Source: Deltaproteobacteria bacterium (lineage in GTDB: Bacteria; Desulfobacterota; Desulfarculia; JACQYL01). Taken from it: a stretch of 53,954 nucleotides of DNA. The DNA lies in NCBI GenBank assembly GCA_016208165.1, contig JACQYL010000048.1, positions 1 to 53,954 of the forward strand, read 5' to 3'. The notes beneath the pieces are model-generated. The model was not told the origin of the DNA. It saw nothing but the letters and a program-made list of their open reading frames with translations, and searched no databases. This document shows, in pieces, positions 1 through 53,954 of the stretch (positions are counted from its first letter, which is position 1; every line of letters starts with the position of its first letter). Both the position numbers and the translations under genes were made by a program.

Positions 1-15
1 CATATCCACAGTCCC

Positions 16-798
16 CTATTCCGCGTTTCGAGCCTGAGCGTTCAGCGCCGCTCCGATGGCGCCTATGATTTGGGAATCCACATCGAGTTTCACGGTCTCG
101 AGTCCGAGTTTTTCTTCCAGCGCTTTGATGACGGCCTTATTCTTGGCCACGCCTCCGGTGGCGACGATCTCCTTTTCCGCACCCAGCCTGAGCACCATGG
201 TGGCCACGCTCGTTCCAATCGAGTAGACGATGCCCGCGGCAATATCCGCGGGCTCGGCCCCTTCGTTCACGTGGGTGACGATCTCGCTCTCACCGAACAC
301 GGCGCACTGGGCGCTTATATGGGCTCTGCCTCCGGCCGCGAGCGAAACCGGGCCGAGTTCTTCCACTTTCAGCTCGAGGGCCTGAGCGGCCAGGTCCAGA
401 AAGAACCCCGTCCCGGACGCGCACCGGTCGTTGGTCCGGTATTCCCGCGCTTTCCCGTTCTTCCCGTCCACGCTGATGATGGTCGTGCTCAGGCCTCCGA
501 TATCCACCACGGTCCGAACCGCCGGAACGCTCCAATAGGCCCCACGAGCCAGACAGCGGATGGAGCTTTCGACGCTGTGCGGAAACGAAATATACTTTTC
601 TCCCCAGCCCGTACCTCCGAAATGCGGGATTTCCTCTAAATCGAGACCGGCTTGGCCCAGAACGCTCAGGACCGATCTTCGCGCGGCGTCGGCGAGTTTT
701 CCGTCGTTGAGCGTGACGTCAAAAGCGGCCAAACGGTCGCCCTTTAGGATTACGGTTTTGGTGGCAATGGCTCCAATGTCACAACCCAGACTGATCAT
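16..798 (-). CDS. 2-hydroxyacyl-CoA dehydratase activase (HgdC/BadG-type ATPase)
   Basis: A 260-residue ASKHA-fold ATPase that would donate single low-potential electrons, at the cost of ATP, to the dehydratase/reductase subunits encoded upstream. Seen: an N-terminal phosphate-1 loop (GCDIGAIATKTV, residues 5-16), an internal DIGG loop (99-102), the adenosine-loop GGVAKNKAV (215-223), and two cysteines, C126 (RCASGTGFF) and C165 (SAQCAVFGE). In this family the two cysteines from each monomer hold one [4Fe-4S] cluster at the dimer interface. The length fits the homodimeric HgdC/FldI activases; class I benzoyl-CoA reductases instead need two different ATPase subunits, one of them longer. It follows the 464-residue subunit gene by 101 bp and appears to be the last gene of the operon within the window. 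GGAG lies 9 nt before the ATG. Confidence 0.93.
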   Translation of the reverse strand: MISLGCDIGAIATKTVILKGDRLAAFDVTLNDGKLADAARRSVLSVLGQAGLDLEEIPHFGGTGWGEKYISFPHSVESSIRCLARGAYWSVPAVRTVVDIGGLSTTIISVDGKNGKAREYRTNDRCASGTGFFLDLAAQALELKVEELGPVSLAAGGRAHISAQCAVFGESEIVTHVNEGAEPADIAAGIVYSIGTSVATMVLRLGAEKEIVATGGVAKNKAVIKALEEKLGLETVKLDVDSQIIGAIGAALNAQARNAE

Positions 799-899
799 GC
801 ATGTTCTCCGGAAATGATATCATGGTGTTTGTTCTCTACCTCCGGCAGACCTCCCTATCACCGAAAGAAAACGCAAGGCCTGCATAAAAAGGAAGCGCA

Positions 900-2294
900 T
901 CAAAGCGTGGTGAAGAACTCGTTCATAATACGTCTCAGTTCGGCCGGAGGAGTAAACCTCTTGTCGAACATATCCATTTCGAATCGCAACGTGGGCACGC
1001 CTGTTTCTTCTTTGACTTTGTCGCTCAGAAGCTTGTTGAGAGCCCAGAAATGCTTACACGCCATGTGGCCGCCCAGGATCAGGGCGTCCGCCTTAAAGTT
1101 CTTGACCACATGGACGAAATCGTTGATCCATATGTCGGAAAAGCCCATGGTCTGCCGGCCCATGGGCATCTGCATGGTTCTCCAGGCGAGTCCCTCGAGT
1201 ATGGTGTCCATGCTGGTGGTGTCCACCAGCCCCACGTCCGGAGGGAAATACGTGAGCGTATCCGTGATGTAGCTCACGCCGTGTTCTTCCTCCAACCAGT
1301 CGAAAAAGGGCAGGTCGTAGCATTCCCAGGTGTATCCATAGGTGACCCTGCGTTCCTTCTTGCCTTCCGGAATCACGCCTTCTCCCCGGTCCGCCCTGGC
1401 TTTGACGTCCTCGTACAGCGCCTTGAAATAGGCCGCTCCCATGGGCGTTCCGATCTGCGTCATGAAAATGGTGTCCGCCGGGCGGTGCCACCCCGTATCC
1501 GGGCAAGGCCTCCTCTTTTTCAGCTCCTGGGTTTTCAAGATGTATTCCATGGCCTGGTTGCCGTAGCCGATGTACTCCCGCAGCTTGTCTTCGTCCAATG
1601 TGTTCCCGGTCAGCTTCTCGAGTTGTTCGATCATCCGCTTGATTTCCCCGAGCATGTACTTCTGGCCGCGTTCGTTACGATAGTACGGCGTCTCGACGAC
1701 CACCAGAGGGGTGTCGAACTTGTGGGACGTCCATTCGTAAAGCCGGTTGCTCGCGTCGCAGGGTGTAGCCGTCTTGATGAGGAGGTCCGGGTGGGGAACC
1801 ACGCCCATCAGGAGAAAGCCGGCCGTACCTTTTTGGGTCGAGCAAAGATGGTCCGGATAGCCTTCGGCTTCGATTCGGTCCACGCCCTCTTCCGCGCCGT
1901 CCGTGTAGAGAGCCGAGGTAAGGCCGCAGACCACTTCGTAGCAGATGGGCACCACGTCCAGGGCCAGCATGATTTCCACGCTGATGGGGAAGTAGTGGTA
2001 GCAGGCCGGCTTTCCCTCGTCCAGCCGGGCATTGGCCCAGTCCACATATTTCATGATATTGTCCACGAAGGCGAACGCGCTGCCGCGGTTCTTGTCCTTG
2101 AGAATCGTGTTTACCAGATCCGTCTGAACCTTGTCGAAATTCGTCTGGTAGTCCTCGGGCAGAATCTCGCGAACGACCTCTTTCCCGCCCCAGTCGTCCA
2201 ATGAGGTGAGGCCTTCCTGGCCCAGAATGAACTTCGCCAGCTCTCCGGTGAGCTTCCAAGTATCGAATATGGTCCTGTCTTTTCTGTCGGTCAT
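900..2294 (-). CDS. 2-hydroxyacyl-CoA dehydratase / BcrB-like subunit (464 aa)
   Basis: Larger of two paralogous Fe-S subunits forming the catalytic component (HgdA/FldB/BcrB class). Such subunits carry a [4Fe-4S] cluster and accept one electron from the activase to start a ketyl-radical dehydration, or a Birch-type reduction in the benzoyl-CoA reductase branch. Seen: family length (464; HgdA about 477, BcrB about 440), and a cysteine set in the first domain (C98, C118, C123, C151 in DHLCSTQKG, C179). Sequence alone does not show whether the substrate is a 2-hydroxyacyl-CoA or an aromatic acyl-CoA. Only 5 bp separate its start from the stop of the 371-residue subunit gene upstream, so the two are surely cotranscribed. 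Confidence 0.88.
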   Translation of the reverse strand: MTDRKDRTIFDTWKLTGELAKFILGQEGLTSLDDWGGKEVVREILPEDYQTNFDKVQTDLVNTILKDKNRGSAFAFVDNIMKYVDWANARLDEGKPACYHYFPISVEIMLALDVVPICYEVVCGLTSALYTDGAEEGVDRIEAEGYPDHLCSTQKGTAGFLLMGVVPHPDLLIKTATPCDASNRLYEWTSHKFDTPLVVVETPYYRNERGQKYMLGEIKRMIEQLEKLTGNTLDEDKLREYIGYGNQAMEYILKTQELKKRRPCPDTGWHRPADTIFMTQIGTPMGAAYFKALYEDVKARADRGEGVIPEGKKERRVTYGYTWECYDLPFFDWLEEEHGVSYITDTLTYFPPDVGLVDTTSMDTILEGLAWRTMQMPMGRQTMGFSDIWINDFVHVVKNFKADALILGGHMACKHFWALNKLLSDKVKEETGVPTLRFEMDMFDKRFTPPAELRRIMNEFFTTL

Positions 2295-2299
2295 CTTGA

Positions 2300-3415
2300 T
2301 TACCTCCTGGCGATTCTTTCCAAAAAGGCCTCGATCCTGGTTTTCAGCCTCCCGACGTCCGACAGCATGTATTCCCTCTCCAGAATCAGGGTCGGTATGC
2401 CTTTGGGCTCGAGATCCTCGGCCAGCATGGTGCTTTCCACCGCATGGTTGTCACAGAAGACGATTTTCTGAAGCAGGAGACCGTCCACGTCGGCTCCCCG
2501 GGCCAGCTCTTCGGTGAACCGCTCCCTGCTCTTGAACTCGCCCAGCATGCGCGGGCACGGGTTGTGGTAATAATATCGGTCGGCAAGGGCTTTCACGGGG
2601 TCTCCGTCCTCCGCCACCGGGTTCATGAAGTGCCGGGATCCGAAACACAAGGAATCCGTGACCACCATTCCTCCCAAACCTTCGACAATACCGATCAGGG
2701 CCGCGTCGTCCAGGGCCGAGCCTCCGATCATGAGCCGGGCCTTGTAGTCCGTAACGCCCGCCCGTTGCCGAACTTCATCGAGAGCCTCGCGAAGCAGTTC
2801 GTTGAACTTCTCCCTGGGCATGATGCCTGCCGCGAGCAGAATCTTCAGCGCGTCCGTGGGAACGGCTTCGGCTTTTCTGAGTTCGTACAGTTCGTCGATG
2901 AGGCGTCTGCTTTCATTGTAGACTCTGATGGAGTTCGTCAGATCCGCGCTGGAACATCGCACTCCGAAATTGTGCGTCAGATGTTCCTTGAAATTATGGA
3001 TCTCTTCTTCGTACCACTCCAACCCGGCATTGTTCAGAGAATGGGGGACGGTCACCATGTACAGGTAGTCGGTGCGCAGGTGTTTTTCCCAGATTTCGTA
3101 CAGGCGTCGGATCTGTTCGCAGCCGTTGAGCAGGCAGAACCCGTCGAGGAAGTCGTACTCGCCGGAAAGGCCGGTTTGCAGCAGGCATCTCGAGAACGTG
3201 CAGTTGAAACGGTGCATGTAGATGTCGGCCAATCCGGTTTCCGTGGCGCCCCTGGCCTCCATCCGGTACGGGAACAGGCCGGCGGCGTGGATGATCTCTT
3301 CCGGCACATAGCCGCATGCGAAACCCACAACCCGGCCTCCATCCTCTTTCCACTCTCTGAGGTACGGATTTTCCTTTCGATCGGGCAACCTCATCAGTTC
3401 ATCCAATGCGTTCAT
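2300..3415 (-). CDS. 2-hydroxyacyl-CoA dehydratase / BcrC-like subunit (371 aa)
   Basis: Smaller catalytic subunit (HgdB/FldC/BcrC class). The start is set at the ATG giving MNALDELMRL because GGAGG lies 5 nt before it; the frame stays open further upstream but only as a shadow of the ligase gene. Seen: the family signature GYVPEEIIHAAGLFPYRM (residues 35-52), then C72 and C77 (NCTFSRCL) and C94/C99 in a region matching the Fe-S-binding part of this family. The length (371) fits HgdB (about 379) and BcrC (about 380). It is the partner of the 464-residue subunit directly downstream. The ligase gene ends 35 bp upstream. Confidence 0.9.
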   Translation of the reverse strand: MNALDELMRLPDRKENPYLREWKEDGGRVVGFACGYVPEEIIHAAGLFPYRMEARGATETGLADIYMHRFNCTFSRCLLQTGLSGEYDFLDGFCLLNGCEQIRRLYEIWEKHLRTDYLYMVTVPHSLNNAGLEWYEEEIHNFKEHLTHNFGVRCSSADLTNSIRVYNESRRLIDELYELRKAEAVPTDALKILLAAGIMPREKFNELLREALDEVRQRAGVTDYKARLMIGGSALDDAALIGIVEGLGGMVVTDSLCFGSRHFMNPVAEDGDPVKALADRYYYHNPCPRMLGEFKSRERFTEELARGADVDGLLLQKIVFCDNHAVESTMLAEDLEPKGIPTLILEREYMLSDVGRLKTRIEAFLERIARR

Positions 3416-3450
3416 GCCTGCCTCCATTCTGAATTCTTCACGAATCCGTA

Positions 3451-5142
3451 TTATTTCCCCTGATCTTGTTGTTTGCGAATTTCCTCGTCCCGCAATTGCT
3501 TTTTGAACAGCTTTTCCGTCACGGTCAGAGGCAATGCCTCCCGGAACTCCACTTCTCCGGGCGCCGCGTAGGCCGCCAGCTTTTCTTTGCAGTAGGCGAT
3601 CAGGTCCTGGGCCGTGATCCCGCCTTGCCGATCCTTTTTGAGAACCACGAAAGCCTTCACCCGCTCGCTGCCCGGCCGTTCGGGATCGGGAACTCCGATG
3701 CACACGGCCGAAGCCACGTCCGGATGTTCGAAAAGCACCTCATCCACCGTGGTGGAATAGACCTTGTGCCCGGACACGTTGATCATGTCCTTGTTCCTAT
3801 CCACCAGGAAGAAATAGCCGTCTTCATCCATGCGGCACAGGTCTCCCGTCGCAAGCCAGCCGTCCTTCAGACCCAAGCCGGGTTCGGGCCAGTATCCTTT
3901 CATCAGTTGCGGACCGCGGACATACAGTTCGCCCACTTCTCCGATGGGCGCGTCTAATCCGGTCACCGGATCCACTACCCTCACGTCCGTATCCACCACG
4001 GGCACACCGATGGACCCGGTCTTTTCAAAGGGCATGAACCCCGTCACCTTGGCGAAACTCGACAGGTTGAAGTGCGTCAGGGGCCCTGTCTCCGTGAGGC
4101 CGTAAGCCTCGGTGATGGGCATACCCGTAACCTTTTTGAACTTCCTGGTCACCTCCGGGGGCAGCGGCGCCGCGCCGGATGCAAACGTGGTGTTCGTGCG
4201 GCCGATGTTCTTCTCGATGAGCCGCATGTATTGGGTGGGCACCAACGGCGCCATAAAAGGCCGGTTCTTTTTCAAGTACTGAACAATGGCGTCCGTGTCT
4301 CTCGGATCGGGCAGCAGGATCATCTGGAGGCCCCAATGAACGGCTGCCCGCACGGCCCAATGTCCATACGCGTGAAACGTGGGAATGCCGATCAGGATGG
4401 ATGACTTGCCTTTGATGCCTTCCTGAAGGGGCCCCATCACCCAGGGCAGGGACTGAACCGTATTGGACACCAGGTTGAAGTGAGTGAGCATAACGCCTTT
4501 GGGTTTTCCGGTGGCTCCACCGGTGAACACCAATGATGCCAGATCCTCGATGGGATCGATGTCCACCCGGGGCGGTTCAGGGTCGGATGCTGCAATGAGA
4601 TCTCGCATCGAGCAGGCGCCTGAAGTTTCCACAAGGTCAGGTTCGTTCGAGGAAAAATCATGCAAGTTCGTCGTGATGAGCGTTTTCAGTTTTGTTTCGG
4701 GCCGGACCGATTTCACCAGATCCAGGGAACGGTCCAGGCAGATGATGGTTTCCGCTTCCGACTCCCCGATTTCGTACACAAGGTCTCTCTGCTTGTGCAA
4801 CAGGCTGCACGGCACGTGCACGCCTCCGGTCTTCTGTATGGCATAGTCGCTGATAACGAATTGGGGAGAGGTGGGAAGAATGGTGGCCACCCTGTGGCCT
4901 TTTTCCACTCCGAGGCTTTTGAGGGCTGATGCAAACCGGTCCACGAGCTGCTTCAGCTCTCGGTAAGTCAGCGTTCTTCCTAAATACAGACACGCCGGGC
5001 GCCCGGGAAAGCGCCGGGCGGATTCATCCAGATACTGGAACAAGGGAACCTTCGGATACGGCGCCATGGTCCGGGCGATATCGAAAGGACCCAACTTGTA
5101 GCTCTTGGTCCATGGTTTCTCGCTATAAACGCTCATGTTCAT
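3451..5142 (-). CDS. AMP-forming acyl-CoA synthetase (carboxylic acid:CoA ligase)
   Basis: ANL-superfamily ligase of 563 residues: acid + ATP + CoA to acyl-CoA + AMP + PPi. Seen: P-loop TGGATGKPKG (residues 207-216), EAYGLTETGP, the GWLATGD block, the hinge VDRNKDMINVSGHKVY, and a C-terminal lysine region (TVTEKLFKKQLR) where the adenylation lysine is expected. The start at 5142 makes a 4-bp ATGA overlap with the upstream AOR gene; an ATG two codons later is possible. Position between an aldehyde oxidoreductase and the dehydratase subunits suggests it activates the acid made by the AOR. The substrate cannot be read from sequence. Confidence 0.9.
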   Translation of the reverse strand: MNMSVYSEKPWTKSYKLGPFDIARTMAPYPKVPLFQYLDESARRFPGRPACLYLGRTLTYRELKQLVDRFASALKSLGVEKGHRVATILPTSPQFVISDYAIQKTGGVHVPCSLLHKQRDLVYEIGESEAETIICLDRSLDLVKSVRPETKLKTLITTNLHDFSSNEPDLVETSGACSMRDLIAASDPEPPRVDIDPIEDLASLVFTGGATGKPKGVMLTHFNLVSNTVQSLPWVMGPLQEGIKGKSSILIGIPTFHAYGHWAVRAAVHWGLQMILLPDPRDTDAIVQYLKKNRPFMAPLVPTQYMRLIEKNIGRTNTTFASGAAPLPPEVTRKFKKVTGMPITEAYGLTETGPLTHFNLSSFAKVTGFMPFEKTGSIGVPVVDTDVRVVDPVTGLDAPIGEVGELYVRGPQLMKGYWPEPGLGLKDGWLATGDLCRMDEDGYFFLVDRNKDMINVSGHKVYSTTVDEVLFEHPDVASAVCIGVPDPERPGSERVKAFVVLKKDRQGGITAQDLIAYCKEKLAAYAAPGEVEFREALPLTVTEKLFKKQLRDEEIRKQQDQGK

Positions 5143-7004
5143 CCGTCCATCCCGAGGGTGTACGTCAGACCTCCCAGACCCAGCTCCTCCAACTTTTCTT
5201 TGCTGGGCTTTCCCGTGGTCTTGTCCCATCCCCTCGCCTCATAGTAGGCGTCCAAAAGCGGGGCCAGATCCACCACGAGACCCGCGGCCGGTCCATCGGA
5301 CAGAGGCTCTTTCAGCAATCGCTCGGGCAAAGTATCGTCCGCCCTCGTGCAGCCTTCCCGCACGTTGAAACACCGGGCCAGGTTGAAAATCCGTTCCCCG
5401 GCTTGCCTGAAATCCGCTACTTCGAACTCCCATCCCGTAGCACCGGCAATCACGGGCGCCACGTCCTCGGCCATGAGGGCCATGCCCATGAACTTGCATG
5501 CACCCACGGAGTCGAACACCGTCAAGGCGTCCTCGAGACCCTTGACCACTTTGGCTTCGGCCGGATTTTCCACCAGGGGATCCTCGATGGTGCTTTCTTC
5601 CACTATGAGAAAAGGAATATCCAGGAAGGTGGGCCCTTGGACGTAGGCGGTGATGTGATCGCCGCCCCTGTTGGCCGTGGCAAAACCCAGACCCGTGATT
5701 TTGGTGGCCCGGCAATCGTAGGCCGGCAGTTCCAAACCCTTGACCTGCATGGCGAAGGTTTGGCTGCCCTTGCCCAGTTTTGCGGACACTTTCCTCGTAC
5801 CTTCAGCCAGAAGATCGCCGATGCCTTCTCTTTTGGCGATCTTGTGCACCAACCGGGTCATGGCGTCGGCGTCGCCGAACGTGAGCGCCTCTCCGTCCAT
5901 ATCTTCTTTAGTGAGTATGCCTTTTTCAAAGCATTCCATGGCAAAGGCTATGGTGCTGCCCGTGGAGATGGTGTCCAAACCGTAGTCGTTGCACAACAGA
6001 TGCGCAAAGGTGATGGCCTCGAGGTCACTAACGTCGCACATGGGTCCGAATGCTCCCACACTCTCGTATTCGGGACCCTCGCCTTTGCAGGCGAATCTCC
6101 CGGAAGACACCTCCGACAGCCGCCCGCAGGCTATTGGGCAACCGAAACACGCGGAGCGTCCTTTCAGGATCTTCTCGTTGATGGCAGGGCCGTTGATGTT
6201 GTCGGTGTAGGAGCAGAAGCCGGACTGCCAGTTACGCGTGGGGAGACCGCCTTTCACGTTCACCAGATCCAGCACCATGTCGGTTCCGTAGACCTCGAGG
6301 GTCATTTTCAGCAGACTCTCGTTCACGAAATTGGCGGCGGCTTTGGCCGCTTCGTCAAACGCGTCCTTGTCGGCCACCCGGATCTTCTGATTTCCGCCCA
6401 CAGCCACGGCCTTAAGGTTTTTCGAGCCCATCACCGCTCCCAGACCGCACCGGCCCAGAGCACGGTGTACATCGTTCATAATCGCGGCGTACCGCACGAG
6501 CTTCTCTCCGGCAACGCCAATGCAAGAAACATTGAACGGTTTTCCCAGTTCGTTCTTCAGTACGGCGGTGGTCTCGGCAACCCCCTTGCCCCAAAGTTGG
6601 ACCCCGTCCTTCAGTTCCGCATGTCCGTCATCAATAACCAGATAAACCGGTCCGGGAGCCGCACCCTCGAAGATGATTCCATCGTAGCCGCTCTTCTTGA
6701 GATCGAGGCCCCATCGCCCGCCGGAATTGGCCGAGCCCCAGAATCCGCTGAGAGGCGATTTGGCCACCGCGCTGAATCTGCCCGAACTGGGCGAAATGGT
6801 GCCGGTCAGCGGTCCGGTCATGTAGATCAGTTTGTTTCCGGGTCCCAACGGGTCCACCCCTGCAGCCACCTCATCGAACAAGTATTTCGAGGCGAGTCCG
6901 CTGCCGCCCAGAAACATTCGGGCGTCCTCGGGGGGCAACGGTTCGTCCGAAACGGCCCCGTCCGAAAGGTTGACTCTGAGGATCTTTCCCATAAATCCGT
7001 TCAT
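5139..7004 (-). CDS. aldehyde:ferredoxin oxidoreductase family tungstoenzyme
   Basis: A 621-residue AOR-family protein, expected to hold a tungsten bis-pyranopterin and one [4Fe-4S] cluster and to couple aldehyde oxidation to ferredoxin reduction. Seen: GGSGLASKYLFDEV near the N-terminus; AKSPLSGFWG followed by SGGRWGLDLKKSGYDGI (81-110), the pterin-binding part; GRCGLGAVMGSKNLKAV (184-200); cluster cysteines C286, C289, C293 (ACFGCPIACGR) and C503 (SVGACKFMG), matching the C-x2-C-x3-C plus distant Cys pattern. AGGTGA precedes the ATG. A BamB-like role (the AOR-family subunit of class II benzoyl-CoA reductase) is a weaker alternative: no BamDEFGHI-type genes are present in the window. Confidence 0.9.
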   Translation of the reverse strand: MNGFMGKILRVNLSDGAVSDEPLPPEDARMFLGGSGLASKYLFDEVAAGVDPLGPGNKLIYMTGPLTGTISPSSGRFSAVAKSPLSGFWGSANSGGRWGLDLKKSGYDGIIFEGAAPGPVYLVIDDGHAELKDGVQLWGKGVAETTAVLKNELGKPFNVSCIGVAGEKLVRYAAIMNDVHRALGRCGLGAVMGSKNLKAVAVGGNQKIRVADKDAFDEAAKAAANFVNESLLKMTLEVYGTDMVLDLVNVKGGLPTRNWQSGFCSYTDNINGPAINEKILKGRSACFGCPIACGRLSEVSSGRFACKGEGPEYESVGAFGPMCDVSDLEAITFAHLLCNDYGLDTISTGSTIAFAMECFEKGILTKEDMDGEALTFGDADAMTRLVHKIAKREGIGDLLAEGTRKVSAKLGKGSQTFAMQVKGLELPAYDCRATKITGLGFATANRGGDHITAYVQGPTFLDIPFLIVEESTIEDPLVENPAEAKVVKGLEDALTVFDSVGACKFMGMALMAEDVAPVIAGATGWEFEVADFRQAGERIFNLARCFNVREGCTRADDTLPERLLKEPLSDGPAAGLVVDLAPLLDAYYEARGWDKTTGKPSKEKLEELGLGGLTYTLGMDG

Positions 7005-7223
7005 TTCCCATCACCTTTGCCGATCGGTTGTAAACGTTGAGTGACGCTACACGTCCGCGCCGCCTTGGCGCTACGCGGAGCCTTCTTTCCTCGCGCATCC
7101 ATCTCAAGCCGCACCCGTTCCGGGGGCCGGACCATGCCTCAGCCCTTCCATGGAACTCAGGGTTGAAATCCGCCCCTGTTCAGGCTCGATCGCCCCCCTG
7201 CTGAACGGCTCCCGACGGACTCA

Positions 7224-7250
7224 AGACGACCGCTTCTCCGGTCGTCTTTT
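7224..7250 (+). terminator. GC-rich hairpin with short T-run between SCP2 and AOR genes
   Basis: A perfect 9-bp stem (AGACGACCG / CGGTCGTCT) with a 6-nt loop, followed by TTTT on the plus strand. It lies in the 288-bp gap between the SCP2 gene stop and the AOR start, both on the minus strand, where it has no T-run. It may act as a transcript-stability or attenuating hairpin inside the operon, or stop antisense transcription. No gene is seen in the rest of this gap. Confidence 0.45.
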
Positions 7251-7292
7251 GCAGAGCGCGGCGAAAGAGTTCATGAGTGGTCCGGGCTACGC

Positions 7293-7661
7293 CTAGTCAC
7301 AGATGATAATCGCCTTGGCCATCTTCAGCAGCTTAAGCAAATTCCCTCGGGCCTTGATTTTGCCCGTGAGCAAGGCCTTGACCGGACCGATCTCGCCTGC
7401 AGTCACCTCGGATAGTTCGTCGAAACTTCCGGCCAGGTAGGCCGAGGGCTTATCCACGGCGCCGTCCCGGATACTCAGGGCGCCTTTGTCGAAAATCACC
7501 GTGGACATCACGTCCGCGCTCGTCTCTCTCACGACCAACGTTCCGCGGATCTTCCTGACGGTATCCCACACCTTGGCGTTCCGGATGTTCTGATCGATCA
7601 GGGATTTCAGCGTCCAGCCCAGACCGTTCAGGTCCTCTCCTATGACTTGGACTTCCGTCAT
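7293..7661 (-). CDS. SCP2 sterol-carrier-like domain protein (122 aa)
   Basis: Single-domain SCP2 protein. Seen: a mid-protein block with IFDKGALSIRDG and the C-terminal SCP2 signature GPVKALLTGKIKARGNLLK, followed by a short helix (LLKMAKAII). SCP2 folds bind fatty acyl-CoA or other hydrophobic ligands in a tunnel, so a cytoplasmic role in carrying or shielding a hydrophobic CoA-ester is plausible, but no reaction is implied. It lies 25 bp downstream of the ferredoxin-like gene and 288 bp upstream of the AOR. A second SCP2 protein sits two genes away; the two are diverged, not recent duplicates. Confidence 0.82.
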   Translation of the reverse strand: MTEVQVIGEDLNGLGWTLKSLIDQNIRNAKVWDTVRKIRGTLVVRETSADVMSTVIFDKGALSIRDGAVDKPSAYLAGSFDELSEVTAGEIGPVKALLTGKIKARGNLLKLLKMAKAIIICD

Positions 7662-7686
7662 GGCATTCTCTCCAAGCGCTGCTTTT

Positions 7687-8997
7687 CTAAAGCTCGTGGA
7701 TGTATCCTTTTCCCAACACCTTTACTCCGGAACCCATGACACTCAGGAAAGCCGATCTCAACGCGTCACTCATGAGCGCCTTTTTGACGGGCGAAAGTTT
7801 GAAAAATGCACCGACAATATAGCGCAGAACATCTTGCGTGATGCTTTCCGGATTGTCGAATATTTGGTTCTGGAGGGTGCCTCGCTCGAGGCATTGCAGA
7901 ATGACACGATGGAACGTGGTTTCCGGGTGAATGACCCTCGCCTCCCTTTTAACGAGTTTGAGGGCTCCCGTGCTGCACTTCAAGGCGCACACCCCGCAAC
8001 CGAGGCAGATGGATTCGTCGATAACCGCTTTTGATTTCTTTTTTCCATTGGTATCGGCGGATTCCACCGGGGCCATTTCGATGGCGTTCACATGGCACGC
8101 TTTCAAGCATTGTTTGCAGCCTGCGCACTTTTCCTCATCCACCTGGGCAATAAAACTCGAGGTCACGGTGGTCGAGGTGAGGCCGTGTTTGTTAAGCCCC
8201 GCCATGATGCCGCAGCAACAGCCGCAACAATGGCAGACGAAGGTGATCCTCTTCTGCACATTGTCCGCCGAGAAGATCAGTCCCAGTTCCCTGGATCGGG
8301 CGAAAATCTCCTGCATTTCCGTCTTTGAAATGCGGCGGCACAGGCCGCGCCTCACCATGTAATCCGCCGCCCAGCCAAAGGTGGTGCACGTGTCCAAGGG
8401 CGCGTCGCATTGCCTTTCGCCTGCATGTTCCTGTTTATGCCGGCAGGAGCAGATGCCTACCGCGTATTGGTCCGTCTCATCGATGAGGGACGCCACGCGC
8501 TCGTAGTCCAGGATTTCCACGTGGTCACCAAGTGCTTCTTCGTGAGGCACGGTGCGGGCTATGGACGTCTTCGAGCCATCGGAGAAGTTCGCCCTGTAGG
8601 GCGCGCCTTCTTCCATGTATTGATGGAAGAGGGGACCGATATGGCTGAAATCCACGTTTCCGTCCGTCCTCATCATGGTGAACTCGAAGATTCCCACGAA
8701 CAGAGGGGAGGGCATGTACCGGGTCTCGTCATCGAGATACGCATCCATCACGAGACCCTTTTCACACAGGTTTTCCAAGATCGTCCGAAGGCGTGACGGT
8801 TCCACTTTGGTGATGTTCGCTATCCGGTCGAGATTCGAGAGCAGATAGGGCATCTTGACTACGACTTCGGCCTCCTCGGCCGAGTAAAGCTCCTTGATGA
8901 GCTGGTAGAAGGTTTCATTCCAGGGCGCTCTGACGTGCAGGTTGTCTATCTTCCTGCCGAGCCGCCGATACAGATCCTTGCCAACGAGATGCCCCAT
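7687..8997 (-). CDS. 4Fe-4S dicluster protein with N-terminal helix-turn-helix-like domain
   Basis: A 436-residue protein. The start was placed at MGHLVGKDLY because GGAGGGAGGGG lies just before it. Residues about 1-100 look like a winged-helix-type module (helical, with ILENLCEKGLV as in MarR/ArsR wings). The middle carries a cysteine-rich stretch (GICSCRHKQEHAG, CHCCGCCCGIMAG), and the C-terminal third has two consecutive [4Fe-4S] ferredoxin motifs (CAGCKQCLKACHVNAI and CLGCGVCALKCSTGAL). It is probably an electron carrier linking the AOR or dehydrogenase to the radical dehydratase; the N-terminal module may mediate protein contact rather than DNA binding. It lies between two SCP2 genes on the same strand. 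Confidence 0.8.
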   Translation of the reverse strand: MGHLVGKDLYRRLGRKIDNLHVRAPWNETFYQLIKELYSAEEAEVVVKMPYLLSNLDRIANITKVEPSRLRTILENLCEKGLVMDAYLDDETRYMPSPLFVGIFEFTMMRTDGNVDFSHIGPLFHQYMEEGAPYRANFSDGSKTSIARTVPHEEALGDHVEILDYERVASLIDETDQYAVGICSCRHKQEHAGERQCDAPLDTCTTFGWAADYMVRRGLCRRISKTEMQEIFARSRELGLIFSADNVQKRITFVCHCCGCCCGIMAGLNKHGLTSTTVTSSFIAQVDEEKCAGCKQCLKACHVNAIEMAPVESADTNGKKKSKAVIDESICLGCGVCALKCSTGALKLVKREARVIHPETTFHRVILQCLERGTLQNQIFDNPESITQDVLRYIVGAFFKLSPVKKALMSDALRSAFLSVMGSGVKVLGKGYIHEL

Positions 8998-9123
8998 GAA
9001 TCCCCTCCCTCCATCCGCCAGGCCCGTGGCGTTGCGGGCGCCGTCCGGCACAGCCGGCTGAGGTTACCACCGGCCGGCCATGACAGAGATCGTGCAAACG
9101 CTCGGCGAGCTTGAGCAGAATGT

Positions 9124-9546
9124 CTATTCACCCAGATACGTATTCTCGAAGGAGCTGATGGAATTGGCTACGGCTCGAATGAATTTGGCGTTCCGCATGA
9201 TTTTGGACATGTCTCCTTTCAGTTTGAAAAGGCCTTTCACCACGCCCTCGATGAAGTCTTTTTCACCCTTTACCACGGGCTTGAAGTTCGCATACGATCC
9301 GATGACATAGAAGCCCGGATTCTTGGTTGAAGGGTCATCGAGCATGACGGCTTCCGAACACTTGCCGGCCGACGCCTCCAAGTAGACATAATGCGTCTTG
9401 TCGAGCCCTCCTCCGGGCTGCACCTCGAAAACGAAGTTCCCGTTAAAACCCACGCCCCAGTTTTTCCCGGTCTCCTGAACCGCAGGGTCGTTGTTGAGCG
9501 CGTCCTTCCAGGCCTCGCACCATTCTTGAGACGGATACAACGGCAT
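9124..9546 (-). CDS. SCP2-like domain protein (140 aa)
   Basis: Second SCP2-like protein of the operon. Seen: an N-terminal helix (YPSQEWCEAWKDALN), a beta-rich core with GVGFNGNFVFEVQPGG and YVYLEASAGKCSEA, then a C-terminal segment (DFIEGVVKGLFKLKGDMSK) matching the SCP2 ligand-tunnel helix. As in its family, a hydrophobic or acyl-CoA ligand is expected; no catalytic residues are evident. It is 86 bp downstream of the acyl-CoA dehydrogenase gene and about 126 bp upstream of the Fe-S protein, all on the minus strand. Confidence 0.75.
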   Translation of the reverse strand: MPLYPSQEWCEAWKDALNNDPAVQETGKNWGVGFNGNFVFEVQPGGGLDKTHYVYLEASAGKCSEAVMLDDPSTKNPGFYVIGSYANFKPVVKGEKDFIEGVVKGLFKLKGDMSKIMRNAKFIRAVANSISSFENTYLGE

Positions 9547-9632
9547 GATCGTTTCCTCCTGTTCGTTCTTGGTTAAAGCGAAATCTTTCCATCCGGCTCG
9601 GCGCCGGCGAAAGATTTCCTGAATGCCCCGGG

Positions 9633-10892
9633 CTAAAGCGTCTCCAGATCAAACCAGTAGCGGGCATTTTCGAGGGTTTTAAGACCCTTTCCGCCCATCC
9701 AGATGCCGATGACTTTCTGATCGCGCCAGTGTTTCTCGATATCAAACTCTCTCGAGTAACCGTACGAACCCATATAATCCATCACCCGGCTGCAGACCCG
9801 TTCGACCGCATTGTTGGCATGCAGGGCCAGGCCCCGGCTTTTGAGCAGAAATCGCTCGTCCCAGGGCTGCCAGCCGTAGATATCCGGGTTGTCCATCTCT
9901 CTGGCATAGGCCCACATCCACGAGGAGGTGGACTCGATGCTCATGGCCACATCGCACAGCATCTCCGCCACCATGCTATGTTCTTTCAGCGGCTTTCCTC
10001 CGATCACCCGCTCGGACGTCCATTTCTTGATGATCTCATACGCGGCTTTCATGATCCCCACGCACATGGCTGCCGAACCCACATTTCCAAGAGAAATGGC
10101 CCGCTTCCAGTATTTGAGGTCATCACCGGGCCCGTGAGCTCTGTACCTTTTTGGCACACGCACGTTCTCGAACCAGATGTCCGTGTTCATGTCCGCGTTC
10201 ATCCCGCATTTCTGATACGGACCGCCCACGGAAACTCCTTCCGCGTCCGCCGGAACCATGATCAGGGCAAAGTCGTTGGGATCCGTAGATCCTCTTTTCG
10301 TCGTGCAGACCACGGAGAAGAGATCTCCGGTCTTGCCCGAATTGGACGGCCACAACTTGTGACCGTTGATCACCCACTCGTCGCCGTCAAGGGTTGCCGT
10401 GGTCTGGATCGTCTTTCCACGCATGCGGCCGATGTTCTCGATATCGGCTCCACTCGAGGGCTCGGTCATGGCGTGGCAACCCATGTACAACTCGTCCCCA
10501 CAGAACTTCTTTCCGAACTCGACGGACAACTCCATGTTGCGGTGAGGCTTCAACAGGATGGGCATCAATCCCCACACCGAGCAGATGCACGCGGTGCAGA
10601 AACCCGAGTCTATGCGCGCCAACTCCTCGCATATCACGGTGACCAGGGTCACCGGCTCGGGCATGTCCGTGCCCCCGGCTTCCGCCGGGAAAAAGGCGGC
10701 GTTGAGTCCCAGATCCACCAGCACTTCTTTGAGCATCGGTTCGATCAGTTTGTGCTCCCTCCAATCCTCGTCCACCTGCTGCCTGATGGGAACGTACCTC
10801 TCCTCTCCCCATCGTCTAAGGACTTTCCCCAAATCGGAAACAAAATCCGACACCCATTCCTTCGGACGAACGAAATCATCGATGGTCGGCAC
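9633..10892 (-). CDS. acyl-CoA dehydrogenase family flavoprotein
   Basis: A 419-residue acyl-CoA dehydrogenase (FAD; alpha,beta-dehydrogenation of an acyl-CoA). Seen: the CHAMTEPSSGADI block and WVINGHKLWPSNSG (FAD/substrate-binding beta domain), GVSVGGPYQKCGMNADMNTD, and a C-terminal helical domain ending in GSYGYSREFDIEKHWRD, equivalent to the GG.GY..E....RD signature. The usual GG is SY, and the catalytic-base position is not certain by eye. It is the first enzyme gene of the series, 59 bp after the receiver gene. Its context (SCP2, AOR, ligase, dehydratase) suggests it acts on the same acyl-CoA as the ligase. Confidence 0.9.
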   Translation of the reverse strand: MPTIDDFVRPKEWVSDFVSDLGKVLRRWGEERYVPIRQQVDEDWREHKLIEPMLKEVLVDLGLNAAFFPAEAGGTDMPEPVTLVTVICEELARIDSGFCTACICSVWGLMPILLKPHRNMELSVEFGKKFCGDELYMGCHAMTEPSSGADIENIGRMRGKTIQTTATLDGDEWVINGHKLWPSNSGKTGDLFSVVCTTKRGSTDPNDFALIMVPADAEGVSVGGPYQKCGMNADMNTDIWFENVRVPKRYRAHGPGDDLKYWKRAISLGNVGSAAMCVGIMKAAYEIIKKWTSERVIGGKPLKEHSMVAEMLCDVAMSIESTSSWMWAYAREMDNPDIYGWQPWDERFLLKSRGLALHANNAVERVCSRVMDYMGSYGYSREFDIEKHWRDQKVIGIWMGGKGLKTLENARYWFDLETL

Positions 10893-10951
10893 GGGATCTC
10901 CTCCTTTCGAGTTAAAGATGCATTTCCGGTTATGTCGAAGGATGTTCCTGT

Positions 10952-11332
10952 TCAGAACTTCGCACGATTCGTGGAAACGGATTCCACGAGGACGCGGATC
11001 TCCTCCAAGGATGTCGAATCTTTGACTATAAAAAAGTCCGCTCCATACTCGCGGGCGGCTTCCCTGTATTCGGGCAAATCGTAACTGGTCAGTATGATGA
11101 CGGTTGTTCGGGAATGGTTCTGTTTGATCTTTCCGGTCAGCTCGAGACCGTTGCCTCCCGGCAGGCGAATGTCCATAAACACGAGGTCCGGAAGCGGGGC
11201 CTCGATCCGTTCGAGAGCCTCTTTCGCATCTCCCGCCTCGGCGACGTTCATTTCCGGGAACCGTTCGGATAACATGGTCCGTAACGACTGACGAAAGGAA
11301 AGATTGTCCTCCACGATCAACGTGGTGAACAT
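10952..11332 (-). CDS. stand-alone response-regulator receiver protein
   Basis: A 126-residue CheY-like receiver without an output domain. Seen: acidic pocket (IVEDN), phosphoacceptor D54 in LVFMDIRLPGGNG, T in IILTSYD, and K in FFIVKDST. The start at MFTTLIVEDN has GGGAG 8 nt upstream. It heads the minus-strand catabolic operon (59 bp to the dehydrogenase) and is divergent from a NarL-family regulator. With no DNA-binding domain it may act as a phosphate sink or partner for the nearby PAS kinase; this is inference from position. Confidence 0.88.
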   Translation of the reverse strand: MFTTLIVEDNLSFRQSLRTMLSERFPEMNVAEAGDAKEALERIEAPLPDLVFMDIRLPGGNGLELTGKIKQNHSRTTVIILTSYDLPEYREAAREYGADFFIVKDSTSLEEIRVLVESVSTNRAKF

Positions 11333-11456
11333 GGCGTTTCTCCCATCGAGAAGAAACCGGGGGTTATGTGGCAGGCTCGGGCATTGAGCGGGAGTTCCAT
11401 CGCTCCGGGGGAAGTCCCCTTTTTCGCCTTGCACCCGTTACGTGTATGGTGCACAC

Positions 11457-11485
11457 TTTACCGGACGCGCGCTTACTAGTATAGT
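11457..11485 (+). promoter_or_regulatory. predicted sigma-70-type promoter of the NarL-family gene
   Basis: TTTACC (4 of 6 to TTGACA) and TATAGT (5 of 6 to TATAAT) are separated by exactly 17 nt, about 90 nt upstream of the ATG at 11577. It lies in the 244-bp gap between two divergent response-regulator genes. Predicted by eye only. Confidence 0.45.
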
Positions 11486-11576
11486 GGGGGAACTTCGTAT
11501 TTATTTAGAGGAAACACCGTAGTTTTTCGCGGTTTTCTATGGCGGCCGCCCCAATACTGCTAAAAGGTCCGCTCTC

Positions 11577-12233
11577 ATGAAGCATGCCTACCGAATCGTC
11601 ATAGCCGAAGACACTACGATTTTGAGGGAAGGACTCCAAGCCTTACTGTCATCGCATCCGGACTTTGAAGTAGTCGGTGAAGCGGAAGACGGCCTCGATG
11701 CGGTCCGAAAAGTCGAAGAACTGCATCCGGATCTGATCCTTCTGGATCTGTCCATGCCCAGAATGCACGGGATCGAGGCCATCAAAGAGATTCGGAGCCG
11801 GTGTCCCGAAACCCGGATTCTGGTGCTCACGGTGCATAAGAACGAAGAGTACATACTCGCCACCCTCGATGCCGGCACCGGCGGATACCTGCTCAAGGAC
11901 GCCACGCGGAATGAACTGGAAATGGCCGTTAGAACCGTGCTGAGCGGAAAACGCTATCTCAGTCCGGGGGTTTCCGACCTGGTCATCGACGGATATCTCG
12001 AGGGGAAAAAGACACTGAAAACAGAAACATCCTGGGATACCCTGACCGCGAGGGAACGAGAAATTCTGAAACTCGTGGCGGAAGGTTACAAGAACAGGGA
12101 GATCGCAGACGTTCTGTGCATCAGCATCAAAACAGCCGAAAAACACCGAGCCAACCTGATGAAAAAGCTAGACCTCCACAGCATTTCGGCGGTGACGTCC
12201 TTCGCCATCGAGAAAGGCCTCATCCGGAAGTAG
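11577..12233 (+). CDS. NarL/FixJ-family response regulator (LuxR-type HTH)
   Basis: A 218-residue two-domain regulator. Receiver: acidic pair (IAEDT), phosphoacceptor D57 in LILLDLSMPRMHG, T in LVLTVHK, K in GYLLKDATR. Output: LuxR helix-turn-helix (LTAREREILKLVAEGYKNRE, then IADVLCISIKTAEKHRANLM). It probably controls the divergent catabolic operon and/or the transporter. It is convergent with the histidine kinase gene at 12389-13996, whose HisKA_3 type is the usual partner of NarL regulators, so they are likely cognate. Confidence 0.95.
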   Translation: MKHAYRIVIAEDTTILREGLQALLSSHPDFEVVGEAEDGLDAVRKVEELHPDLILLDLSMPRMHGIEAIKEIRSRCPETRILVLTVHKNEEYILATLDAGTGGYLLKDATRNELEMAVRTVLSGKRYLSPGVSDLVIDGYLEGKKTLKTETSWDTLTAREREILKLVAEGYKNREIADVLCISIKTAEKHRANLMKKLDLHSISAVTSFAIEKGLIRK

Positions 12234-12333
12234 AGCGGTTCCCTTGTTTGAATTGCCGCATGAGGGAGGTTTGTCATTCACACCGCGGAGATCGCGGAAT
12301 GACTACTGCCCAAGAGGTTGTGGGAGGGGTTTT

Positions 12334-12361
12334 GGGGAACTCTTTTGCAAAAGGGTTCCCC
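12334..12361. terminator. GGGGAAC...GTTCCCC hairpin between convergent genes
   Basis: A 14-nt arm on each side (GGGGAACTCTTTTG / CAAAAGGGTTCCCC; one G-T pair) lies between the convergent regulator and kinase genes. No T-run follows on either strand. The preceding GGGAGGGGTTTT recurs near 30558 and 36838, so this may be a dispersed intergenic element that also serves as a two-way terminator. Confidence 0.5.
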
Positions 12362-12388
12362 AGGTGCTCCATGAACCACTGAAACATT

Positions 12389-13996
12389 TCATACCCCGGG
12401 CCATGCCGCCCGGATGACGGTTCCCTCGGGCGCGCCGGTCTCGATGGAAAACGATCCGCCGGACAGCTCCGTCCGTTCCCTCATGCTAGCCAGGCCGAAT
12501 CCCCTCGTGCGGCTGTCCGAAGTCATCACGCTCTCCAGGTCAAACCCGGTTCCATTGTCCTCGATCACCAGGTCGATGGTATCCTTCTCCATACCCAGGT
12601 AGAGGCGCACCCGGCTCGCCCGGCTGTGTTTGGCGGCATTGTTCAACGCTTCCTGCAAGACTCTGTATATGACCGTTTTCAACGCTTCCGGTACGTCACC
12701 CTCTTCCAGCCGGATCTCCCGTTCAATGCTTATGCCGGAATAGATTCTCTGAAATTCCCTGCAGAACCAGGCGATGGTGGCCAGGATTCCGAGATCGTCC
12801 AGGGTGGACGGCCGCAAGTCCATGGAAATCCGGCGCCCTTCATCAATGGCCCGCTGAATCACGGGTATAAGTGACTTGAGCAGTTCAATATTAGGTGAAG
12901 AAGCGGTCTTTTGCATGTTCGCGAGAGTGTTCTCCATGCTGAACTTGATGGCGGTCAACGCCTGTCCGATACCGTCGTGAAGCTCCTGCGCCACACGCCT
13001 GCGCTCGTTTTCCTGGGCGGTGAGCAGTTGCGTGGAGAGTATCCGAAGTTCTTTCTCGGATTCGCGCAAGGCCTCCTCGGCTCGCTTGCGTTGAGTGATG
13101 TCCATTCCCATGCCCACGAGATAGGTGTTGCCGTCCAGGCGTATGCGAACACCCGAGAACACGAAGGGGGTTTTCTTACCGTCTTTGGATCTCATGTGGG
13201 CTTCCACAAAAGCGCTGCCGCGAACGAACACCTCTCGAATTCTGCCGGCCACTCTCTGCCGGTCCTCCCCTTCGAAAAAATCCAGGGAGGACATGGTCGA
13301 AAGATCGCCGGCGCCGTAACCGGTGACTTCTTCAAAGTTCTTGTTCCATTTCAGGAACCTTCCATTTTCGTCGAATACATAGAAAGCGCCCGGCAGACTG
13401 TTAATGACGGACTCCGAGAAATGCTTTTCCGCGAGGAGACTTTCCTCGACCTGTTTCCGCTCGGCGATTTCCCGTTTGAGTTGTTCGTTGGTTTTTTGCA
13501 GCTCCGCCGTGCGATCCGTCACCATTTCCTCGAGATGATGGCGATGCCTCCTCAGTTCATCTTCAGCCCGCTTGCGCTCGGTTACGTCCCGGGCGATGCC
13601 TCGAAAACCCACCGGTTTTCCTTCCGGATCCCTGGTCAGGGACACGGAAAGCTCGACCTCTCTTGCCTCGCCGTCTTTCCGAATGATTTCCCACGCATAC
13701 GCTTTGGTCGGCCTTCCGGTGGTATACACGCCGTTGAACGTGCGATAAACGGCTTCGGCGTCTTTCTCGACCGTGAATTTCCTGTAGTTCATACCCATCA
13801 GTTCTTCGTGGGCGTATCCCCAGATGTTACAGATGGAATCACTGAAAAAGGTCAGATTACCGGCCAGGTCCACCTCATAATATCCATCCTCGATGCCCTC
13901 GATAATGACGCGGTATTTTTCTTCCGATTCCCTCAGAGCCTCTTCAAGGTCTCTGACCTTTTGATTGAGTTGCTCGCAGGTGCGCTCATCCATCAT
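12389..13996 (-). CDS. PAS-PAS sensor histidine kinase (HisKA_3 / NarX-like output)
   Basis: A 535-residue cytoplasmic kinase with no membrane segments. Start at MMDERTCEQL with GGAG about 9 nt upstream. Layout: short coiled coil (1-25), PAS (about 27-140, ending IARDVTERKRAE), coiled linker (145-190), second PAS (about 192-305, ending MGMDITQRKRAEE), dimerisation/phosphoacceptor box ERRRVAQELHDGIGQALTA with H340, and an HATPase domain with N box (EALNNAAKHSRA), DNGTGFD and GLASMRERTELSGG. It probably senses a soluble or redox signal and phosphorylates the NarL-type regulator encoded convergently. Confidence 0.92.
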   Translation of the reverse strand: MMDERTCEQLNQKVRDLEEALRESEEKYRVIIEGIEDGYYEVDLAGNLTFFSDSICNIWGYAHEELMGMNYRKFTVEKDAEAVYRTFNGVYTTGRPTKAYAWEIIRKDGEAREVELSVSLTRDPEGKPVGFRGIARDVTERKRAEDELRRHRHHLEEMVTDRTAELQKTNEQLKREIAERKQVEESLLAEKHFSESVINSLPGAFYVFDENGRFLKWNKNFEEVTGYGAGDLSTMSSLDFFEGEDRQRVAGRIREVFVRGSAFVEAHMRSKDGKKTPFVFSGVRIRLDGNTYLVGMGMDITQRKRAEEALRESEKELRILSTQLLTAQENERRRVAQELHDGIGQALTAIKFSMENTLANMQKTASSPNIELLKSLIPVIQRAIDEGRRISMDLRPSTLDDLGILATIAWFCREFQRIYSGISIEREIRLEEGDVPEALKTVIYRVLQEALNNAAKHSRASRVRLYLGMEKDTIDLVIEDNGTGFDLESVMTSDSRTRGFGLASMRERTELSGGSFSIETGAPEGTVIRAAWPGV

Positions 13997-14219
13997 CTTT
14001 GACGTCTCCGGAAAAAGACGGGAAATCGATTCGTACTCGCCTTCAGGGTCAGGCCGCCCCCCTAAACGGTCGCAACGGCCGTGCGCCCGAAGCAAACTCG
14101 AAAGACCTGGGAAGCGAGTTCGAACGGTCCGTCTCAGGCGAACTTAAAGAATTCCCCGCGCTCGGCGATCCCACACACACCTCTATCTACCCGCCCCCCG
14201 AAAGGGCCGATTCGAGGCA

Positions 14220-15491
14220 TCACTTTTCCCGAGCCGCGGCTAAGGGCGCATTAGGGACCCTGGAGATCAGAAGCAGCCCCACGGCGGCCATGACCGCGTT
14301 GATGGCGAACGCCTGTTGGTAACTGCCGGTCGCATCCCGTAACAACCCGCTGACCCAGTGCACTACTATGGCTCCCAGGCCGTAGAACGGCGTCCAGGCT
14401 CCCACCACGGTACCGATGACTTGTTTGGGATAATAGTCTCCCGCGCATGCACCATACATGGGAAAGGTCACGCCGTAGAACATTCCTGCCATAGCCACCA
14501 ACAGAAACAACAGGCTCCAGGAATGCCCGACGAACAACACGCCTACCAGCAAGGCGGTGATGACGGAGTTCGAAAGGAAAATGGTCTTCTTACGCCCGAG
14601 AACGTCGGACAACGGCAACACCGTCAGAACGCCCGCCACTTGGCAGACGCCGTGAATGGTCGCCAGCAGGCTCGCTTTCTCGAGAGGCATGCCCATTTCG
14701 TATTTGGCGTAATCCACCATAAAGGTGGTAATGCCGTATAGGCCATAGGAAATGCAGAAATAGGAGGCGCCGATCAACCAGAACGTCCTCTGATTGAACA
14801 CCTCGGATACCAGAGATATCTTGGTCCGTGCCGGAGGGCCCGCTTTGCCGGCAACCGTGTCGTCCGGTTTTCCCCAGGGTTTGTATCCGGCGGATTCGGG
14901 ATCGTTTCTCAAGAGCAGGAAGTTTACGACAACCATGACCAGGGCCGCGGCTCCCAAAAAGTACCAGGCGTACCTCCAGTTGAAATGCAGCACGATCGAG
15001 GGGAAGACCGCCCCCAGAGTGGCGAATCCGAGACCGTAGCCCGTGGAAAGGATGCCCAGCGCCAATCCCCTCCGAGCGGGAACGAACCATCGCTGAACCA
15101 CCGTGATGACGGACGCCCACATACCCGTGGCCCCCAGTCCCACGATGGCGAAAAACAGGCAGGAGGTCCACAGGGTGTCGGTGGTTCCCATCAGCAGCAC
15201 GCCCACTCCCAGAATGAAGGCGCAGGCCGTTATGACCATGCGCGCCCCGATCCGGTCCGTCAGGTAGCCGGTCAAAGGAGTCACGGCAATATAGGCGAAC
15301 AGGTAGGAATTGTAGATCGAACCTCCGGCCGTCCGGCTGAAACCCAGGTCCCGGATCATTTCCGGCAGCACCACCCCGTAGCCGAGACGGACCGAGTAGT
15401 TGATAAACAGGTTCACAAAACAGGTGGCCAGAATCACCCAGGCCCAATGAAAGCCGCGTCTGTCCTCCACAAAACCTCCCGGCCGCTGCAA
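14220..15491 (-). CDS. MFS carrier, OFA (oxalate/formate antiporter-like) group
   Basis: A 423-residue, about 12-helix major facilitator. Seen: first helix from residue 13 (FHWAWVILATCFVNLFINYS), the MFS loop-2/3 motif GYLTDRIGARMVI, GYGLGFATLGAVFPSIV in the first half, and a second six-helix half with LSDVLGRKKTIFLSNS in the equivalent loop. OFA and related monocarboxylate carriers move organic acids. Beside a catabolic operon and its regulators, uptake of the growth substrate acid is a reasonable inference. It sits upstream of the kinase gene on the same strand with a 223-bp gap. Confidence 0.85.
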   Translation of the reverse strand: MQRPGGFVEDRRGFHWAWVILATCFVNLFINYSVRLGYGVVLPEMIRDLGFSRTAGGSIYNSYLFAYIAVTPLTGYLTDRIGARMVITACAFILGVGVLLMGTTDTLWTSCLFFAIVGLGATGMWASVITVVQRWFVPARRGLALGILSTGYGLGFATLGAVFPSIVLHFNWRYAWYFLGAAALVMVVVNFLLLRNDPESAGYKPWGKPDDTVAGKAGPPARTKISLVSEVFNQRTFWLIGASYFCISYGLYGITTFMVDYAKYEMGMPLEKASLLATIHGVCQVAGVLTVLPLSDVLGRKKTIFLSNSVITALLVGVLFVGHSWSLLFLLVAMAGMFYGVTFPMYGACAGDYYPKQVIGTVVGAWTPFYGLGAIVVHWVSGLLRDATGSYQQAFAINAVMAAVGLLLISRVPNAPLAAAREK

Positions 15492-15550
15492 TTATCTGGT
15501 CCTATAGATTGGTCTGAGAGACACGTTGGAAATCCCGCCGAAGCCGGGAC

Positions 15551-15611
15551 TAGACTCCCTTCAAACGTGCCGGGCTTGACCGAACCGCCTTCAGCGGAGC
15601 GGCCGCTCAGT
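15551..15611. repeat. REP-like intergenic repeat, copy C
   Basis: Shares the layout AGACTCCCTTCAAA ... CCGCCTTCAGCGGAGCGG with copies at 38528-38588 and 51600-51660. The core CCGCCTTCGGCGG (here with one change) forms a TTCG-type tetraloop hairpin. It runs into the 3' end of the small membrane-protein gene. Confidence 0.55.
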
Positions 15612-15984
15612 GAGTCACCATTAAATAAAGTGTAACCACGAGCTGAACAATGGACACGTTGAGTATCGACAAAAGGATCAACTTCGAGATCGCCGTATCG
15701 AATTCGGGTCGCTCTTTTACGAGAAAATGGGTGTGGATGCCAAAGGCAAACAGACCGCCGAAACTCAGGATCAGTGAAAAAACCAGTCCGGCGACTGAAG
15801 CACGGGAAACCAGCACCAGTCCGTACAGAATAAACAGCAACAAGGGAAAATGCATGAGCAGGAAACCGGCTTCGCCTCCCGGCAGGCCAAACAGTTCCCA
15901 TTCCTTCCAATAGGCGGAATCGATTTCGTGATTGATCAGTAACACCGCATTAATCAGGTACAGCCAGAACAGAAATTCCGCCAT
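15607..15984 (-). CDS. small four-helix membrane protein (DUF6713-like)
   Basis: A 125-residue hydrophobic protein. The start was placed at MAEFLFWLYL because GAGGAG lies 7 nt before it; the upstream extension of the open frame lacks coding character. Seen: helix 1 (FLFWLYLINAVLLI), the motif HEIDSAYWKEWELF, then three further hydrophobic segments to the C-terminus. The helix-plus-HE(I/L)D-W-WELF pattern recalls DUF6713; this is recognition from memory. Function unknown. Confidence 0.65.
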   Translation of the reverse strand: MAEFLFWLYLINAVLLINHEIDSAYWKEWELFGLPGGEAGFLLMHFPLLLFILYGLVLVSRASVAGLVFSLILSFGGLFAFGIHTHFLVKERPEFDTAISKLILLSILNVSIVQLVVTLYLMVTH

Positions 15985-16353
15985 AAGGGACTCCTCATCA
16001 GCACCGAACAGGCTCCGGAGAAACGTTTTGAAGCGGTCCTCGCACCAGGGTTGCAGCGTTCCCGCGTTGTAGCCGGCGGCAAGTATCGGTTGGGCCTCAG
16101 CCCGGTGTGCAGATCTCCATGGAAGCACATGATATATCACATTGATCTTTTGTTCCAGAGATTCCAGACTCCTTTCTCTCGGATTCTTCCTGGTCCGGTC
16201 GAGATAACGAGCGATACACATACGAAACCTGGCCCAAGCATGCATCAGTAGAGCGGCGGATTATTTGACAAGAAGGAATCACCTGTTTGACAGGAGTTTA
16301 AGAATTACACCGTCAGAATAGTCCGAAAAGTAAATAAAAGCAAAGGGTTAAGC

Positions 16354-16990
16354 TTAAATCGTTTGTAAGACCCCTCCGTCGTCGACCTGGAAGCCGAAGG
16401 CGGCCAGGATTTAGGCCTGGATGTCGTTCGGTTGTTCCATCATGTGGAGGGGTTTTCGTTTTGTCGGACTGAAGCAGAGTCAGGAATGGAGTTTTTGCAT
16501 CCGCTGCATGACGGTTGAGGCGGAGAGAGAAAGGCCGGCGCGCTGTAATCGGAGTTCGATCATTCGGAGGTAGGTGAGAGCGACAACGCAGGTCAGGATA
16601 TGGCGCCGGATTCTCCCGGTCCGCCCTATGGCGGACCGGGAACAGGGACACCTGGTCCTTGGTCTGCCGGAACGCTTTCTCCACCATGTACCGATCCAGG
16701 CTGGCCCGTGCAATCTCATCCGTGCTCCAATCCATATTATCCGTCACGATGATATTCTTTCCGAATCGATTAATGGTTCTTCCGATCCGATAGAAATTCT
16801 TACGGAATCCCATAGCCGCCGACTCGAACGCCCAGGTCCGTAGGAAAAATCGTTTTCCGGCAAAGGGAAAGTACTTGTCCTTGTCCGAGGGTCTTTCCAA
16901 GCGGTCACCCTCTTCTTTCTCCCATGCATTAACCCGCCATCCCCTTGATGTTGGTTGAGAAAAGAATCCGACTGGAAATCTACTCCCCCC
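16354..16990 (-). pseudogene. decayed DDE transposase (IS1634/IS4-superfamily type)
   Basis: One frame encodes NIIVTDNMDWSTDEIARA and DRYMVEKAFRQTKDQ, the catalytic-Glu region of IS4-superfamily transposases. After a frameshift near 16650, a second frame continues with IRRHILTCVVALTYLRMIEL and on to QKLHS. Two in-frame stops follow (TGA at 16480, then a TAA), yet the frame still reads sensibly to GVLQTI and a terminal TAA at 16354. So one frameshift and two nonsense mutations have accumulated. The N-terminal DDE residues are not recognisable. Terminal repeats were not found. It marks the left edge of the plasticity zone. Confidence 0.72.
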
Positions 16991-17386
16991 TCGATGCGTC
17001 AAATTCCATTTGACAGCCGAAAGCAGAGGGTGATACATTTTTTATTAATAGAATAATTTCCTATTCTTCTTTGTTTCATTTTTCTCAGTTCTATTTCTTC
17101 CTCCTTATTTCTCTTTCCAGAGTTTCTGTTTCTTCTTGCTTATTCCTCGACACCCACCTGGGTGCGGAACCGAGACGGTCGGGTTGACAAGACATACGTT
17201 AACGGGCGGAAAAACGCGGGTCGGACGCCCTACCCCCATCCCCGAAGGGACAGCGAGGGACCCGAGGCAGGTCGAGTCGCGTGAATGGCGGGGAAGCCGG
17301 AACCCTCCGGCGACAGGCTGCAGGGGTAGCGACCGCTTACGTTGGTTCGAGTTCGTCGTCCTCAACAGAAACCAGCAGGAGGGAGC

Positions 17387-20300
17387 ATGAGCACGTTGCA
17401 GGTAACGATTGCGCCTCGGCCCGCCGTCGAGGTACCCGCCGGCGCCGGCCCGATCTTCGTCGATGCCGTGTACAGCCGCAAGATCGAGGGCAGAGCCGGT
17501 TCGGGCGTTTCCGACCTGCCCGGCACGATCCAGGAGACTTTGCGGCTTAACCTGGGAGCCAACCTCGAGGGCTCCTTTACGCTCCCCGAGGTGGCCCCGG
17601 GGTCGCCCGTCGAGTTGTGCTTCCTTGGCCCAAACGGCTCGGTACGCCTCAAGAAATCGGCGCAGCCGGGAGACTCCGAGCGGCTCGCGGTGGATCTCGA
17701 CAAGGCCGAGGTCATTGCCGTCACCACACCCGATCCGCAGCCGGAACCGTCGACGCCTCGACTCGATCGCCGCGCCTATTTCGTCCCGGTGAGCGACGTT
17801 CGAGTGCCGTTCGAGGCATCGACGCTGCAGGTTGCGCCGATCACGGTTTCCGGCGGCGGCTGGGAGATGCTTGGCCTTGACCAACTCTTCAAAGCCGATT
17901 CGCCGGCCACCTCCTCGATGCAGTTTCCGGTGGAGAGCTGGAGCGGGGCCGGGGCGATTGCCCTGACCTCGGTCCATCTCGGGATCGACGGGCAGTTCGC
18001 TTTCTCGGTCGTGAAGGGGGCGGGAGACGCATGGCTTTGGTGGCTCACGGGGCCGCTCCCGGCCATCGGCGTGGTGATTGACGACCTTGCAGCGGTCCGG
18101 GCAGTCCGCATCGGCGTGGTGCTGCCTCCGTTCGCCGGAGCCGCCCCTTCGGCCGAGGAGCCGGGCCGCGTACCCCGCGACGTGACGGAGTCGGAGCTCG
18201 CCGCCAATCCCGAGATGTATACCGAGGATCCCGGCGAGTTCTGCAAGCCGTTCAAGAACCCCGAGCGCGTGCTGGGCGAGCGAAGCTTTTTTGTCATTCT
18301 GCGTGCCGAGCAGCCGGTCATCAGCGCCCAAGCCTCGGTCGTGGTCGATCCGATTCCGACGCTGGCGTATGAGGCAAAGGCGGCGACAGCGAGCTTCAGC
18401 GCGGCCGGCGCACGCGACACCACGGGCGCGGCGCGTACGCCGGCAGGCTCGGTCGTTTCCGACACCGCCGACGTTTCCTTCTTCCGCCACGCCCTTCCGA
18501 CCCCCTACATCGACATGCTGCTGCGCTTCCATCGCGGACGGACGGGGATGGACGCCGCCCATCCCGTCCAGTGGGAAAGCGATGCGAGCCGATACCAGGC
18601 GACGACGGTCGCTCGGGGTCACATCCTTGAATACCGGATGCGGTGGCGGTCGAACGGGTACTCGCTCGGCACCGTGGCCAAATCGCTCACCCTCGCGCCA
18701 CGGCAGACGAAGCGCATCCAGAAGATCGAATGGCAGCGTTCCGAGATCAGCCGTCGCACGGAGACTACGCAGCTCACCGATCGCGTATCCGATGCCGTCC
18801 TCCAATCACGAGACTATGACGATGCCGTCCAAGCCAATCTCTCCGAATGGTCGCGCGGCCGGTCGGAGTCGTCGATGTCTGCCGCGGCCGGCGGCTTCGG
18901 CTTCGCCGGCGGCGGCTTCGTTATCGGCGGTGGCGGCGGAGGCAGCAACGCCGAGAGTTCGTCGTCCCAGGAGGGCGGACGCCGCACGGCCGCTAACGAG
19001 CAGCAGCGGCTCCGCGATTCGATCCGCCGCTACGGCGATGCGCTGCGAAAGCTCGAGAGCATGGTCGTCAGCGAGGTAACCCAGGAAGAGACGACGACCG
19101 GCACGACCGAGCTCGTCCGAAACCGGAACTACGGGCACTCGCTGACGGTCATCTATTACCAGATCTTGCGGCATCTCAAGATCGAGACGGACATCGCCGG
19201 CGTTCGCGAATGCCTCTTCGTGCCCTTCGCCATTCGGCCTTTTACGATCCCGCGAGCCTATCGCTGGCGTGATCTCATCAGCATGGGTCTGCGAGATCGG
19301 CGCCAGGCGGCGGCGATCGAATACCTCAAGGACGTGGTCACCAATTTCGCAAGCTCCGACGTGCCGCCGGGCAGGCGTTCCGATCAGCCGATCCGGTACG
19401 TCTTCGGCTCGCTCTTTGTGCAGCTCGCCATCGACCGTCCGAAGGACAAGGAAGATGGCAGCTTTGATCCGATCACCTGGGTGGTCCTGCACCCGTTCCT
19501 CGGCTCGCCTGCGCTCTCGGTCTACTCGAAGCTAAAAGCGCTGAGCGAGGCTCTGCGCGACGCGGCTTTCCAGAGAGACGAGGCGCCGACCATCGCCGCG
19601 AGTTGGATCAACACGTTGAAGATCCAAGTCGGCGGAGTCGCCGTCCCTCTGCCGGCCGACTTCACCCTCGCGACGCGCTACCAGTTCAACCGCGTCGTCC
19701 GAGTCGACTTCACCATCCCGATCCCCGCCGGCCTCACGCCGGTCACGCGCGAGCTGATGTCGTCGATCCGCATCACGGCGACGAAGGACCTGCCTCCGGG
19801 CTCAATCGCCAATTTACAGAGTCTCACCTTCACTTACGAGACCGATCAGTTCAAATATACGATCAGCGCCAGCCAGGGCGCTGGCGACCTTGTGGTCGTC
19901 GAGACCGGGGTGCGCGACACGGCGGGCGCGACGGTCGCGACGATCCCCGACGCGTGGGAGCGCCGTGATGTTCGCGCCGAGATGACGGCCGCAGTGCAGA
20001 ACCTCGTAGAGCACCTCAACGAGCACGTTGAGTACTACCACAAGCTCATTTGGTGGTATATGGACCGCGACAGGCTCTTCATGCTGATCGACGGTTTCTT
20101 TGCGCCCGGCGCCAACGGTGTCAGCATCGCCTCGGTGGTGGAGCGCGACCCGATCGCGATCATCGGCAATGCCGTGGTCTTCCGCGTCTCGGCCGGCTCC
20201 TTCCTCGGGTTAGGCAACCTCAAGACGCCCGCCGACCTTTTCAACTACTACGTCTCGCGCGATGCGATCTCCGAGCCAATGCTCATGAGTCTGCCGACCG

Positions 20301-22888
20301 ATGGGCTCTACGCGCAGACGCTGATGGACGAGTGCACGGCGCTCGAGGAACACTTCGGCAACACCGACTGGGTCTTTAACGACCCCGACCCCGAACTCGG
20401 CACCATCGCGCCCGAGCTCCTAGCGAGCCGCCGCGCCGAGCCGGTGAGCACCACGCCGACGCCCTTCCCTCAAACCATCATCAACCTCCAGAACGCGCCG
20501 GAGATGCCGGCCCCGAGCGGCCTCGCCGGCGCCCTCGCAGCGGTCCAAAACGCCAACGCTTTCCGCGACATGGCGGGGCTTGCGGGCACACAAGCGAACG
20601 CCGCCGCCGGCTTCCAGGCTGCGGCGTCCCTCGCCTCGAGCTTCGGCGCTCAGGCTGCCGCCCTGAAGCTCGCCGAAGGCGCCAAGGACGCGCACACGAC
20701 GCAAGCCGCCGATCAAAAGCTCGCCACTGTACAGCGCGCCGTGGACAAGAACCTCGTACCACAGGTCGACGCTCAGCAACACGCCTCGCGCATCCTCGAG
20801 GGGCTTCATTCCCCGACCCCTGTGGCGCCGCACCAGGATCCCGTCCTCTCTCGCGCCGTCTTCGCCGCATCAGGGCAACCCGGAAGCACGATCGAGGCCA
20901 CGACCGCCGACGGGACGCTGCGCGTCGCACTCGGCGGAACCTCATCCGGCGCGCCCGGCGCCAGCGCCCCGACGGCGCCCCCGCCGGCGTCGATCCCCCC
21001 GGGCGCGGGGGCCCGCCAGGACGGCATCGACATCTACCAAGGCAACAACATGCCGACCATGGAGGCGATGAAGCAGGCGGGGATCCGTTTCGTCATCCAC
21101 AAGTCCTCGGAGCGCACGAAGGGCGGCGGGATGATCGACGACGTCGAGTTCAAGACGCGCTGGGAGGCGACCGGCGCCGCCGGCGTCATCCGCGGCTCTT
21201 ACCACTACTACCGCCATCTCAACGGGGCGGGCGGCGATGTGCCGGCCGCCCGGGTCGTCGCTCAGGTCGGGCGGCTGGTTCCGGGCGATCTCGCGCCGTC
21301 CCTCGATTTTGAGAACGACGCCGTGTCCACCGGGAGCGCAGAGCCGACCGCGCCCGCTTGGCGCACCGAGATCGAGGCTTTCCTGGACGCGATCGAGACG
21401 AAGCTGGGGCGGACGCCTCTCATCTACACAAGCGTCTCGGCCTGGGACGGCCACATCACCAACAACGCGAATTTCCAGGCCGTTGACTTCGCCCGCTTCA
21501 AGGACTATCCGCTGTGGGTGAAGCACTATTTCGGGCCGCGTTTCGTCACGGTTCCGGACCCGGCTAACCCGGGAGCAACGATCCAACTTGACCTCGACAC
21601 GCCGCCGGCCCCACTCACGGCGTCTTTCCGCCGGGCTGCCGCCGACCGGGCGGATGACCAGTACCGGCAGCGCCAGACGCTGCAGCCCGCGATCCCGCTA
21701 CCTTGGACCGATTTCGCCATCCTTCAGTATAGCCCTTACACGCCCGGCGTGCTCCTCAACAACCGGCCCTTTAATGAGATGTCCGTCGACGTAGACGTGT
21801 CTCAGGGCGGACTCCACTCCCTGCGCGGCCTCGCCGACCTCGGGCGAACCTCCCCCCACATGGTCGGCAACCTACCCTGCATCGCCTACACCGAGGCCGA
21901 CGGGAAGCTCTACCTCCTCGAATTCGTCAGCGGGGTCTGGCGCAGCATCGATGTCCTCCCGAGTGCCCCCACCGCGCCGCTCGCCGCAGGCGACCCCGCC
22001 GCGATCGGCCTCGGCAACGAGCAGGTCATCGTCTACCGCGGCCAGGACTCCCGCATCTACGCCCTCAGCCGCTCTCTCACCGATTCGAGCGGCAACTGGA
22101 CCGTCGCCGACATCACCGGCAGCGCGGCGGTAGGCGATCCCTTCGTAGCTGCCAGCGGCGGCGACCTACACGTCTTGTATTGGGACCGCTTCGACAACCA
22201 TGCGCATCTCTCCCGGACCGCCGGCGCCTGGCACGCCGAGCGGCTCGCGGTTGGGGTAGCGGCAGGGGCCGCCGTTGCCTACGAGCACGGTAACGCGCTG
22301 CACGCCGTTTCGCGCGCCGGCGGTGACGGACACCTCTTCGACCTGAACCCCGCCATGGTTGACCTCACGGCCACCGCGCGTGACGCGCAGAATCAGCCGC
22401 CCCCTGTTGCGACCTACCGCCCGGCCGCTTACACCCCCGCCGGCCAGGCGACCCGCATCGTGTTCCGCGCACTGCGAGGGCCGATCTGGCAGATCGAGCG
22501 GGACACGCTCCGGGCCCGGAACCTCTCCGCTCTCGCGGTGAAGGCGACGGGCGACGGCGCCGGGACACCGGGCGCCCCCAACGCCGCCGGTAGCCCGACT
22601 GCGGTCGCGACCGACACCCAGCGGGTCTTCTACCGCGCGGTCGACGGCGCCATCATCGAGATCTTCGACGACGCAGGCACGGTGAAATGGCGCGAGGTTT
22701 GCGCCTCGGCCGCCGCCGACCCCACTGCTTTCGTGACCCCGACCGGACCCCAGGTCACCTTCCGCGGCCAGGACGGCTCCATCCGCCTCTCCCGCCTGGA
22801 GAATGACGCCTGGGTCTGCGAGCATGCCACTAGGACGATGTCGCCCTCGCCCTCGGGCGGCGGCTTGACGCCGGGGATCCCGGTGTAG
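17387..22888 (+). CDS. giant orphan protein with GH25 lysozyme domain and lectin-like repeats (1833 aa)
   Basis: Start chosen at MSTLQVTIAP, with AGGAGGGAGC directly before the ATG. No signal peptide or membrane helix. Layout: residues 1-380 beta-rich with no recognised family; about 380-520 includes FRHALPTPYIDMLLRFHRG and a Gly-rich loop (FGFAGGGFVIGGGGGGS); 520-1150 unrecognised, with helical and Ala-rich parts; about 1210-1470 a GH25 (lysozyme) domain with DGIDIYQGNN at its first strand, GSYHYYR, and the acidic pair in PSLDFEND; about 1480-1833 repeats of the form V-YRG-D--I (VIVYRGQDSRIYALS, VFYRAVDGAIIEIF, VTFRGQDGSIRLS), like sialidase/fucolectin propeller blades. GC content and codon choice are clearly higher than in neighbours, suggesting transfer. 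Possible roles are cell-wall lysis or an exported or injected effector; neither is shown. Confidence 0.85.
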   Translation: MSTLQVTIAPRPAVEVPAGAGPIFVDAVYSRKIEGRAGSGVSDLPGTIQETLRLNLGANLEGSFTLPEVAPGSPVELCFLGPNGSVRLKKSAQPGDSERLAVDLDKAEVIAVTTPDPQPEPSTPRLDRRAYFVPVSDVRVPFEASTLQVAPITVSGGGWEMLGLDQLFKADSPATSSMQFPVESWSGAGAIALTSVHLGIDGQFAFSVVKGAGDAWLWWLTGPLPAIGVVIDDLAAVRAVRIGVVLPPFAGAAPSAEEPGRVPRDVTESELAANPEMYTEDPGEFCKPFKNPERVLGERSFFVILRAEQPVISAQASVVVDPIPTLAYEAKAATASFSAAGARDTTGAARTPAGSVVSDTADVSFFRHALPTPYIDMLLRFHRGRTGMDAAHPVQWESDASRYQATTVARGHILEYRMRWRSNGYSLGTVAKSLTLAPRQTKRIQKIEWQRSEISRRTETTQLTDRVSDAVLQSRDYDDAVQANLSEWSRGRSESSMSAAAGGFGFAGGGFVIGGGGGGSNAESSSSQEGGRRTAANEQQRLRDSIRRYGDALRKLESMVVSEVTQEETTTGTTELVRNRNYGHSLTVIYYQILRHLKIETDIAGVRECLFVPFAIRPFTIPRAYRWRDLISMGLRDRRQAAAIEYLKDVVTNFASSDVPPGRRSDQPIRYVFGSLFVQLAIDRPKDKEDGSFDPITWVVLHPFLGSPALSVYSKLKALSEALRDAAFQRDEAPTIAASWINTLKIQVGGVAVPLPADFTLATRYQFNRVVRVDFTIPIPAGLTPVTRELMSSIRITATKDLPPGSIANLQSLTFTYETDQFKYTISASQGAGDLVVVETGVRDTAGATVATIPDAWERRDVRAEMTAAVQNLVEHLNEHVEYYHKLIWWYMDRDRLFMLIDGFFAPGANGVSIASVVERDPIAIIGNAVVFRVSAGSFLGLGNLKTPADLFNYYVSRDAISEPMLMSLPTDGLYAQTLMDECTALEEHFGNTDWVFNDPDPELGTIAPELLASRRAEPVSTTPTPFPQTIINLQNAPEMPAPSGLAGALAAVQNANAFRDMAGLAGTQANAAAGFQAAASLASSFGAQAAALKLAEGAKDAHTTQAADQKLATVQRAVDKNLVPQVDAQQHASRILEGLHSPTPVAPHQDPVLSRAVFAASGQPGSTIEATTADGTLRVALGGTSSGAPGASAPTAPPPASIPPGAGARQDGIDIYQGNNMPTMEAMKQAGIRFVIHKSSERTKGGGMIDDVEFKTRWEATGAAGVIRGSYHYYRHLNGAGGDVPAARVVAQVGRLVPGDLAPSLDFENDAVSTGSAEPTAPAWRTEIEAFLDAIETKLGRTPLIYTSVSAWDGHITNNANFQAVDFARFKDYPLWVKHYFGPRFVTVPDPANPGATIQLDLDTPPAPLTASFRRAAADRADDQYRQRQTLQPAIPLPWTDFAILQYSPYTPGVLLNNRPFNEMSVDVDVSQGGLHSLRGLADLGRTSPHMVGNLPCIAYTEADGKLYLLEFVSGVWRSIDVLPSAPTAPLAAGDPAAIGLGNEQVIVYRGQDSRIYALSRSLTDSSGNWTVADITGSAAVGDPFVAASGGDLHVLYWDRFDNHAHLSRTAGAWHAERLAVGVAAGAAVAYEHGNALHAVSRAGGDGHLFDLNPAMVDLTATARDAQNQPPPVATYRPAAYTPAGQATRIVFRALRGPIWQIERDTLRARNLSALAVKATGDGAGTPGAPNAAGSPTAVATDTQRVFYRAVDGAIIEIFDDAGTVKWREVCASAAADPTAFVTPTGPQVTFRGQDGSIRLSRLENDAWVCEHATRTMSPSPSGGGLTPGIPV

Positions 22889-22942
22889 ATCGCCACCGCC
22901 GGCGGCAGGCCTCGACCGCCATCGATAGGGGCAATGGCCTTA

Positions 22943-22977
22943 CCTCCGGGCCGAGCCGGCATGGCTCGACCCGGAGG
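22943..22977 (+). terminator. long hairpin downstream of the giant gene
   Basis: 15-nt arms (left begins CCTCCGGGCCGAG, right ends CCCGGAGG) pair with one mismatch around a 5-nt loop, 55 nt after the giant gene's stop. No T-run follows, so it may be a stability hairpin rather than an intrinsic terminator. Confidence 0.5.
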
Positions 22978-23017
22978 CTAGAGTTGGGGGGATGGTCTGT
23001 GGAAAAGGAAGAAAAGG

Positions 23018-23044
23018 AAGGGGTCAGGTCTTCTCTTGGCTCTT
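23018..23044. repeat. left terminal repeat of the RAYT unit
   Basis: 27 nt; begins AAGGGGTCAGGTCTTC and ends TTGGCTCTT. It includes the TGA stop of the transposase, so the last transposase residues are encoded by the repeat. Confidence 0.7.
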
Positions 23045-24004
23045 GCCCAACAGATTCCTGAGTTTATCAACCCGTTTTCGCACGTCTGGGTCTCTCGATA
23101 TTTGGACGTTCATTCTTTCAATTACACTACTCACGGAACTGTATTTGTGCATGTCAAACTCTTTCCCTATCTCGTTCAAGCCGGCTCCCCTCAGCCGCCT
23201 CATCAGGTAAATGGCCATGTTTCTTGGCTCGTTGAAAACACCTCTCTTTGAAACCATCAACCGGTTCTCGTCCACCTGGTAGAACGCGCACACCACTTGC
23301 TTGATTCGCTCGGGTTCGGGGGCCAGGTCCCGCGACTGGGAAACTTCATCATGGGTCTTCCCCGGGAAGAACCGTTCCTTGATTTGACCGATAAAACCTT
23401 CCGAGCCCAGAATCGAGGGCCACTTCTTCTGATTAAATACACCGAGTAGGGTCGCCTGGTCTTCCAAACGCATAAAATTCCGGTACGCCTCCAACCTGCC
23501 CCGCGGCCGGGCTGAAAGCATCGACAGGACATACGCCTTGTGGAGCCAGCTCCATCCCTTGGCGCGCGAGAGATATCCCCTGTGGCTGCTCCACTTGTAT
23601 GCTTCCAATCGATCAACCAATTCGGCCCTCAACGGATTCCGGTGAATATAGCGGACCAGTTGCAGCAGGTAGCTGTCGGCGTCCAAAAGAATCGATTTGT
23701 ATCGGCCCCGAAACAGCGGTCCGTCAAACTGGTGGAGACGATTGAATCGCTGCGTGTACACCCCGTCGATGTGCCTCATGCAGCGGGATATGTTGGCTTC
23801 AGGCGTCTGCACGAGCAGGTGATAATGGGTGGGCATGAGGCAATAGGCGGCAACTCGCAAATTCCACAGTTCAGAGGCTTCCTTGAGGAGGGAAGTAAAC
23901 GCTGCATAATCCGGCCGGCCCGTAAAAACGGGCTCGCCTCTTCTCCCCCGGTTCATCACGTGATGCCAGGCGCCGGGATATTCGATTCGCAGCGGTCGTG
24001 ACAT
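23024..24004 (-). CDS. RAYT / Y1 (IS200-like) transposase with DnaA-like C-terminal domain
   Basis: A 326-residue REP-associated tyrosine transposase. Seen: N-terminal YPGAWHHVMNRGRRGEPVF, the HUH metal motif in CLMPTHYHLLVQTP, FDGPLFRGRYKSIL, and YIHRNPLRAELVD, all diagnostic of PF01797-type RAYTs. Residues about 220-315 (GVFNEPRNMAIYLMRRLRG, IGKEFDMHKYSSVSSVI) match the DnaA domain IV fold found appended to many RAYTs. All motifs are intact, so it may be active. It would cut and paste single-stranded hairpin-ended units. Confidence 0.92.
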   Translation of the reverse strand: MSRPLRIEYPGAWHHVMNRGRRGEPVFTGRPDYAAFTSLLKEASELWNLRVAAYCLMPTHYHLLVQTPEANISRCMRHIDGVYTQRFNRLHQFDGPLFRGRYKSILLDADSYLLQLVRYIHRNPLRAELVDRLEAYKWSSHRGYLSRAKGWSWLHKAYVLSMLSARPRGRLEAYRNFMRLEDQATLLGVFNQKKWPSILGSEGFIGQIKERFFPGKTHDEVSQSRDLAPEPERIKQVVCAFYQVDENRLMVSKRGVFNEPRNMAIYLMRRLRGAGLNEIGKEFDMHKYSSVSSVIERMNVQISRDPDVRKRVDKLRNLLGKSQEKT

Positions 24005-24032
24005 GTTGCAAATCCTACGATGAATGCGCAGT

Positions 24033-24059
24033 AAGAGTCAAGAGTAGATTTGACCCCTT
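24033..24059. repeat. right terminal repeat of the RAYT unit
   Basis: 27 nt; begins AAGAGTCAAGAG and ends GATTTGACCCCTT. It is the imperfect inverted partner of 23018-23044 and lies 28 nt upstream of the transposase start. Confidence 0.7.
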
Positions 24060-24235
24060 ATTAACGGTTGCGCATCGGACGGATTTGCGATAACTATGGA
24101 AATTCCGGGACGGTGGATGCGTGCGGAAGATTCCCCAAGCGCAATGGTGGACGGATACAACTTTGGTATGGATTGTTGCAGCCGGACTGCAACTCCCGGT
24201 AGCCCCGAACTTCACAGATACAAGGACCACCGGCC

Positions 24236-26593
24236 GTGGGAGTGGATCGAGAGCAAAAGAGAAAACGGAAACGCGAAGAAAAGCGAAAGGTCCGCCGCCG
24301 AGAGCTGGATCGCATCGCTCGCAGGGGAAAAGAGCAGGACCTTGACTTCCTTGCATATCAAGATCTAATGGCCGGAAATCATCGATCGGCCTTGGCTCTA
24401 TCCATCAAGCGACTCAAAATGGAGACACCCAGCCCATACGCGTGGGAAATCGCGGTCATGTGCGCCCGCAAGTTGGGCGAAACATCCACGCTCTTTACGC
24501 TGTTGCGACAAGCCTGGGAACAGGGGCGGCTGGTTACAAAGCTGGACTGCCTTCAGCTGGGAGAACTGGCTTTCCAAAACAAGTCATACGCCCTCGCGCA
24601 AGAAGTATTCCGGCAACTGGAAGTGAAATCCACGCCGTTATTGGGCCAACTTCCCAAGGCTGCAAGAAAACAGGTGGCGGAGTATCTACGGTTATGTCGC
24701 CTGCTGCTCCTGGAATTCTCTCCAAAATCCGCTGTGGGAAGTTCGAGCGCAAGTTCCGCCCATCGGGGGGACGATTCTGAAGCCGCCCTTACCGCAGCCC
24801 CCGTAGGGAACTCTCAAGGCGAGGAAGAAACAAGGCAGACCAAGGAAACGGAGGGCGAAGGACAGCCCGAGCTCCAGGTGGCCTTTGAAACGGATGGAGA
24901 GCCGGTTCTGGCGGCCGTCCGTAACCATGAAATCGCCGACCGCGCCGCCCTGGATCTGGCCATGAGGGCCTATAAGCTCTCGTTTCTCGCCTCCTATGAC
25001 CAGATCCTCAGCCTTGCTTCTTTGCGAAACGTTCAGTCCTTCTGGTACCAGGAGGAAACGGCCCGAAAGGTCATGAAGGCGTTTCGAGGCCGCGCCATCC
25101 TGGCGGACGAGGTGGGTCTGGGCAAGACCATTGAAGCCGGACTTGTGTTGAAAGAATACCTGGCGCGGGGTTTAGTCCGCTCAGTCCTCATTCTTGCCCC
25201 CAGTTCCCTGGTGGATCAATGGGATGAGGAACTTCGGGGGAAGTTCGACCTTCGGTTCACCACTTCCAACCATCCTCTTGCCCGTCAGGATCCCGAAAGG
25301 TTCTGGCGAGAAGACCTGATTCTTTGCTCCATCCAGACAGCCCGGACCAACCGACATTTCGACCCGGTCACGTCCCGCTCCTACGACCTCGTGATCGTGG
25401 ACGAAGCGCACCACCTGAAGAACAGGACCACGCTGAATTGGAAGCTTGTGAACGCTATACAGAAAAACTTCCTGCTTCTGCTCACAGCCACGCCGGTACA
25501 AAACAAGCTGGAAGAACTGTACAACCTCGTCACCCTTCTGAAGCCCGGTCATTTAAGAACGCTCAGAGCCTTCAAGGAGGAATTCGTTAGCCGCGGTAAT
25601 CCCACGGATCCGCGCAACAGGGAAAAGTTACGGGACCTCTTGAAGGAGGTCATGATCCGCAATACGCGTTCCGTCACGCAGTTGCGCCTGCCTCCCCGCT
25701 TCGCGTACACCACGAGCCTCTCCCCCTCTCGGAAGGAGGTGTCCTTCTATCAAGGGATCAGCTCCTTTGTGGCGGAACATGCGAATCTTCGCTCCGTGGA
25801 CCTTCCGAAGTTGACGCTGCGCAAGCTTCTGGAAGCGGCTGGTTCTTCGCCGAAAGCGGCGATCAAGATGCTCGAGAGAATCGCGGAGCGCACAACGGAT
25901 GGCTCAAAGCGCCGGGTGAACGAATTGCTCGATCTTGGAAGGAACATCGGCACGGGGATCAAGACTCAAAAGGTGATCGATCTCATTCACGCCTCCTCCC
26001 AGCAGAAGATTGTGTTTGTGAACTACCTTTCAACACTGGAGCACCTACACCACGCGTTTCTCGAAAGGGACATCGCCCACGTCGTGTTTCATAGTAGTTT
26101 GACCGCGGGTCAAAAACAGAGCGTCATGGAGCAGTTCCGAAACGGCGCGCCGGTTCTTTTATCCACGGGTGCAGGCGGGGAGGGGCATAACCTGCAGTTC
26201 TGCCAGGTAATGGTAAACTACGATCTCCCCTGGAACCCCATGCAGATCGAGCAGCGCATCGGCCGCATCCATCGGATCGGTCAGGAAAAGGAGGTGCATG
26301 TGTACAACTTCTGTGCCTTGGGGAGCATAGAAGACCATATCCTCGAGGTGCTCGACAGGAAGATCAACATGTTCGAGCTTGTGGTTGGAGAGATCGACAT
26401 GATTCTGGGCCGCCTCCAGGGAGAACAGGAGTTCAGCGATCTCGTTTACGAAATCTGGGTGCAACACACCGACGAAACGGAGCGGCGAATCGCTTTCGGG
26501 GCCCTGGCATCCCGCTTGAAGCGGGCCAAGACAGCCTATGAAAAGAGTAAGGACCTCGACGAAAAGCTCTTTCAACAGGATTTTGGGGTATGA
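24236..26593 (+). CDS. TPR-SNF2 helicase fusion protein
   Basis: A 785-residue SNF2-family ATPase beginning at GTG (AGGA 8 nt upstream). Residues 1-35 are very basic; about 38-160 are helical hairpins of TPR type (DLMAGNHRSALALSIKRLK, LGELAFQNKSYALAQEVFRQL); 165-215 is a low-complexity acidic linker. The helicase follows: LADEVGLGKTIEAG (motif I, 289-302), VDEAHHLKN (motif II), LLLTATPVQN (motif III), then the C-terminal lobe with IVFVNYLSTLEHL, GAGGEGHNLQFC and QIEQRIGRIHRIGQ. RapA and defence SNF2 proteins share this core, but the TPR head is unusual. It overlaps the next gene by 4 bp, so the two products probably work together. Confidence 0.88.
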   Translation: MGVDREQKRKRKREEKRKVRRRELDRIARRGKEQDLDFLAYQDLMAGNHRSALALSIKRLKMETPSPYAWEIAVMCARKLGETSTLFTLLRQAWEQGRLVTKLDCLQLGELAFQNKSYALAQEVFRQLEVKSTPLLGQLPKAARKQVAEYLRLCRLLLLEFSPKSAVGSSSASSAHRGDDSEAALTAAPVGNSQGEEETRQTKETEGEGQPELQVAFETDGEPVLAAVRNHEIADRAALDLAMRAYKLSFLASYDQILSLASLRNVQSFWYQEETARKVMKAFRGRAILADEVGLGKTIEAGLVLKEYLARGLVRSVLILAPSSLVDQWDEELRGKFDLRFTTSNHPLARQDPERFWREDLILCSIQTARTNRHFDPVTSRSYDLVIVDEAHHLKNRTTLNWKLVNAIQKNFLLLLTATPVQNKLEELYNLVTLLKPGHLRTLRAFKEEFVSRGNPTDPRNREKLRDLLKEVMIRNTRSVTQLRLPPRFAYTTSLSPSRKEVSFYQGISSFVAEHANLRSVDLPKLTLRKLLEAAGSSPKAAIKMLERIAERTTDGSKRRVNELLDLGRNIGTGIKTQKVIDLIHASSQQKIVFVNYLSTLEHLHHAFLERDIAHVVFHSSLTAGQKQSVMEQFRNGAPVLLSTGAGGEGHNLQFCQVMVNYDLPWNPMQIEQRIGRIHRIGQEKEVHVYNFCALGSIEDHILEVLDRKINMFELVVGEIDMILGRLQGEQEFSDLVYEIWVQHTDETERRIAFGALASRLKRAKTAYEKSKDLDEKLFQQDFGV

Positions 26594-27627
26594 CGGCGGA
26601 CCCGGAGTTGCTCGGCTTTGCGGCCGAGGTGATTCAGAAGCACGGCGGCGATGTGGAGCAGCGATCCGACCACGTTTTCGCTTTGCTCTCGCCCGATCTT
26701 TGTAGCGTTCTACAACTTCCTGAAGAAGTTCAACTCGGTGACGGGGGGGAACCGCTTCTCTACGGAGGAACTTTACTGGATCGGCTGATCGACCTGGCCA
26801 CCGGCAGGGTTCCCCTGGTGTATGCGCGACTCGAGGCGCCCTATTTGAAGAAAGAGGGCTTTGAGAACCTGCTCGGGAAGGACATTGGGTTTGCGGCGGG
26901 CCGAGCCTCCGTGGGCGTCCGGGCCGAAGCGAGGACCACATACATGGTTCTTGCCTGCCACTATGTAGCCCTCAGCGATGAACGCAAGGAAGGGCTGGTC
27001 CGGGTCACCGTTCACGAAAACACCGGCTCCATCATTGCCGGCCTGGAACAAGAATGGGCCGGTTTTCAGCCGCAGTTTTTCGCTCCGGGAAGTATTCCGC
27101 CTCACTTCCCCATCGACCTCACTCTCGCGGTATCGGCGGCCCTGAAGGAAGCTCGGGTTGCCACCGACCAAGAGCTCTCCAGCTTTTTCTCCAGCATGCG
27201 TTGGCGGTTGGCGCGCGATGTCAGAAACACCCGCGAGTATTACGAAGCCCTTGGAAACGAAATGGCGGCCGGCCTTTCCAATCCCAACCTGGGCGAGACC
27301 CAGCGGCTGGACAGGGAGGCCAAGCTGAGAGGGCTTCCCGACGAAATGGCGCAAAAAACGAGGGACTTGGAGCGCAAGTACAGGATTCGTGTAGTAGTGA
27401 CCGCCCGGGCAGCCATGCGGTTACTTGTTCCCGTGGCCCAGATCATGGTCCATCTTCAGCTAAGCAGCCTCAAGCGTTCTCTCAAGCTCATCTGGAACCC
27501 TGTGACGCGCCGGCTGGATCCTTTGGTGTGCGAGAACTGCCGTGAAAGCATGCGCACGGTCCATCCTTCCGAAAAAGACGGCCGCATCGAGTTGTTGTGT
27601 TTCTCCTGCAGAAAGAAGCAGCGATGA
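26590..27627 (+). CDS. SNF2-partner protein with C-terminal zinc ribbon
   Basis: A 345-residue protein translationally coupled (ATGA overlap) to the SNF2 helicase. I do not recognise the N-terminal 280 residues. They look alpha/beta, with a block GKDIGFAAGRASVGVRAEAR and a later helical part (AQKTRDLERKYRIRVVVTAR). The C-terminus has CENC and CFSC separated by about 24 residues, a four-cysteine zinc ribbon suited to nucleic-acid binding. Its layout (an adaptor after an SNF2 motor) suggests a two-gene nucleic-acid remodelling or defence cassette. No nuclease or methylase motif was seen in either protein. Confidence 0.75.
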   Translation: MTADPELLGFAAEVIQKHGGDVEQRSDHVFALLSPDLCSVLQLPEEVQLGDGGEPLLYGGTLLDRLIDLATGRVPLVYARLEAPYLKKEGFENLLGKDIGFAAGRASVGVRAEARTTYMVLACHYVALSDERKEGLVRVTVHENTGSIIAGLEQEWAGFQPQFFAPGSIPPHFPIDLTLAVSAALKEARVATDQELSSFFSSMRWRLARDVRNTREYYEALGNEMAAGLSNPNLGETQRLDREAKLRGLPDEMAQKTRDLERKYRIRVVVTARAAMRLLVPVAQIMVHLQLSSLKRSLKLIWNPVTRRLDPLVCENCRESMRTVHPSEKDGRIELLCFSCRKKQR

Positions 27628-27851
27628 GGGTAGAGCCCGGACTATAAAGCTGATTTTCCCTTCTTGTCGAGACTTTCCACAGGCGCCTCGCCGCACACGG
27701 GTCTCCGATGCTCTTCACCTCAAGGCATGCGCGCTAATCCATCCCGCGGATGAGGGCGTCTTGTATGGACCGTACCTCTGGTAGAGCGACCGGTCAGGAT
27801 ACCCATGGCATCCCTCGTGCCGTTGCTTTCTCCGCCTTTTGAACCGATGCG
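27628..27851. other. 224-bp gap after the SNF2 cassette
   Basis: No gene seen. The last bases lead into a RAYT right-end relic that lies within the 3' end of the next gene. Confidence 0.6.
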
Positions 27852-28298
27852 TCAAGACTCAAGAGCAGATTTGAACCCTTTTTCAAGAAACTGATTCAGC
27901 CACTCGACCAGCAGATGATGCGCGCTATCCCTCTTTTCGATGTTCATATCCGGATACGGCTGTTCCACATTCCACGTCGCATTGCCGATGTCATTGAAAT
28001 ACAAAGTGCTTAGCAGGAACCGTTCCTTCGGATCGTCAGATTGTACTTTTGAAAAGGTGATTTTGCCGAACGGCTTTCCGGTCTTTGCCAGGTGAACGCC
28101 GAGGGCCGCTTCAAACCGGGCATCCAAATAGCTGAATATCAAATGGCCGGCCTCTGCATCTTCCACCGTTACACCCAGTTCATGCTCGGATGCGATCACG
28201 TCTTTGAGGTTGGACAAAAGCGCGGCGAAGACCCTCTTATACTCCTTGTAGTTGTCATTTAATGATATGAGCCGTTGCTTCTTTTTGTAGTCCACCAT
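27852..28298 (-). CDS. hypothetical protein, 148 aa, with RAYT-derived C-terminus
   Basis: Unrecognised soluble alpha/beta protein: basic N-terminus (YKKKQRLISLND), a central YLDARFEAALGVHLAKTGKP, and NATWNVEQPYPDMNI. Its last nine codons (KGFKSALES) and TGA stop are read from a 27-nt sequence that matches the right end of the RAYT unit, so the native C-terminus has probably been replaced. No strong ribosome-binding site. A RAYT left-end relic begins just upstream of its start, so the gene is framed by outer ends of two relics. Possibly still expressed. Confidence 0.6.
   Translation of the reverse strand: MVDYKKKQRLISLNDNYKEYKRVFAALLSNLKDVIASEHELGVTVEDAEAGHLIFSYLDARFEAALGVHLAKTGKPFGKITFSKVQSDDPKERFLLSTLYFNDIGNATWNVEQPYPDMNIEKRDSAHHLLVEWLNQFLEKGFKSALES
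27854..27880. repeat. relic of RAYT right terminal repeat
   Basis: Matches 24033-24059 at 24 of 27 positions (AAGACTCAAGAGCAG... ending GAACCCTT), same orientation. It supplies the stop codon and the last codons of the 148-residue gene. Confidence 0.7.
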
Positions 28299-28307
28299 GA
28301 CATACGT

Positions 28308-28455
28308 CCGCTCTTGACTCTTGTTCAGGAGATTCGTGAGCTTTTAAACCTGCTTCCGGACATTCCGGCCTTTCGATATTTCGATGTTCGTTCTTTCAAC
28401 CAAGCTGATTGAGGGGCTCTATTCGCGTGTCAAACCCTCTGCCAATCTTCTGAAA
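28308..28455 (-). mobile_element. relic of RAYT 3' end
   Basis: Degenerate copy of 23029-23177, starting in the left terminal repeat (CTCTTGACTCTTG) and reaching the DnaA-like domain coding part; TCGATATTT, GTTCATTCTTTCAA-like and GTGTCAAAC blocks align in order. Frames are broken. The 3' end of hepT (28430) reads into it. Confidence 0.65.
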
Positions 28456-28870
28456 AGTCTATAATTTCTTTAGCGAATCGTCTGAAATCCGCCAAGTGGT
28501 CTCTCAGGATTCCTACGACGATTTCGGGGTCGATGCGAGTGTAGTCGTGCACAACAATGTTCCGGAACTTGGCCATCTTGACCATGGATTCATGGACAGG
28601 CCCGGTGATAACTTGATTCTCGGACAATACGGCAAACAAATCCTTGTTGTCCCTGGGTTCCCTGTAGCCCAGCCGTGAAACGAGGTGGGCCGCTATGTCT
28701 AGGCAGCATTCGCAGGCGAGTTGGAGCGTTCGCTCCACAAAACGCTGGTCCTTCTTATTCGTCCGGTAGTCTTCCAGAGAAATCGTTTCGAATTCCTCGA
28801 GATCCACCAGATATTCTTTCAAAAACCGAAGTTTGGATTCGATCACGTCCGTTTCTATCATCTGCGTCAC
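28430..28870 (-). CDS. hepT: HepT-like HEPN toxin (DUF86)
   Basis: A 146-residue HEPN-domain protein, the toxin of the HepT/MntA (type VII) module. These are RNases or tRNA-targeting toxins that are silenced when MntA adds AMP groups to a tyrosine. Seen: the RX4HXY motif as R103-N-I-V-V-H108-D-Y110 and an all-helical layout. The mntA gene lies 9 bp upstream on the same strand. The C-terminal residues (about from DFSEDWQRV) are encoded by a RAYT relic and differ from the second copy at 32874, so the last helix is probably not native. The second copy is nearly identical in DNA over about 300 bp. Confidence 0.88.
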   Translation of the reverse strand: MTQMIETDVIESKLRFLKEYLVDLEEFETISLEDYRTNKKDQRFVERTLQLACECCLDIAAHLVSRLGYREPRDNKDLFAVLSENQVITGPVHESMVKMAKFRNIVVHDYTRIDPEIVVGILRDHLADFRRFAKEIIDFSEDWQRV

Positions 28871-28879
28871 CTGCCGTGT

Positions 28880-29299
28880 TCAGCACCCATAGAATGCTTT
28901 TAAAGCCTTCCGGTCGTCTTTCAGGTAGTATTGAAAATCGAAATACTCCTTCCTCTTCTGAAGGCGAAAGGCGGTTTCTTCTTCCGGATCCGCTGCATAC
29001 AGCCTGCGGCCGGTGGTCATGACCTGATGGATCATTTTCAGCGACGCCGTGTTCAACACCACCACATCCACCGGACGGCCCAGAAGATCCTCAAGCGCGT
29101 CGGCGATCTTCAGCCTGAGGTCGAACATCTCCACCGGCGTAAGACCTCTGTCCACCCTTACCGTAACATCCACATCGCTATGCACACGTTCGAATCCCGT
29201 GGCCACGGATCCGAACACATAGGCGGACCGGACCGCCAAGTGGCGGCGCATCAGTCGCGGCACGTCCTGATTCAGTGTTTGCTCGATGGCGGATTTCAT
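28880..29299 (-). CDS. mntA: MntA-like nucleotidyltransferase antitoxin
   Basis: A minimal nucleotidyltransferase (139 residues from the ATG at 29299; a GTG five codons upstream is possible). Seen: the GSX10DXD motif, YVFGSVATGFERVHSDVDV, with both metal-binding aspartates, and a downstream DVVVLNTAS strand that should carry the third carboxylate. Members of this family AMPylate the tyrosine in the HepT RX4HXY motif, neutralising it. It is directly upstream of hepT with a 9-bp gap, the usual order in many modules. Confidence 0.88.
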   Translation of the reverse strand: MKSAIEQTLNQDVPRLMRRHLAVRSAYVFGSVATGFERVHSDVDVTVRVDRGLTPVEMFDLRLKIADALEDLLGRPVDVVVLNTASLKMIHQVMTTGRRLYAADPEEETAFRLQKRKEYFDFQYYLKDDRKALKAFYGC

Positions 29300-29374
29300 T
29301 TTGAGTGATTCCACGGTCCGACACTAGAAGTCAGATGATTACGCAGAAGGGGCAGATGTCTTGAAAAGCGCCTC

Positions 29375-29467
29375 TCAAAATCCGCAGAAGTAGCCCCCGC
29401 TGGCCGTGTATCCGTTCTGTTTCGAAATGTCATAACCATAGTAGAAATCAACTGATGCAGTGGACAT
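29375..29467 (-). CDS. candidate 30-aa peptide downstream of the reverse transcriptase relic
   Basis: ATG to TGA frame encoding a Tyr/Gly-rich peptide (contains DFYYGYDISKQNGY, ending GGYFCGF). It is in the same frame as the RT C-terminal relic and starts 9 nt after its TAA. A strong Shine-Dalgarno (GGAGGTGA) exists but about 23 nt upstream, too far for standard use. It may be a genuine small protein of the RT locus, part of the RT reading frame past a nonsense mutation, or chance. Confidence 0.25.
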   Translation of the reverse strand: MSTASVDFYYGYDISKQNGYTASGGYFCGF

Positions 29468-29476
29468 AGTCTTGGT

Positions 29477-29973
29477 TTAGGGTATATCTATCACCTCCTG
29501 CAGGCGATTCCAAAGAGGTTTGATTTGCTTTCTGATGGCACTTGAGTTCATTCCTTTCGCGCTACGAAGCGCGTAACTTATAAAATTACGTTTTCCCAAG
29601 TGAGAATATCTTTCATAGATTTTGCGTTTGTATAATCTCGGAAGGCAAGAACATTCTTACCAATTTCCAAAATACTTACACGCTTCTCGTACTCTTTGTT
29701 AAGCAGCCAGCCATAATAGGAATAAACATGAGAATCCACATGGGATGCATAAGAAACAGGGCGATCCTTCCTCTTTCTTTCGAACAAACCATCCTCCTTG
29801 ACCTCCACTTTTTCGCTCTTGATGTCATACGAAATAAACGGATAAAACGCGTGCTGCTGCACCCTCGTCGGGTTTGTGACGAGCAGCTCAGGTTGTCTTA
29901 AGGTGATAGGCAGGTCAAAATGGAGATAACGACGAGGCCGATACCAAGGGGGAATGTCTTTCTTGGGAGACAT
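29477..29973 (-). pseudogene. internally deleted defence-type reverse transcriptase
   Basis: The N-terminal 115 or so residues are intact: PPWYRPRRYLHFDLPI, HAFYPFISYDIKSEKVEV, RKDRPVSYASHVDSHVYSYY and ISILEIGKNVLAFRDY-like text, recalling the start of defence-associated (UG/DRT or AbiA-like) reverse transcriptases. Where the catalytic fingers and palm (YxDD) should follow, the frame ends (TAA at 29578). The overlapping frame instead reads KRKIYERYSHLGKRNFISYA then SAIRKQIKPLWNRL to a TAA at 29477, which looks like the C-terminal helical part. So most of the middle, including YxDD, has been deleted and the junction is out of frame. Family placement is from memory of such sequences. Confidence 0.55.
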
Positions 29974-30435
29974 GCTGGTCTTCGGGGCATCTGCAAAACC
30001 GGGAGAGAAGGACCGCGGCCATCCTATAGTCGCTCCCGGCTTAGCTCAACGTTTCAAACAACGTTTTCCACACGATTCGCGTGCGCCGCATCTGTCAGAA
30101 ATGCTTATTATAAGCACTGTGGAGGAAATCATGCTCACTATTGGAACAGTAATCTCGACCACTGTCTGGATGCCAGCCTGGCGGGCCAAGATAGATCTCA
30201 GCCTCAGTGTTGACATCCTGTGTGCTTCCCCGCAGCCTACGCTACAGGCAATTACATGGTTACCTGTAAGTATTGGAATTGTCAATAGCCGTTTGTCGAA
30301 CACTCGAGGGATTTGTCCAAAGACAGCAAGACAACTCCCGCAAGAATGCCCAAAGCAGGCACCGTCTTGCCCGATATAGGGCGTCCTACCCTGATCATGG
30401 CTTTTCGATCTGATCTCTCGGGGACACGCAATATC
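29974..30435. other. non-coding stretch
   Basis: About 460 bp between the RT relic start and a RAYT relic. Open frames exist on both strands but lack coding character. No repeat or RNA gene was recognised. Confidence 0.5.
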
Positions 30436-30490
30436 CGCCCTTGACCCTTAGACAACAGGTTAATCAGTTCATCAACCCGTCGGTTCGGCT
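30436..30490 (-). mobile_element. short relic of RAYT left end
   Basis: CCCTTGACCCTTAGACAACAG followed by ATCAGTTCATCAACCCGT aligns with 23031-23080 (TTGCCCAACAG ... TTTATCAACCCGT), the extreme 3' end of the RAYT gene. Only about 50 bp survive. Confidence 0.5.
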
Positions 30491-30520
30491 CACGCGGAGG
30501 CCGCCAGTATCCTCAGGTCT

Positions 30521-30808
30521 CCCCGCGACACGCCGGGTGCCCCCCACTCAAAACCTTTTGGGAGGGGTTTGGTCCCGCCTCCGGCGGGATTTTCCCAAAA
30601 GGGTCCCCAAGGGTCTCTGAGAAACCACATCTCATCCGCCCCTCCAATGCAGGCTCCGATACTGGATGGCTTCGCACAGGTGCACGGCGGAAATGTGTTC
30701 CTTTTGCTGAAGGTCCGCGATGGTGCGGGCGACTTTGAGGATTCGGGCGTAGCCGCGGACCGACAGGCCCAGGTGCTCGATGGACTATTCGAGAAAGATG
30801 CGCGGGCC
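30521..30808 (-). pseudogene. comM 3'-end fragment (relic 1)
   Basis: 30636-30808 matches the last 55 or so codons of comM (36903-37065) at high identity; its minus-strand frame reads [20 protein letters not shown]. The match continues beyond the comM stop into the downstream flank (30521-30575 against 36806-36855, sharing TTTTGGGAGGGGTT), so the duplication included the intergenic region. It is in the same orientation as comM. Confidence 0.75.
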
Positions 30809-31085
30809 TACTCATTGAATGGCCCTCGGTTGCTCAAAACGGCCTTTCAGTCCAATAAATAACTTATCTGATTCGCCCTCCCGGCCGATAGGTTCTGTAC
30901 CCGAGCTCGCATGCAAAAAGCTTGTCCGGCTCATCAGCCGGTCGGTGCAAGGGACGGGGAAAGATGCGGATCCGATGGCAGCCGTTGGCGCGATTCCGCA
31001 GGCGCTTCAACCTAAAACGACTCGACATTGAAACAACGTCAACGCTTACGCACAAAGAACCAACATGAAAACCAAGGAGTACGGC

Positions 31086-32726
31086 ATGAAATTGAAGAAA
31101 TTTTATTTGTTGATGGCCTGTGCCTTCATGATTTTGATATCCGGCACGGCATTGGCTCAGCCACAACCCCCGGTATTAAGTGTCACCAATGGGAGATCGT
31201 TTTACCTTTCCTGGGCCGAAGTCCCTGGTGCAACGGGTTATACCCTGTCTTATGTCCCAACGTCCTCCCCGGATCCGGCTTCCATCGTAAGCGTGGATAT
31301 GGGAACACAAAGAAGCTTGTCGGGCGAACTACCGGCGGGCGCCGCCTTCTACGCGGCCGTCCAAGCTCGCGATAATACCGGAGTCAGCCAATATTCCAAC
31401 GTTGTACTGGTTGGGGATGACGGCACAATTCTTAAACAGATCATCGTCTTTGGCCGCCACAGCATACGCGCACCCACATCCGACCCATCCGGCTTGGCCC
31501 AGTTTGCGGCTGACCCTTACCCCGACTTTGTCGGGGTCCCGAAGGGCTACCTGACCCCGCGCGGCCGGCAGGCGGCAAGCTTGCTTGGCTCCTATTTCCG
31601 CGACTATCTGCTCAATGAAGGCCTTCTCACGGGCGACGCTCAAACGGATCTATCGCGCTCGTATTTCCGCGCCGAACCCATCCAGCGCACCAACATTACC
31701 GCCGCCAAATTCGGGGAAGGGTTGTTCCCGGGTGCAACCATACCGGTTCACTCCTATAGGATCGCCGACGGCACCACGCCTGCCGAGCCCGACCCGGTTT
31801 TCGATCCCATTTTGGCGAACGTGGCGACCGTTGACCCTGTCCGCGCACTGACCGAAGTTCAGGGAGTTTTCGGTACCGGGACGGCGACAGCATCCGCGTA
31901 CAGCGGCGAGCTTTCCCTGATCCGTAACGTGCTCTATCCGCCGGGAACACAGCCGACAAACGGCGCGCTCAATGGATCTGTCGATCCAACCGCCCTGCCG
32001 ATTTCGTTCTCAGCGAGTACAACGATATTGTATACGGGAGGTGTGATTAATGTGGGCGGACTGGATGCCATATCTTCAGCGACCGACCCCTTTGTAATGC
32101 AATATGCGGATAACTTCCCTCTCGAGGATGTGGCTTGGGGCCGACTTTCATTGGACGCCCTTTCCCAACAGACTCGAATTACCACCCTGCTTTTTAGAAT
32201 TGAATTGCAGTCGCCTTACCTCAACCAGGTGCAAAGCTCGAACGCCGCCTCGCACATACTTCGCACCATGGAGCAAACCGTAATCGGCGAGGACATGCTC
32301 GGAGAATTTGGAGACCCGGAATCACGGGTGCTGGTTATTATCACTTCCGATGCCTACGTGGTCGGATTGGCGGGACTTCTTAAGATGCACTGGACCCTGC
32401 CCGGCTATCAACCGGATTTATGTCCTCCGGGCGGAGCACTCGTATTCGAACTGCGACAGTCGAAACATTCGCAAGAGTACCTCGTTCGCGTGTTCTTCGT
32501 CGCCCAAACCTTCGACCAACTGCGCAATCTGACGCCGCTTACACTCGAGAATCCACCTGCAAAAATGCAGCTGCTGATTCCGGGCGGTAGCACATCCGCC
32601 ACGAATTTGGATGTCGATTTCAACACCTTTCAGACTATTCTGACGGAAGCCATGGATCAGAACTATGTGCAACCTTACGAAGAAGAGGTTCCACCCGGCG
32701 TGATATCCGGTGTCCCCCTGGAATAA
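31086..32726 (+). CDS. secreted histidine-acid-phosphatase-like protein with Fn3-like domain
   Basis: A 546-residue protein. The start at MKLKKFYLLM has AAGGAG 6 nt upstream. Residues 1-25 are a Sec signal peptide ending ALA-Q; about 28-110 a fibronectin-III-like fold (FYLSWAEVPGATGYTLSYV); from 115 a histidine acid phosphatase/phytase fold. The active-site block reads FGRHSIRAPT (R124, H125), with Ser where the family has Gly (RHGxRxP). The distal HD motif reads TSDAYVVG, so the His is Ser while the Asp proton donor is kept. YLTPRGRQAASLLGSYFRD is also typical. The nucleophile His is retained, so activity is possible but substrate use may differ. It lies between two comM fragments. Confidence 0.82.
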   Translation: MKLKKFYLLMACAFMILISGTALAQPQPPVLSVTNGRSFYLSWAEVPGATGYTLSYVPTSSPDPASIVSVDMGTQRSLSGELPAGAAFYAAVQARDNTGVSQYSNVVLVGDDGTILKQIIVFGRHSIRAPTSDPSGLAQFAADPYPDFVGVPKGYLTPRGRQAASLLGSYFRDYLLNEGLLTGDAQTDLSRSYFRAEPIQRTNITAAKFGEGLFPGATIPVHSYRIADGTTPAEPDPVFDPILANVATVDPVRALTEVQGVFGTGTATASAYSGELSLIRNVLYPPGTQPTNGALNGSVDPTALPISFSASTTILYTGGVINVGGLDAISSATDPFVMQYADNFPLEDVAWGRLSLDALSQQTRITTLLFRIELQSPYLNQVQSSNAASHILRTMEQTVIGEDMLGEFGDPESRVLVIITSDAYVVGLAGLLKMHWTLPGYQPDLCPPGGALVFELRQSKHSQEYLVRVFFVAQTFDQLRNLTPLTLENPPAKMQLLIPGGSTSATNLDVDFNTFQTILTEAMDQNYVQPYEEEVPPGVISGVPLE

Positions 32727-32873
32727 TTCGGAGCGAGCCGACGTCGAACGCTCGGAATGCACTATGGACATGGAAAACAACGCTATTTTTACATGAGGTT
32801 CCGGAACGATACGCATTTCTGGGGAAGAGGATGGGCCCGTCCGGCCGGGTCCGTCCTCCGGTCCTCCTTTAAA

Positions 32874-33249
32874 TCAGATTCCGTGTCCTTCGATAAAACC
32901 GATGACTTCCCCGGCGAACCGCTTGAAATCCGCCAAATGGTTTCTCAGGATGCCGGTGACGATTTCAGGGTCGATTCGGGCGTAGTCATGCACCACAACT
33001 TCCCTGAATTGGGCAATCTTGACCGTGGCTTCATGGACAGGCTCGGTGATAACTTGATTCTCGGACAAAACGGCAAACAAATCCTTGTTGTCCCTGGGTT
33101 CCCTGTAGCCCAGCCGTGAAACGAGGTGGGCCGCTACCCTGTCCAGGCAGCATTCGCAGGCGAGTTGGAGCGTTCGCTCCACAAACCGCTGGTCCTTTTT
33201 ATTCGTCCGGTAGTCTTCCAGAGAAATCGATTCGTATTCCTCGAGATCC
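32874..33249 (-). pseudogene. 5'-truncated second hepT copy
   Basis: Near-identical DNA to hepT across 33249 to about 32920, including the RX4HXY toxin motif (R-E-V-V-V-H-D-Y). It lacks the first 21 or so codons and any mntA. Similarity stops sharply at CCTCGAGATCC (33249 against 28806). A GTG at 33182 could start a 102-residue product. The C-terminus (EVIGFIEGHGI) differs from the first copy and may be closer to the native one. It now lies 3' of vapC. Confidence 0.75.
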
Positions 33250-33268
33250 GGCGAACTTGACCCTTTTG

Positions 33269-33670
33269 TTATAAATTCATCAGCCCGGCAACCTTGACCA
33301 TGGCTTCATCAGTGGAAAACACGATTGCCCCCTGTGCTGTCGCCAAGGCAAGAAAAAGTGCATCATATAGTGTCAATTCATATTCAGAGGCCAAGTCAAA
33401 AGAAGGCTGAATTAGAGGCCTATGAGGAAAAAGCCGAATCGGCATGGCAAGAATATCCAACAAGAGCTGACGGCTTTCCTCTTCAGAGATTTCGCCGGCT
33501 TTACGTTTCTTATTGATCACATTCGCGGATTCCACCACGATCAGTTCCGGGGCAATAGCAATATTTCGGCCTCGCTCAACCCCTTGAAAAAATTCATCAA
33601 GTCCATCCGGTATGGGTCCATCCGGTACAAAAAGCCGTATCAGGGCCGAAGTATCGATGACCCCGATCAT
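33269..33670 (-). CDS. vapC: VapC-like PIN-domain toxin
   Basis: A 133-residue PIN-domain RNase. Acidic active-site residues: D6 (VIDTSALI), E47 (IVVESANV), D103 (TLYDALFLALA) and D121 (STDEAM). It overlaps the antitoxin gene upstream by 4 bp, the normal VapBC arrangement. The truncated hepT copy begins about 20 bp after its stop, and the junction sequence (CTTGACCCTTTTG ... TTCATCA-CCCG) resembles the RAYT left end. Confidence 0.9.
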   Translation of the reverse strand: MIGVIDTSALIRLFVPDGPIPDGLDEFFQGVERGRNIAIAPELIVVESANVINKKRKAGEISEEESRQLLLDILAMPIRLFPHRPLIQPSFDLASEYELTLYDALFLALATAQGAIVFSTDEAMVKVAGLMNL

Positions 33671-33897
33671 CTTTGCCGGTCCTCTCTCACACTTAAAACA
33701 GTATCGCTATGCTGCCGCCTCTTGAGCCTGTCCCTCCATTCCTTGGCCTTGGCCATGGAAGATCCTTTCGTCAGCCTGACCTCCTGTTCTAAAATGTATT
33801 TGACCTGCTCCTGGAGGCTTCGACGATTGTCCCTTGCCATGGTATGGAGGGCGCTATACACATCGTCCGGAACGTTACGAATACTGATCGCCTTCAT
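33667..33897 (-). CDS. FitA/VapB-like ribbon-helix-helix antitoxin
   Basis: A 76-residue protein with an N-terminal ribbon-helix-helix DNA-binding domain (KAISIRNVPDDVYSALHTMA then RRSLQEQVKYIL) and a charged C-terminal tail that would thread into the VapC active site. It is the first gene of the pair and is expected to bind the toxin and repress its own promoter. Confidence 0.88.
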   Translation of the reverse strand: MKAISIRNVPDDVYSALHTMARDNRRSLQEQVKYILEQEVRLTKGSSMAKAKEWRDRLKRRQHSDTVLSVREDRQR

Positions 33898-34032
33898 TTC
33901 GTCACCTTATATCTGATATCATTATGATTTGGATATCTTAATATCATTTTAGTTGGCGAACATCGACTTGTCAATGTTCGCTTTCGAATTCAGAATGGGA
34001 TCGGATCTATTTTTGGCCCTTGTTCATAGGGT

Positions 34033-34217
34033 GTGATGGGACGAACGGAAGAGCCGGATGTTCACCAGGCCGGCGCTGTGGGGGATGATGCCCGTGACGC
34101 TGTAGATTTTCGAGCCTTCGGGGGGATTCGTCAAAGGAAAGGGCGGGCAGTACGGTGGGAATGCGCTTGGCCGGCATTTTTTGCCCGATCCCAGGGGGAT
34201 CCACCATGATGACGTTG
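34033..34217 (-). pseudogene. comM internal fragment (relic 2)
   Basis: Matches comM codons about 216-276 (37590-37772), covering the Walker A region and the segment after it, with several indels. It is in the same orientation as comM. Similarity breaks off at about 34217, where DUF2971-region sequence begins. Together with relic 1 it lies in the order expected of a single comM copy split by the intervening 3.2 kb. Confidence 0.72.
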
Positions 34218-34235
34218 TGAATAGAATAAGCCGAC

Positions 34236-34965
34236 CTAATCCCCGAGACGGTCCTTCGCTATGATTTTGAACGAATATTTTGAAGGATAAGCATTTGACA
34301 GAATGATTTTCTGATCGCTACTCCGTATCCATTGTCGTATCAAATTCTTGGTCATGTCAGGCATCTTGGCACCGAGGATAACCCTCGTAATGGATCCCTC
34401 AGGCAGATCCAGGAAACTATCCGCGGGTTCGGTGAAAAAGCGCCATTCTTGCTCGTTTTTCCATTCTGTTGATTTGGTGCAGAAAAATAACTTAGAAAAT
34501 TCTACAGGATCTCCCGACTCCACAGCCGCTCTATATTGGCATAGGTTTGGCAGCGAGTCCTGGTAATTCACCTTAAAGGACCTAACTTGGTGCTCTTCAT
34601 CGACAAGGGCTCCATGATCGAATTCGATTATGACGCCTCGATGATTTGAAGCATAGTGTGCCCACATACTAACGCTTTCCTTTGTTTTTGAAACACAAAA
34701 TACTCCCCTCTTGCGACCTGCGTCCTGAACCATTTCTTCAATACGTTCCTCAGCTTCGGAGATCCAAGCTGGGTCTTTATGTCTTTCGATCTCACTCGGT
34801 TAGCTCTGTTGGATTAGGGAACCGAATGCCTGTGGCACAGTCGAAAGGATCATTGAAGTTCAACGGAGATGAGAAATAGACCCGTCTATTAACAATTATA
34901 TCACCAATCTTATCCAATTGATCCGGTAGGTACTTATAGACATACATTCGTTTACGTCCAGTCAT
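34236..34965 (-). pseudogene. DUF2971 family gene broken by one frameshift
   Basis: The first frame starts at 34965 (MTGRKRMYVYKYLPDQLDKI, then VYFSSPLNFNDPFDC) and stops at TGA 34792-34794. The next frame picks up at once with EIERHKDPAWISEAEERIEE and continues as GVFCVSKTKESVSMWAHYA, GVIIEFDH and EWKNEQEWRFF to 34236. Both parts match the two halves of DUF2971, so one extra or missing base near 34793-34798 splits an otherwise whole gene of about 240 codons. It may be a sequencing error. Low GC compared with core genes. It follows the FRG gene by 49 bp. Function unknown; such genes are common in defence and accessory regions. Confidence 0.72.
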
Positions 34966-35014
34966 AATTCAATATTTCAACACCAAGCTCTTCTGTTCAA
35001 TGAATCCGAGCTCT

Positions 35015-35818
35015 TCAATAATTCTCAATTTCTGCGAATAGATTACAGTACTTGGATGCACCATAAAGGTCCGGGAATAGACTAAGGTGATTAATGTTCA
35101 TCCTATTGAGTGCCCGTAGACATTCTTTGCGATCCTTGTCTGGCACTAAAAGCCTCAGAAGGATGTACGTCTCTTCCCCTTGGAACCAACTCTTAACCCA
35201 ATATTCCAAATCAGTATTAATCGGCGTCTTAGTGAATTCTCCGCCTTGAGCGATCAAGCTTTGATTTTCGTTCGACATCGGTTTGATGAACTCGACCCCC
35301 CTACTCGCTGTGAGCCCGACCCATGTTTCTTCCACAGGGTCGAATAGCTCCCTACCCTTCTCTTCCACGAGAGGTTTGTTGAGTGCATAGATGGCTCTAT
35401 GTGAAGTCTGCTTTTCACCAAGCTCAGCGAATGCAAAGAAAGCGGCAACAAAGGGCGATGTGGTCCAGTCCAATAGGGGAGTGGCGAGTCCGTGGTGCTG
35501 GCCTAACGCCCACCATTGGTTTTCTTCAAGCTCAGGAGGATTTGAACCTCTTCTGCCTCGTGAAGCAAATTGGATCCGTTCAAGGTGAGACTGCTTAAAC
35601 GCCGAACTTCTCATGTCTCTATGGTCAAGTTTCTTAAACAGTCGGTCAAAGGTGGATTTCGCCCGCCAATTATCGCATCGCTGCCCCCGCCAAATGCACG
35701 ATCCGTGTTCATGCATCTCTTCATTCAGGTACTCATAAAAGCGCTTCCAAGAACTGAACTGAACCTGCCCAAAACCATCTTCAACCTTAGGCTTGCACCA
35801 CTTGGATTTTCGGCTCAT
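35015..35818 (-). CDS. FRG-domain protein
   Basis: A 267-residue protein. The start at MSRKSKWCKP is preceded by GGAGACGTGGG; a TTG further upstream is less likely. Seen: the namesake motif IWRGQ (42-46), and WWALGQHHGLATPLLDWT then FVAAFFAF, the conserved FRG core. The enzymatic role of FRG domains is not settled. They occur widely in mobile and defence loci. It probably forms an operon with the DUF2971 gene downstream. GC is low (about 46-48 percent by eye), in keeping with transfer. Confidence 0.85.
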   Translation of the reverse strand: MSRKSKWCKPKVEDGFGQVQFSSWKRFYEYLNEEMHEHGSCIWRGQRCDNWRAKSTFDRLFKKLDHRDMRSSAFKQSHLERIQFASRGRRGSNPPELEENQWWALGQHHGLATPLLDWTTSPFVAAFFAFAELGEKQTSHRAIYALNKPLVEEKGRELFDPVEETWVGLTASRGVEFIKPMSNENQSLIAQGGEFTKTPINTDLEYWVKSWFQGEETYILLRLLVPDKDRKECLRALNRMNINHLSLFPDLYGASKYCNLFAEIENY

Positions 35819-35851
35819 CGCCCACGTCTCCACATTGCCGGTTAAAAGCAA

Positions 35852-36177
35852 CCTTTTCTATTGATACCAAATAGATCCCCGCCCTTGCAACCTTGTTCCC
35901 ATTTTGATCTCCTCACCCGGTTGAGCAAATACTGAATATACGGCAATTTTGCACGTATTCTAAAGGCAAGAAAGCGAATATCCTTCCCTTTTGCAAAGAA
36001 TTGAAGGCAGCAAAGCACTGATCAAGTACACTAACCATTCGCAGGCACACTCGCACTGAGAAGCAGATGTGGGTACCCGACCATGGAGAAGTCAGGCGCC
36101 CCCGGAGAACGAGCTCCGATAGACGCAGTGGGTTCTGCATTTAAAGCAAAGGATAGAAACACCCCAGCAGAAGATAA
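35852..36177. other. AT-rich gap
   Basis: No gene seen. The missing 5' part of the next gene fragment would be expected here but no matching sequence was recognised. Confidence 0.5.
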
Positions 36178-36678
36178 GATTCCGCCACCGCGGCGATCCG
36201 TATTGACAAGATTTGCGGCCTCATTCGTGAATCCAATTACAGCATTCATGACCTTTCTCGACTCAAAGCAAAAAAGGTGGATGAATATTACCGCATGAAT
36301 ATGCCTTTCGAGTTGGGGATCGAATACGGTTCTCGATTGTTTGGGTCTGATGCGCTAAAACAAAAGAAATGCCTTATTCTGGAAAAAGAGCGTTTTGAGT
36401 TCATGAAAGCCTTATCAGATTTGTCCGGTGTTGACATAAAAAATCATAACAACGATCCGAAAGAAGTTGTCCGATGCGTTCGAAACTGGTTCTTAGAGAC
36501 CGTCGGTGTTAAGAACATAGCCGGCCCAGCCGTAATCTGGTATCGGTTTACGGATTTCACGTCTGATTTTTTCGATACGAGGAAGAAAGAAGGATTCGCC
36601 GACGACGATCTCAATATGATGCCCGTGCCTGAATATCTCGACTTCATCCGATCCTGGATTTCGGAAATGGGAAGCTGA
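36178..36678 (+). pseudogene. 5'-truncated gene fragment of unknown family
   Basis: The coding frame is open from 36178 (after a TAA) and reads IRIDKICGLIRESNYSIHDL, then NMPFELGIEYGSRLFG, KKCLILEKERFEFMKALSDL, DPKEVVRCVRNWF and MPVPEYLDFIRSWI. This looks like a well-conserved hypothetical family of about 190 residues whose N-terminal third is missing here. A GTG at 36277 could start a 133-residue product. Function unknown. Confidence 0.55.
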
Positions 36679-36889
36679 GACCCCGCACCCGTGGGTGTGG
36701 GTGGAATTGCAACTTAACTTCCCATCCGTCCTGCGTGTAATAGAAGCCTCCAGCCCGAGAAACAGCGCCTCGGTACCCCAAGGCTCACATCGGCGCCGGG
36801 TCACCCCGCGGGACGCGGGGTGACCCGCACTCAAAAAGTTTTGGGAGGGGTTACCCACACTACCTCGAAAACGCTCTTCTAGTCTTCCC

Positions 36890-38419
36890 CTACCCCCTCC
36901 TTCGATCCAGACTCCGGTACTGGATGGCTTCGGACAGGTGCACGGCGGAAATGTGTTCCTCCTGCTGAAGATCCGCGATGGTGCGGGCGATTTTGAGGAT
37001 CCGGGCGTAGCCCCGGGCGGACAGGCCGAGGTGCTCCATGGCCCGTTCGAGGAGGGTGCGGCCTTCGGTATCGAGTTTACAGAAGCGCTGGATGAGCCGG
37101 CTCGTCATTTGGGCGTTGGAGAAGATGGGAACGCCGTTGAACCGTTCGAGCTGGAGCTTGCGGGCCCGCTGGACCCGTTCCTGAATCGTGCTCGACGGGT
37201 CCCCGGCCGTGTCCGCGCTCAGGTCTTTATATTGCACGGCAGGTACGTGCACCTGAATGTCGATGCGGTCGAACAAGGGCCCTGAAATACGGTTGTGATA
37301 CCGGTTGATGGCCTGGGAGCTGCACGTGCACCCGTGCTTGGGGTCCCCCAGATATCCGCAGGGGCAGGGATTCATGGCGGCCACGAGCATGAACCGAGCC
37401 GGATAGGTGATGCTCGAGGAGGCCCGGGCAATGGTGACCACGCCGTCTTCCAAGGGCTGCCGCAATACCTCGAGGACGTTCTTCTTGAATTCCGGCAGTT
37501 CGTCCAGAAACAGGACCCCGTGATGGGCCAAGCTGACCTCCCCCGGCTTGGGGATCACTCCTCCGCCGATGAGGCCGGCGTCGGATATGGTGTGATGGGG
37601 AGAACGGTACGGCCGGATGTTCACCAGGCCCGCCCCCTGGGGCATGAGTCCCATGACGCTGTAGATTTTCGAGCACTCGAGGGATTCGTCGAAGGAAAGC
37701 ACGGGCAACACGGTAGGAATGCGTTTGGCCAGCATGGTCTTGCCCGACCCGGGCGGCCCTACCATAATGACATTATGCCCGCCGGCGGCGGCCACCTCGA
37801 GGGCCCGCTTGGCCTGCTCCTGGCCCTTCACTTCATTGAAGTCCACCATGTGTTCAGGCGGAGCGGGCGCCTCATCGAGGGTTCCTCCTTCCACACGCGG
37901 TATGGCGTCGTTGCCGTTCAGGAACTCGACCACTTGGATCAGGTTTTCAGCCCCGTACACGCCAATGCCCTTCACCACCGCCGCCTCGGGCACGTTTTCC
38001 TTGGGCACCAGGACGCCCTTGAGGCCTCGGGTCCGGGCCTCGATGGCCATGGGGAGCACGCCCCGCACGCTCTTGACCCGTGCGTCCAGCGCCAGTTCGC
38101 CGCTCATGGCGAAATGGTCGAGCATGGCCCCTTTGATCGCGCCCGTGGCGGCCAGAATCCCCACCGCTATGGGCAGATCGAAGCCGGAACCCTCCTTGCG
38201 GCGATCGGCCGGAGCGAGGTTCACGGTGATGCGGTCAACGGGAAAATCGTATCCCGCGTTTTTCACGGCGGCCTTGACCCGGTCCTTGCTCTCCCGGACC
38301 GCGCCCTCGGCCAGGCCTACAGTGGACAAGGAGGGCAGACCGCTGGCAATGTCCACTTCCACTTCAACAATATAGGCGTCGATACCTAAGGTGGCCGAAC
38401 TCAGCACTTTGGACAGCAT
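36890..38419 (-). CDS. comM: ComM/YifB-family Mg-chelatase-like AAA+ helicase
   Basis: A 509-residue protein. Residues about 1-170 are the ribosomal-S5/Lon-protease-like domain of YifB (ASGLPSLSTVGLAEGAVRES, NLAPADRRKEGSGFDLPIAV). The AAA+ core has VGPPGSGKTMLAKRIPTVLP (Walker A, about 221) and GVLFLDELPEF (Walker B), then the Mg-chelatase insert with CPCGYLGDPKHGCTCS. ComM is a hexameric branch-migration helicase acting in natural transformation. The gene is complete. Two partial copies of it lie at 30521-30808 and 34033-34217. Confidence 0.95.
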   Translation of the reverse strand: MLSKVLSSATLGIDAYIVEVEVDIASGLPSLSTVGLAEGAVRESKDRVKAAVKNAGYDFPVDRITVNLAPADRRKEGSGFDLPIAVGILAATGAIKGAMLDHFAMSGELALDARVKSVRGVLPMAIEARTRGLKGVLVPKENVPEAAVVKGIGVYGAENLIQVVEFLNGNDAIPRVEGGTLDEAPAPPEHMVDFNEVKGQEQAKRALEVAAAGGHNVIMVGPPGSGKTMLAKRIPTVLPVLSFDESLECSKIYSVMGLMPQGAGLVNIRPYRSPHHTISDAGLIGGGVIPKPGEVSLAHHGVLFLDELPEFKKNVLEVLRQPLEDGVVTIARASSSITYPARFMLVAAMNPCPCGYLGDPKHGCTCSSQAINRYHNRISGPLFDRIDIQVHVPAVQYKDLSADTAGDPSSTIQERVQRARKLQLERFNGVPIFSNAQMTSRLIQRFCKLDTEGRTLLERAMEHLGLSARGYARILKIARTIADLQQEEHISAVHLSEAIQYRSLDRRRG

Positions 38420-39247
38420 GTGAACTCCCGGTCAAAGGGAACATTCGAAGGAAGTCAGGGTCGATCCTATCATGAGGATGGATGTTGTTGTTGCCCTGAG
38501 GAAAACGTCAACCCGCCGGAGGCGGAGCCCTCAGACTCCTTTCAAATCCTCTGAGCATTTCCGCACCGCCTTCGGCGGAGCGGGTACGTCGCTGAGAACA
38601 TATCGGATTACCCCCAACGTCGCGTGCATCCCGTAATACCTAGCCATGCAATCTAGTATCAGAGCCGCTTTAGTCGCAGTGGCCAAAAAAAGCACTCGAA
38701 ACGTCAGGTAGGCAAGTTCGAGGGAAGCCGATCATAACGGGCGCTCCCGGTTACCGGCTAAACCATCCCTTGTATGGCCTCTTGATATTTAACAAATCGC
38801 GCTTGATCGATCAACCGGAAAGGCGCCGGGGCGGGGCGATCGTTCCCGGAGAATAATCGTGTGGAGACCGCATCCTCCCGCAGGCGAACTCGGTGTTTCG
38901 TTCGTTGCCCCCGTAGCCCTGACCCGGATCATACATCAGTGATTCAGCCCGAGCGGAAATACAGCAGTCTTTACGAGTTAATAAGGAGTTTACCTTATTC
39001 TCGTTTGTCCGAAGCATCAGTAATGTTTTATGCTGAGGTCTGAGGTCGGTTCACGAGCGAAACGGCGATGTTGGTGACTCCCGTGAGCTGAAAAGAAAGA
39101 CAAATGACCGTTCTGTTCCTTTTGACGGCGCCGATCCGCCATTTGGCTGAGTGCAACACCATCGAAGAAATCCCGGTCATTTTGTGATCCCGACATAGAC
39201 CGAACTCAGAGCGAGCAGTTTTCACCTTTTCTGGAAAGGGGGTCTGC
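38420..39247. other. 828-bp gap between divergent genes comM and the Mo-hydroxylase operon
   Basis: No gene supported. It holds a REP-like repeat at 38528-38588 and presumably promoters for both directions, but no convincing -35/-10 pair was picked out. Confidence 0.6.
38528..38588. repeat. REP-like intergenic repeat, copy B
   Basis: CCTCAGACTCCTTTCAAAT followed 18 nt later by CCGCACCGCCTTCGGCGGAG; closely matches copy A at 51600-51660. The hairpin core CCGCCTTCGGCGG is at 38566-38578. Confidence 0.7.
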
Positions 39248-39718
39248 ATGATCTCATTAACAGTGAACGGAAAAAGATATCAGGTAGACGTGAGCCCGGA
39301 TACGCCGCTTCTCTGGGTGATCCGGGAAAGCCTCGGACTTACGGGAACCAAATTCGGTTGCGGGATGGCCCAGTGCGGCGCCTGTACCGTACTTCTGGAT
39401 GGAGAGGCGGTTCGCTCCTGCGTTGCGCCGGTGTCGCGGGCCATCGGCAGAGAGGTGACCACCATCGAGGGTCTCTCGCCCGATCTGAGTCATCCATTGC
39501 AGCAGGCCTGGATTGCCGAAGATGTGCCGCAGTGCGGATACTGCCAATCGGGACAACTGATGAGTGCGGCCGTGCTCTTGCGCGAAAAACCACAGCCTAC
39601 GGATGAAGACATCGATCAGGCGATGGCGGGAAACCTCTGCCGATGTGGCACCTACCCGCGCATCCGAAAGGCGATCCACCGTGCGGCCGGCATGATCGCG
39701 AAGGGAGGCGCCAAATGA
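39248..39718 (+). CDS. [2Fe-2S] small subunit of a molybdenum hydroxylase (isoquinoline oxidoreductase alpha type)
   Basis: A 156-residue xanthine-oxidase-family small subunit with two [2Fe-2S] clusters: the plant-ferredoxin type (C38, C43, C46, C58) and the helical type (C96, C99, C131, C133). It passes electrons from the Mo cofactor of the large subunit to an external acceptor. It overlaps the large-subunit gene by 4 bp. There is no FAD-subunit gene, as in IorAB-type enzymes, so electrons probably go to the cytochrome c encoded third. Confidence 0.95.
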
Positions 39719-41865
39719 ACGCTCTCGCGATGGAGCGCCGGCAATTCCTCCGATTTTCGCTTGCGGCCGCCGGCGGGCTGGTGATCGGATTGTACTTTCC
39801 GGGCAAGAGCGGACCTGCTCATGCGCAAGAGCAGGCCGTCGATTTCATGCCGAACGCCTTTGTGCGGATCGGCGCGGACGAGCGAATCACCGTCATCGTG
39901 AATCACTCGGAGATGGGACAGGGCGTTTATACGTCGCTGCCCATGCTGCTTGCGGAGGAGCTCGATGCGGACTGGAACCGGATCGGCTTTGAACCGGCGC
40001 CGGTCGATCCGGTATACTACCATCCGGTCTTTGGCATGCAAATGACCGGGGGGAGTTCGAGCGTGTGGTCGGGATTCGAGCAATTTCGCATGGCCGGCGC
40101 CGTGGCCCGCGCCATGCTCGTGGCCGCCGCGGCACAACACTGGAGCGTGGATCCCGCAACGCTTCGCACGGAGTCCGGCGCAGTCCTCGACCCCAATAAT
40201 CGAAAGCTATCCTATGGCCGGCTCGCCGAAGCCGCGGCGAAACTAACACCGCCCGCTGAAGCGGCATTGAAAGACCCAAAGGACTTCAAGCTCATCGGCA
40301 AGCCGATGAAACGCCTGGATACCGCGGAAAAGGTGAATGGCCAGGCGGTCTTCGGAATCGACGTCAAGCCGCCTCGAATGTTGACGGCGGTCCTTGCCCG
40401 AGCGCCGATCTTCGGCGCAACGATGAAGAGCTTCGATGATTCCCGCGCAGCCGGTATGCCCGGCGTGCGCAAAATCGTGGCCGTGCCCTCCGGCGTCGCG
40501 GTCATCGCGGACTCCTTCTGGCAGGCCAAGACCGCGCGTGACGCCCTTCGAATCGATTGGGACGAAGGACCGATGCGTTCCTTCAACACCGATCGGATCA
40601 TGCAGCAATTCCGTGAGCATGCGACCACTCCGGGCAAGAGCGTGCGCCGCGAAGGCGACCCCGATGCGGCATTCGCAAAGGCGTCCCAAAAGATCGAGGC
40701 GGTCTACGAGTTTCCGTATCTCTCACACGCCATGATGGAACCGCTGAATTGCGCCGTGGATTTGCGGGCGGACTCTTGCGAGATCTGGACCGGGACCCAG
40801 TTCCAGAGCCTCGACCGCGCGAACGCAGCCAAGGTCGCCGGACTCCCGGATGAAAAGGTCCGGATACACACCACGTTTCTGGGCGGCGGTTTCGGCCGTC
40901 GCGCCAACCCGAACTCGGATTTCGTGGTTGAAGCCGTCCATGTGGCAAAGACAGCGGAGCTGCCCGTCAGGGTGCTCTGGACGCGCGAGGACGATATGCA
41001 GGGCGGCTGGTATCGGCCGATGTTCCTGCACGCGATCGCGGGCAGCCTGGATGCGAACGGCGAACCGGTCAGTTGGAGATCGCGTCTGGTCGGCCAATCC
41101 ATATTTGCGGGAACTCCGTTCGAAAGCATGATCGAGAAGAACGGATACGATCCATCGGCCGTTGAAGGCGTCGAAGATCTTCCCTATGCGATTCCCAACC
41201 TGGCGATCGAGTATCACCAGGCTGAAGTCCATGTTCCGGTTCAGTGGTGGCGATCGGTGGGGCATACTCACACCGGTTTCGCCGTCGAGTGTTTCATCGA
41301 CGAACTCGCCGCCCTCTCGGGCAAGGATCCTTACCGGTTCAGGCACACTTTGCTGCCGGAGCATCCCCGACATCGTCGAGTTCTCGAACTCGCGGCGGAA
41401 AAGGCCGGATGGGATAAGCCCCTGCCCAAGGGACGAGGCCGGGGCATCGCAGTGCATTTATCGTTTAAGAGCTTTAACGCGCAGGTAGCTGAAGTCTCGG
41501 TCACAAAGGGAGAGGTGCGGGTGCATCGGATCGTAAGCGTGGTGGATTGCGGCCGCTACGTGAACCCGGACATCATTGACGCGCAACTGCAGGGCGGCGC
41601 CATATTCGGCGCTTCAGCGGCCCTGTTTCAAGAACTCACCTTCGAGAACGGCCGATTGCAGCAAACGAATTTTCATACGTATCCTCTCCTGCGCATGCAC
41701 GAATGCCCGAACATTGAAACATACATTGTCGAAAGCAACGAGGAGTCGGGCGGCATTGGAGAGCCGGGGGTGCCGTGCACGGCGCCGGCGATCGCCAATG
41801 CGATTTTCGCCGCGACGGGAAAGCGGATCCGCAAACTGCCGATCCGCATGACGGAGGCCATATGA
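39715..41865 (+). CDS. molybdopterin large subunit, IorB type, with Tat signal
   Basis: A 716-residue single-chain IorB-like molybdenum hydroxylase subunit. The start at [10 protein letters not shown] has GGGAGG 6 nt upstream. Twin-arginine signal [19 protein letters not shown], cleaved near AHAQ, so the enzyme works in the periplasm. Seen: [57 protein letters not shown], and near the C-terminus [20 protein letters not shown] with the family's catalytic-Glu block (GEPG). Such enzymes hydroxylate N-heterocycles or oxidise aldehydes. The substrate cannot be inferred. It overlaps both neighbours by 4 bp. Confidence 0.93.
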
Positions 41866-42473
41866 ACCATCGATTCAGGTTCCTACCGATCGCAACGGTT
41901 GTGGCTGGTCTGATCCTGACGGGGGCGATTTGCCTCTCGCGCTGGATCAGCGCGGCGGAAGCCCCGGACGGAGACGGAACGTTGTTCGCAGGTTTCGTTT
42001 CCGTACTGCGGGACCCGCGCTGCCTGAACTGTCATTCGGATGGCGACTTCCCCCGTCAGGGAGATGATGGTCACCAGCATACCATGAACATTCGACGTGG
42101 TCCCGACGGAGAGGGAGTGACCGCGCAAAAGTGCGGCGCCTGCCATCAGGAGCACAATCTTGCCGGCGCCCACATGCCGCCCGGAGCCCCGCATTGGAGG
42201 TTGCCGGCGCCGGAGATGCCCATGATTTGGCAGGGTCTGACGGATGCACGGATTTGCCGGTCGATAAAGGACCCGGAAGAAAATGGTGATCGCACCGTCG
42301 AGCAGATCGTCGATCACCTTGCAAACGATAGGTTGGTCCTGTGGGGCTGGAATCCCGGCGAGGGTCGGGATCCGGTTCCGATGCCTCACGACGAGTTCGT
42401 TTCGAAGGTAAAACAGTGGCGCGACGCCGGAGCGCCGTGCCCGGCCGATTCCAGTGAGAAAGTCGAGCGATGA
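41862..42473 (+). CDS. dihaem cytochrome c, electron acceptor of the Mo hydroxylase
   Basis: A 203-residue protein. The start at [10 protein letters not shown] has GGAGG 5 nt upstream and an ATGA overlap. N-terminal signal or anchor helix (10-30), then two haem c sites, CLNCH (54-58) and CGACH (91-95). It is likely periplasmic and takes electrons from the hydroxylase. The sequence after the second haem is rich in Pro and Trp, with no further haem. Confidence 0.88.
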   Translation: MNHRFRFLPIATVVAGLILTGAICLSRWISAAEAPDGDGTLFAGFVSVLRDPRCLNCHSDGDFPRQGDDGHQHTMNIRRGPDGEGVTAQKCGACHQEHNLAGAHMPPGAPHWRLPAPEMPMIWQGLTDARICRSIKDPEENGDRTVEQIVDHLANDRLVLWGWNPGEGRDPVPMPHDEFVSKVKQWRDAGAPCPADSSEKVER

Positions 42474-42611
42474 ACCGAAGCATACGCCCGCAAGAAATTC
42501 CTCCTGGCGACCGCATCGGGCATGCTTCCGGTCAGGGAGGAATCGCCTATGGCTCTGATGGAATTTGAGTAGAGGAGATTCGCAAAATACACATAGCGAA
42601 GCGAGGCGATA

Positions 42612-42642
42612 GGGGGAGCCTCTTCCGGAAAAGGGCTCCCCC
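42612..42642. terminator. hairpin between convergent cytochrome and cyclase genes
   Basis: GGGGGAGCC...GGCTCCCCC arms with a partly paired interior, in the 210-bp gap between convergent genes. It probably ends transcripts from both sides; no clear T-run. Confidence 0.55.
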
Positions 42643-42683
42643 GTCGAGCTTGTTCATTTCATGCGCGTGCCTGCATGTCCGGC

Positions 42684-44120
42684 TCATCGTTCTTTCTCCG
42701 CCAGTACATACTCTATGGTAACCGTATCCTTTGAACCTTGGGCCAGTGTCAGCGACACCGGATCCAGTACTATCCTGGCGGTGATTTTGCCGGATTTTTT
42801 TAAGCCGTCCAGGGGCACTTTCTCCGTATACAGGGTGTACATCTGCTCCAGGATTTTCTTTGGACCTGTGATAACGACCTTATCGGGCGCAACGGTGACC
42901 TTTTCCATATTCAAATCACCGGGAAGCTTGCCTGTCCAATCTACCTGGACAGGCAAGGTTTTGTTACCGTACGCATCCAGAAGGACTTCGATTTCTTCAG
43001 GGTGAATCTCTTTCAGGGCAAGACCCGGCGGGTATTCAATGTCGGCCTCCGTTATTTTAACGATATTCAAGCCTTCCTTGGTCCCCGTCATGTCGATACG
43101 CGCCCGAAGCTGTTCAGGCCGGACGGACTGAATCAACGATCTCGATCCGCTCAGAAAAACACGGAGTTCATTCGTGGAGGTATTCGAGATAGCCACTGCC
43201 GGACTGCGGTTTATGTACTCGATCGGCACGTCGAAGGCCACCGTGGTGTCTCTGCCCCTCGTAAAACTATACCATACCCCCGTGATGATGAAGAAGGACA
43301 GCAGCAGGGCCGTACCCAGCTCGAGGTATTCTTTTCCGGGGTACGTCCGCCGGCCGCGTTTTCCCTCCAGATGATGCATGATCATTTCCTCGAGCTGTTC
43401 TTTCCGGCTGACCGTCGCCATATGGGAATTCTTGGCCACCGTAACGGTTCCCCGCTCCTCGGACACCGCCACCACGAGAGCGTCCTTGGCTTCGCTCAGC
43501 CCCGCCGCGGCCCGATGGCGGGTCCCATAGTAGGAAGGAAAATCCTGTCGCTGTGATAACGGAAGGATGGCCCCGACTTCTTTCACCCGATCGTCCTGAA
43601 TGATCACCGCTCCATCGTGAACCGGACTCTCGGTCCAGAATATGGTCATGAGCATCTCTCTGGACACCTTGCCGTCCCATGGTATTCCGCTGTGTACGAC
43701 ATCATCGATTTCTTCCATGCCGGGGAGCACGATCAGAGCACCGGTATATGTTCGTGAGAGCGCGAACACGGAGTCCGCCATAACGCCGACGGGCGAGCGG
43801 CTTGCTTTTGGGTGCAGTTCCCATAACAGGGCCCTCAGGTCTCTGACCTGCAGCACGGATCGGATCTCATTTCGAAACACCACGATGATGATCAATGCGC
43901 CGACAGCGGTGATGCCCTGAAAGGCCCAACTGGTTACGATCAATCCGAAAGAAAAGGAAATCCTATTCAAGAACCAAAGAAGGGTTATGCCTAGGAGCAC
44001 TCTGAACGCGTTCGTGTCCCGAAACAGGACATAGAACCGGAAGAGAATATAGCTGTTCAATGCTATATCGACAATATCCTGCCATCGAACCGCGGCATAA
44101 GAGGTCGCCAAATCGCCCAT
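42684..44120 (-). CDS. cdaA: CdaA-type diadenylate cyclase fused to YbbR repeats
   Basis: A 478-residue protein. About 20-90: three membrane helices (as in CdaA). About 100-235: the DisA_N cyclase domain with SPVHDGAVII (D169-G-A) and YGTRHRAAAG (R201-H-R), the two c-di-AMP synthase motifs. 267-285: a fourth helix. 295-475: YbbR-type beta repeats (ALKEIHPEEIEVLLDAYG, KVVITGPKKILEQM) facing outside. In Firmicutes the cyclase and its YbbR regulator (CdaR) are separate adjacent genes; here they are one chain, so the sensor is built in. The DUF2914 gene is 3 bp upstream. Confidence 0.93.
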   Translation of the reverse strand: MGDLATSYAAVRWQDIVDIALNSYILFRFYVLFRDTNAFRVLLGITLLWFLNRISFSFGLIVTSWAFQGITAVGALIIIVVFRNEIRSVLQVRDLRALLWELHPKASRSPVGVMADSVFALSRTYTGALIVLPGMEEIDDVVHSGIPWDGKVSREMLMTIFWTESPVHDGAVIIQDDRVKEVGAILPLSQRQDFPSYYGTRHRAAAGLSEAKDALVVAVSEERGTVTVAKNSHMATVSRKEQLEEMIMHHLEGKRGRRTYPGKEYLELGTALLLSFFIITGVWYSFTRGRDTTVAFDVPIEYINRSPAVAISNTSTNELRVFLSGSRSLIQSVRPEQLRARIDMTGTKEGLNIVKITEADIEYPPGLALKEIHPEEIEVLLDAYGNKTLPVQVDWTGKLPGDLNMEKVTVAPDKVVITGPKKILEQMYTLYTEKVPLDGLKKSGKITARIVLDPVSLTLAQGSKDTVTIEYVLAEKER

Positions 44121-44123
44121 AAC

Positions 44124-44561
44124 CTAGTCCGTTACGCTGAAACGTAATGCGGCCAACACCTTACCCGTCTCGTCGACCACGTCCACCCTCCAAGGTCCCT
44201 TGTCGGCCGATCTAAGCTCTATGCTGCTGAATGTCGACCATCGGGGAGGCTCGAGAGCCAGCTTGATCGAGGTCACAAGTATATCTTTGCGAAACCATTT
44301 GTGCAGAACGGTCGTATATTCCGGCACGCGATCGAACTCCGTCAGACAGATGACCTTGCCATACGAAATAGAGAAGATCACGGCTTTGTTCTTGGGGATG
44401 CATCCCGTTAATTCCTTGCATAACACGGCCCGTTCGAGTGTCGGTCCCTTGGCGGATGAAATCTCTTCCTCGCCGAACAGGCCTTGTGAGAGGGCGGACG
44501 ACAAGCTAAAGGTAAGCTGAAGAACGATTGAAATCCAGAACAGAAAGACGTGTCGCTTCAT
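44124..44561 (-). CDS. secreted DUF2914-domain protein
   Basis: A 145-residue protein with a signal peptide (1-25, ALSQ). The C-terminal half matches DUF2914: VLHKWFRKDILVTSIKLAL, PRWSTFSSIEL, GPWRVDVVDETGKVL, FSVTD. Two cysteines (CKELTGC) may form a disulfide. It lies 3 bp upstream of the c-di-AMP cyclase and is thus probably coupled to it. Role unknown. Confidence 0.78.
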   Translation of the reverse strand: MKRHVFLFWISIVLQLTFSLSSALSQGLFGEEEISSAKGPTLERAVLCKELTGCIPKNKAVIFSISYGKVICLTEFDRVPEYTTVLHKWFRKDILVTSIKLALEPPRWSTFSSIELRSADKGPWRVDVVDETGKVLAALRFSVTD

Positions 44562-44881
44562 ACCTCACCTTTTTCATCGGAGGTCTCCGGAGTTGCCGCA
44601 CGGAAATGAACAATACCTTATGACCTAAGAAAACATTCTCCTGAGAGTGTTTAACGTCGCCCACAAAATATCGCTCCCACGTTCCTTCGAAGGCCACCGC
44701 CCGGACCGGTTGAAACAACAAGTTACGCGACGCGCACTCTGCAGGCAGACAGGTTCAATGACTTCGTCACCGCCTTGATCCGTGGATTTCAGGCCATGGC
44801 TAAAGAGCACGCGGCTTCATTTCGCGTGAACAGGATGAAGCCCTCATAAGGTGTCCGAGGGGACGGTGTTCCCCCGGCGCA
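44562..44881. other. 320-bp gap with terminator-like hairpin
   Basis: No gene. 44856-44877 forms a GC-rich hairpin (CCGAGGGGA...TCCCCCGG) just after the NtrC-type gene stop; it resembles those at 48876 and 12334. The rest should hold the DUF2914/cyclase promoter. Confidence 0.5.
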
Positions 44882-46315
44882 CTAACTCATTTTGGCCGAG
44901 GCTTCGATGGTGATGCCGTACTTCTCGATTTTGGCCAGAAGCGTAGGTCGGGATAGGCCGAGCAGTTTTGCCGCCTGACTGCGGTTGCCGCCGGTGAGGT
45001 TCAGTGCTTCGCTGATAATGATGCCGGAAAAGTGGTCGATAAGGGACGCGAACAGATCCTTTTCCTCGTTCGATTGCAGAGTGCTCCGCACATAGTGGCG
45101 CATGGTTTCCTGTGATAGTTCGCTTTCCCGCTTCTGGCCGTGGCTCGTGTCTCGTATAGCCTGGAGAAACTTATTTTCGAGGGTTATGACGCTGCCGCGG
45201 CTGAAGATCAGCGCCATCTGGACCAGGTTACCCAGTTCCCGAACGTTGCCGGGCCAGGAGTAGGTTCGCAGCACGGCTCTGACTTCTTCGTTCATGCCGG
45301 GATTAGGCATGCCCATCTGTCTGGAATATCGAGCCAGAAACATATCGGCGAGGAGGTCGATGTCGTCGTCGCGTTCCCGAAGAGGCGGCAGGGCAATGGT
45401 GACCACGTTGAGCCTGTAGTAGAGATCCTTTCGGAATTCTCCACGGGCGACCGCTGTTTCCAGATCCCGGTTGGTGGCGGCTAGAATACGAACGTCCGCC
45501 TTGATCGCCTCGTTGCCACCCAGGCGCTCGATGGTTTTTTCCTGGAGCAGGCGAAGGATTTTGGCTTGTATGCTCAAGGGCATGTCACCGATCTCGTCCA
45601 GAAACACGGTGCCGCCGGAACCCTGTTCGATCCTTCCCACGCGGCGGCTGGGCGCGCCCGTAAAGGCTCCTTTTTCGTATCCGAAAAGCTCACTCTCGAG
45701 CAACGTGTCCGGAATGGCGACACAATTGATGACCACATATGGTCTCTCCGAACGCAGACTGTGCTGGTGAATCGCTTTTGCCACCAGTTCCTTTCCGGTT
45801 CCGGACTCGCCGCGAATGAGCACCGTGGCGTCGGTGGGAGCCACCCGACCGATGGCTTTGTATACGTCCTGCATGGCCCTGCTGTGGCCGCCGATGGCGT
45901 CATGCGAGGGAATGGCGGGGACGTCTTTCATTTCCTGCTGGGATCGCATGGAAGAGGCCGTGTCCAGGGCCTGATCGATCAGGCTCAGCATGTCGGGAAT
46001 TTCGAAGGGTTTGAGCACATAGTCAAACGCGCCCAGTTTCGTAGCCTCGATCGCCGTATCGGTTGTGCCGTAGGCGGTCATGATAATCACCGGGAGTTTC
46101 GGCCATATCCCGTGTACGGCTCTGAACAATTCCAATCCGCTCATACCCGGAAGGCGAACGTCGGAAATGACCAGATCCGGATTCATGGAACGAATCATGT
46201 CGATGCCGGCCTCGCCGGTGGGAGCCGTTTGAACCTTGTGTCCCTTCCGGCTCAGCAACTTTTCGAAGCTGTACCTCAATTGCGGATCGTCATCAATAAT
46301 CAGAATCGTTCCCAA
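44882..46315 (-). CDS. NtrC-family sigma-54-dependent response regulator
   Basis: A 477-residue regulator: receiver (phosphoacceptor D52 in VISDVRLPGMSG), AAA+ domain with Walker A GESGTGKE (169-176), the sigma-54 contact loop GAFTGA (216-221), FLDEIGDMPL (Walker B), and a Fis-type HTH (GNRSQAAKLLGLSRPTLLAK). It is complete. It follows the PAS/GAF kinase by 67 bp, so they form a two-component pair. Targets unknown; no -24/-12 promoter was clearly seen nearby. Confidence 0.95.
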   Translation of the reverse strand: MGTILIIDDDPQLRYSFEKLLSRKGHKVQTAPTGEAGIDMIRSMNPDLVISDVRLPGMSGLELFRAVHGIWPKLPVIIMTAYGTTDTAIEATKLGAFDYVLKPFEIPDMLSLIDQALDTASSMRSQQEMKDVPAIPSHDAIGGHSRAMQDVYKAIGRVAPTDATVLIRGESGTGKELVAKAIHQHSLRSERPYVVINCVAIPDTLLESELFGYEKGAFTGAPSRRVGRIEQGSGGTVFLDEIGDMPLSIQAKILRLLQEKTIERLGGNEAIKADVRILAATNRDLETAVARGEFRKDLYYRLNVVTIALPPLRERDDDIDLLADMFLARYSRQMGMPNPGMNEEVRAVLRTYSWPGNVRELGNLVQMALIFSRGSVITLENKFLQAIRDTSHGQKRESELSQETMRHYVRSTLQSNEEKDLFASLIDHFSGIIISEALNLTGGNRSQAAKLLGLSRPTLLAKIEKYGITIEASAKMS

Positions 46316-46341
46316 GAGGCTCCTCCTTGGCGAGTCTGGGT

Positions 46342-46354
46342 CCGCCTTCGGCGG
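46342..46354. repeat. CCGCCTTCGGCGG hairpin between kinase and regulator
   Basis: A 5-bp stem with TTC-type loop, the same core as in the REP-like copies, in the 67-bp gap of the two-component operon. Confidence 0.5.
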
Positions 46355-46382
46355 CGCCCGGATGGATTCTCCGGAACCACCA

Positions 46383-48422
46383 TCAATACATGCTTTCGTT
46401 GAACGGGAGCGTCACACGGAAAGAAGCGCCTTCTCCCTCCCTCGAGTCCAGGTCCACTGTTCCTCCGTGTTCCTCGATGATGCGCGAGAGGATGCTCAAA
46501 CCCAATCCGGTTCCTTCCTCTTTGGTGCTGAAAAAAGGCTGAAATATCCTTTCCCGGAATGATTCCGGTACTCCCGGTCCGTTATCGCTCACCTCGATGA
46601 CGGCCACACGCCCCAGCCTCTCGTGAACGCTCTCCAACTCGCGGATCTCGATTCTCCCACCCCCCACCAGGGCCTCGAGGGCATTGATGAGCAGGTTCAC
46701 CAGAACTTCCTTGAGCTGGTCCGGATCGATGCGCATGGGAGGAAGCGGTTCTTCCCGGCTGATATGGACTTCCACGCCTCCGGACTCGAGACGGTGCCGG
46801 AGCAGCTCGATGGTTTTGTCCACCACGGTCGAGGGACTGAGCAATTGAGGTTTCGGTTTGGGGGTCCGCGTGAACTCGAGGAAGTTCTTCAAGATCGTAT
46901 CGATCCTCCGAATTTCCTCGGAAATCACTTCAAAATCCTCTTTTTGAGACGGAGTGACCTTCAACGATTCGGTCAGAGAAAAGAGTCTCATCTTCACGGA
47001 CGTGAGAGGGTTCAGAACGCTGTGCGCCACTCCGGCGGCGAGTTTGCCCGCGGACGCCCACTTTTCCGATGTTCTGAGCACGAGGGCGCTCTGCGCCCGT
47101 TCCATGATCTTCACCAGCCTCTGGGCAATGGCCCTGATCAGGTTTTTCTCGAAAATGGAATAGGGCTCGTCCAGAATCTCGGGTATGCCTTCCCGATAGG
47201 CCAGTTCGAGGATTCCCACCCTCTCGGAATTAACCAACAGCTCTTCCGTGTGTTTCCACGGGGTGTCCCTAAAACCGGATGTTTGAAAAGACTGCCCCTG
47301 CACCGTAATCCTGGCGCATGCCTTTTCAGGAAAACGTAGCGCCGTTGGGATCAATTCAGCCGTGCCCTGGAGGATCTTGTCCAGAAAGACGTCGTTTTCT
47401 TCCACCAGGTTCGAAATGGCATAGAAACAATTCAGTTCTCTGACCGTGCGCTCGAGATCTTTCGTGCGTTGTCGCAGTTCCGCTTCGGCCTGCCTTCGCT
47501 GGGCGCGGTTACGGATGGCTACCACGCCGAATGAGAGGCTGTCCGCGAGCACGCTGAGCAGCTTCAGCTCTTCTCTGTCAAAGGCGTCGGGGTCTTTCGC
47601 GTAGATGCCCAAAGCGCCGAACGTCTGGCCCTCCGCCTTGAGCGGGAGAGAAATGGATGAGGCGTATCCCCTTTGCAGGACTTCCTCCCTCCACGGGGAG
47701 CCGTCCGGGTCAATGATGATGTTGCGCCGAACGTACGGTTTGCCGGACCGAATGGCTTTTCCGGTTGGCCCTTGTCCCAGGGCCGTATCCGCCCAGGTCA
47801 CGCTGATCGATTCGAGAAAGCCGTCTTCGTAGCCCGCCTGAGCCACGGGTCGAACCGTCTTCTTCTCGTCGTGTTCCGCGTATCCCACCCATGCCATACG
47901 GTAGCCGCCCTGGTTTACAATGATATCGCAGACATGCGTCAGGAAATCCTGCTCGTCGGCGCCTTTAAACAGCGCCCGGTTACACTTGCTGAGGGTCTTA
48001 AGGGCCCGATTGGCTCGAGATAAGTCCTTTTCCACGCGATGGCGGTCCGTTATGTCCCACCCGGTACCCACGATGAATTCAATTTCGCCGTTTCCGTCTC
48101 TCAGGGTTCTGTTGGACCATAGGACCTTTCGGTAGCGTCCGTCCGGCAGATTCCAGTGCTGCTCGAACTCCACCGGGAATTCGTGTTCTCCCGGATCGTT
48201 AAAAGCCGTCCTCAGGAACTCGGCATCTTCTTCGTTGGGGAAGAGGGTCCAAACCGGTTTTCCCCGAACTTCGGGATAGGTGCAGGCCATCAATTGTTCG
48301 CATGCGCTGTTGAAACGAACCACGCGTCCCTTGGGGTCCAGCACCAGGATCATGGCGCCGGCCGTATCGAGAACGGCATTCAGGAATTCGCTCTCTTGTT
48401 TAAACGTATCTTTTGGTTCCAT
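46383..48422 (-). CDS. PAS-GAF sensor histidine kinase
   Basis: A 679-residue soluble kinase. Start at MEPKDTFKQE; the upstream part of the open frame lacks coding character. Layout: PAS (about 12-135, ending TGWDITDRHRVE), GAF (about 160-310, including SISLPLKAEGQTFGALGIY), coiled coil, a divergent second sensor segment (350-440), and the kinase core, with the phosphoacceptor box KLAAGVAHSVLNPLTSVKM (HSVLNPL in place of HEIxNPL) and an HATPase with NLLINALEAL, DNGPGVP and GTGLGLSI. It is encoded directly upstream of its NtrC-type partner. Confidence 0.92.
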   Translation of the reverse strand: MEPKDTFKQESEFLNAVLDTAGAMILVLDPKGRVVRFNSACEQLMACTYPEVRGKPVWTLFPNEEDAEFLRTAFNDPGEHEFPVEFEQHWNLPDGRYRKVLWSNRTLRDGNGEIEFIVGTGWDITDRHRVEKDLSRANRALKTLSKCNRALFKGADEQDFLTHVCDIIVNQGGYRMAWVGYAEHDEKKTVRPVAQAGYEDGFLESISVTWADTALGQGPTGKAIRSGKPYVRRNIIIDPDGSPWREEVLQRGYASSISLPLKAEGQTFGALGIYAKDPDAFDREELKLLSVLADSLSFGVVAIRNRAQRRQAEAELRQRTKDLERTVRELNCFYAISNLVEENDVFLDKILQGTAELIPTALRFPEKACARITVQGQSFQTSGFRDTPWKHTEELLVNSERVGILELAYREGIPEILDEPYSIFEKNLIRAIAQRLVKIMERAQSALVLRTSEKWASAGKLAAGVAHSVLNPLTSVKMRLFSLTESLKVTPSQKEDFEVISEEIRRIDTILKNFLEFTRTPKPKPQLLSPSTVVDKTIELLRHRLESGGVEVHISREEPLPPMRIDPDQLKEVLVNLLINALEALVGGGRIEIRELESVHERLGRVAVIEVSDNGPGVPESFRERIFQPFFSTKEEGTGLGLSILSRIIEEHGGTVDLDSREGEGASFRVTLPFNESMY

Positions 48423-48903
48423 GTCAAACCAGGCCTCTGGAGGATGGGGGGACCCCGCGTATGCGCAACCGCTTCCCATGCTGCGAAGAAGGAATGTCTT
48501 GGACTCGAAGCAGCAAGGGTCGTGCCATCAAAGGAGCAAACGACCGGAGCCCGAAACCCGCTCGACCAAGCCCTGTGTGCGCATCTGTGATGTACTTCCG
48601 CAAGACCACGAAACCCGCGGACTGTCAAGATTTTTTACAAACAGTAAAGTAATTTGACTTACCGAAGAACGTGAGAATGGAAAGCAAAAGAGTTGGCGAA
48701 TAAATGTGCAATGGTTAGGCCGTAGCCTTTTCGAACACTCCTAAAAGGATGATCTCCTTCAGCAGATGGTAATACTTCAGGCCCTCACCCCGTCGTTACC
48801 AAAGACTGGAAGTCATAACAAGGGCTTCCGGTTTATCAGGCGCAGCCGGGAGCGAAGTCTTGACGGAGGGTGACAGGGGGAACACCGTTCCCCCACAAGG
48901 ATT
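48423..48903. other. 481-bp gap
   Basis: No gene supported. 48876-48894 is a perfect 8-bp hairpin (GGGGGAAC-ACC-GTTCCCCC) 9 nt after the glutamate-synthase gene stop. A TTGACA box at 48623-48628 (minus strand) may belong to the kinase promoter, but its -10 partner is weak. Confidence 0.5.
48876..48894 (-). terminator. GGGGGAAC/GTTCCCCC hairpin after the glutamate synthase operon
   Basis: Perfect 8-bp stem, 3-nt loop, immediately downstream of the last operon gene; no T-run on the minus strand. Same arms as the element at 12334-12361. Confidence 0.55.
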
Positions 48904-51564
48904 CTACTGTTTTCCCTCTTCCCAGTCCTCGTCGTATTCCTCGACCACCTGGGATTCTTTGGCCAGCACGTCGAGTTTCACGGCCTGTATTTTCCGATAC
49001 ACGGCCCCGTAATCCCGCGTCCGGCCTTCCACAGTGAGCAAATGGTCTTCCACGGATATACCGAAAAGCGCTTGGTTTTCTTTGAGGTACGGCAGGATCA
49101 GGTCCCAATCGTCGGGCTTCATGTCCATGAATTCGCCCCCGTTGAGCTGAGCCTTCACTACTTTGCCGTGGGGATCACGCAGGTAGATGGCGCCCCCGGA
49201 GGCCAACGAGAAGAGATTGGATCCCGGATAGGGTGTGGGCTGATCCCGGATGTTTCCATGGTCGTCGAACCCGATGCCGTTCAGGACGACAAATCCTCCG
49301 CCTCTTAAGGGATCTCCGGCCATGAAGGATTCGGCCAGATAGTCCAGGCAGGTGCCGTTGATCACCACCCGGGGCCGGCCTACGGCGTTGATCAGAGGTC
49401 TCCCCGCCGCATTGCCCAGGACGTACACGTTTCCCCCTTTGGCGCCGTACATGAAGGTCTGCCCCACGTCTCCATGCACCACTAGTTTGCCCCGCTTCAT
49501 GATCTGTCCGAGCTGATCCTGAGCGCTGTCGTGCACGTACATTTCGAGGCCGTCGATGCCGGAAGCGAGGTAATCTCCGGAGCTTCCATACACGTCGATC
49601 CGGATATCGTCGGAGCTGGTGAGGCCGCACCCGCAAAAACGCTGGCCTTTGTATCCGTAACAGATGAACCGCCGCCAACCCAGGTCCTTGGCTTTGCGAA
49701 GCCACATGGCGTCGCAGTCGGGTCCCTCCGGTGGGAAGTCATGGGCGTTTATGACCAGTACGTCCTCACCACTTGAAGGACCGCGCAGCGTGGATCGGCT
49801 TGCCCAATCCAGGGATCGGTACGAACTGGAACTGTTTTCATCGAGTTTCGGGCAGGCGGCAAAGACCCGAGACAAGGTTTCCCGGACGATACTCAAAATG
49901 GAACTTCGCTTTTTGGAGCCGGTGTCGATCCTCCGGTCATTCAAGTACGTGAGGATCTCGATCGCCTTGGCTCTGCGGTCGTCCCCCTCGAGGGACTCTT
50001 TAACGACGCCCTCGCACAGGTGACGGATGGACTCAAAGCTCCACGTCGCCAGGTGTCGGTGCAGGAGTTCTTTCAAGGTGGAAAGGTCGGAGGCGATCCA
50101 CGCGTCCGCAACGGTCCGGTCAATCCGGTCCGCGCCCGGCGAAGGAGCCGCGAGTTCATACACTCCGGAGGACGTTTGATGGGCGGGAGTCTGGACCACG
50201 TCTCCGAACTTGTTGGTGCACACCAGTTTTTTGGTTCCGTCCCCGTTGCCGGTGTCTTCGATGGTGAAAATAAACGCACCTCCGTCCGTGGCGCTGCCGC
50301 CTCTGGCGTTCCAGTATTTGTCCGCAATGGGGCCGAAGCGGGCGTCCTCCCTGGAAAGACTCTGCAGCGTAGCGTCAATGGCCTGCTTTTCCGAGCACAC
50401 GAGACCGATCTGTACCTCGCCTTCCTGAATGGCGAATACCTGGGGACGCAGCATAGCCGTATCCGTGATGCCGATGAGCTGGAGGCGCCTCCGATACGGA
50501 TCGTTCCGGGCAATGATGAAGAACCAGGGACCGTCGGGAGATCCGTGCATGTGAGCCGATTGGATGGCTTTGTAAATCCTCTGCTTATCGGGGGGAAGCA
50601 GGTCGAAGTCGTGCTCGGTGGTGGGCGCCATGGCCTCGATAATGGCCTCCAAGGGATACTCGAACACACGGTTCCACAGGTCGAACAACAGGATCGAGAC
50701 CTCGGTGTCCGTAAGGAATTGGGGGAAGATGTTGTGCTGCCTTAAATACTGACACACGGCGTGGTAGTTGGCGAAATCGCCATTGTGCACCAGGGCCTCG
50801 TCCATGCCGGCGAAAGGATGCGCGCCGCCGGGATGCCAGACGCGGCCTTTGGTGGGATAGCGCTGATGCGCGATCCAGCCGTGAGCTTTGAAATCGTCCA
50901 AAAGATAGTATTGGGCCACCTGTTCCGCATAGCCGACGATCTTGAGAATCATGATGTTGCGGCCGTGGGACAGGACAAAGGCCCGCTGCCGGCCCAGCGA
51001 AGCGTAAAACTGCTGATTCAGGCGAAACGAGTTCTGATAGATGAATTCATCTTCCGCTTTGCGTGGATCCAGATCCAGGAGCCGATGCCCGGAAACGAAG
51101 CGATCCAGTACCTCGGGCTTGACCCTCACGAAGTAGCGCCACACGTCCGGAGGTCGGACCTCCAACCCCTCGATATCTCTGTAATCGTCCACGGTGGGAA
51201 TACGTTCGGCTTTGTGCACCTCGAGATGGGGGTCAATGAACGACGCCTCGACTTCGAGCCGGCTTTCCGGGTCCAGGAGAGCGACTTGCAGCAGATAGTG
51301 GGATTCCAATACGTCCCGGCTGACTCCCAGGTGGTCCGGGAACAACCCCACCGCCGCGATTCCTCCGCCCTTACCATTGCCCCGGTTGTGCATCTGCACC
51401 GAAGGCTCGAAGATGTGCCGGCCGCTGACGGGAATGGACGAGATGAAGCCGGTGACGCCGCAACCGCCTTCTTCGGCGGATTTTCCCCGAACGTTCTTTT
51501 CGTTCGGCAGTGTACCCCTGGAAGTGAGTATCCGTTCAAGAACGGTTTCAAGACATTGGCCCAT
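48904..51564 (-). CDS. glutamate synthase glutaminase + GXGXG domains (split GltB)
   Basis: An 886-residue chain joining the class II glutamine amidotransferase domain and the GXGXG (beta-helix) domain of glutamate synthase, without the FMN domain. Seen: C35 in GGCGVTGFISSIP, the expected N-terminal nucleophile after a 34-residue propeptide; MHNRGNGKGGGIAAVG; HQRYPTKG and PFAGMDEALVHNGDFANY (glutaminase core); then from about 620 the GXGXG repeats (DVYGSSGDYLASGIDGLEM, GDVGQTFMYGAKGGNVYVLG). It would free ammonia from glutamine and pass it to the FMN subunit encoded just upstream. Confidence 0.9.
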   Translation of the reverse strand: MGQCLETVLERILTSRGTLPNEKNVRGKSAEEGGCGVTGFISSIPVSGRHIFEPSVQMHNRGNGKGGGIAAVGLFPDHLGVSRDVLESHYLLQVALLDPESRLEVEASFIDPHLEVHKAERIPTVDDYRDIEGLEVRPPDVWRYFVRVKPEVLDRFVSGHRLLDLDPRKAEDEFIYQNSFRLNQQFYASLGRQRAFVLSHGRNIMILKIVGYAEQVAQYYLLDDFKAHGWIAHQRYPTKGRVWHPGGAHPFAGMDEALVHNGDFANYHAVCQYLRQHNIFPQFLTDTEVSILLFDLWNRVFEYPLEAIIEAMAPTTEHDFDLLPPDKQRIYKAIQSAHMHGSPDGPWFFIIARNDPYRRRLQLIGITDTAMLRPQVFAIQEGEVQIGLVCSEKQAIDATLQSLSREDARFGPIADKYWNARGGSATDGGAFIFTIEDTGNGDGTKKLVCTNKFGDVVQTPAHQTSSGVYELAAPSPGADRIDRTVADAWIASDLSTLKELLHRHLATWSFESIRHLCEGVVKESLEGDDRRAKAIEILTYLNDRRIDTGSKKRSSILSIVRETLSRVFAACPKLDENSSSSYRSLDWASRSTLRGPSSGEDVLVINAHDFPPEGPDCDAMWLRKAKDLGWRRFICYGYKGQRFCGCGLTSSDDIRIDVYGSSGDYLASGIDGLEMYVHDSAQDQLGQIMKRGKLVVHGDVGQTFMYGAKGGNVYVLGNAAGRPLINAVGRPRVVINGTCLDYLAESFMAGDPLRGGGFVVLNGIGFDDHGNIRDQPTPYPGSNLFSLASGGAIYLRDPHGKVVKAQLNGGEFMDMKPDDWDLILPYLKENQALFGISVEDHLLTVEGRTRDYGAVYRKIQAVKLDVLAKESQVVEEYDEDWEEGKQ

Positions 51565-51599
51565 ATTTTATGATACTGAGGGAAACTTTTTTAAGTTTC

Positions 51600-51660
51600 C
51601 CTCAGACTCCCTTCAAATGTTTTGAGCGTGTCCGCACCGCCTTCGGCGGAGCGGCCGAAC
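51600..51660. repeat. REP-like intergenic repeat, copy A
   Basis: CCTCAGACTCCCTTCAAAT then CCGCACCGCCTTCGGCGGAG; core hairpin at 51637-51649. It lies in the 122-bp gap between two operon genes, so it would be transcribed with them. Confidence 0.7.
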
Positions 51661-51686
51661 ACTCTTCGGCTTAGGACTGGTTAATA

Positions 51687-53237
51687 CTAAATTACGGGAT
51701 GTACTTCGGGTGCGCGTTTGTATCGAGCCCGTTCCGCTTCCTCCAGGTAATCCATATGCACCAGCAGGTCGGTACGACCCACCAGTTCCCGCATGCTCGT
51801 CAAACCGTAGGTCCTCAGCAGGTTGCACCATTGTGTTCGCCAGGCCAGGTACATGTTCACGATGCGCTGCCCGGCCCATTTGGCGGTGATCATGTGACCC
51901 AGCTCGGGATCCGTTGTGGCGATGCCTCGGGCGCAGCCGCGTCCGCTCTCGCAGTTGCCGCATCGGACGCACTCGAGGGCCACTAGTTCCGCCGTGCCGA
52001 TGACCGCGCCGTCGGCTCCCAGGGCGATGGCCTTCGCCACGTCCATGGCATTGCGTATGCCGCCGCTGGCAATGAGACAGATCCGATCCCGGACGCCTTC
52101 CTCGGTCAGAAACCGATGCACTTTTGGAATGGCGTACTCGATGGGCATGGCGATGTTCTTTTTGGCGATATCCGGCGCCGCTCCGGTTCCCCCGTAGCTT
52201 CCGTCCAGATGAATCACATGGGCGCCTGCATAGTAGCTGCCCACAGCCACCATATCCACGTCCGTGGGAGTCGAGACCTTAACGGAGACCAGGGCTTTCG
52301 GATTGATGGCTTTGACCCAATCCACATGTTTCTTGTGATCTTCCACGGAATAGACGCTGTGAAACGGGAAGGGCGAAAACAGGGAGTTCCCCACCACGGT
52401 TTCCCGTATGGCGGCCACCTCGGGCGTCACCTTGTCGCCCAGCAGATGCCCTCCCAGTCCCGGTTTAGCCCCCTGGGCGTACTTGAATTCCACCATGGGC
52501 GCGTAGAGCACGGTTTCCTCTCTCACTCCGAAAAGGCCCGTGGCAACCTGGGTGATAACGTGCTCCGAATAGGGCACCAGGTCCAGAGGATATCCGCCCT
52601 CGCCCGTGCAGGTAAGCGTGTTCAAGGCTTTAGCCGCGCGGGCTCTGCCCACCATAACGGGCAAGGCCGTGGAGCCGAAGGACATCCCGCCCCCGTAACA
52701 GGGAATGGAAAGCGCTCTCTGAGGTGCGCCGTCCCGTCGTTTGTTGAGGGTGATGCCGGTGTCGATGTCCTCGTCCCGGATATCCACCTGTTCGCCCGGG
52801 AGCGGCGTTCTGAACCGGATCTTGTCGAATCCTCCCCCCGAGGAACCGAGCTCGTATTCGAGATCGGGAATCGGCAACTTGCCCGTCTCAGCCATCTCCC
52901 AATGGGCAATCAGCATATCGGGAGTCCAGCGATAATCGCCCAGCGTCTCGAGAATCGGATTGAGCCTCAGCGTCAAGGCCTTTTCGGGGCAGCGATCCAC
53001 ACAGAAGTATTCGCTTGTCCGGCAGGCGAATCCGATGCACTTGTGTTCCTTTGGACGCAGCGTATTGGAATATGCATCGTATCGCGGATGCACTCCATAG
53101 GGACAAACCTCGGCGCACGTTCCGCAGGAGATGCACCTCGAGTTTCTTCGGATCGTATATTTACCGATACTATTCCTGAATCGGGAAACCGTTTCCACCG
53201 CTTCGGGAAGTCGGTATGTGGCGTTCTTGTTGCTCAT
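51687..53237 (-). CDS. FMN-binding glutamate synthase subunit with N-terminal ferredoxin motif
   Basis: A 516-residue GltB central-domain protein. The N-terminus has a [4Fe-4S] motif CISCGTCAEVCPYG (C35, C38, C41, C45) and a second Cys set (CIGFACRTSEYFCVDRCPEK). The FMN barrel shows PCYGGGMSFGS, KPGLGGHLLGDKV, VHLDGSYGGTGAAP-like text and IASGGIRNAMDVAKAIALGA. A GltB-type cluster follows: CVRCGNCESGRGC. It carries out 2-oxoglutarate + NH3 reduction to glutamate. It starts right after the stop of the preceding gene (TAG-ATG). Confidence 0.93.
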   Translation of the reverse strand: MSNKNATYRLPEAVETVSRFRNSIGKYTIRRNSRCISCGTCAEVCPYGVHPRYDAYSNTLRPKEHKCIGFACRTSEYFCVDRCPEKALTLRLNPILETLGDYRWTPDMLIAHWEMAETGKLPIPDLEYELGSSGGGFDKIRFRTPLPGEQVDIRDEDIDTGITLNKRRDGAPQRALSIPCYGGGMSFGSTALPVMVGRARAAKALNTLTCTGEGGYPLDLVPYSEHVITQVATGLFGVREETVLYAPMVEFKYAQGAKPGLGGHLLGDKVTPEVAAIRETVVGNSLFSPFPFHSVYSVEDHKKHVDWVKAINPKALVSVKVSTPTDVDMVAVGSYYAGAHVIHLDGSYGGTGAAPDIAKKNIAMPIEYAIPKVHRFLTEEGVRDRICLIASGGIRNAMDVAKAIALGADGAVIGTAELVALECVRCGNCESGRGCARGIATTDPELGHMITAKWAGQRIVNMYLAWRTQWCNLLRTYGLTSMRELVGRTDLLVHMDYLEEAERARYKRAPEVHPVI

Positions 53238-53954
53238 CTATATTCCCAGTCCCGGTACTTTCCGTTCGCCAAACAGCGGCCCGAAGTTTTCCCGCTCGAG
53301 GTCCTGGAAACTCATGGACCGACCGGTCTCGCCCCGCATCCTTCGAACCTCGCGCATGCCCATGGCGCCCATCACTTCGATCAACTGATTCCGCCAAGCT
53401 CCCATGAGATTCAATATCCTCTGCCGTCCCCATTCCGGTTCCACCCGATCCATCTCTACAGGACACGACAATCCTTGCACGCACCTGCGGCACAAACGGC
53501 ATTCGAGGGCGATCAGCAGGGGATAGTCCACCGTGACCCCGTCGGCGCCGCAAATAATCGCCTTGGCCATATGCTCGGCCATGGCGATGCCGCCGGAAAA
53601 CAGGAGATTCACCTGTTGTCGGACCAAATCGTCCACCAGGCGATTATGTATTTCGGTGATCGTCTCTTTCAGAAAGCGGGGATTTTCCGCGCCGCGCTCG
53701 TTGCCGTGATCGTCCGCATAAAAGTGCAGCGTGTCTACGCCCGAGCGGGTGAGTTCGAGGGCCCGCAAAGCCGCTCCACCGTTTAGCGGTATGCCCACGG
53801 AAATACATACGTCCGAATGCACGGATCGAACCGCTTCGAGGTCCCGTTCCGTCCCAGGCCCGTCCTCGAGTTCCACCATCCGGCTCCCGCGGATCAGCTC
53901 GGAATGCTTCCGCCACGCGCCTCTTTTCAAACACGGAATGAGTGCGTCTTTGTA
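53238..53954 (-). CDS. second GltB FMN-domain-like protein (partial, 5' end beyond window)
   Basis: The open frame runs through the right edge (YKDALIPCLKRGAWRK...), so the start is not visible; at least 238 residues are present. Seen: SVGIPLNGGAALRALELT, VDTLHFYADDHG, LLFSGGIAMAEHMAKAIICG with ADGVTVDYPLLIALEC, and the cluster motif CRLCRRCVQGLSC. It parallels the C-terminal half of the FMN barrel in the next gene but lacks the Gly-rich YGGTG step (ADDHGNERG instead), so it may be a regulatory or differently acting paralogue. Confidence 0.8.
   Translation of the reverse strand, partial: YKDALIPCLKRGAWRKHSELIRGSRMVELEDGPGTERDLEAVRSVHSDVCISVGIPLNGGAALRALELTRSGVDTLHFYADDHGNERGAENPRFLKETITEIHNRLVDDLVRQQVNLLFSGGIAMAEHMAKAIICGADGVTVDYPLLIALECRLCRRCVQGLSCPVEMDRVEPEWGRQRILNLMGAWRNQLIEVMGAMGMREVRRMRGETGRSMSFQDLERENFGPLFGERKVPGLGI

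Follow-up and report, generated by a model that had tools for sequence, protein, structure and literature searches.

Few double-cubane enzymes have a known reaction. The 2-hydroxyacyl-CoA dehydratases (Had/Hgd/Fld) work with one activator species, and in the plasmalogen synthase PlsA and glycerol ester reductase HGD-D and activase domains are likewise joined. For the benzoyl-CoA reductase subunits BzdN and BzdO, the cluster ligands used here are those listed in the available part of PMC11971306. The operon described below sets two HGD-D subunits and two different activases beside a tungsten-type aldehyde oxidoreductase (AOR), an acyl-CoA ligase, two SCP2 proteins and an ACAD-like flavoprotein, and with moderate confidence we read it as encoding a putative class I benzoyl-CoA-reductase-type acyl-CoA reductase and, alongside it, enzymes that would produce its substrate.

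The window (the whole stretch of DNA analysed, 53,954 nt) is the entire contig C48 of genome G000, from an uncultured anaerobic bacterium, and this contig breaks off within the operon, on the start codon (ATG) of the following gene. The nine same-strand genes reported between 16 and 10892 in an earlier note on this DNA were all confirmed; they lie on the minus strand, and their Pfam assignments exceed the gathering scores. In transcription order, the features are:

9633–10892, minus strand: ACAD-like flavoprotein, 419 aa, first gene of the operon
9124–9546, minus strand: SCP2 protein a, 140 aa (Pfam SCP2 24.4 bits, gathering score 21.3)
7687–8997, minus strand: Fe-S protein, two Fer4 motifs plus a segment rich in Cys
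7293–7661, minus strand: SCP2 protein b, 122 aa (Pfam SCP2 30.4 bits)
7005–7292: 288-nt gap between SCP2b and AOR, with a 10-bp perfect hairpin at 7223–7248
5139–7004, minus strand: tungsten-type AOR, 621 aa (AFOR_N and AFOR_C; nearest solved AORs 9mqx and 1aor)
3451–5142, minus strand: AMP-forming acyl-CoA ligase, 563 aa, FadD/4CL-like
2300–3415, minus strand: HGD-D small subunit, 371 aa, predicted [8Fe-9S] double-cubane subunit
900–2294, minus strand: HGD-D large subunit, 464 aa, predicted open-site [4Fe-4S] subunit
16–798, minus strand: activase 1, 260 aa, BcrAD_BadFG ATPase (TIGR00241 203 bits, cut-off 125.4)
1–3, minus strand: ATG that opens activase 2, the following gene, running off the contig end

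The first listed start codon of the ligase lies too far out (likely ATG at 5142), and the Fe-S protein, listed from 9051, likely starts at ~8997. Successive intergenic gaps measure 86, 72, 25, 288, -4, 35, 5 and 101 nt; the short gaps or overlaps described previously are thus found at seven of the eight junctions, the exception being SCP2b-AOR, where three measured relatives have only 13 (L012), 24 (L029) and 13 nt (L031). The 288-nt gap weighs against assuming a single transcript for the whole operon, and the hairpin at 7223–7248 is a possible internal regulatory site. A repeated element was rejected as the origin of the gap, which is present as a single copy in G000.

The operon does not stop at position 16. 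Another G000 contig (C12, 5027 bp; locus L092) carries activase 2 from residue 123 to its end and also encodes a CooC/MinD-like ATPase and one MoaD-like protein, so that the operon of this genome is split over C48 and C12, with the MoaD-like gene adjoining the AOR operon on the latter. About 360 nt are missing between the two contigs. To the nine genes originally listed should therefore be added the CooC-like ATPase and, in G000, MoaD.

The block AOR-ligase-HGD-HGD-activase-activase-CooC is kept in all six genomes (G000 included) with a large subunit 46–100% identical to that of the window, and in each of the five genomes whose contig extends far enough it is preceded by ACAD and the two SCP2 genes; the conserved set comprises ~12 genes. 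Orthologues of SCP2a and of SCP2b were each identified in four other operons, and AOR, ligase, ACAD and SCP2 are kept as one block, with similar identities across relatives. A search of other genomes found the identical gene order again in several families, which argues against a chance arrangement. In distant relatives the HGD/activase core is found without a neighbouring AOR-ligase pair, and linkage of the two halves is therefore restricted to a close clade. Plasmid tblastn gave six records, the best place of each at <25% identity. The part of the literature covered by our search yielded no paper describing a matching gene order, in agreement with the earlier view that this set differs from the classic clusters, and the available part of PMC13416013, on a benzene degrader, does not mention aldehyde, SCP2 or activase. 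The ferredoxin-like Fe-S gene is present in only two of five operons (the window and L012), and L031, one of the three without it, carries EtfBA instead; the route suggested in the earlier note, from AOR through the operon's own ferredoxin to the activase, is consequently not general.

The small subunit keeps all six Cys that bind the BzdN [8Fe-9S] cluster (C34, C72, C99, C257, C287 and C321), and these columns are Cys in 20/20 aligned small subunits. BzdN is the nearest solved small subunit (Z 46.3 for the structural model, compared with DCCP 45.3, HadC 43.9 and MbdN 38.6). Equivalog scores were 184 of 453.8 bits for BzdN, 155 of 421 for BcrC, 143 of 700 for HadC and 183 of 350 for DCCP (NF040772, below cut-off). 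In the small-subunit tree, for which BzdN, HadC, MbdN and DCCP were the references (BcrC not included), the 19-row clade of the operon's subunit (support 98/96) holds none of the four, and to that extent the earlier reading is supported. REF_MbdN, G0_C7, REF_BzdN and G0_C142 are long branches of unsure placement. Excluded from the tree were L036, whose small subunit is truncated where its contig stops; L024, L099 and L100, which have no complete one; L027 and L028, whose genes are those of L041 and L042; and a truncated pair on C94.

The large subunit keeps three [4Fe-4S] Cys (C151, C179 and C413) and the active-site E120, all conserved in 22/22 aligned large subunits (L024, L027, L028 and extra HGD ORFs in L037, L038 and L040 left out). 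The Glu65 and Cys380 columns were read through HadB and MbdO, BzdO being aligned over 78–292 only. The column of BzdO His131, which lies beside the cluster water, is Ser182 in the window. Structural comparison of the large-subunit model gave nearly equal fits to HadB (Z 36.7) and BzdO (Z 35.6), and equivalog scores were 56 of 487 bits for BcrB, 25 of 449 for BzdO and 55 of 750 for HadB.

Two HGD-D genes and two different activases are found in all six close operons, with two Cys kept in each activase; HadI (4eht) and MbdQ (9gai) are solved relatives of activase 1. No benzoyl-CoA reductase family equivalog cut-off (NCBIfam) was reached. The two different activases argue for a benzoyl-CoA-reductase-like rather than a dehydratase-like architecture: judged from sequence, two HGD-D subunits plus two different ATPases is the class I benzoyl-CoA reductase arrangement, and the HGD-D subunits are not dehydratase-like. 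ATP-driven radical chemistry on acyl-CoAs, previously proposed for one activase plus two Fe-S subunits, is supported by homology, with the correction that there are two activases.

In the AOR, AFOR_N and AFOR_C domains are present and the Cys, Glu and His site columns are intact, by the residue numbering of the Pyrococcus AOR; the Asp338 column of that enzyme is Asn in 5/5. Identification as BamB was rejected (217 bits, versus 516 for AOR 9mqx). The ligase resembles long-chain and feruloyl/coumarate enzymes more closely than it does benzoate-CoA ligase. An AOR with intact site residues, adjoined by a ligase, fits the earlier proposal that the former makes an acid and low-potential electrons and the latter activates that acid, although the direction in which the AOR runs and the acid concerned are presumed. 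In the ACAD, the column of the usual catalytic Glu is Met (IWMGG), and the best NCBIfam match is cyclohexane-1-carbonyl-CoA dehydrogenase, under its cut-off (the L031 ACAD sequence has an incomplete 5′ end).

The sequence itself shows which subunits are present, the ligands of their clusters, the order and conservation of the genes and the site residues of the AOR; the reaction direction, the electron path, the substrate and the roles of CooC, SCP2 and ACAD are inferred. SCP2 proteins would hold a lipophilic aldehyde or acid, the tungsten AOR would oxidise the aldehyde and pass two electrons to ferredoxin, and the ligase would convert the acid to an acyl-CoA. The two different activases, with one 4Fe-4S cluster bridged between them, would use ATP hydrolysis to drive single low-potential electrons into the small HGD subunit, with its predicted [8Fe-9S] cluster, and from there to the open-site [4Fe-4S] cluster of its large partner, where the acyl-CoA would be reduced by a radical route. 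The ACAD-like flavoprotein may work on this CoA ester either ahead of the reduction or following it, and the CooC-like ATPase and MoaD may serve metal-cluster and pterin maturation. As one aldehyde oxidation supplies two electrons, the need of one reduction, the pathway could be redox-neutral and paid for by ATP. Tentatively, and with distinctly less confidence than in the enzyme class, this may be a new system for converting an aldehyde to a reduced acyl-CoA, in which AOR electrons would be lifted by a two-ATPase double-cubane complex onto the same CoA ester, the non-benzoate substrate being held by SCP2, and which would have passed among Desulfobacterota as a single cassette that includes a CooC-type maturase of its own and an ACAD lacking the usual base.

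A narrower version of the preferred reading takes the enzyme as a class I reductase that dearomatises the CoA ester of an alkylated or polycyclic aromatic acid, with the AOR oxidising an aryl aldehyde, the ligase making the aryl-CoA and the ACAD handling the cyclic product. The proximity of BzdN, the sub-cut-off ACAD match and BamA, a benzoyl-CoA-pathway marker over cut-off in two of the six carriers (G000, the window's own genome, and G438), are consistent with this. However, BamA is not over cut-off in G142, G069, G367 or G333, the ligase is not of benzoate type and the cassette has no hydratase, hydrolase or ring-cleavage genes, so we consider this version doubtful. On the BamA test we also reject the idea that every carrier has an ordinary benzoyl-CoA pathway; the substrate is probably not ordinary benzoate, and the SCP2 proteins suggest a lipophilic one.

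A new type of 2-hydroxyacyl-CoA dehydratase, taking water off a lipophilic 2-hydroxyacyl-CoA, would account for Pfam HGD-D membership, for HadB as best large-subunit fit (by a tie) and for a residue other than His in the BzdO His131 column, as in HadB. It sits poorly with two different activases, with six double-cubane Cys where HadC has four and with the low HadB and HadC equivalog scores; Cys sets and HMM scores rule it out as first choice, and we regard it as improbable. We give still less credence, and very little, to an ATP-driven complex that has no CoA ester as substrate and instead feeds very low-potential electrons to an AOR running backward, from acids to aldehydes. The aldehyde/acid couple is close to the ferredoxin potential according to the available part of PMC13328260, so an ATP-driven donor could help, and SCP2 carriers suggest a lipid-like compound, but the large subunit has the full cluster and Glu site of substrate-binding subunits, the core occurs in distant relatives without an adjoining AOR-ligase pair, and a ligase next to the AOR suits oxidation better.

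In the preferred reading as an acyl-CoA reductase, the double-cubane ligand set marks a separate, conserved reductase lineage. Carrier genomes often lack BamA, which suggests Birch-type ATP-driven radical reduction on other, probably lipophilic, acyl-CoAs. One operon offers an entire candidate pathway (aldehyde oxidation, activation, reduction and maturation) and raises the questions of what role a CooC-type ATPase plays beside a double-cubane enzyme and what function an ACAD without the usual base has there.

Compared with known systems, the AOR shares its Cys, Glu and His site columns with class I WORs/AORs (Pyrococcus AOR 1aor; 9mqx), for which the available part of PMC13328260 does not mention an HGD/activase neighbourhood. 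2-Hydroxyisocaproyl-CoA dehydratase (HadBC, HadI; PDB 3o3m, 4eht) has the same fold and the three large-subunit cluster Cys and Glu, but differs in the incomplete double-cubane Cys set of HadC. DCCP and its reductase (PDB 6eno, 7yyl) share the six Cys and an ATP-driven activator, but entries for the solved complex list one HGD-type protein and one activator chain, against two and two here. 3-Methylbenzoyl-CoA reductase (MbdONPQ; PDB 9g87, 9gai) has the four-subunit architecture and is a weaker match, MbdN lacking three of the six double-cubane Cys. With the Bzd class I benzoyl-CoA reductase (BzdNOPQ; PDB 8s02), as described in the available part of PMC11971306, the operon shares the pairing of two HGD-D subunits with two ATPases, a small subunit that has the six Cys for [8Fe-9S] and a large subunit that has the three for [4Fe-4S]. 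It differs from Bzd in its separate clade, in Ser for His131, in equivalog scores under cut-off, in the absence of BamA from 4/6 carriers and in a cassette tied to AOR, ligase, SCP2, ACAD and CooC.

All nine genes placed at 16-10892 by the earlier note were found on the minus strand, with Pfam matches above the gathering scores (ACAD, SCP2, Fer4 protein, SCP2, AFOR_N/C, AMP-binding, HGD-D, HGD-D and BcrAD_BadFG). They are separated by intergenic distances of 86, 72, 25, 288, -4, 35, 5 and 101 nt. The 288-nt gap lies 5′ of the AOR, where the spacing measured in three relatives is 13, 24 and 13 nt; it occurs once in the genome and includes a 10-bp perfect hairpin. It could carry an internal promoter, so that a single transcript for the operon is unproven. 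Features of the window are:

16-10892, minus strand: operon of ACAD, SCP2a, Fe-S protein, SCP2b, AOR, ligase, HGD-D small subunit, HGD-D large subunit and activase 1
10952-14095: beside the operon, receiver protein, NarL-type response regulator and PAS histidine kinase
17342-22888: 1848-aa ORF, mostly within raised G+C (62-67% vs ~57%)
39248-41865: 156-aa 2Fe-2S-type protein and 740-aa ORF that on inspection resemble a molybdenum hydroxylase of two subunits

A kinase, and a regulator 63% identical to that of the window, are found upstream in relative L012, while the regulator is TetR-type in L011 and sigma-54-type in L031.

The window is a complete contig (C48) of a 5.69 Mb genome in 142 contigs, and its bases 1-3 form the start codon (ATG) of the gene that follows. 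In relatives L011 and L012 the next genes encode a second, different activase, then a CooC/MinD-like ATPase. Contig C12 (5027 bp) of the window's genome ends in an activase from residue 123 onward that is 78% identical to activase 2 of the relatives; after it, a 264-aa CooC-like ATPase and a MoaD-family protein (50.8 bits against a cut-off of 49.5) are encoded. From this gene order we infer that C12 and C48 are neighbours; as the activase fragment starts at residue 123, ~360 nt would therefore be missing between them.

The large subunit is 46-100% identical in six genomes (the window's own, G142 with L011, G438 with L012, G069 with L029, G367 with L030 and G333 with L031), all of which have the order AOR, ligase, HGD small, HGD large, activase 1, activase 2, CooC (split between C48 and C12 in the window's genome; AOR cut by the contig start in L011). 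In L031 the AOR and ligase genes are separated by EtfBA, and the small subunit is preceded by a third SCP2a-like gene. ACAD-SCP2a-SCP2b is upstream in 5/5 operons where the contig reaches this far, two of which include the Fe-S protein. Identity to the window declines in roughly the same order for most cassette genes, as would be expected had the cassette been inherited together. Six large-subunit peptide patterns, run once against the genomes of 84,980 species, gave two relatives (80% and 70% identical); such a scan detects close relatives only. Large-subunit matches at E <= 1e-60 were found in 13/395 genomes of the phylum, and three of 60 relatives, including the window's own genome, matched. 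At E <= 1e-100 there were matches in 2/24 genomes (family of G069, carrying L029), 1/5 (family of G142, carrying L011) and 3/194 (order of G333, carrying L031); distribution is therefore sporadic.

Among more distant homologues (31-44%) the small-large pair is retained, usually together with two activases and frequently with CooC. The AOR-ligase pair does not adjoin the reductase in any of the loci retrieved; L036 has an AOR homologue (32%) ~6 kb away and L102 two ligase homologues (27-30%). Similar reductase clusters with a related ACAD and a CooC-like ATPase are present in L038 and L041 (G083, G398); the L041 cluster also has a 265-aa CdhC (acetyl-CoA synthase beta)-like protein adjoining the ATPase, and L038 has an ORF resembling it plus a Fer4 protein. 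At L037:8921-17494 (G075), HGD-D genes flank a methylmalonyl-CoA-mutase-type large subunit and a B12-binding subunit, an arrangement reminiscent of the clusters with which sulfate reducers degrade ketones. At L101:3843-19899 (G488, with four copies of the large subunit) the reductase is accompanied by two CrtO/CrtI-like FAD proteins and by SCP2 proteins; L034, grouped with L033, has similar FAD proteins.

Elsewhere in the window's genome, L064:822-2978 (contig C116) encodes a 718-aa fusion of HGD-D and activase domains; after it come a second activase, an Fe-S protein and AOR-like ORFs, the last broken into two. At L067 (C94) a truncated HGD-D pair has ACADs in its vicinity, along with a BamA-like match that is partial and below cut-off (434.6 bits). 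The pair at L066:2533-9144 (C7) is HadB-like (276 bits to NF052455) and adjoins ORFs resembling Rnf subunits by eye.

The AOR is closer to AORs (516 bits) than to BamB (217 bits), and in 5/5 the Cys, Glu and His positions known from Pyrococcus AOR are kept; the neighbouring MoaD is consistent with a supply of pterin cofactor. In 5/5 CooC-like proteins aligned, the Walker motif is deviant and a C-[FY]-C stretch is present; CooC itself has a CxC motif. The Glu column in which the ACAD catalytic base sits, set against structure 4u83, is Met in 4/5 operons and Glu in L031. ACAD relatives in L038 and L041 (35-36%), situated near the same kind of reductase, have Leu here and share an insertion with the window's ACAD.

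The ligase resembles long-chain and feruloyl/coumarate enzymes more closely than it does benzoate-CoA ligase. This ligase type, the SCP2 proteins, and the SCP2 and CrtO/CrtI-like flavoproteins flanking the same reductase in the wider relative L101 suggest a lipophilic substrate; an aromatic one is possible. BamA is a hydrolase of the benzoyl-CoA pathway. It exceeds the family cut-off in 3/10 genomes searched (the window's, on contig C51, G438 and G398), with none over cut-off in cassette carriers G142, G069 (98% complete), G367 and G333 (99%); thus the cassette does not need this pathway. HGD-annotated subunits, which may or may not belong to the present clade, are recorded as more abundant in Desulfosarcina cetonica on ketones (PMC7888143).

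BzdN of benzoyl-CoA reductase is described as ligating an [8Fe-9S] double cubane through Cys36/73/100/263/293/327, and BzdO an aqua [4Fe-4S] cluster through Cys95/128/380, with Glu65 and His131 adjoining the cluster water (PMC11971306). Alignment with solved-protein segments places a Cys of the window's small subunit at each of the six BzdN positions (34, 72, 99, 257, 287 and 321), and 20/20 core and wider small subunits have Cys at every one. Large-subunit C151, C179, C413 and E120 are kept in 22/22 sequences, where the alignment took in BzdO 78-292 only and HadB and MbdO served to place the Glu65 and Cys380 columns; the His131 column is Ser in the window's protein. Two Cys are kept in both activases. 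The large-subunit AlphaFold model (pLDDT 88.3) gives similar fits to HadB (Z 36.7, 2.6 A, 379 aligned) and to BzdO (Z 35.6, 2.7 A, 389). That of the small subunit (pLDDT 90.1) gives a near tie between BzdN (Z 46.3, 1.9 A, 367) and DCCP (Z 45.3, 2.1 A, 363), followed by HadC (Z 43.9, 2.1 A, 367) and MbdN (Z 38.6, 2.6 A, 362).

Core and wider homologues form a 19-row clade (98/96) containing none of the four references (BzdN, HadC, MbdN, DCCP), so the nesting within a characterised dehydratase clade raised in the earlier note was not seen in this tree, built without BcrC, HgdB, FldC and the naphthalene-pathway enzyme. Scores were far below every NCBIfam equivalog cut-off of the BCR-, dehydratase- and DCCP-type families. 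No description of the operon's gene set was found in the literature searched, where coverage of subscription papers was limited. The reductase represents a separate lineage in a new operon context; we infer its pathway and substrate. Class I benzoyl-CoA-reductase architecture is fairly secure as the enzyme type. The six-Cys set is complete in BzdN and DCCP, with four of these Cys in HadC and three in MbdN.

Follow-up and report, generated by a model that had tools for sequence, protein, structure and literature searches.

The DNA analysed here, the window, is a stretch of 53,954 nucleotides from a bacterium of the phylum Desulfobacterota. At positions 24236-27627 of its plus strand it carries a gene for a Swi2/Snf2 motor followed by a gene for a protein of 345 amino acids. 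The locus raises the question of whether the two products work as a single machine, and on what such a machine would act; motors of the RapA type act as helicases in several major defence systems and in the recycling of RNA polymerase. On balance, we consider the locus to code for a RapA-type Swi2/Snf2 motor of two subunits, a mobile accessory module most likely acting on foreign DNA or on complexes thereon.

The motor subunit

The motor gene (24236..26593, plus strand) encodes a 785 amino acid Swi2/Snf2 protein (SF2), as defined by the open reading frame, the Pfam matches, the alignment and its own clade in the tree. Translation from the GTG start gives MGVDREQKRKRKREEK, which in the alignment is collinear with MPIDRQAKQKKKREEK in relatives. 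Residues 1-240 run from a basic tail through a head of helical hairpins to a linker of low complexity. The tail (residues 1-30, 24236..24325, KRKRKREEKRKVRRR) is a single long helix in the AlphaFold model, and the TPR-like head (residues 33-160, 24332..24715) is modelled as paired helices with a pLDDT of about 70-82. In the window motor itself the only TPR match in Pfam is TPR_8 (E 0.75), while TPR_2 is matched in nine of nineteen motor relatives with a best E of 6.5e-10. Cyanobacterial relatives of the motor (567-569 amino acids) are entirely devoid of the TPR-like head. No Tudor domain is matched by Pfam in the motor, the N-terminus being occupied by the basic tail and the TPR-like head.

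The ATPase core is composed of the SNF2-related lobe (residues 286-512, 25091..25771; SNF2-rel_dom, E 3.4e-37), containing the Walker A GLGKT (25115-25129) and DEAH (25400-25411) motifs, which are invariant in the family, and of the Helicase_C lobe (residues 576-682, 25961..26281; E 5.4e-24), which carries QRIGRIHRIGQ in its invariant core. The ATPase motifs are intact. The combination of a basic head, TPR-like repeats and a SNF2 motor in one protein, as initially proposed, is thus borne out by the open reading frame, by Pfam in the motor and its relatives and by the modelled helices. The AlphaFold model of the full-length motor (pLDDT 55) is too weak for a fold search.

The partner subunit and its predicted fold

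The partner gene (26590..27627, plus strand) encodes the 345 amino acid protein, for which searches of Pfam, NCBIfam, PADLOC and PDB sequences gave nothing significant. Its description as unrecognised in the original prediction therefore holds, its assignment to a known zinc-ribbon family or to the YqhG family was rejected on the same grounds, and it represents a family missed by current annotation libraries. The C-terminus carries the CxxC pairs C314-x2-C317 and C337-x2-C340, a putative zinc ribbon (27529..27609) which has no counterpart in RapA. The ribbon is not universal in the partner family, because the cyanobacterial members of the 28-member alignment have no CxxC pairs, and it was rejected as the family-defining feature; conservation in this alignment lies in the alpha/beta and coil parts, and the ribbon is dispensable.

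Structure prediction of the partner rests on one AlphaFold model, made from the window sequence and two relatives (a shallow alignment) and having a mean pLDDT of 68. Foldseek comparison of this model with the PDB gave four matches at E<0.001, every one of them E. coli RapA (E 5.5e-7 to 3.7e-5, probability 1.00, about 310 columns), and the best match other than RapA had an E of 0.17. No significant match was found by Foldseek among viral models. VIA-align places partner residues 73-283 onto RapA 796-968 with Z 7.3-7.4 over 158 residues, and for the RapA entry 8spg partner residues 1-283 onto RapA 709-968; the overall TM-scores, at about 0.2, are low, and a Z of 7.4 lies within the chance range for helical regions. 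Most other VIA-align rows span just the helical hairpin at partner residues about 189-271, and these rows are no sign of kinship.

According to these alignments the partner would consist of an N-terminal alpha/beta domain (residues 5-80, 26602..26829), equivalent to RapA about 709-795 in the 8spg row, and of a beta-sheet domain into which a coiled-coil hairpin is inserted (residues 73-283, 26806..27438), equivalent to RapA 796-968 and visible in the secondary structure of the model. RapA, BrxHII and the BREX-related helicases have been described to share at the C-terminus a degenerate nuclease-like domain and, after it, a beta-sheet domain into which two long helices are inserted, a pattern said to be unique to them (PMC12839542), and the secondary structure of the partner model follows the same order. 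The best of the profile comparisons, an HHalign match of partner residues 8-236 to the C-terminal region of HmaA (E 6e-4), is in matching register, and a weak HHalign match of residues 6-39 to RapA 712-745 agrees in register with Foldseek and VIA-align. HMM scores of the partner against the fused C-termini of DrmD, BrxHII, HmaA and RapA are no higher than those of shuffled or reversed controls. Known relatives such as DrmD and RapA fail the same sequence-profile test, as do pairs taken as homologous in PMC12839542, and the failure is weak evidence either way because accepted homologues also fail. Fold and register lend good support to the prediction that a C-terminal module of the RapA type is here detached as the partner, but they do not prove it. 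The zinc-ribbon partner originally envisaged thus retains its CxxC pairs, but it is probably not an unrelated protein.

Pairing, distribution and mobility

The stop codon of the motor gene and the start codon of the partner gene overlap by 4 bp as ATGA (26590..26593, plus strand), confirming the original reading of this junction; the overlap makes translational coupling likely. Across the 35 pairs measured, which come from several phyla, the order and strand of the two genes are constant, with 21 overlaps, 12 gaps of 30 bp or less and two larger gaps, so that the conserved co-occurrence proposed as a check is indeed observed. The partner was searched among 197 relatives and found in nine, and a 10-sequence profile was then used on the genomes of the phylum. 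For every intact partner with enough upstream sequence the SNF2 gene is found directly upstream on the same strand. In the converse search a high-scoring motor (E<1e-100) was present in 25 of 395 genomes of the phylum, 24 of which also have the partner; in the twenty-fifth, partner-less genome the motor gene reaches the end of the contig. Pairwise distances of motor and partner are correlated (r 0.86, 25 pairs), a value equalled by none of 2000 permutations. The pairing of the two genes is far beyond chance, and given obligate pairing and correlated distances the two genes must be passed on, by descent and by transfer, as one unit. Comparison of neighbours found no conserved third gene around the pair.

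The 10-sequence profile detects the partner in 31 of 395 genomes and 26 of 246 genera of the home phylum, so that the pair is far from being a core gene pair of most Desulfobacterota, an outcome which would have spoken against the original prediction. Within one bacterial family the pair is present in eight of 26 genomes, and seven copies there lie in seven different surroundings. Several genomes carry decayed copies of which only fragments are left. Outside the phylum, two Actinomycetota MAGs carry the pair, their motors falling inside the diversity of the home phylum in the tree, and plasmid copies are found in the cyanobacteria Nostoc, Calothrix, Oscillatoria and Chondrocystis and in the alphaproteobacterium Rhodovastum. 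This spread beyond the phylum is a lower bound, the scan of the wider genomes having used a single protein as query. The pair is a mobile accessory module. No close relatives were found in phages by tblastn, and IMG/VR gave generic SNF2 matches alone (23-30% identity) and no close relative.

Genomic neighbourhood and the archaeal split pairs

In the window the pair lies near genes for HepT/nucleotidyltransferase, PIN, a second HepT and FRG proteins, as the original prediction of an island had it. The term island is only partly apt, the other neighbours being a REP-type Y1 transposase, a GH25 protein, a histidine phosphatase, and Mg-chelatase-like and molybdopterin-cofactor enzymes. Neither a methylase nor a nuclease is found beside the window pair. 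The scans of neighbours around window-type pairs are descriptive and have no matched control; PADLOC matches are few or singletons and the Pfam neighbours are mixed, the genes seen including those for transporters, for PIN, HD and AAA_21 proteins and single matches of RT and ZorD/DpdE type. The neighbours of the window branch vary and are mostly unrelated to defence, and no clear constant defence context was detected around its pairs. On two Nostoc plasmids the pair adjoins ParA/ParB and a RelE-type toxin-antitoxin pair, while no partition genes were found near chromosomal copies.

On plasmids of haloarchaea there is a related pair of this split type, composed of a motor of about 585 amino acids and a partner of about 376-397 amino acids, mostly with an 8-bp overlap. 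The haloarchaeal partner is homologous to the window partner (HHalign probability 95.9%, E 5.9e-9). In nine of the eleven plasmids inspected a DUF1156 methylase, a DUF499 ATPase or both are encoded no more than 8 kb from the pair. These proteins score as HmaB and HmaC, which belong to the Hma or BREX-related defence systems (PMC8565338; PMC12839542). Here the split pairs take the place of HmaA beside the DUF1156 and DUF499 genes, so that, by context, one lineage does use a split RapA-type motor as its defence helicase. The other two plasmids, of Haloferax lucentense and Halorhabdus tiamatea, carry enlarged partners of 1245 and 1095 amino acids with 48 and 38 CxxC motifs, respectively; next to them lie a DEAD-box helicase gene and one for a restriction endonuclease.

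Function and alternative explanations

The archaeal branch, by analogy, favours a defence role for the pair. For the window branch we infer this role, because no stable defence partner was found there; of the original two-gene defence or remodelling system, the conserved pair with its SNF2 motor stands, and a defence context is shown for the archaeal sister branch only. In the mechanism that we propose, chain 1 would provide the TPR-like head and the ATPase core, and chain 2 the equivalent of the RapA C-terminus, that is a degenerate nuclease-like alpha/beta domain and then the beta-sheet with its coiled-coil insert, plus the zinc ribbon. The gene overlap may serve to make the chains at 1:1 and to allow assembly during synthesis, and the resulting 1:1 complex would rebuild a RapA-type motor, which would bind and pull on double-stranded DNA at the expense of ATP. 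The partner may gate the ATPase of the motor, its ribbon recognising a feature of nucleic acid or protein, and the TPR-like head may dock client proteins. The target would be foreign DNA or the replication or transcription complexes on it, as with the helicases of DISARM, BREX type 3 and the Hma/BREX-related systems.

The sole fold match of the partner being RapA, the pair could alternatively be an accessory factor of RNA-polymerase recycling or transcription remodelling, in which a two-chain motor frees stalled or post-termination RNA polymerase and the TPR head replaces the RapA Tudor pair. RapA is rare in the home phylum (above the cut-off in one of 118 genomes), which leaves a niche open, and some copies of the pair lie among transporter and metabolic genes. 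We regard this function as unlikely: the pair is patchy even inside a genus and plasmid-borne, unlike a housekeeping factor, it is present in only about 8% of genomes while most are without RapA, a Tudor pair was not found, and the archaeal split branch resides in defence loci. A remodeller for DNA repair, replication forks or plasmid maintenance, travelling as cargo of mobile elements and not as an immune system, appears less probable still. The partition and toxin-antitoxin genes on the two Nostoc plasmids and the absence of a nuclease or methylase companion would fit it, but chromosomal copies are without partition genes, there is no conserved neighbour, and among well-studied proteins it is defence helicases that stand nearest to the motor.

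A different kind of doubt concerns the partner, which could be an independent zinc-ribbon coiled-coil protein whose match to the RapA fold is an artefact of modelling. The low model confidence and TM-score and the noise-level profile and HMM comparisons with fused relatives point in this direction. We give this explanation little weight, since all four significant Foldseek matches are to RapA and to nothing else, the register of Foldseek and VIA-align recurs in the weak HHalign matches to the HmaA C-terminal region and RapA 712-745, and conservation resides in the alpha/beta and coil parts and not in the dispensable ribbon.

Within the preferred explanation of a two-subunit motor acting on foreign DNA, a more specific form is conceivable and decidedly more tentative: a stand-alone two-gene immunity module, with a split motor and a detached ribbon-bearing subunit for recognition, and without a methylase or nuclease of its own. 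Haloarchaea would have built a like motor into Hma/BREX-related systems, with the ribbon expanded to 38-48 CxxC in the two plasmids above. Should the pair defend cells, it would be a compact type of immunity devoid of a self-marking methylase, and how host DNA is spared becomes a direct question. The natural split form also lets a RapA-type C-terminal module be added, removed or swapped in vitro.

Comparison with known systems

A possible counterpart in Bacillus is YqhH-YqhG, an adjacent pair of a SNF2 helicase gene and a small gene of unknown function. YqhG (PF11079) is not among the Pfam matches listed for the 28 partner members. One protein of B. subtilis is hit by the RapA model, at a score under the cut-off. 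In the literature and databases searched we found no description of a two-chain variant of RapA-type motors and no model for the partner, and PMC12839542 makes no mention of split, TPR, haloarchae- or Zn-ribbon.

In a tree of 52 motor-core sequences, in which the deep branching order among groups is open, the window motor family forms one clade (support 98/99) with members from the home phylum, Actinomycetota, cyanobacteria and Rhodovastum, and RapA, DrmD, BrxHII together with HmaA, and the archaeal split pairs form separate well-supported groups. The gene order was correctly predicted to be unlike that of DISARM, BREX or Zorya, though the closest relatives of the motor are the helicases of such systems. 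In NCBIfam the window motor scores highest with DrmD_b (235 bits against a cut-off of 950), and a second DrmD equivalog model gives 214 bits against 610. DrmD is a single chain of a separate clade, encoded beside a methyltransferase gene in the Klebsiella and Blastomonas plasmid examples, whereas neither the DISARM methylase nor other Drm genes are present among the scanned neighbours in the window. BrxHII of BREX type 3 is a RapA-type motor with iREase and a C-terminal alpha+beta domain (PMC12839542), and differs in being a single chain with a Tudor N-terminus, in lying in a BREX operon and in its clade. HmaA, the helicase of the DUF499-centred BREX-related (BR) systems, has the RapA-type motor architecture (PMC12839542) on one chain of about 1100-1200 amino acids and belongs to a different clade; the DUF1156 methylase and DUF499 ATPase of Hma and BR systems are both absent from the scanned neighbours of the window pair. 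With ZorD of Zorya, in which an Mrr-like nuclease is fused to the helicase, only the motor part aligns (465-885 of 908), and ZorA and ZorB are absent from the scanned neighbours.

Of the features of RapA-type motors in the broad sense, the window motor has the SNF2 ATPase core with canonical motifs and is devoid of the N-terminal Tudor domain(s), while the C-terminal domains (alpha/beta, then beta-sheet with coiled-coil insert) are predicted on the separate partner chain and not on the motor chain, sequence profiles not confirming them. With RapA itself, the E. coli RNA-polymerase recycling factor, the pair has in common the Swi2/Snf2 core and the predicted fold of the partner, which resembles RapA 709-968. 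Taken narrowly, the RapA clade does not include the motor, a position within it being one that would have counted against the original prediction, and the motor scores 201.6 bits against a cut-off of 576 with the RapA equivalog NF003426 of NCBIfam. RapA is a single chain, whereas the window system is made of two chains with an additional TPR-like head and a putative zinc ribbon.

Partner homologues in haloarchaeal plasmids

The partner homologues on two haloarchaeal plasmids carry extreme cysteine arrays in a setting that is defence-like. That of Haloferax lucentense pSVX82-3 (1245 aa; L106:9566-13303), an ORF missing from the plasmid's gene table, ends in a C-terminal tandem array with 48 CxxC motifs and 146 cysteines, and that of Halorhabdus tiamatea pHTIA (1095 aa; L185:9569-12856) in one with 38 CxxC motifs and 115 cysteines.

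Gain and loss of the pair and its surroundings

In two genomes, G164 and G328 (loci L021 and L074), the pair is decayed into several fragments broken by stops, which points to its repeated gain and loss.

In the window, the gene directly upstream of the pair (23024-24004, minus strand) encodes a REP-associated Y1 transposase that carries, on the same chain, the helix-turn-helix domain known from the C-terminus of DnaA. In the 1848-aa protein encoded at 17342-22888 (plus strand), residues 1229-1396 form a GH25 lysozyme domain, and long stretches elsewhere have no domain assignment. A HepT/nucleotidyltransferase pair (28430-29314, minus strand) is found 4 kb from a second, closely similar and apparently 5'-truncated HepT copy (32874-33182, minus strand).

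Related helicases

The motor matches in genomes G152, G180 and G080 each read through one TAG, upstream of the probable start, and the DrmD-like SNF2 frame of locus L149 (G121:C88) has a TAG inside the matched region; alternative starts or TAG recoding are possible. The window's own genome also encodes, in an ORF broken off by a contig end (G000:C128:2027-4351, L144), a helicase resembling HmaA, the single-chain helicase of Hma/BREX-related systems.
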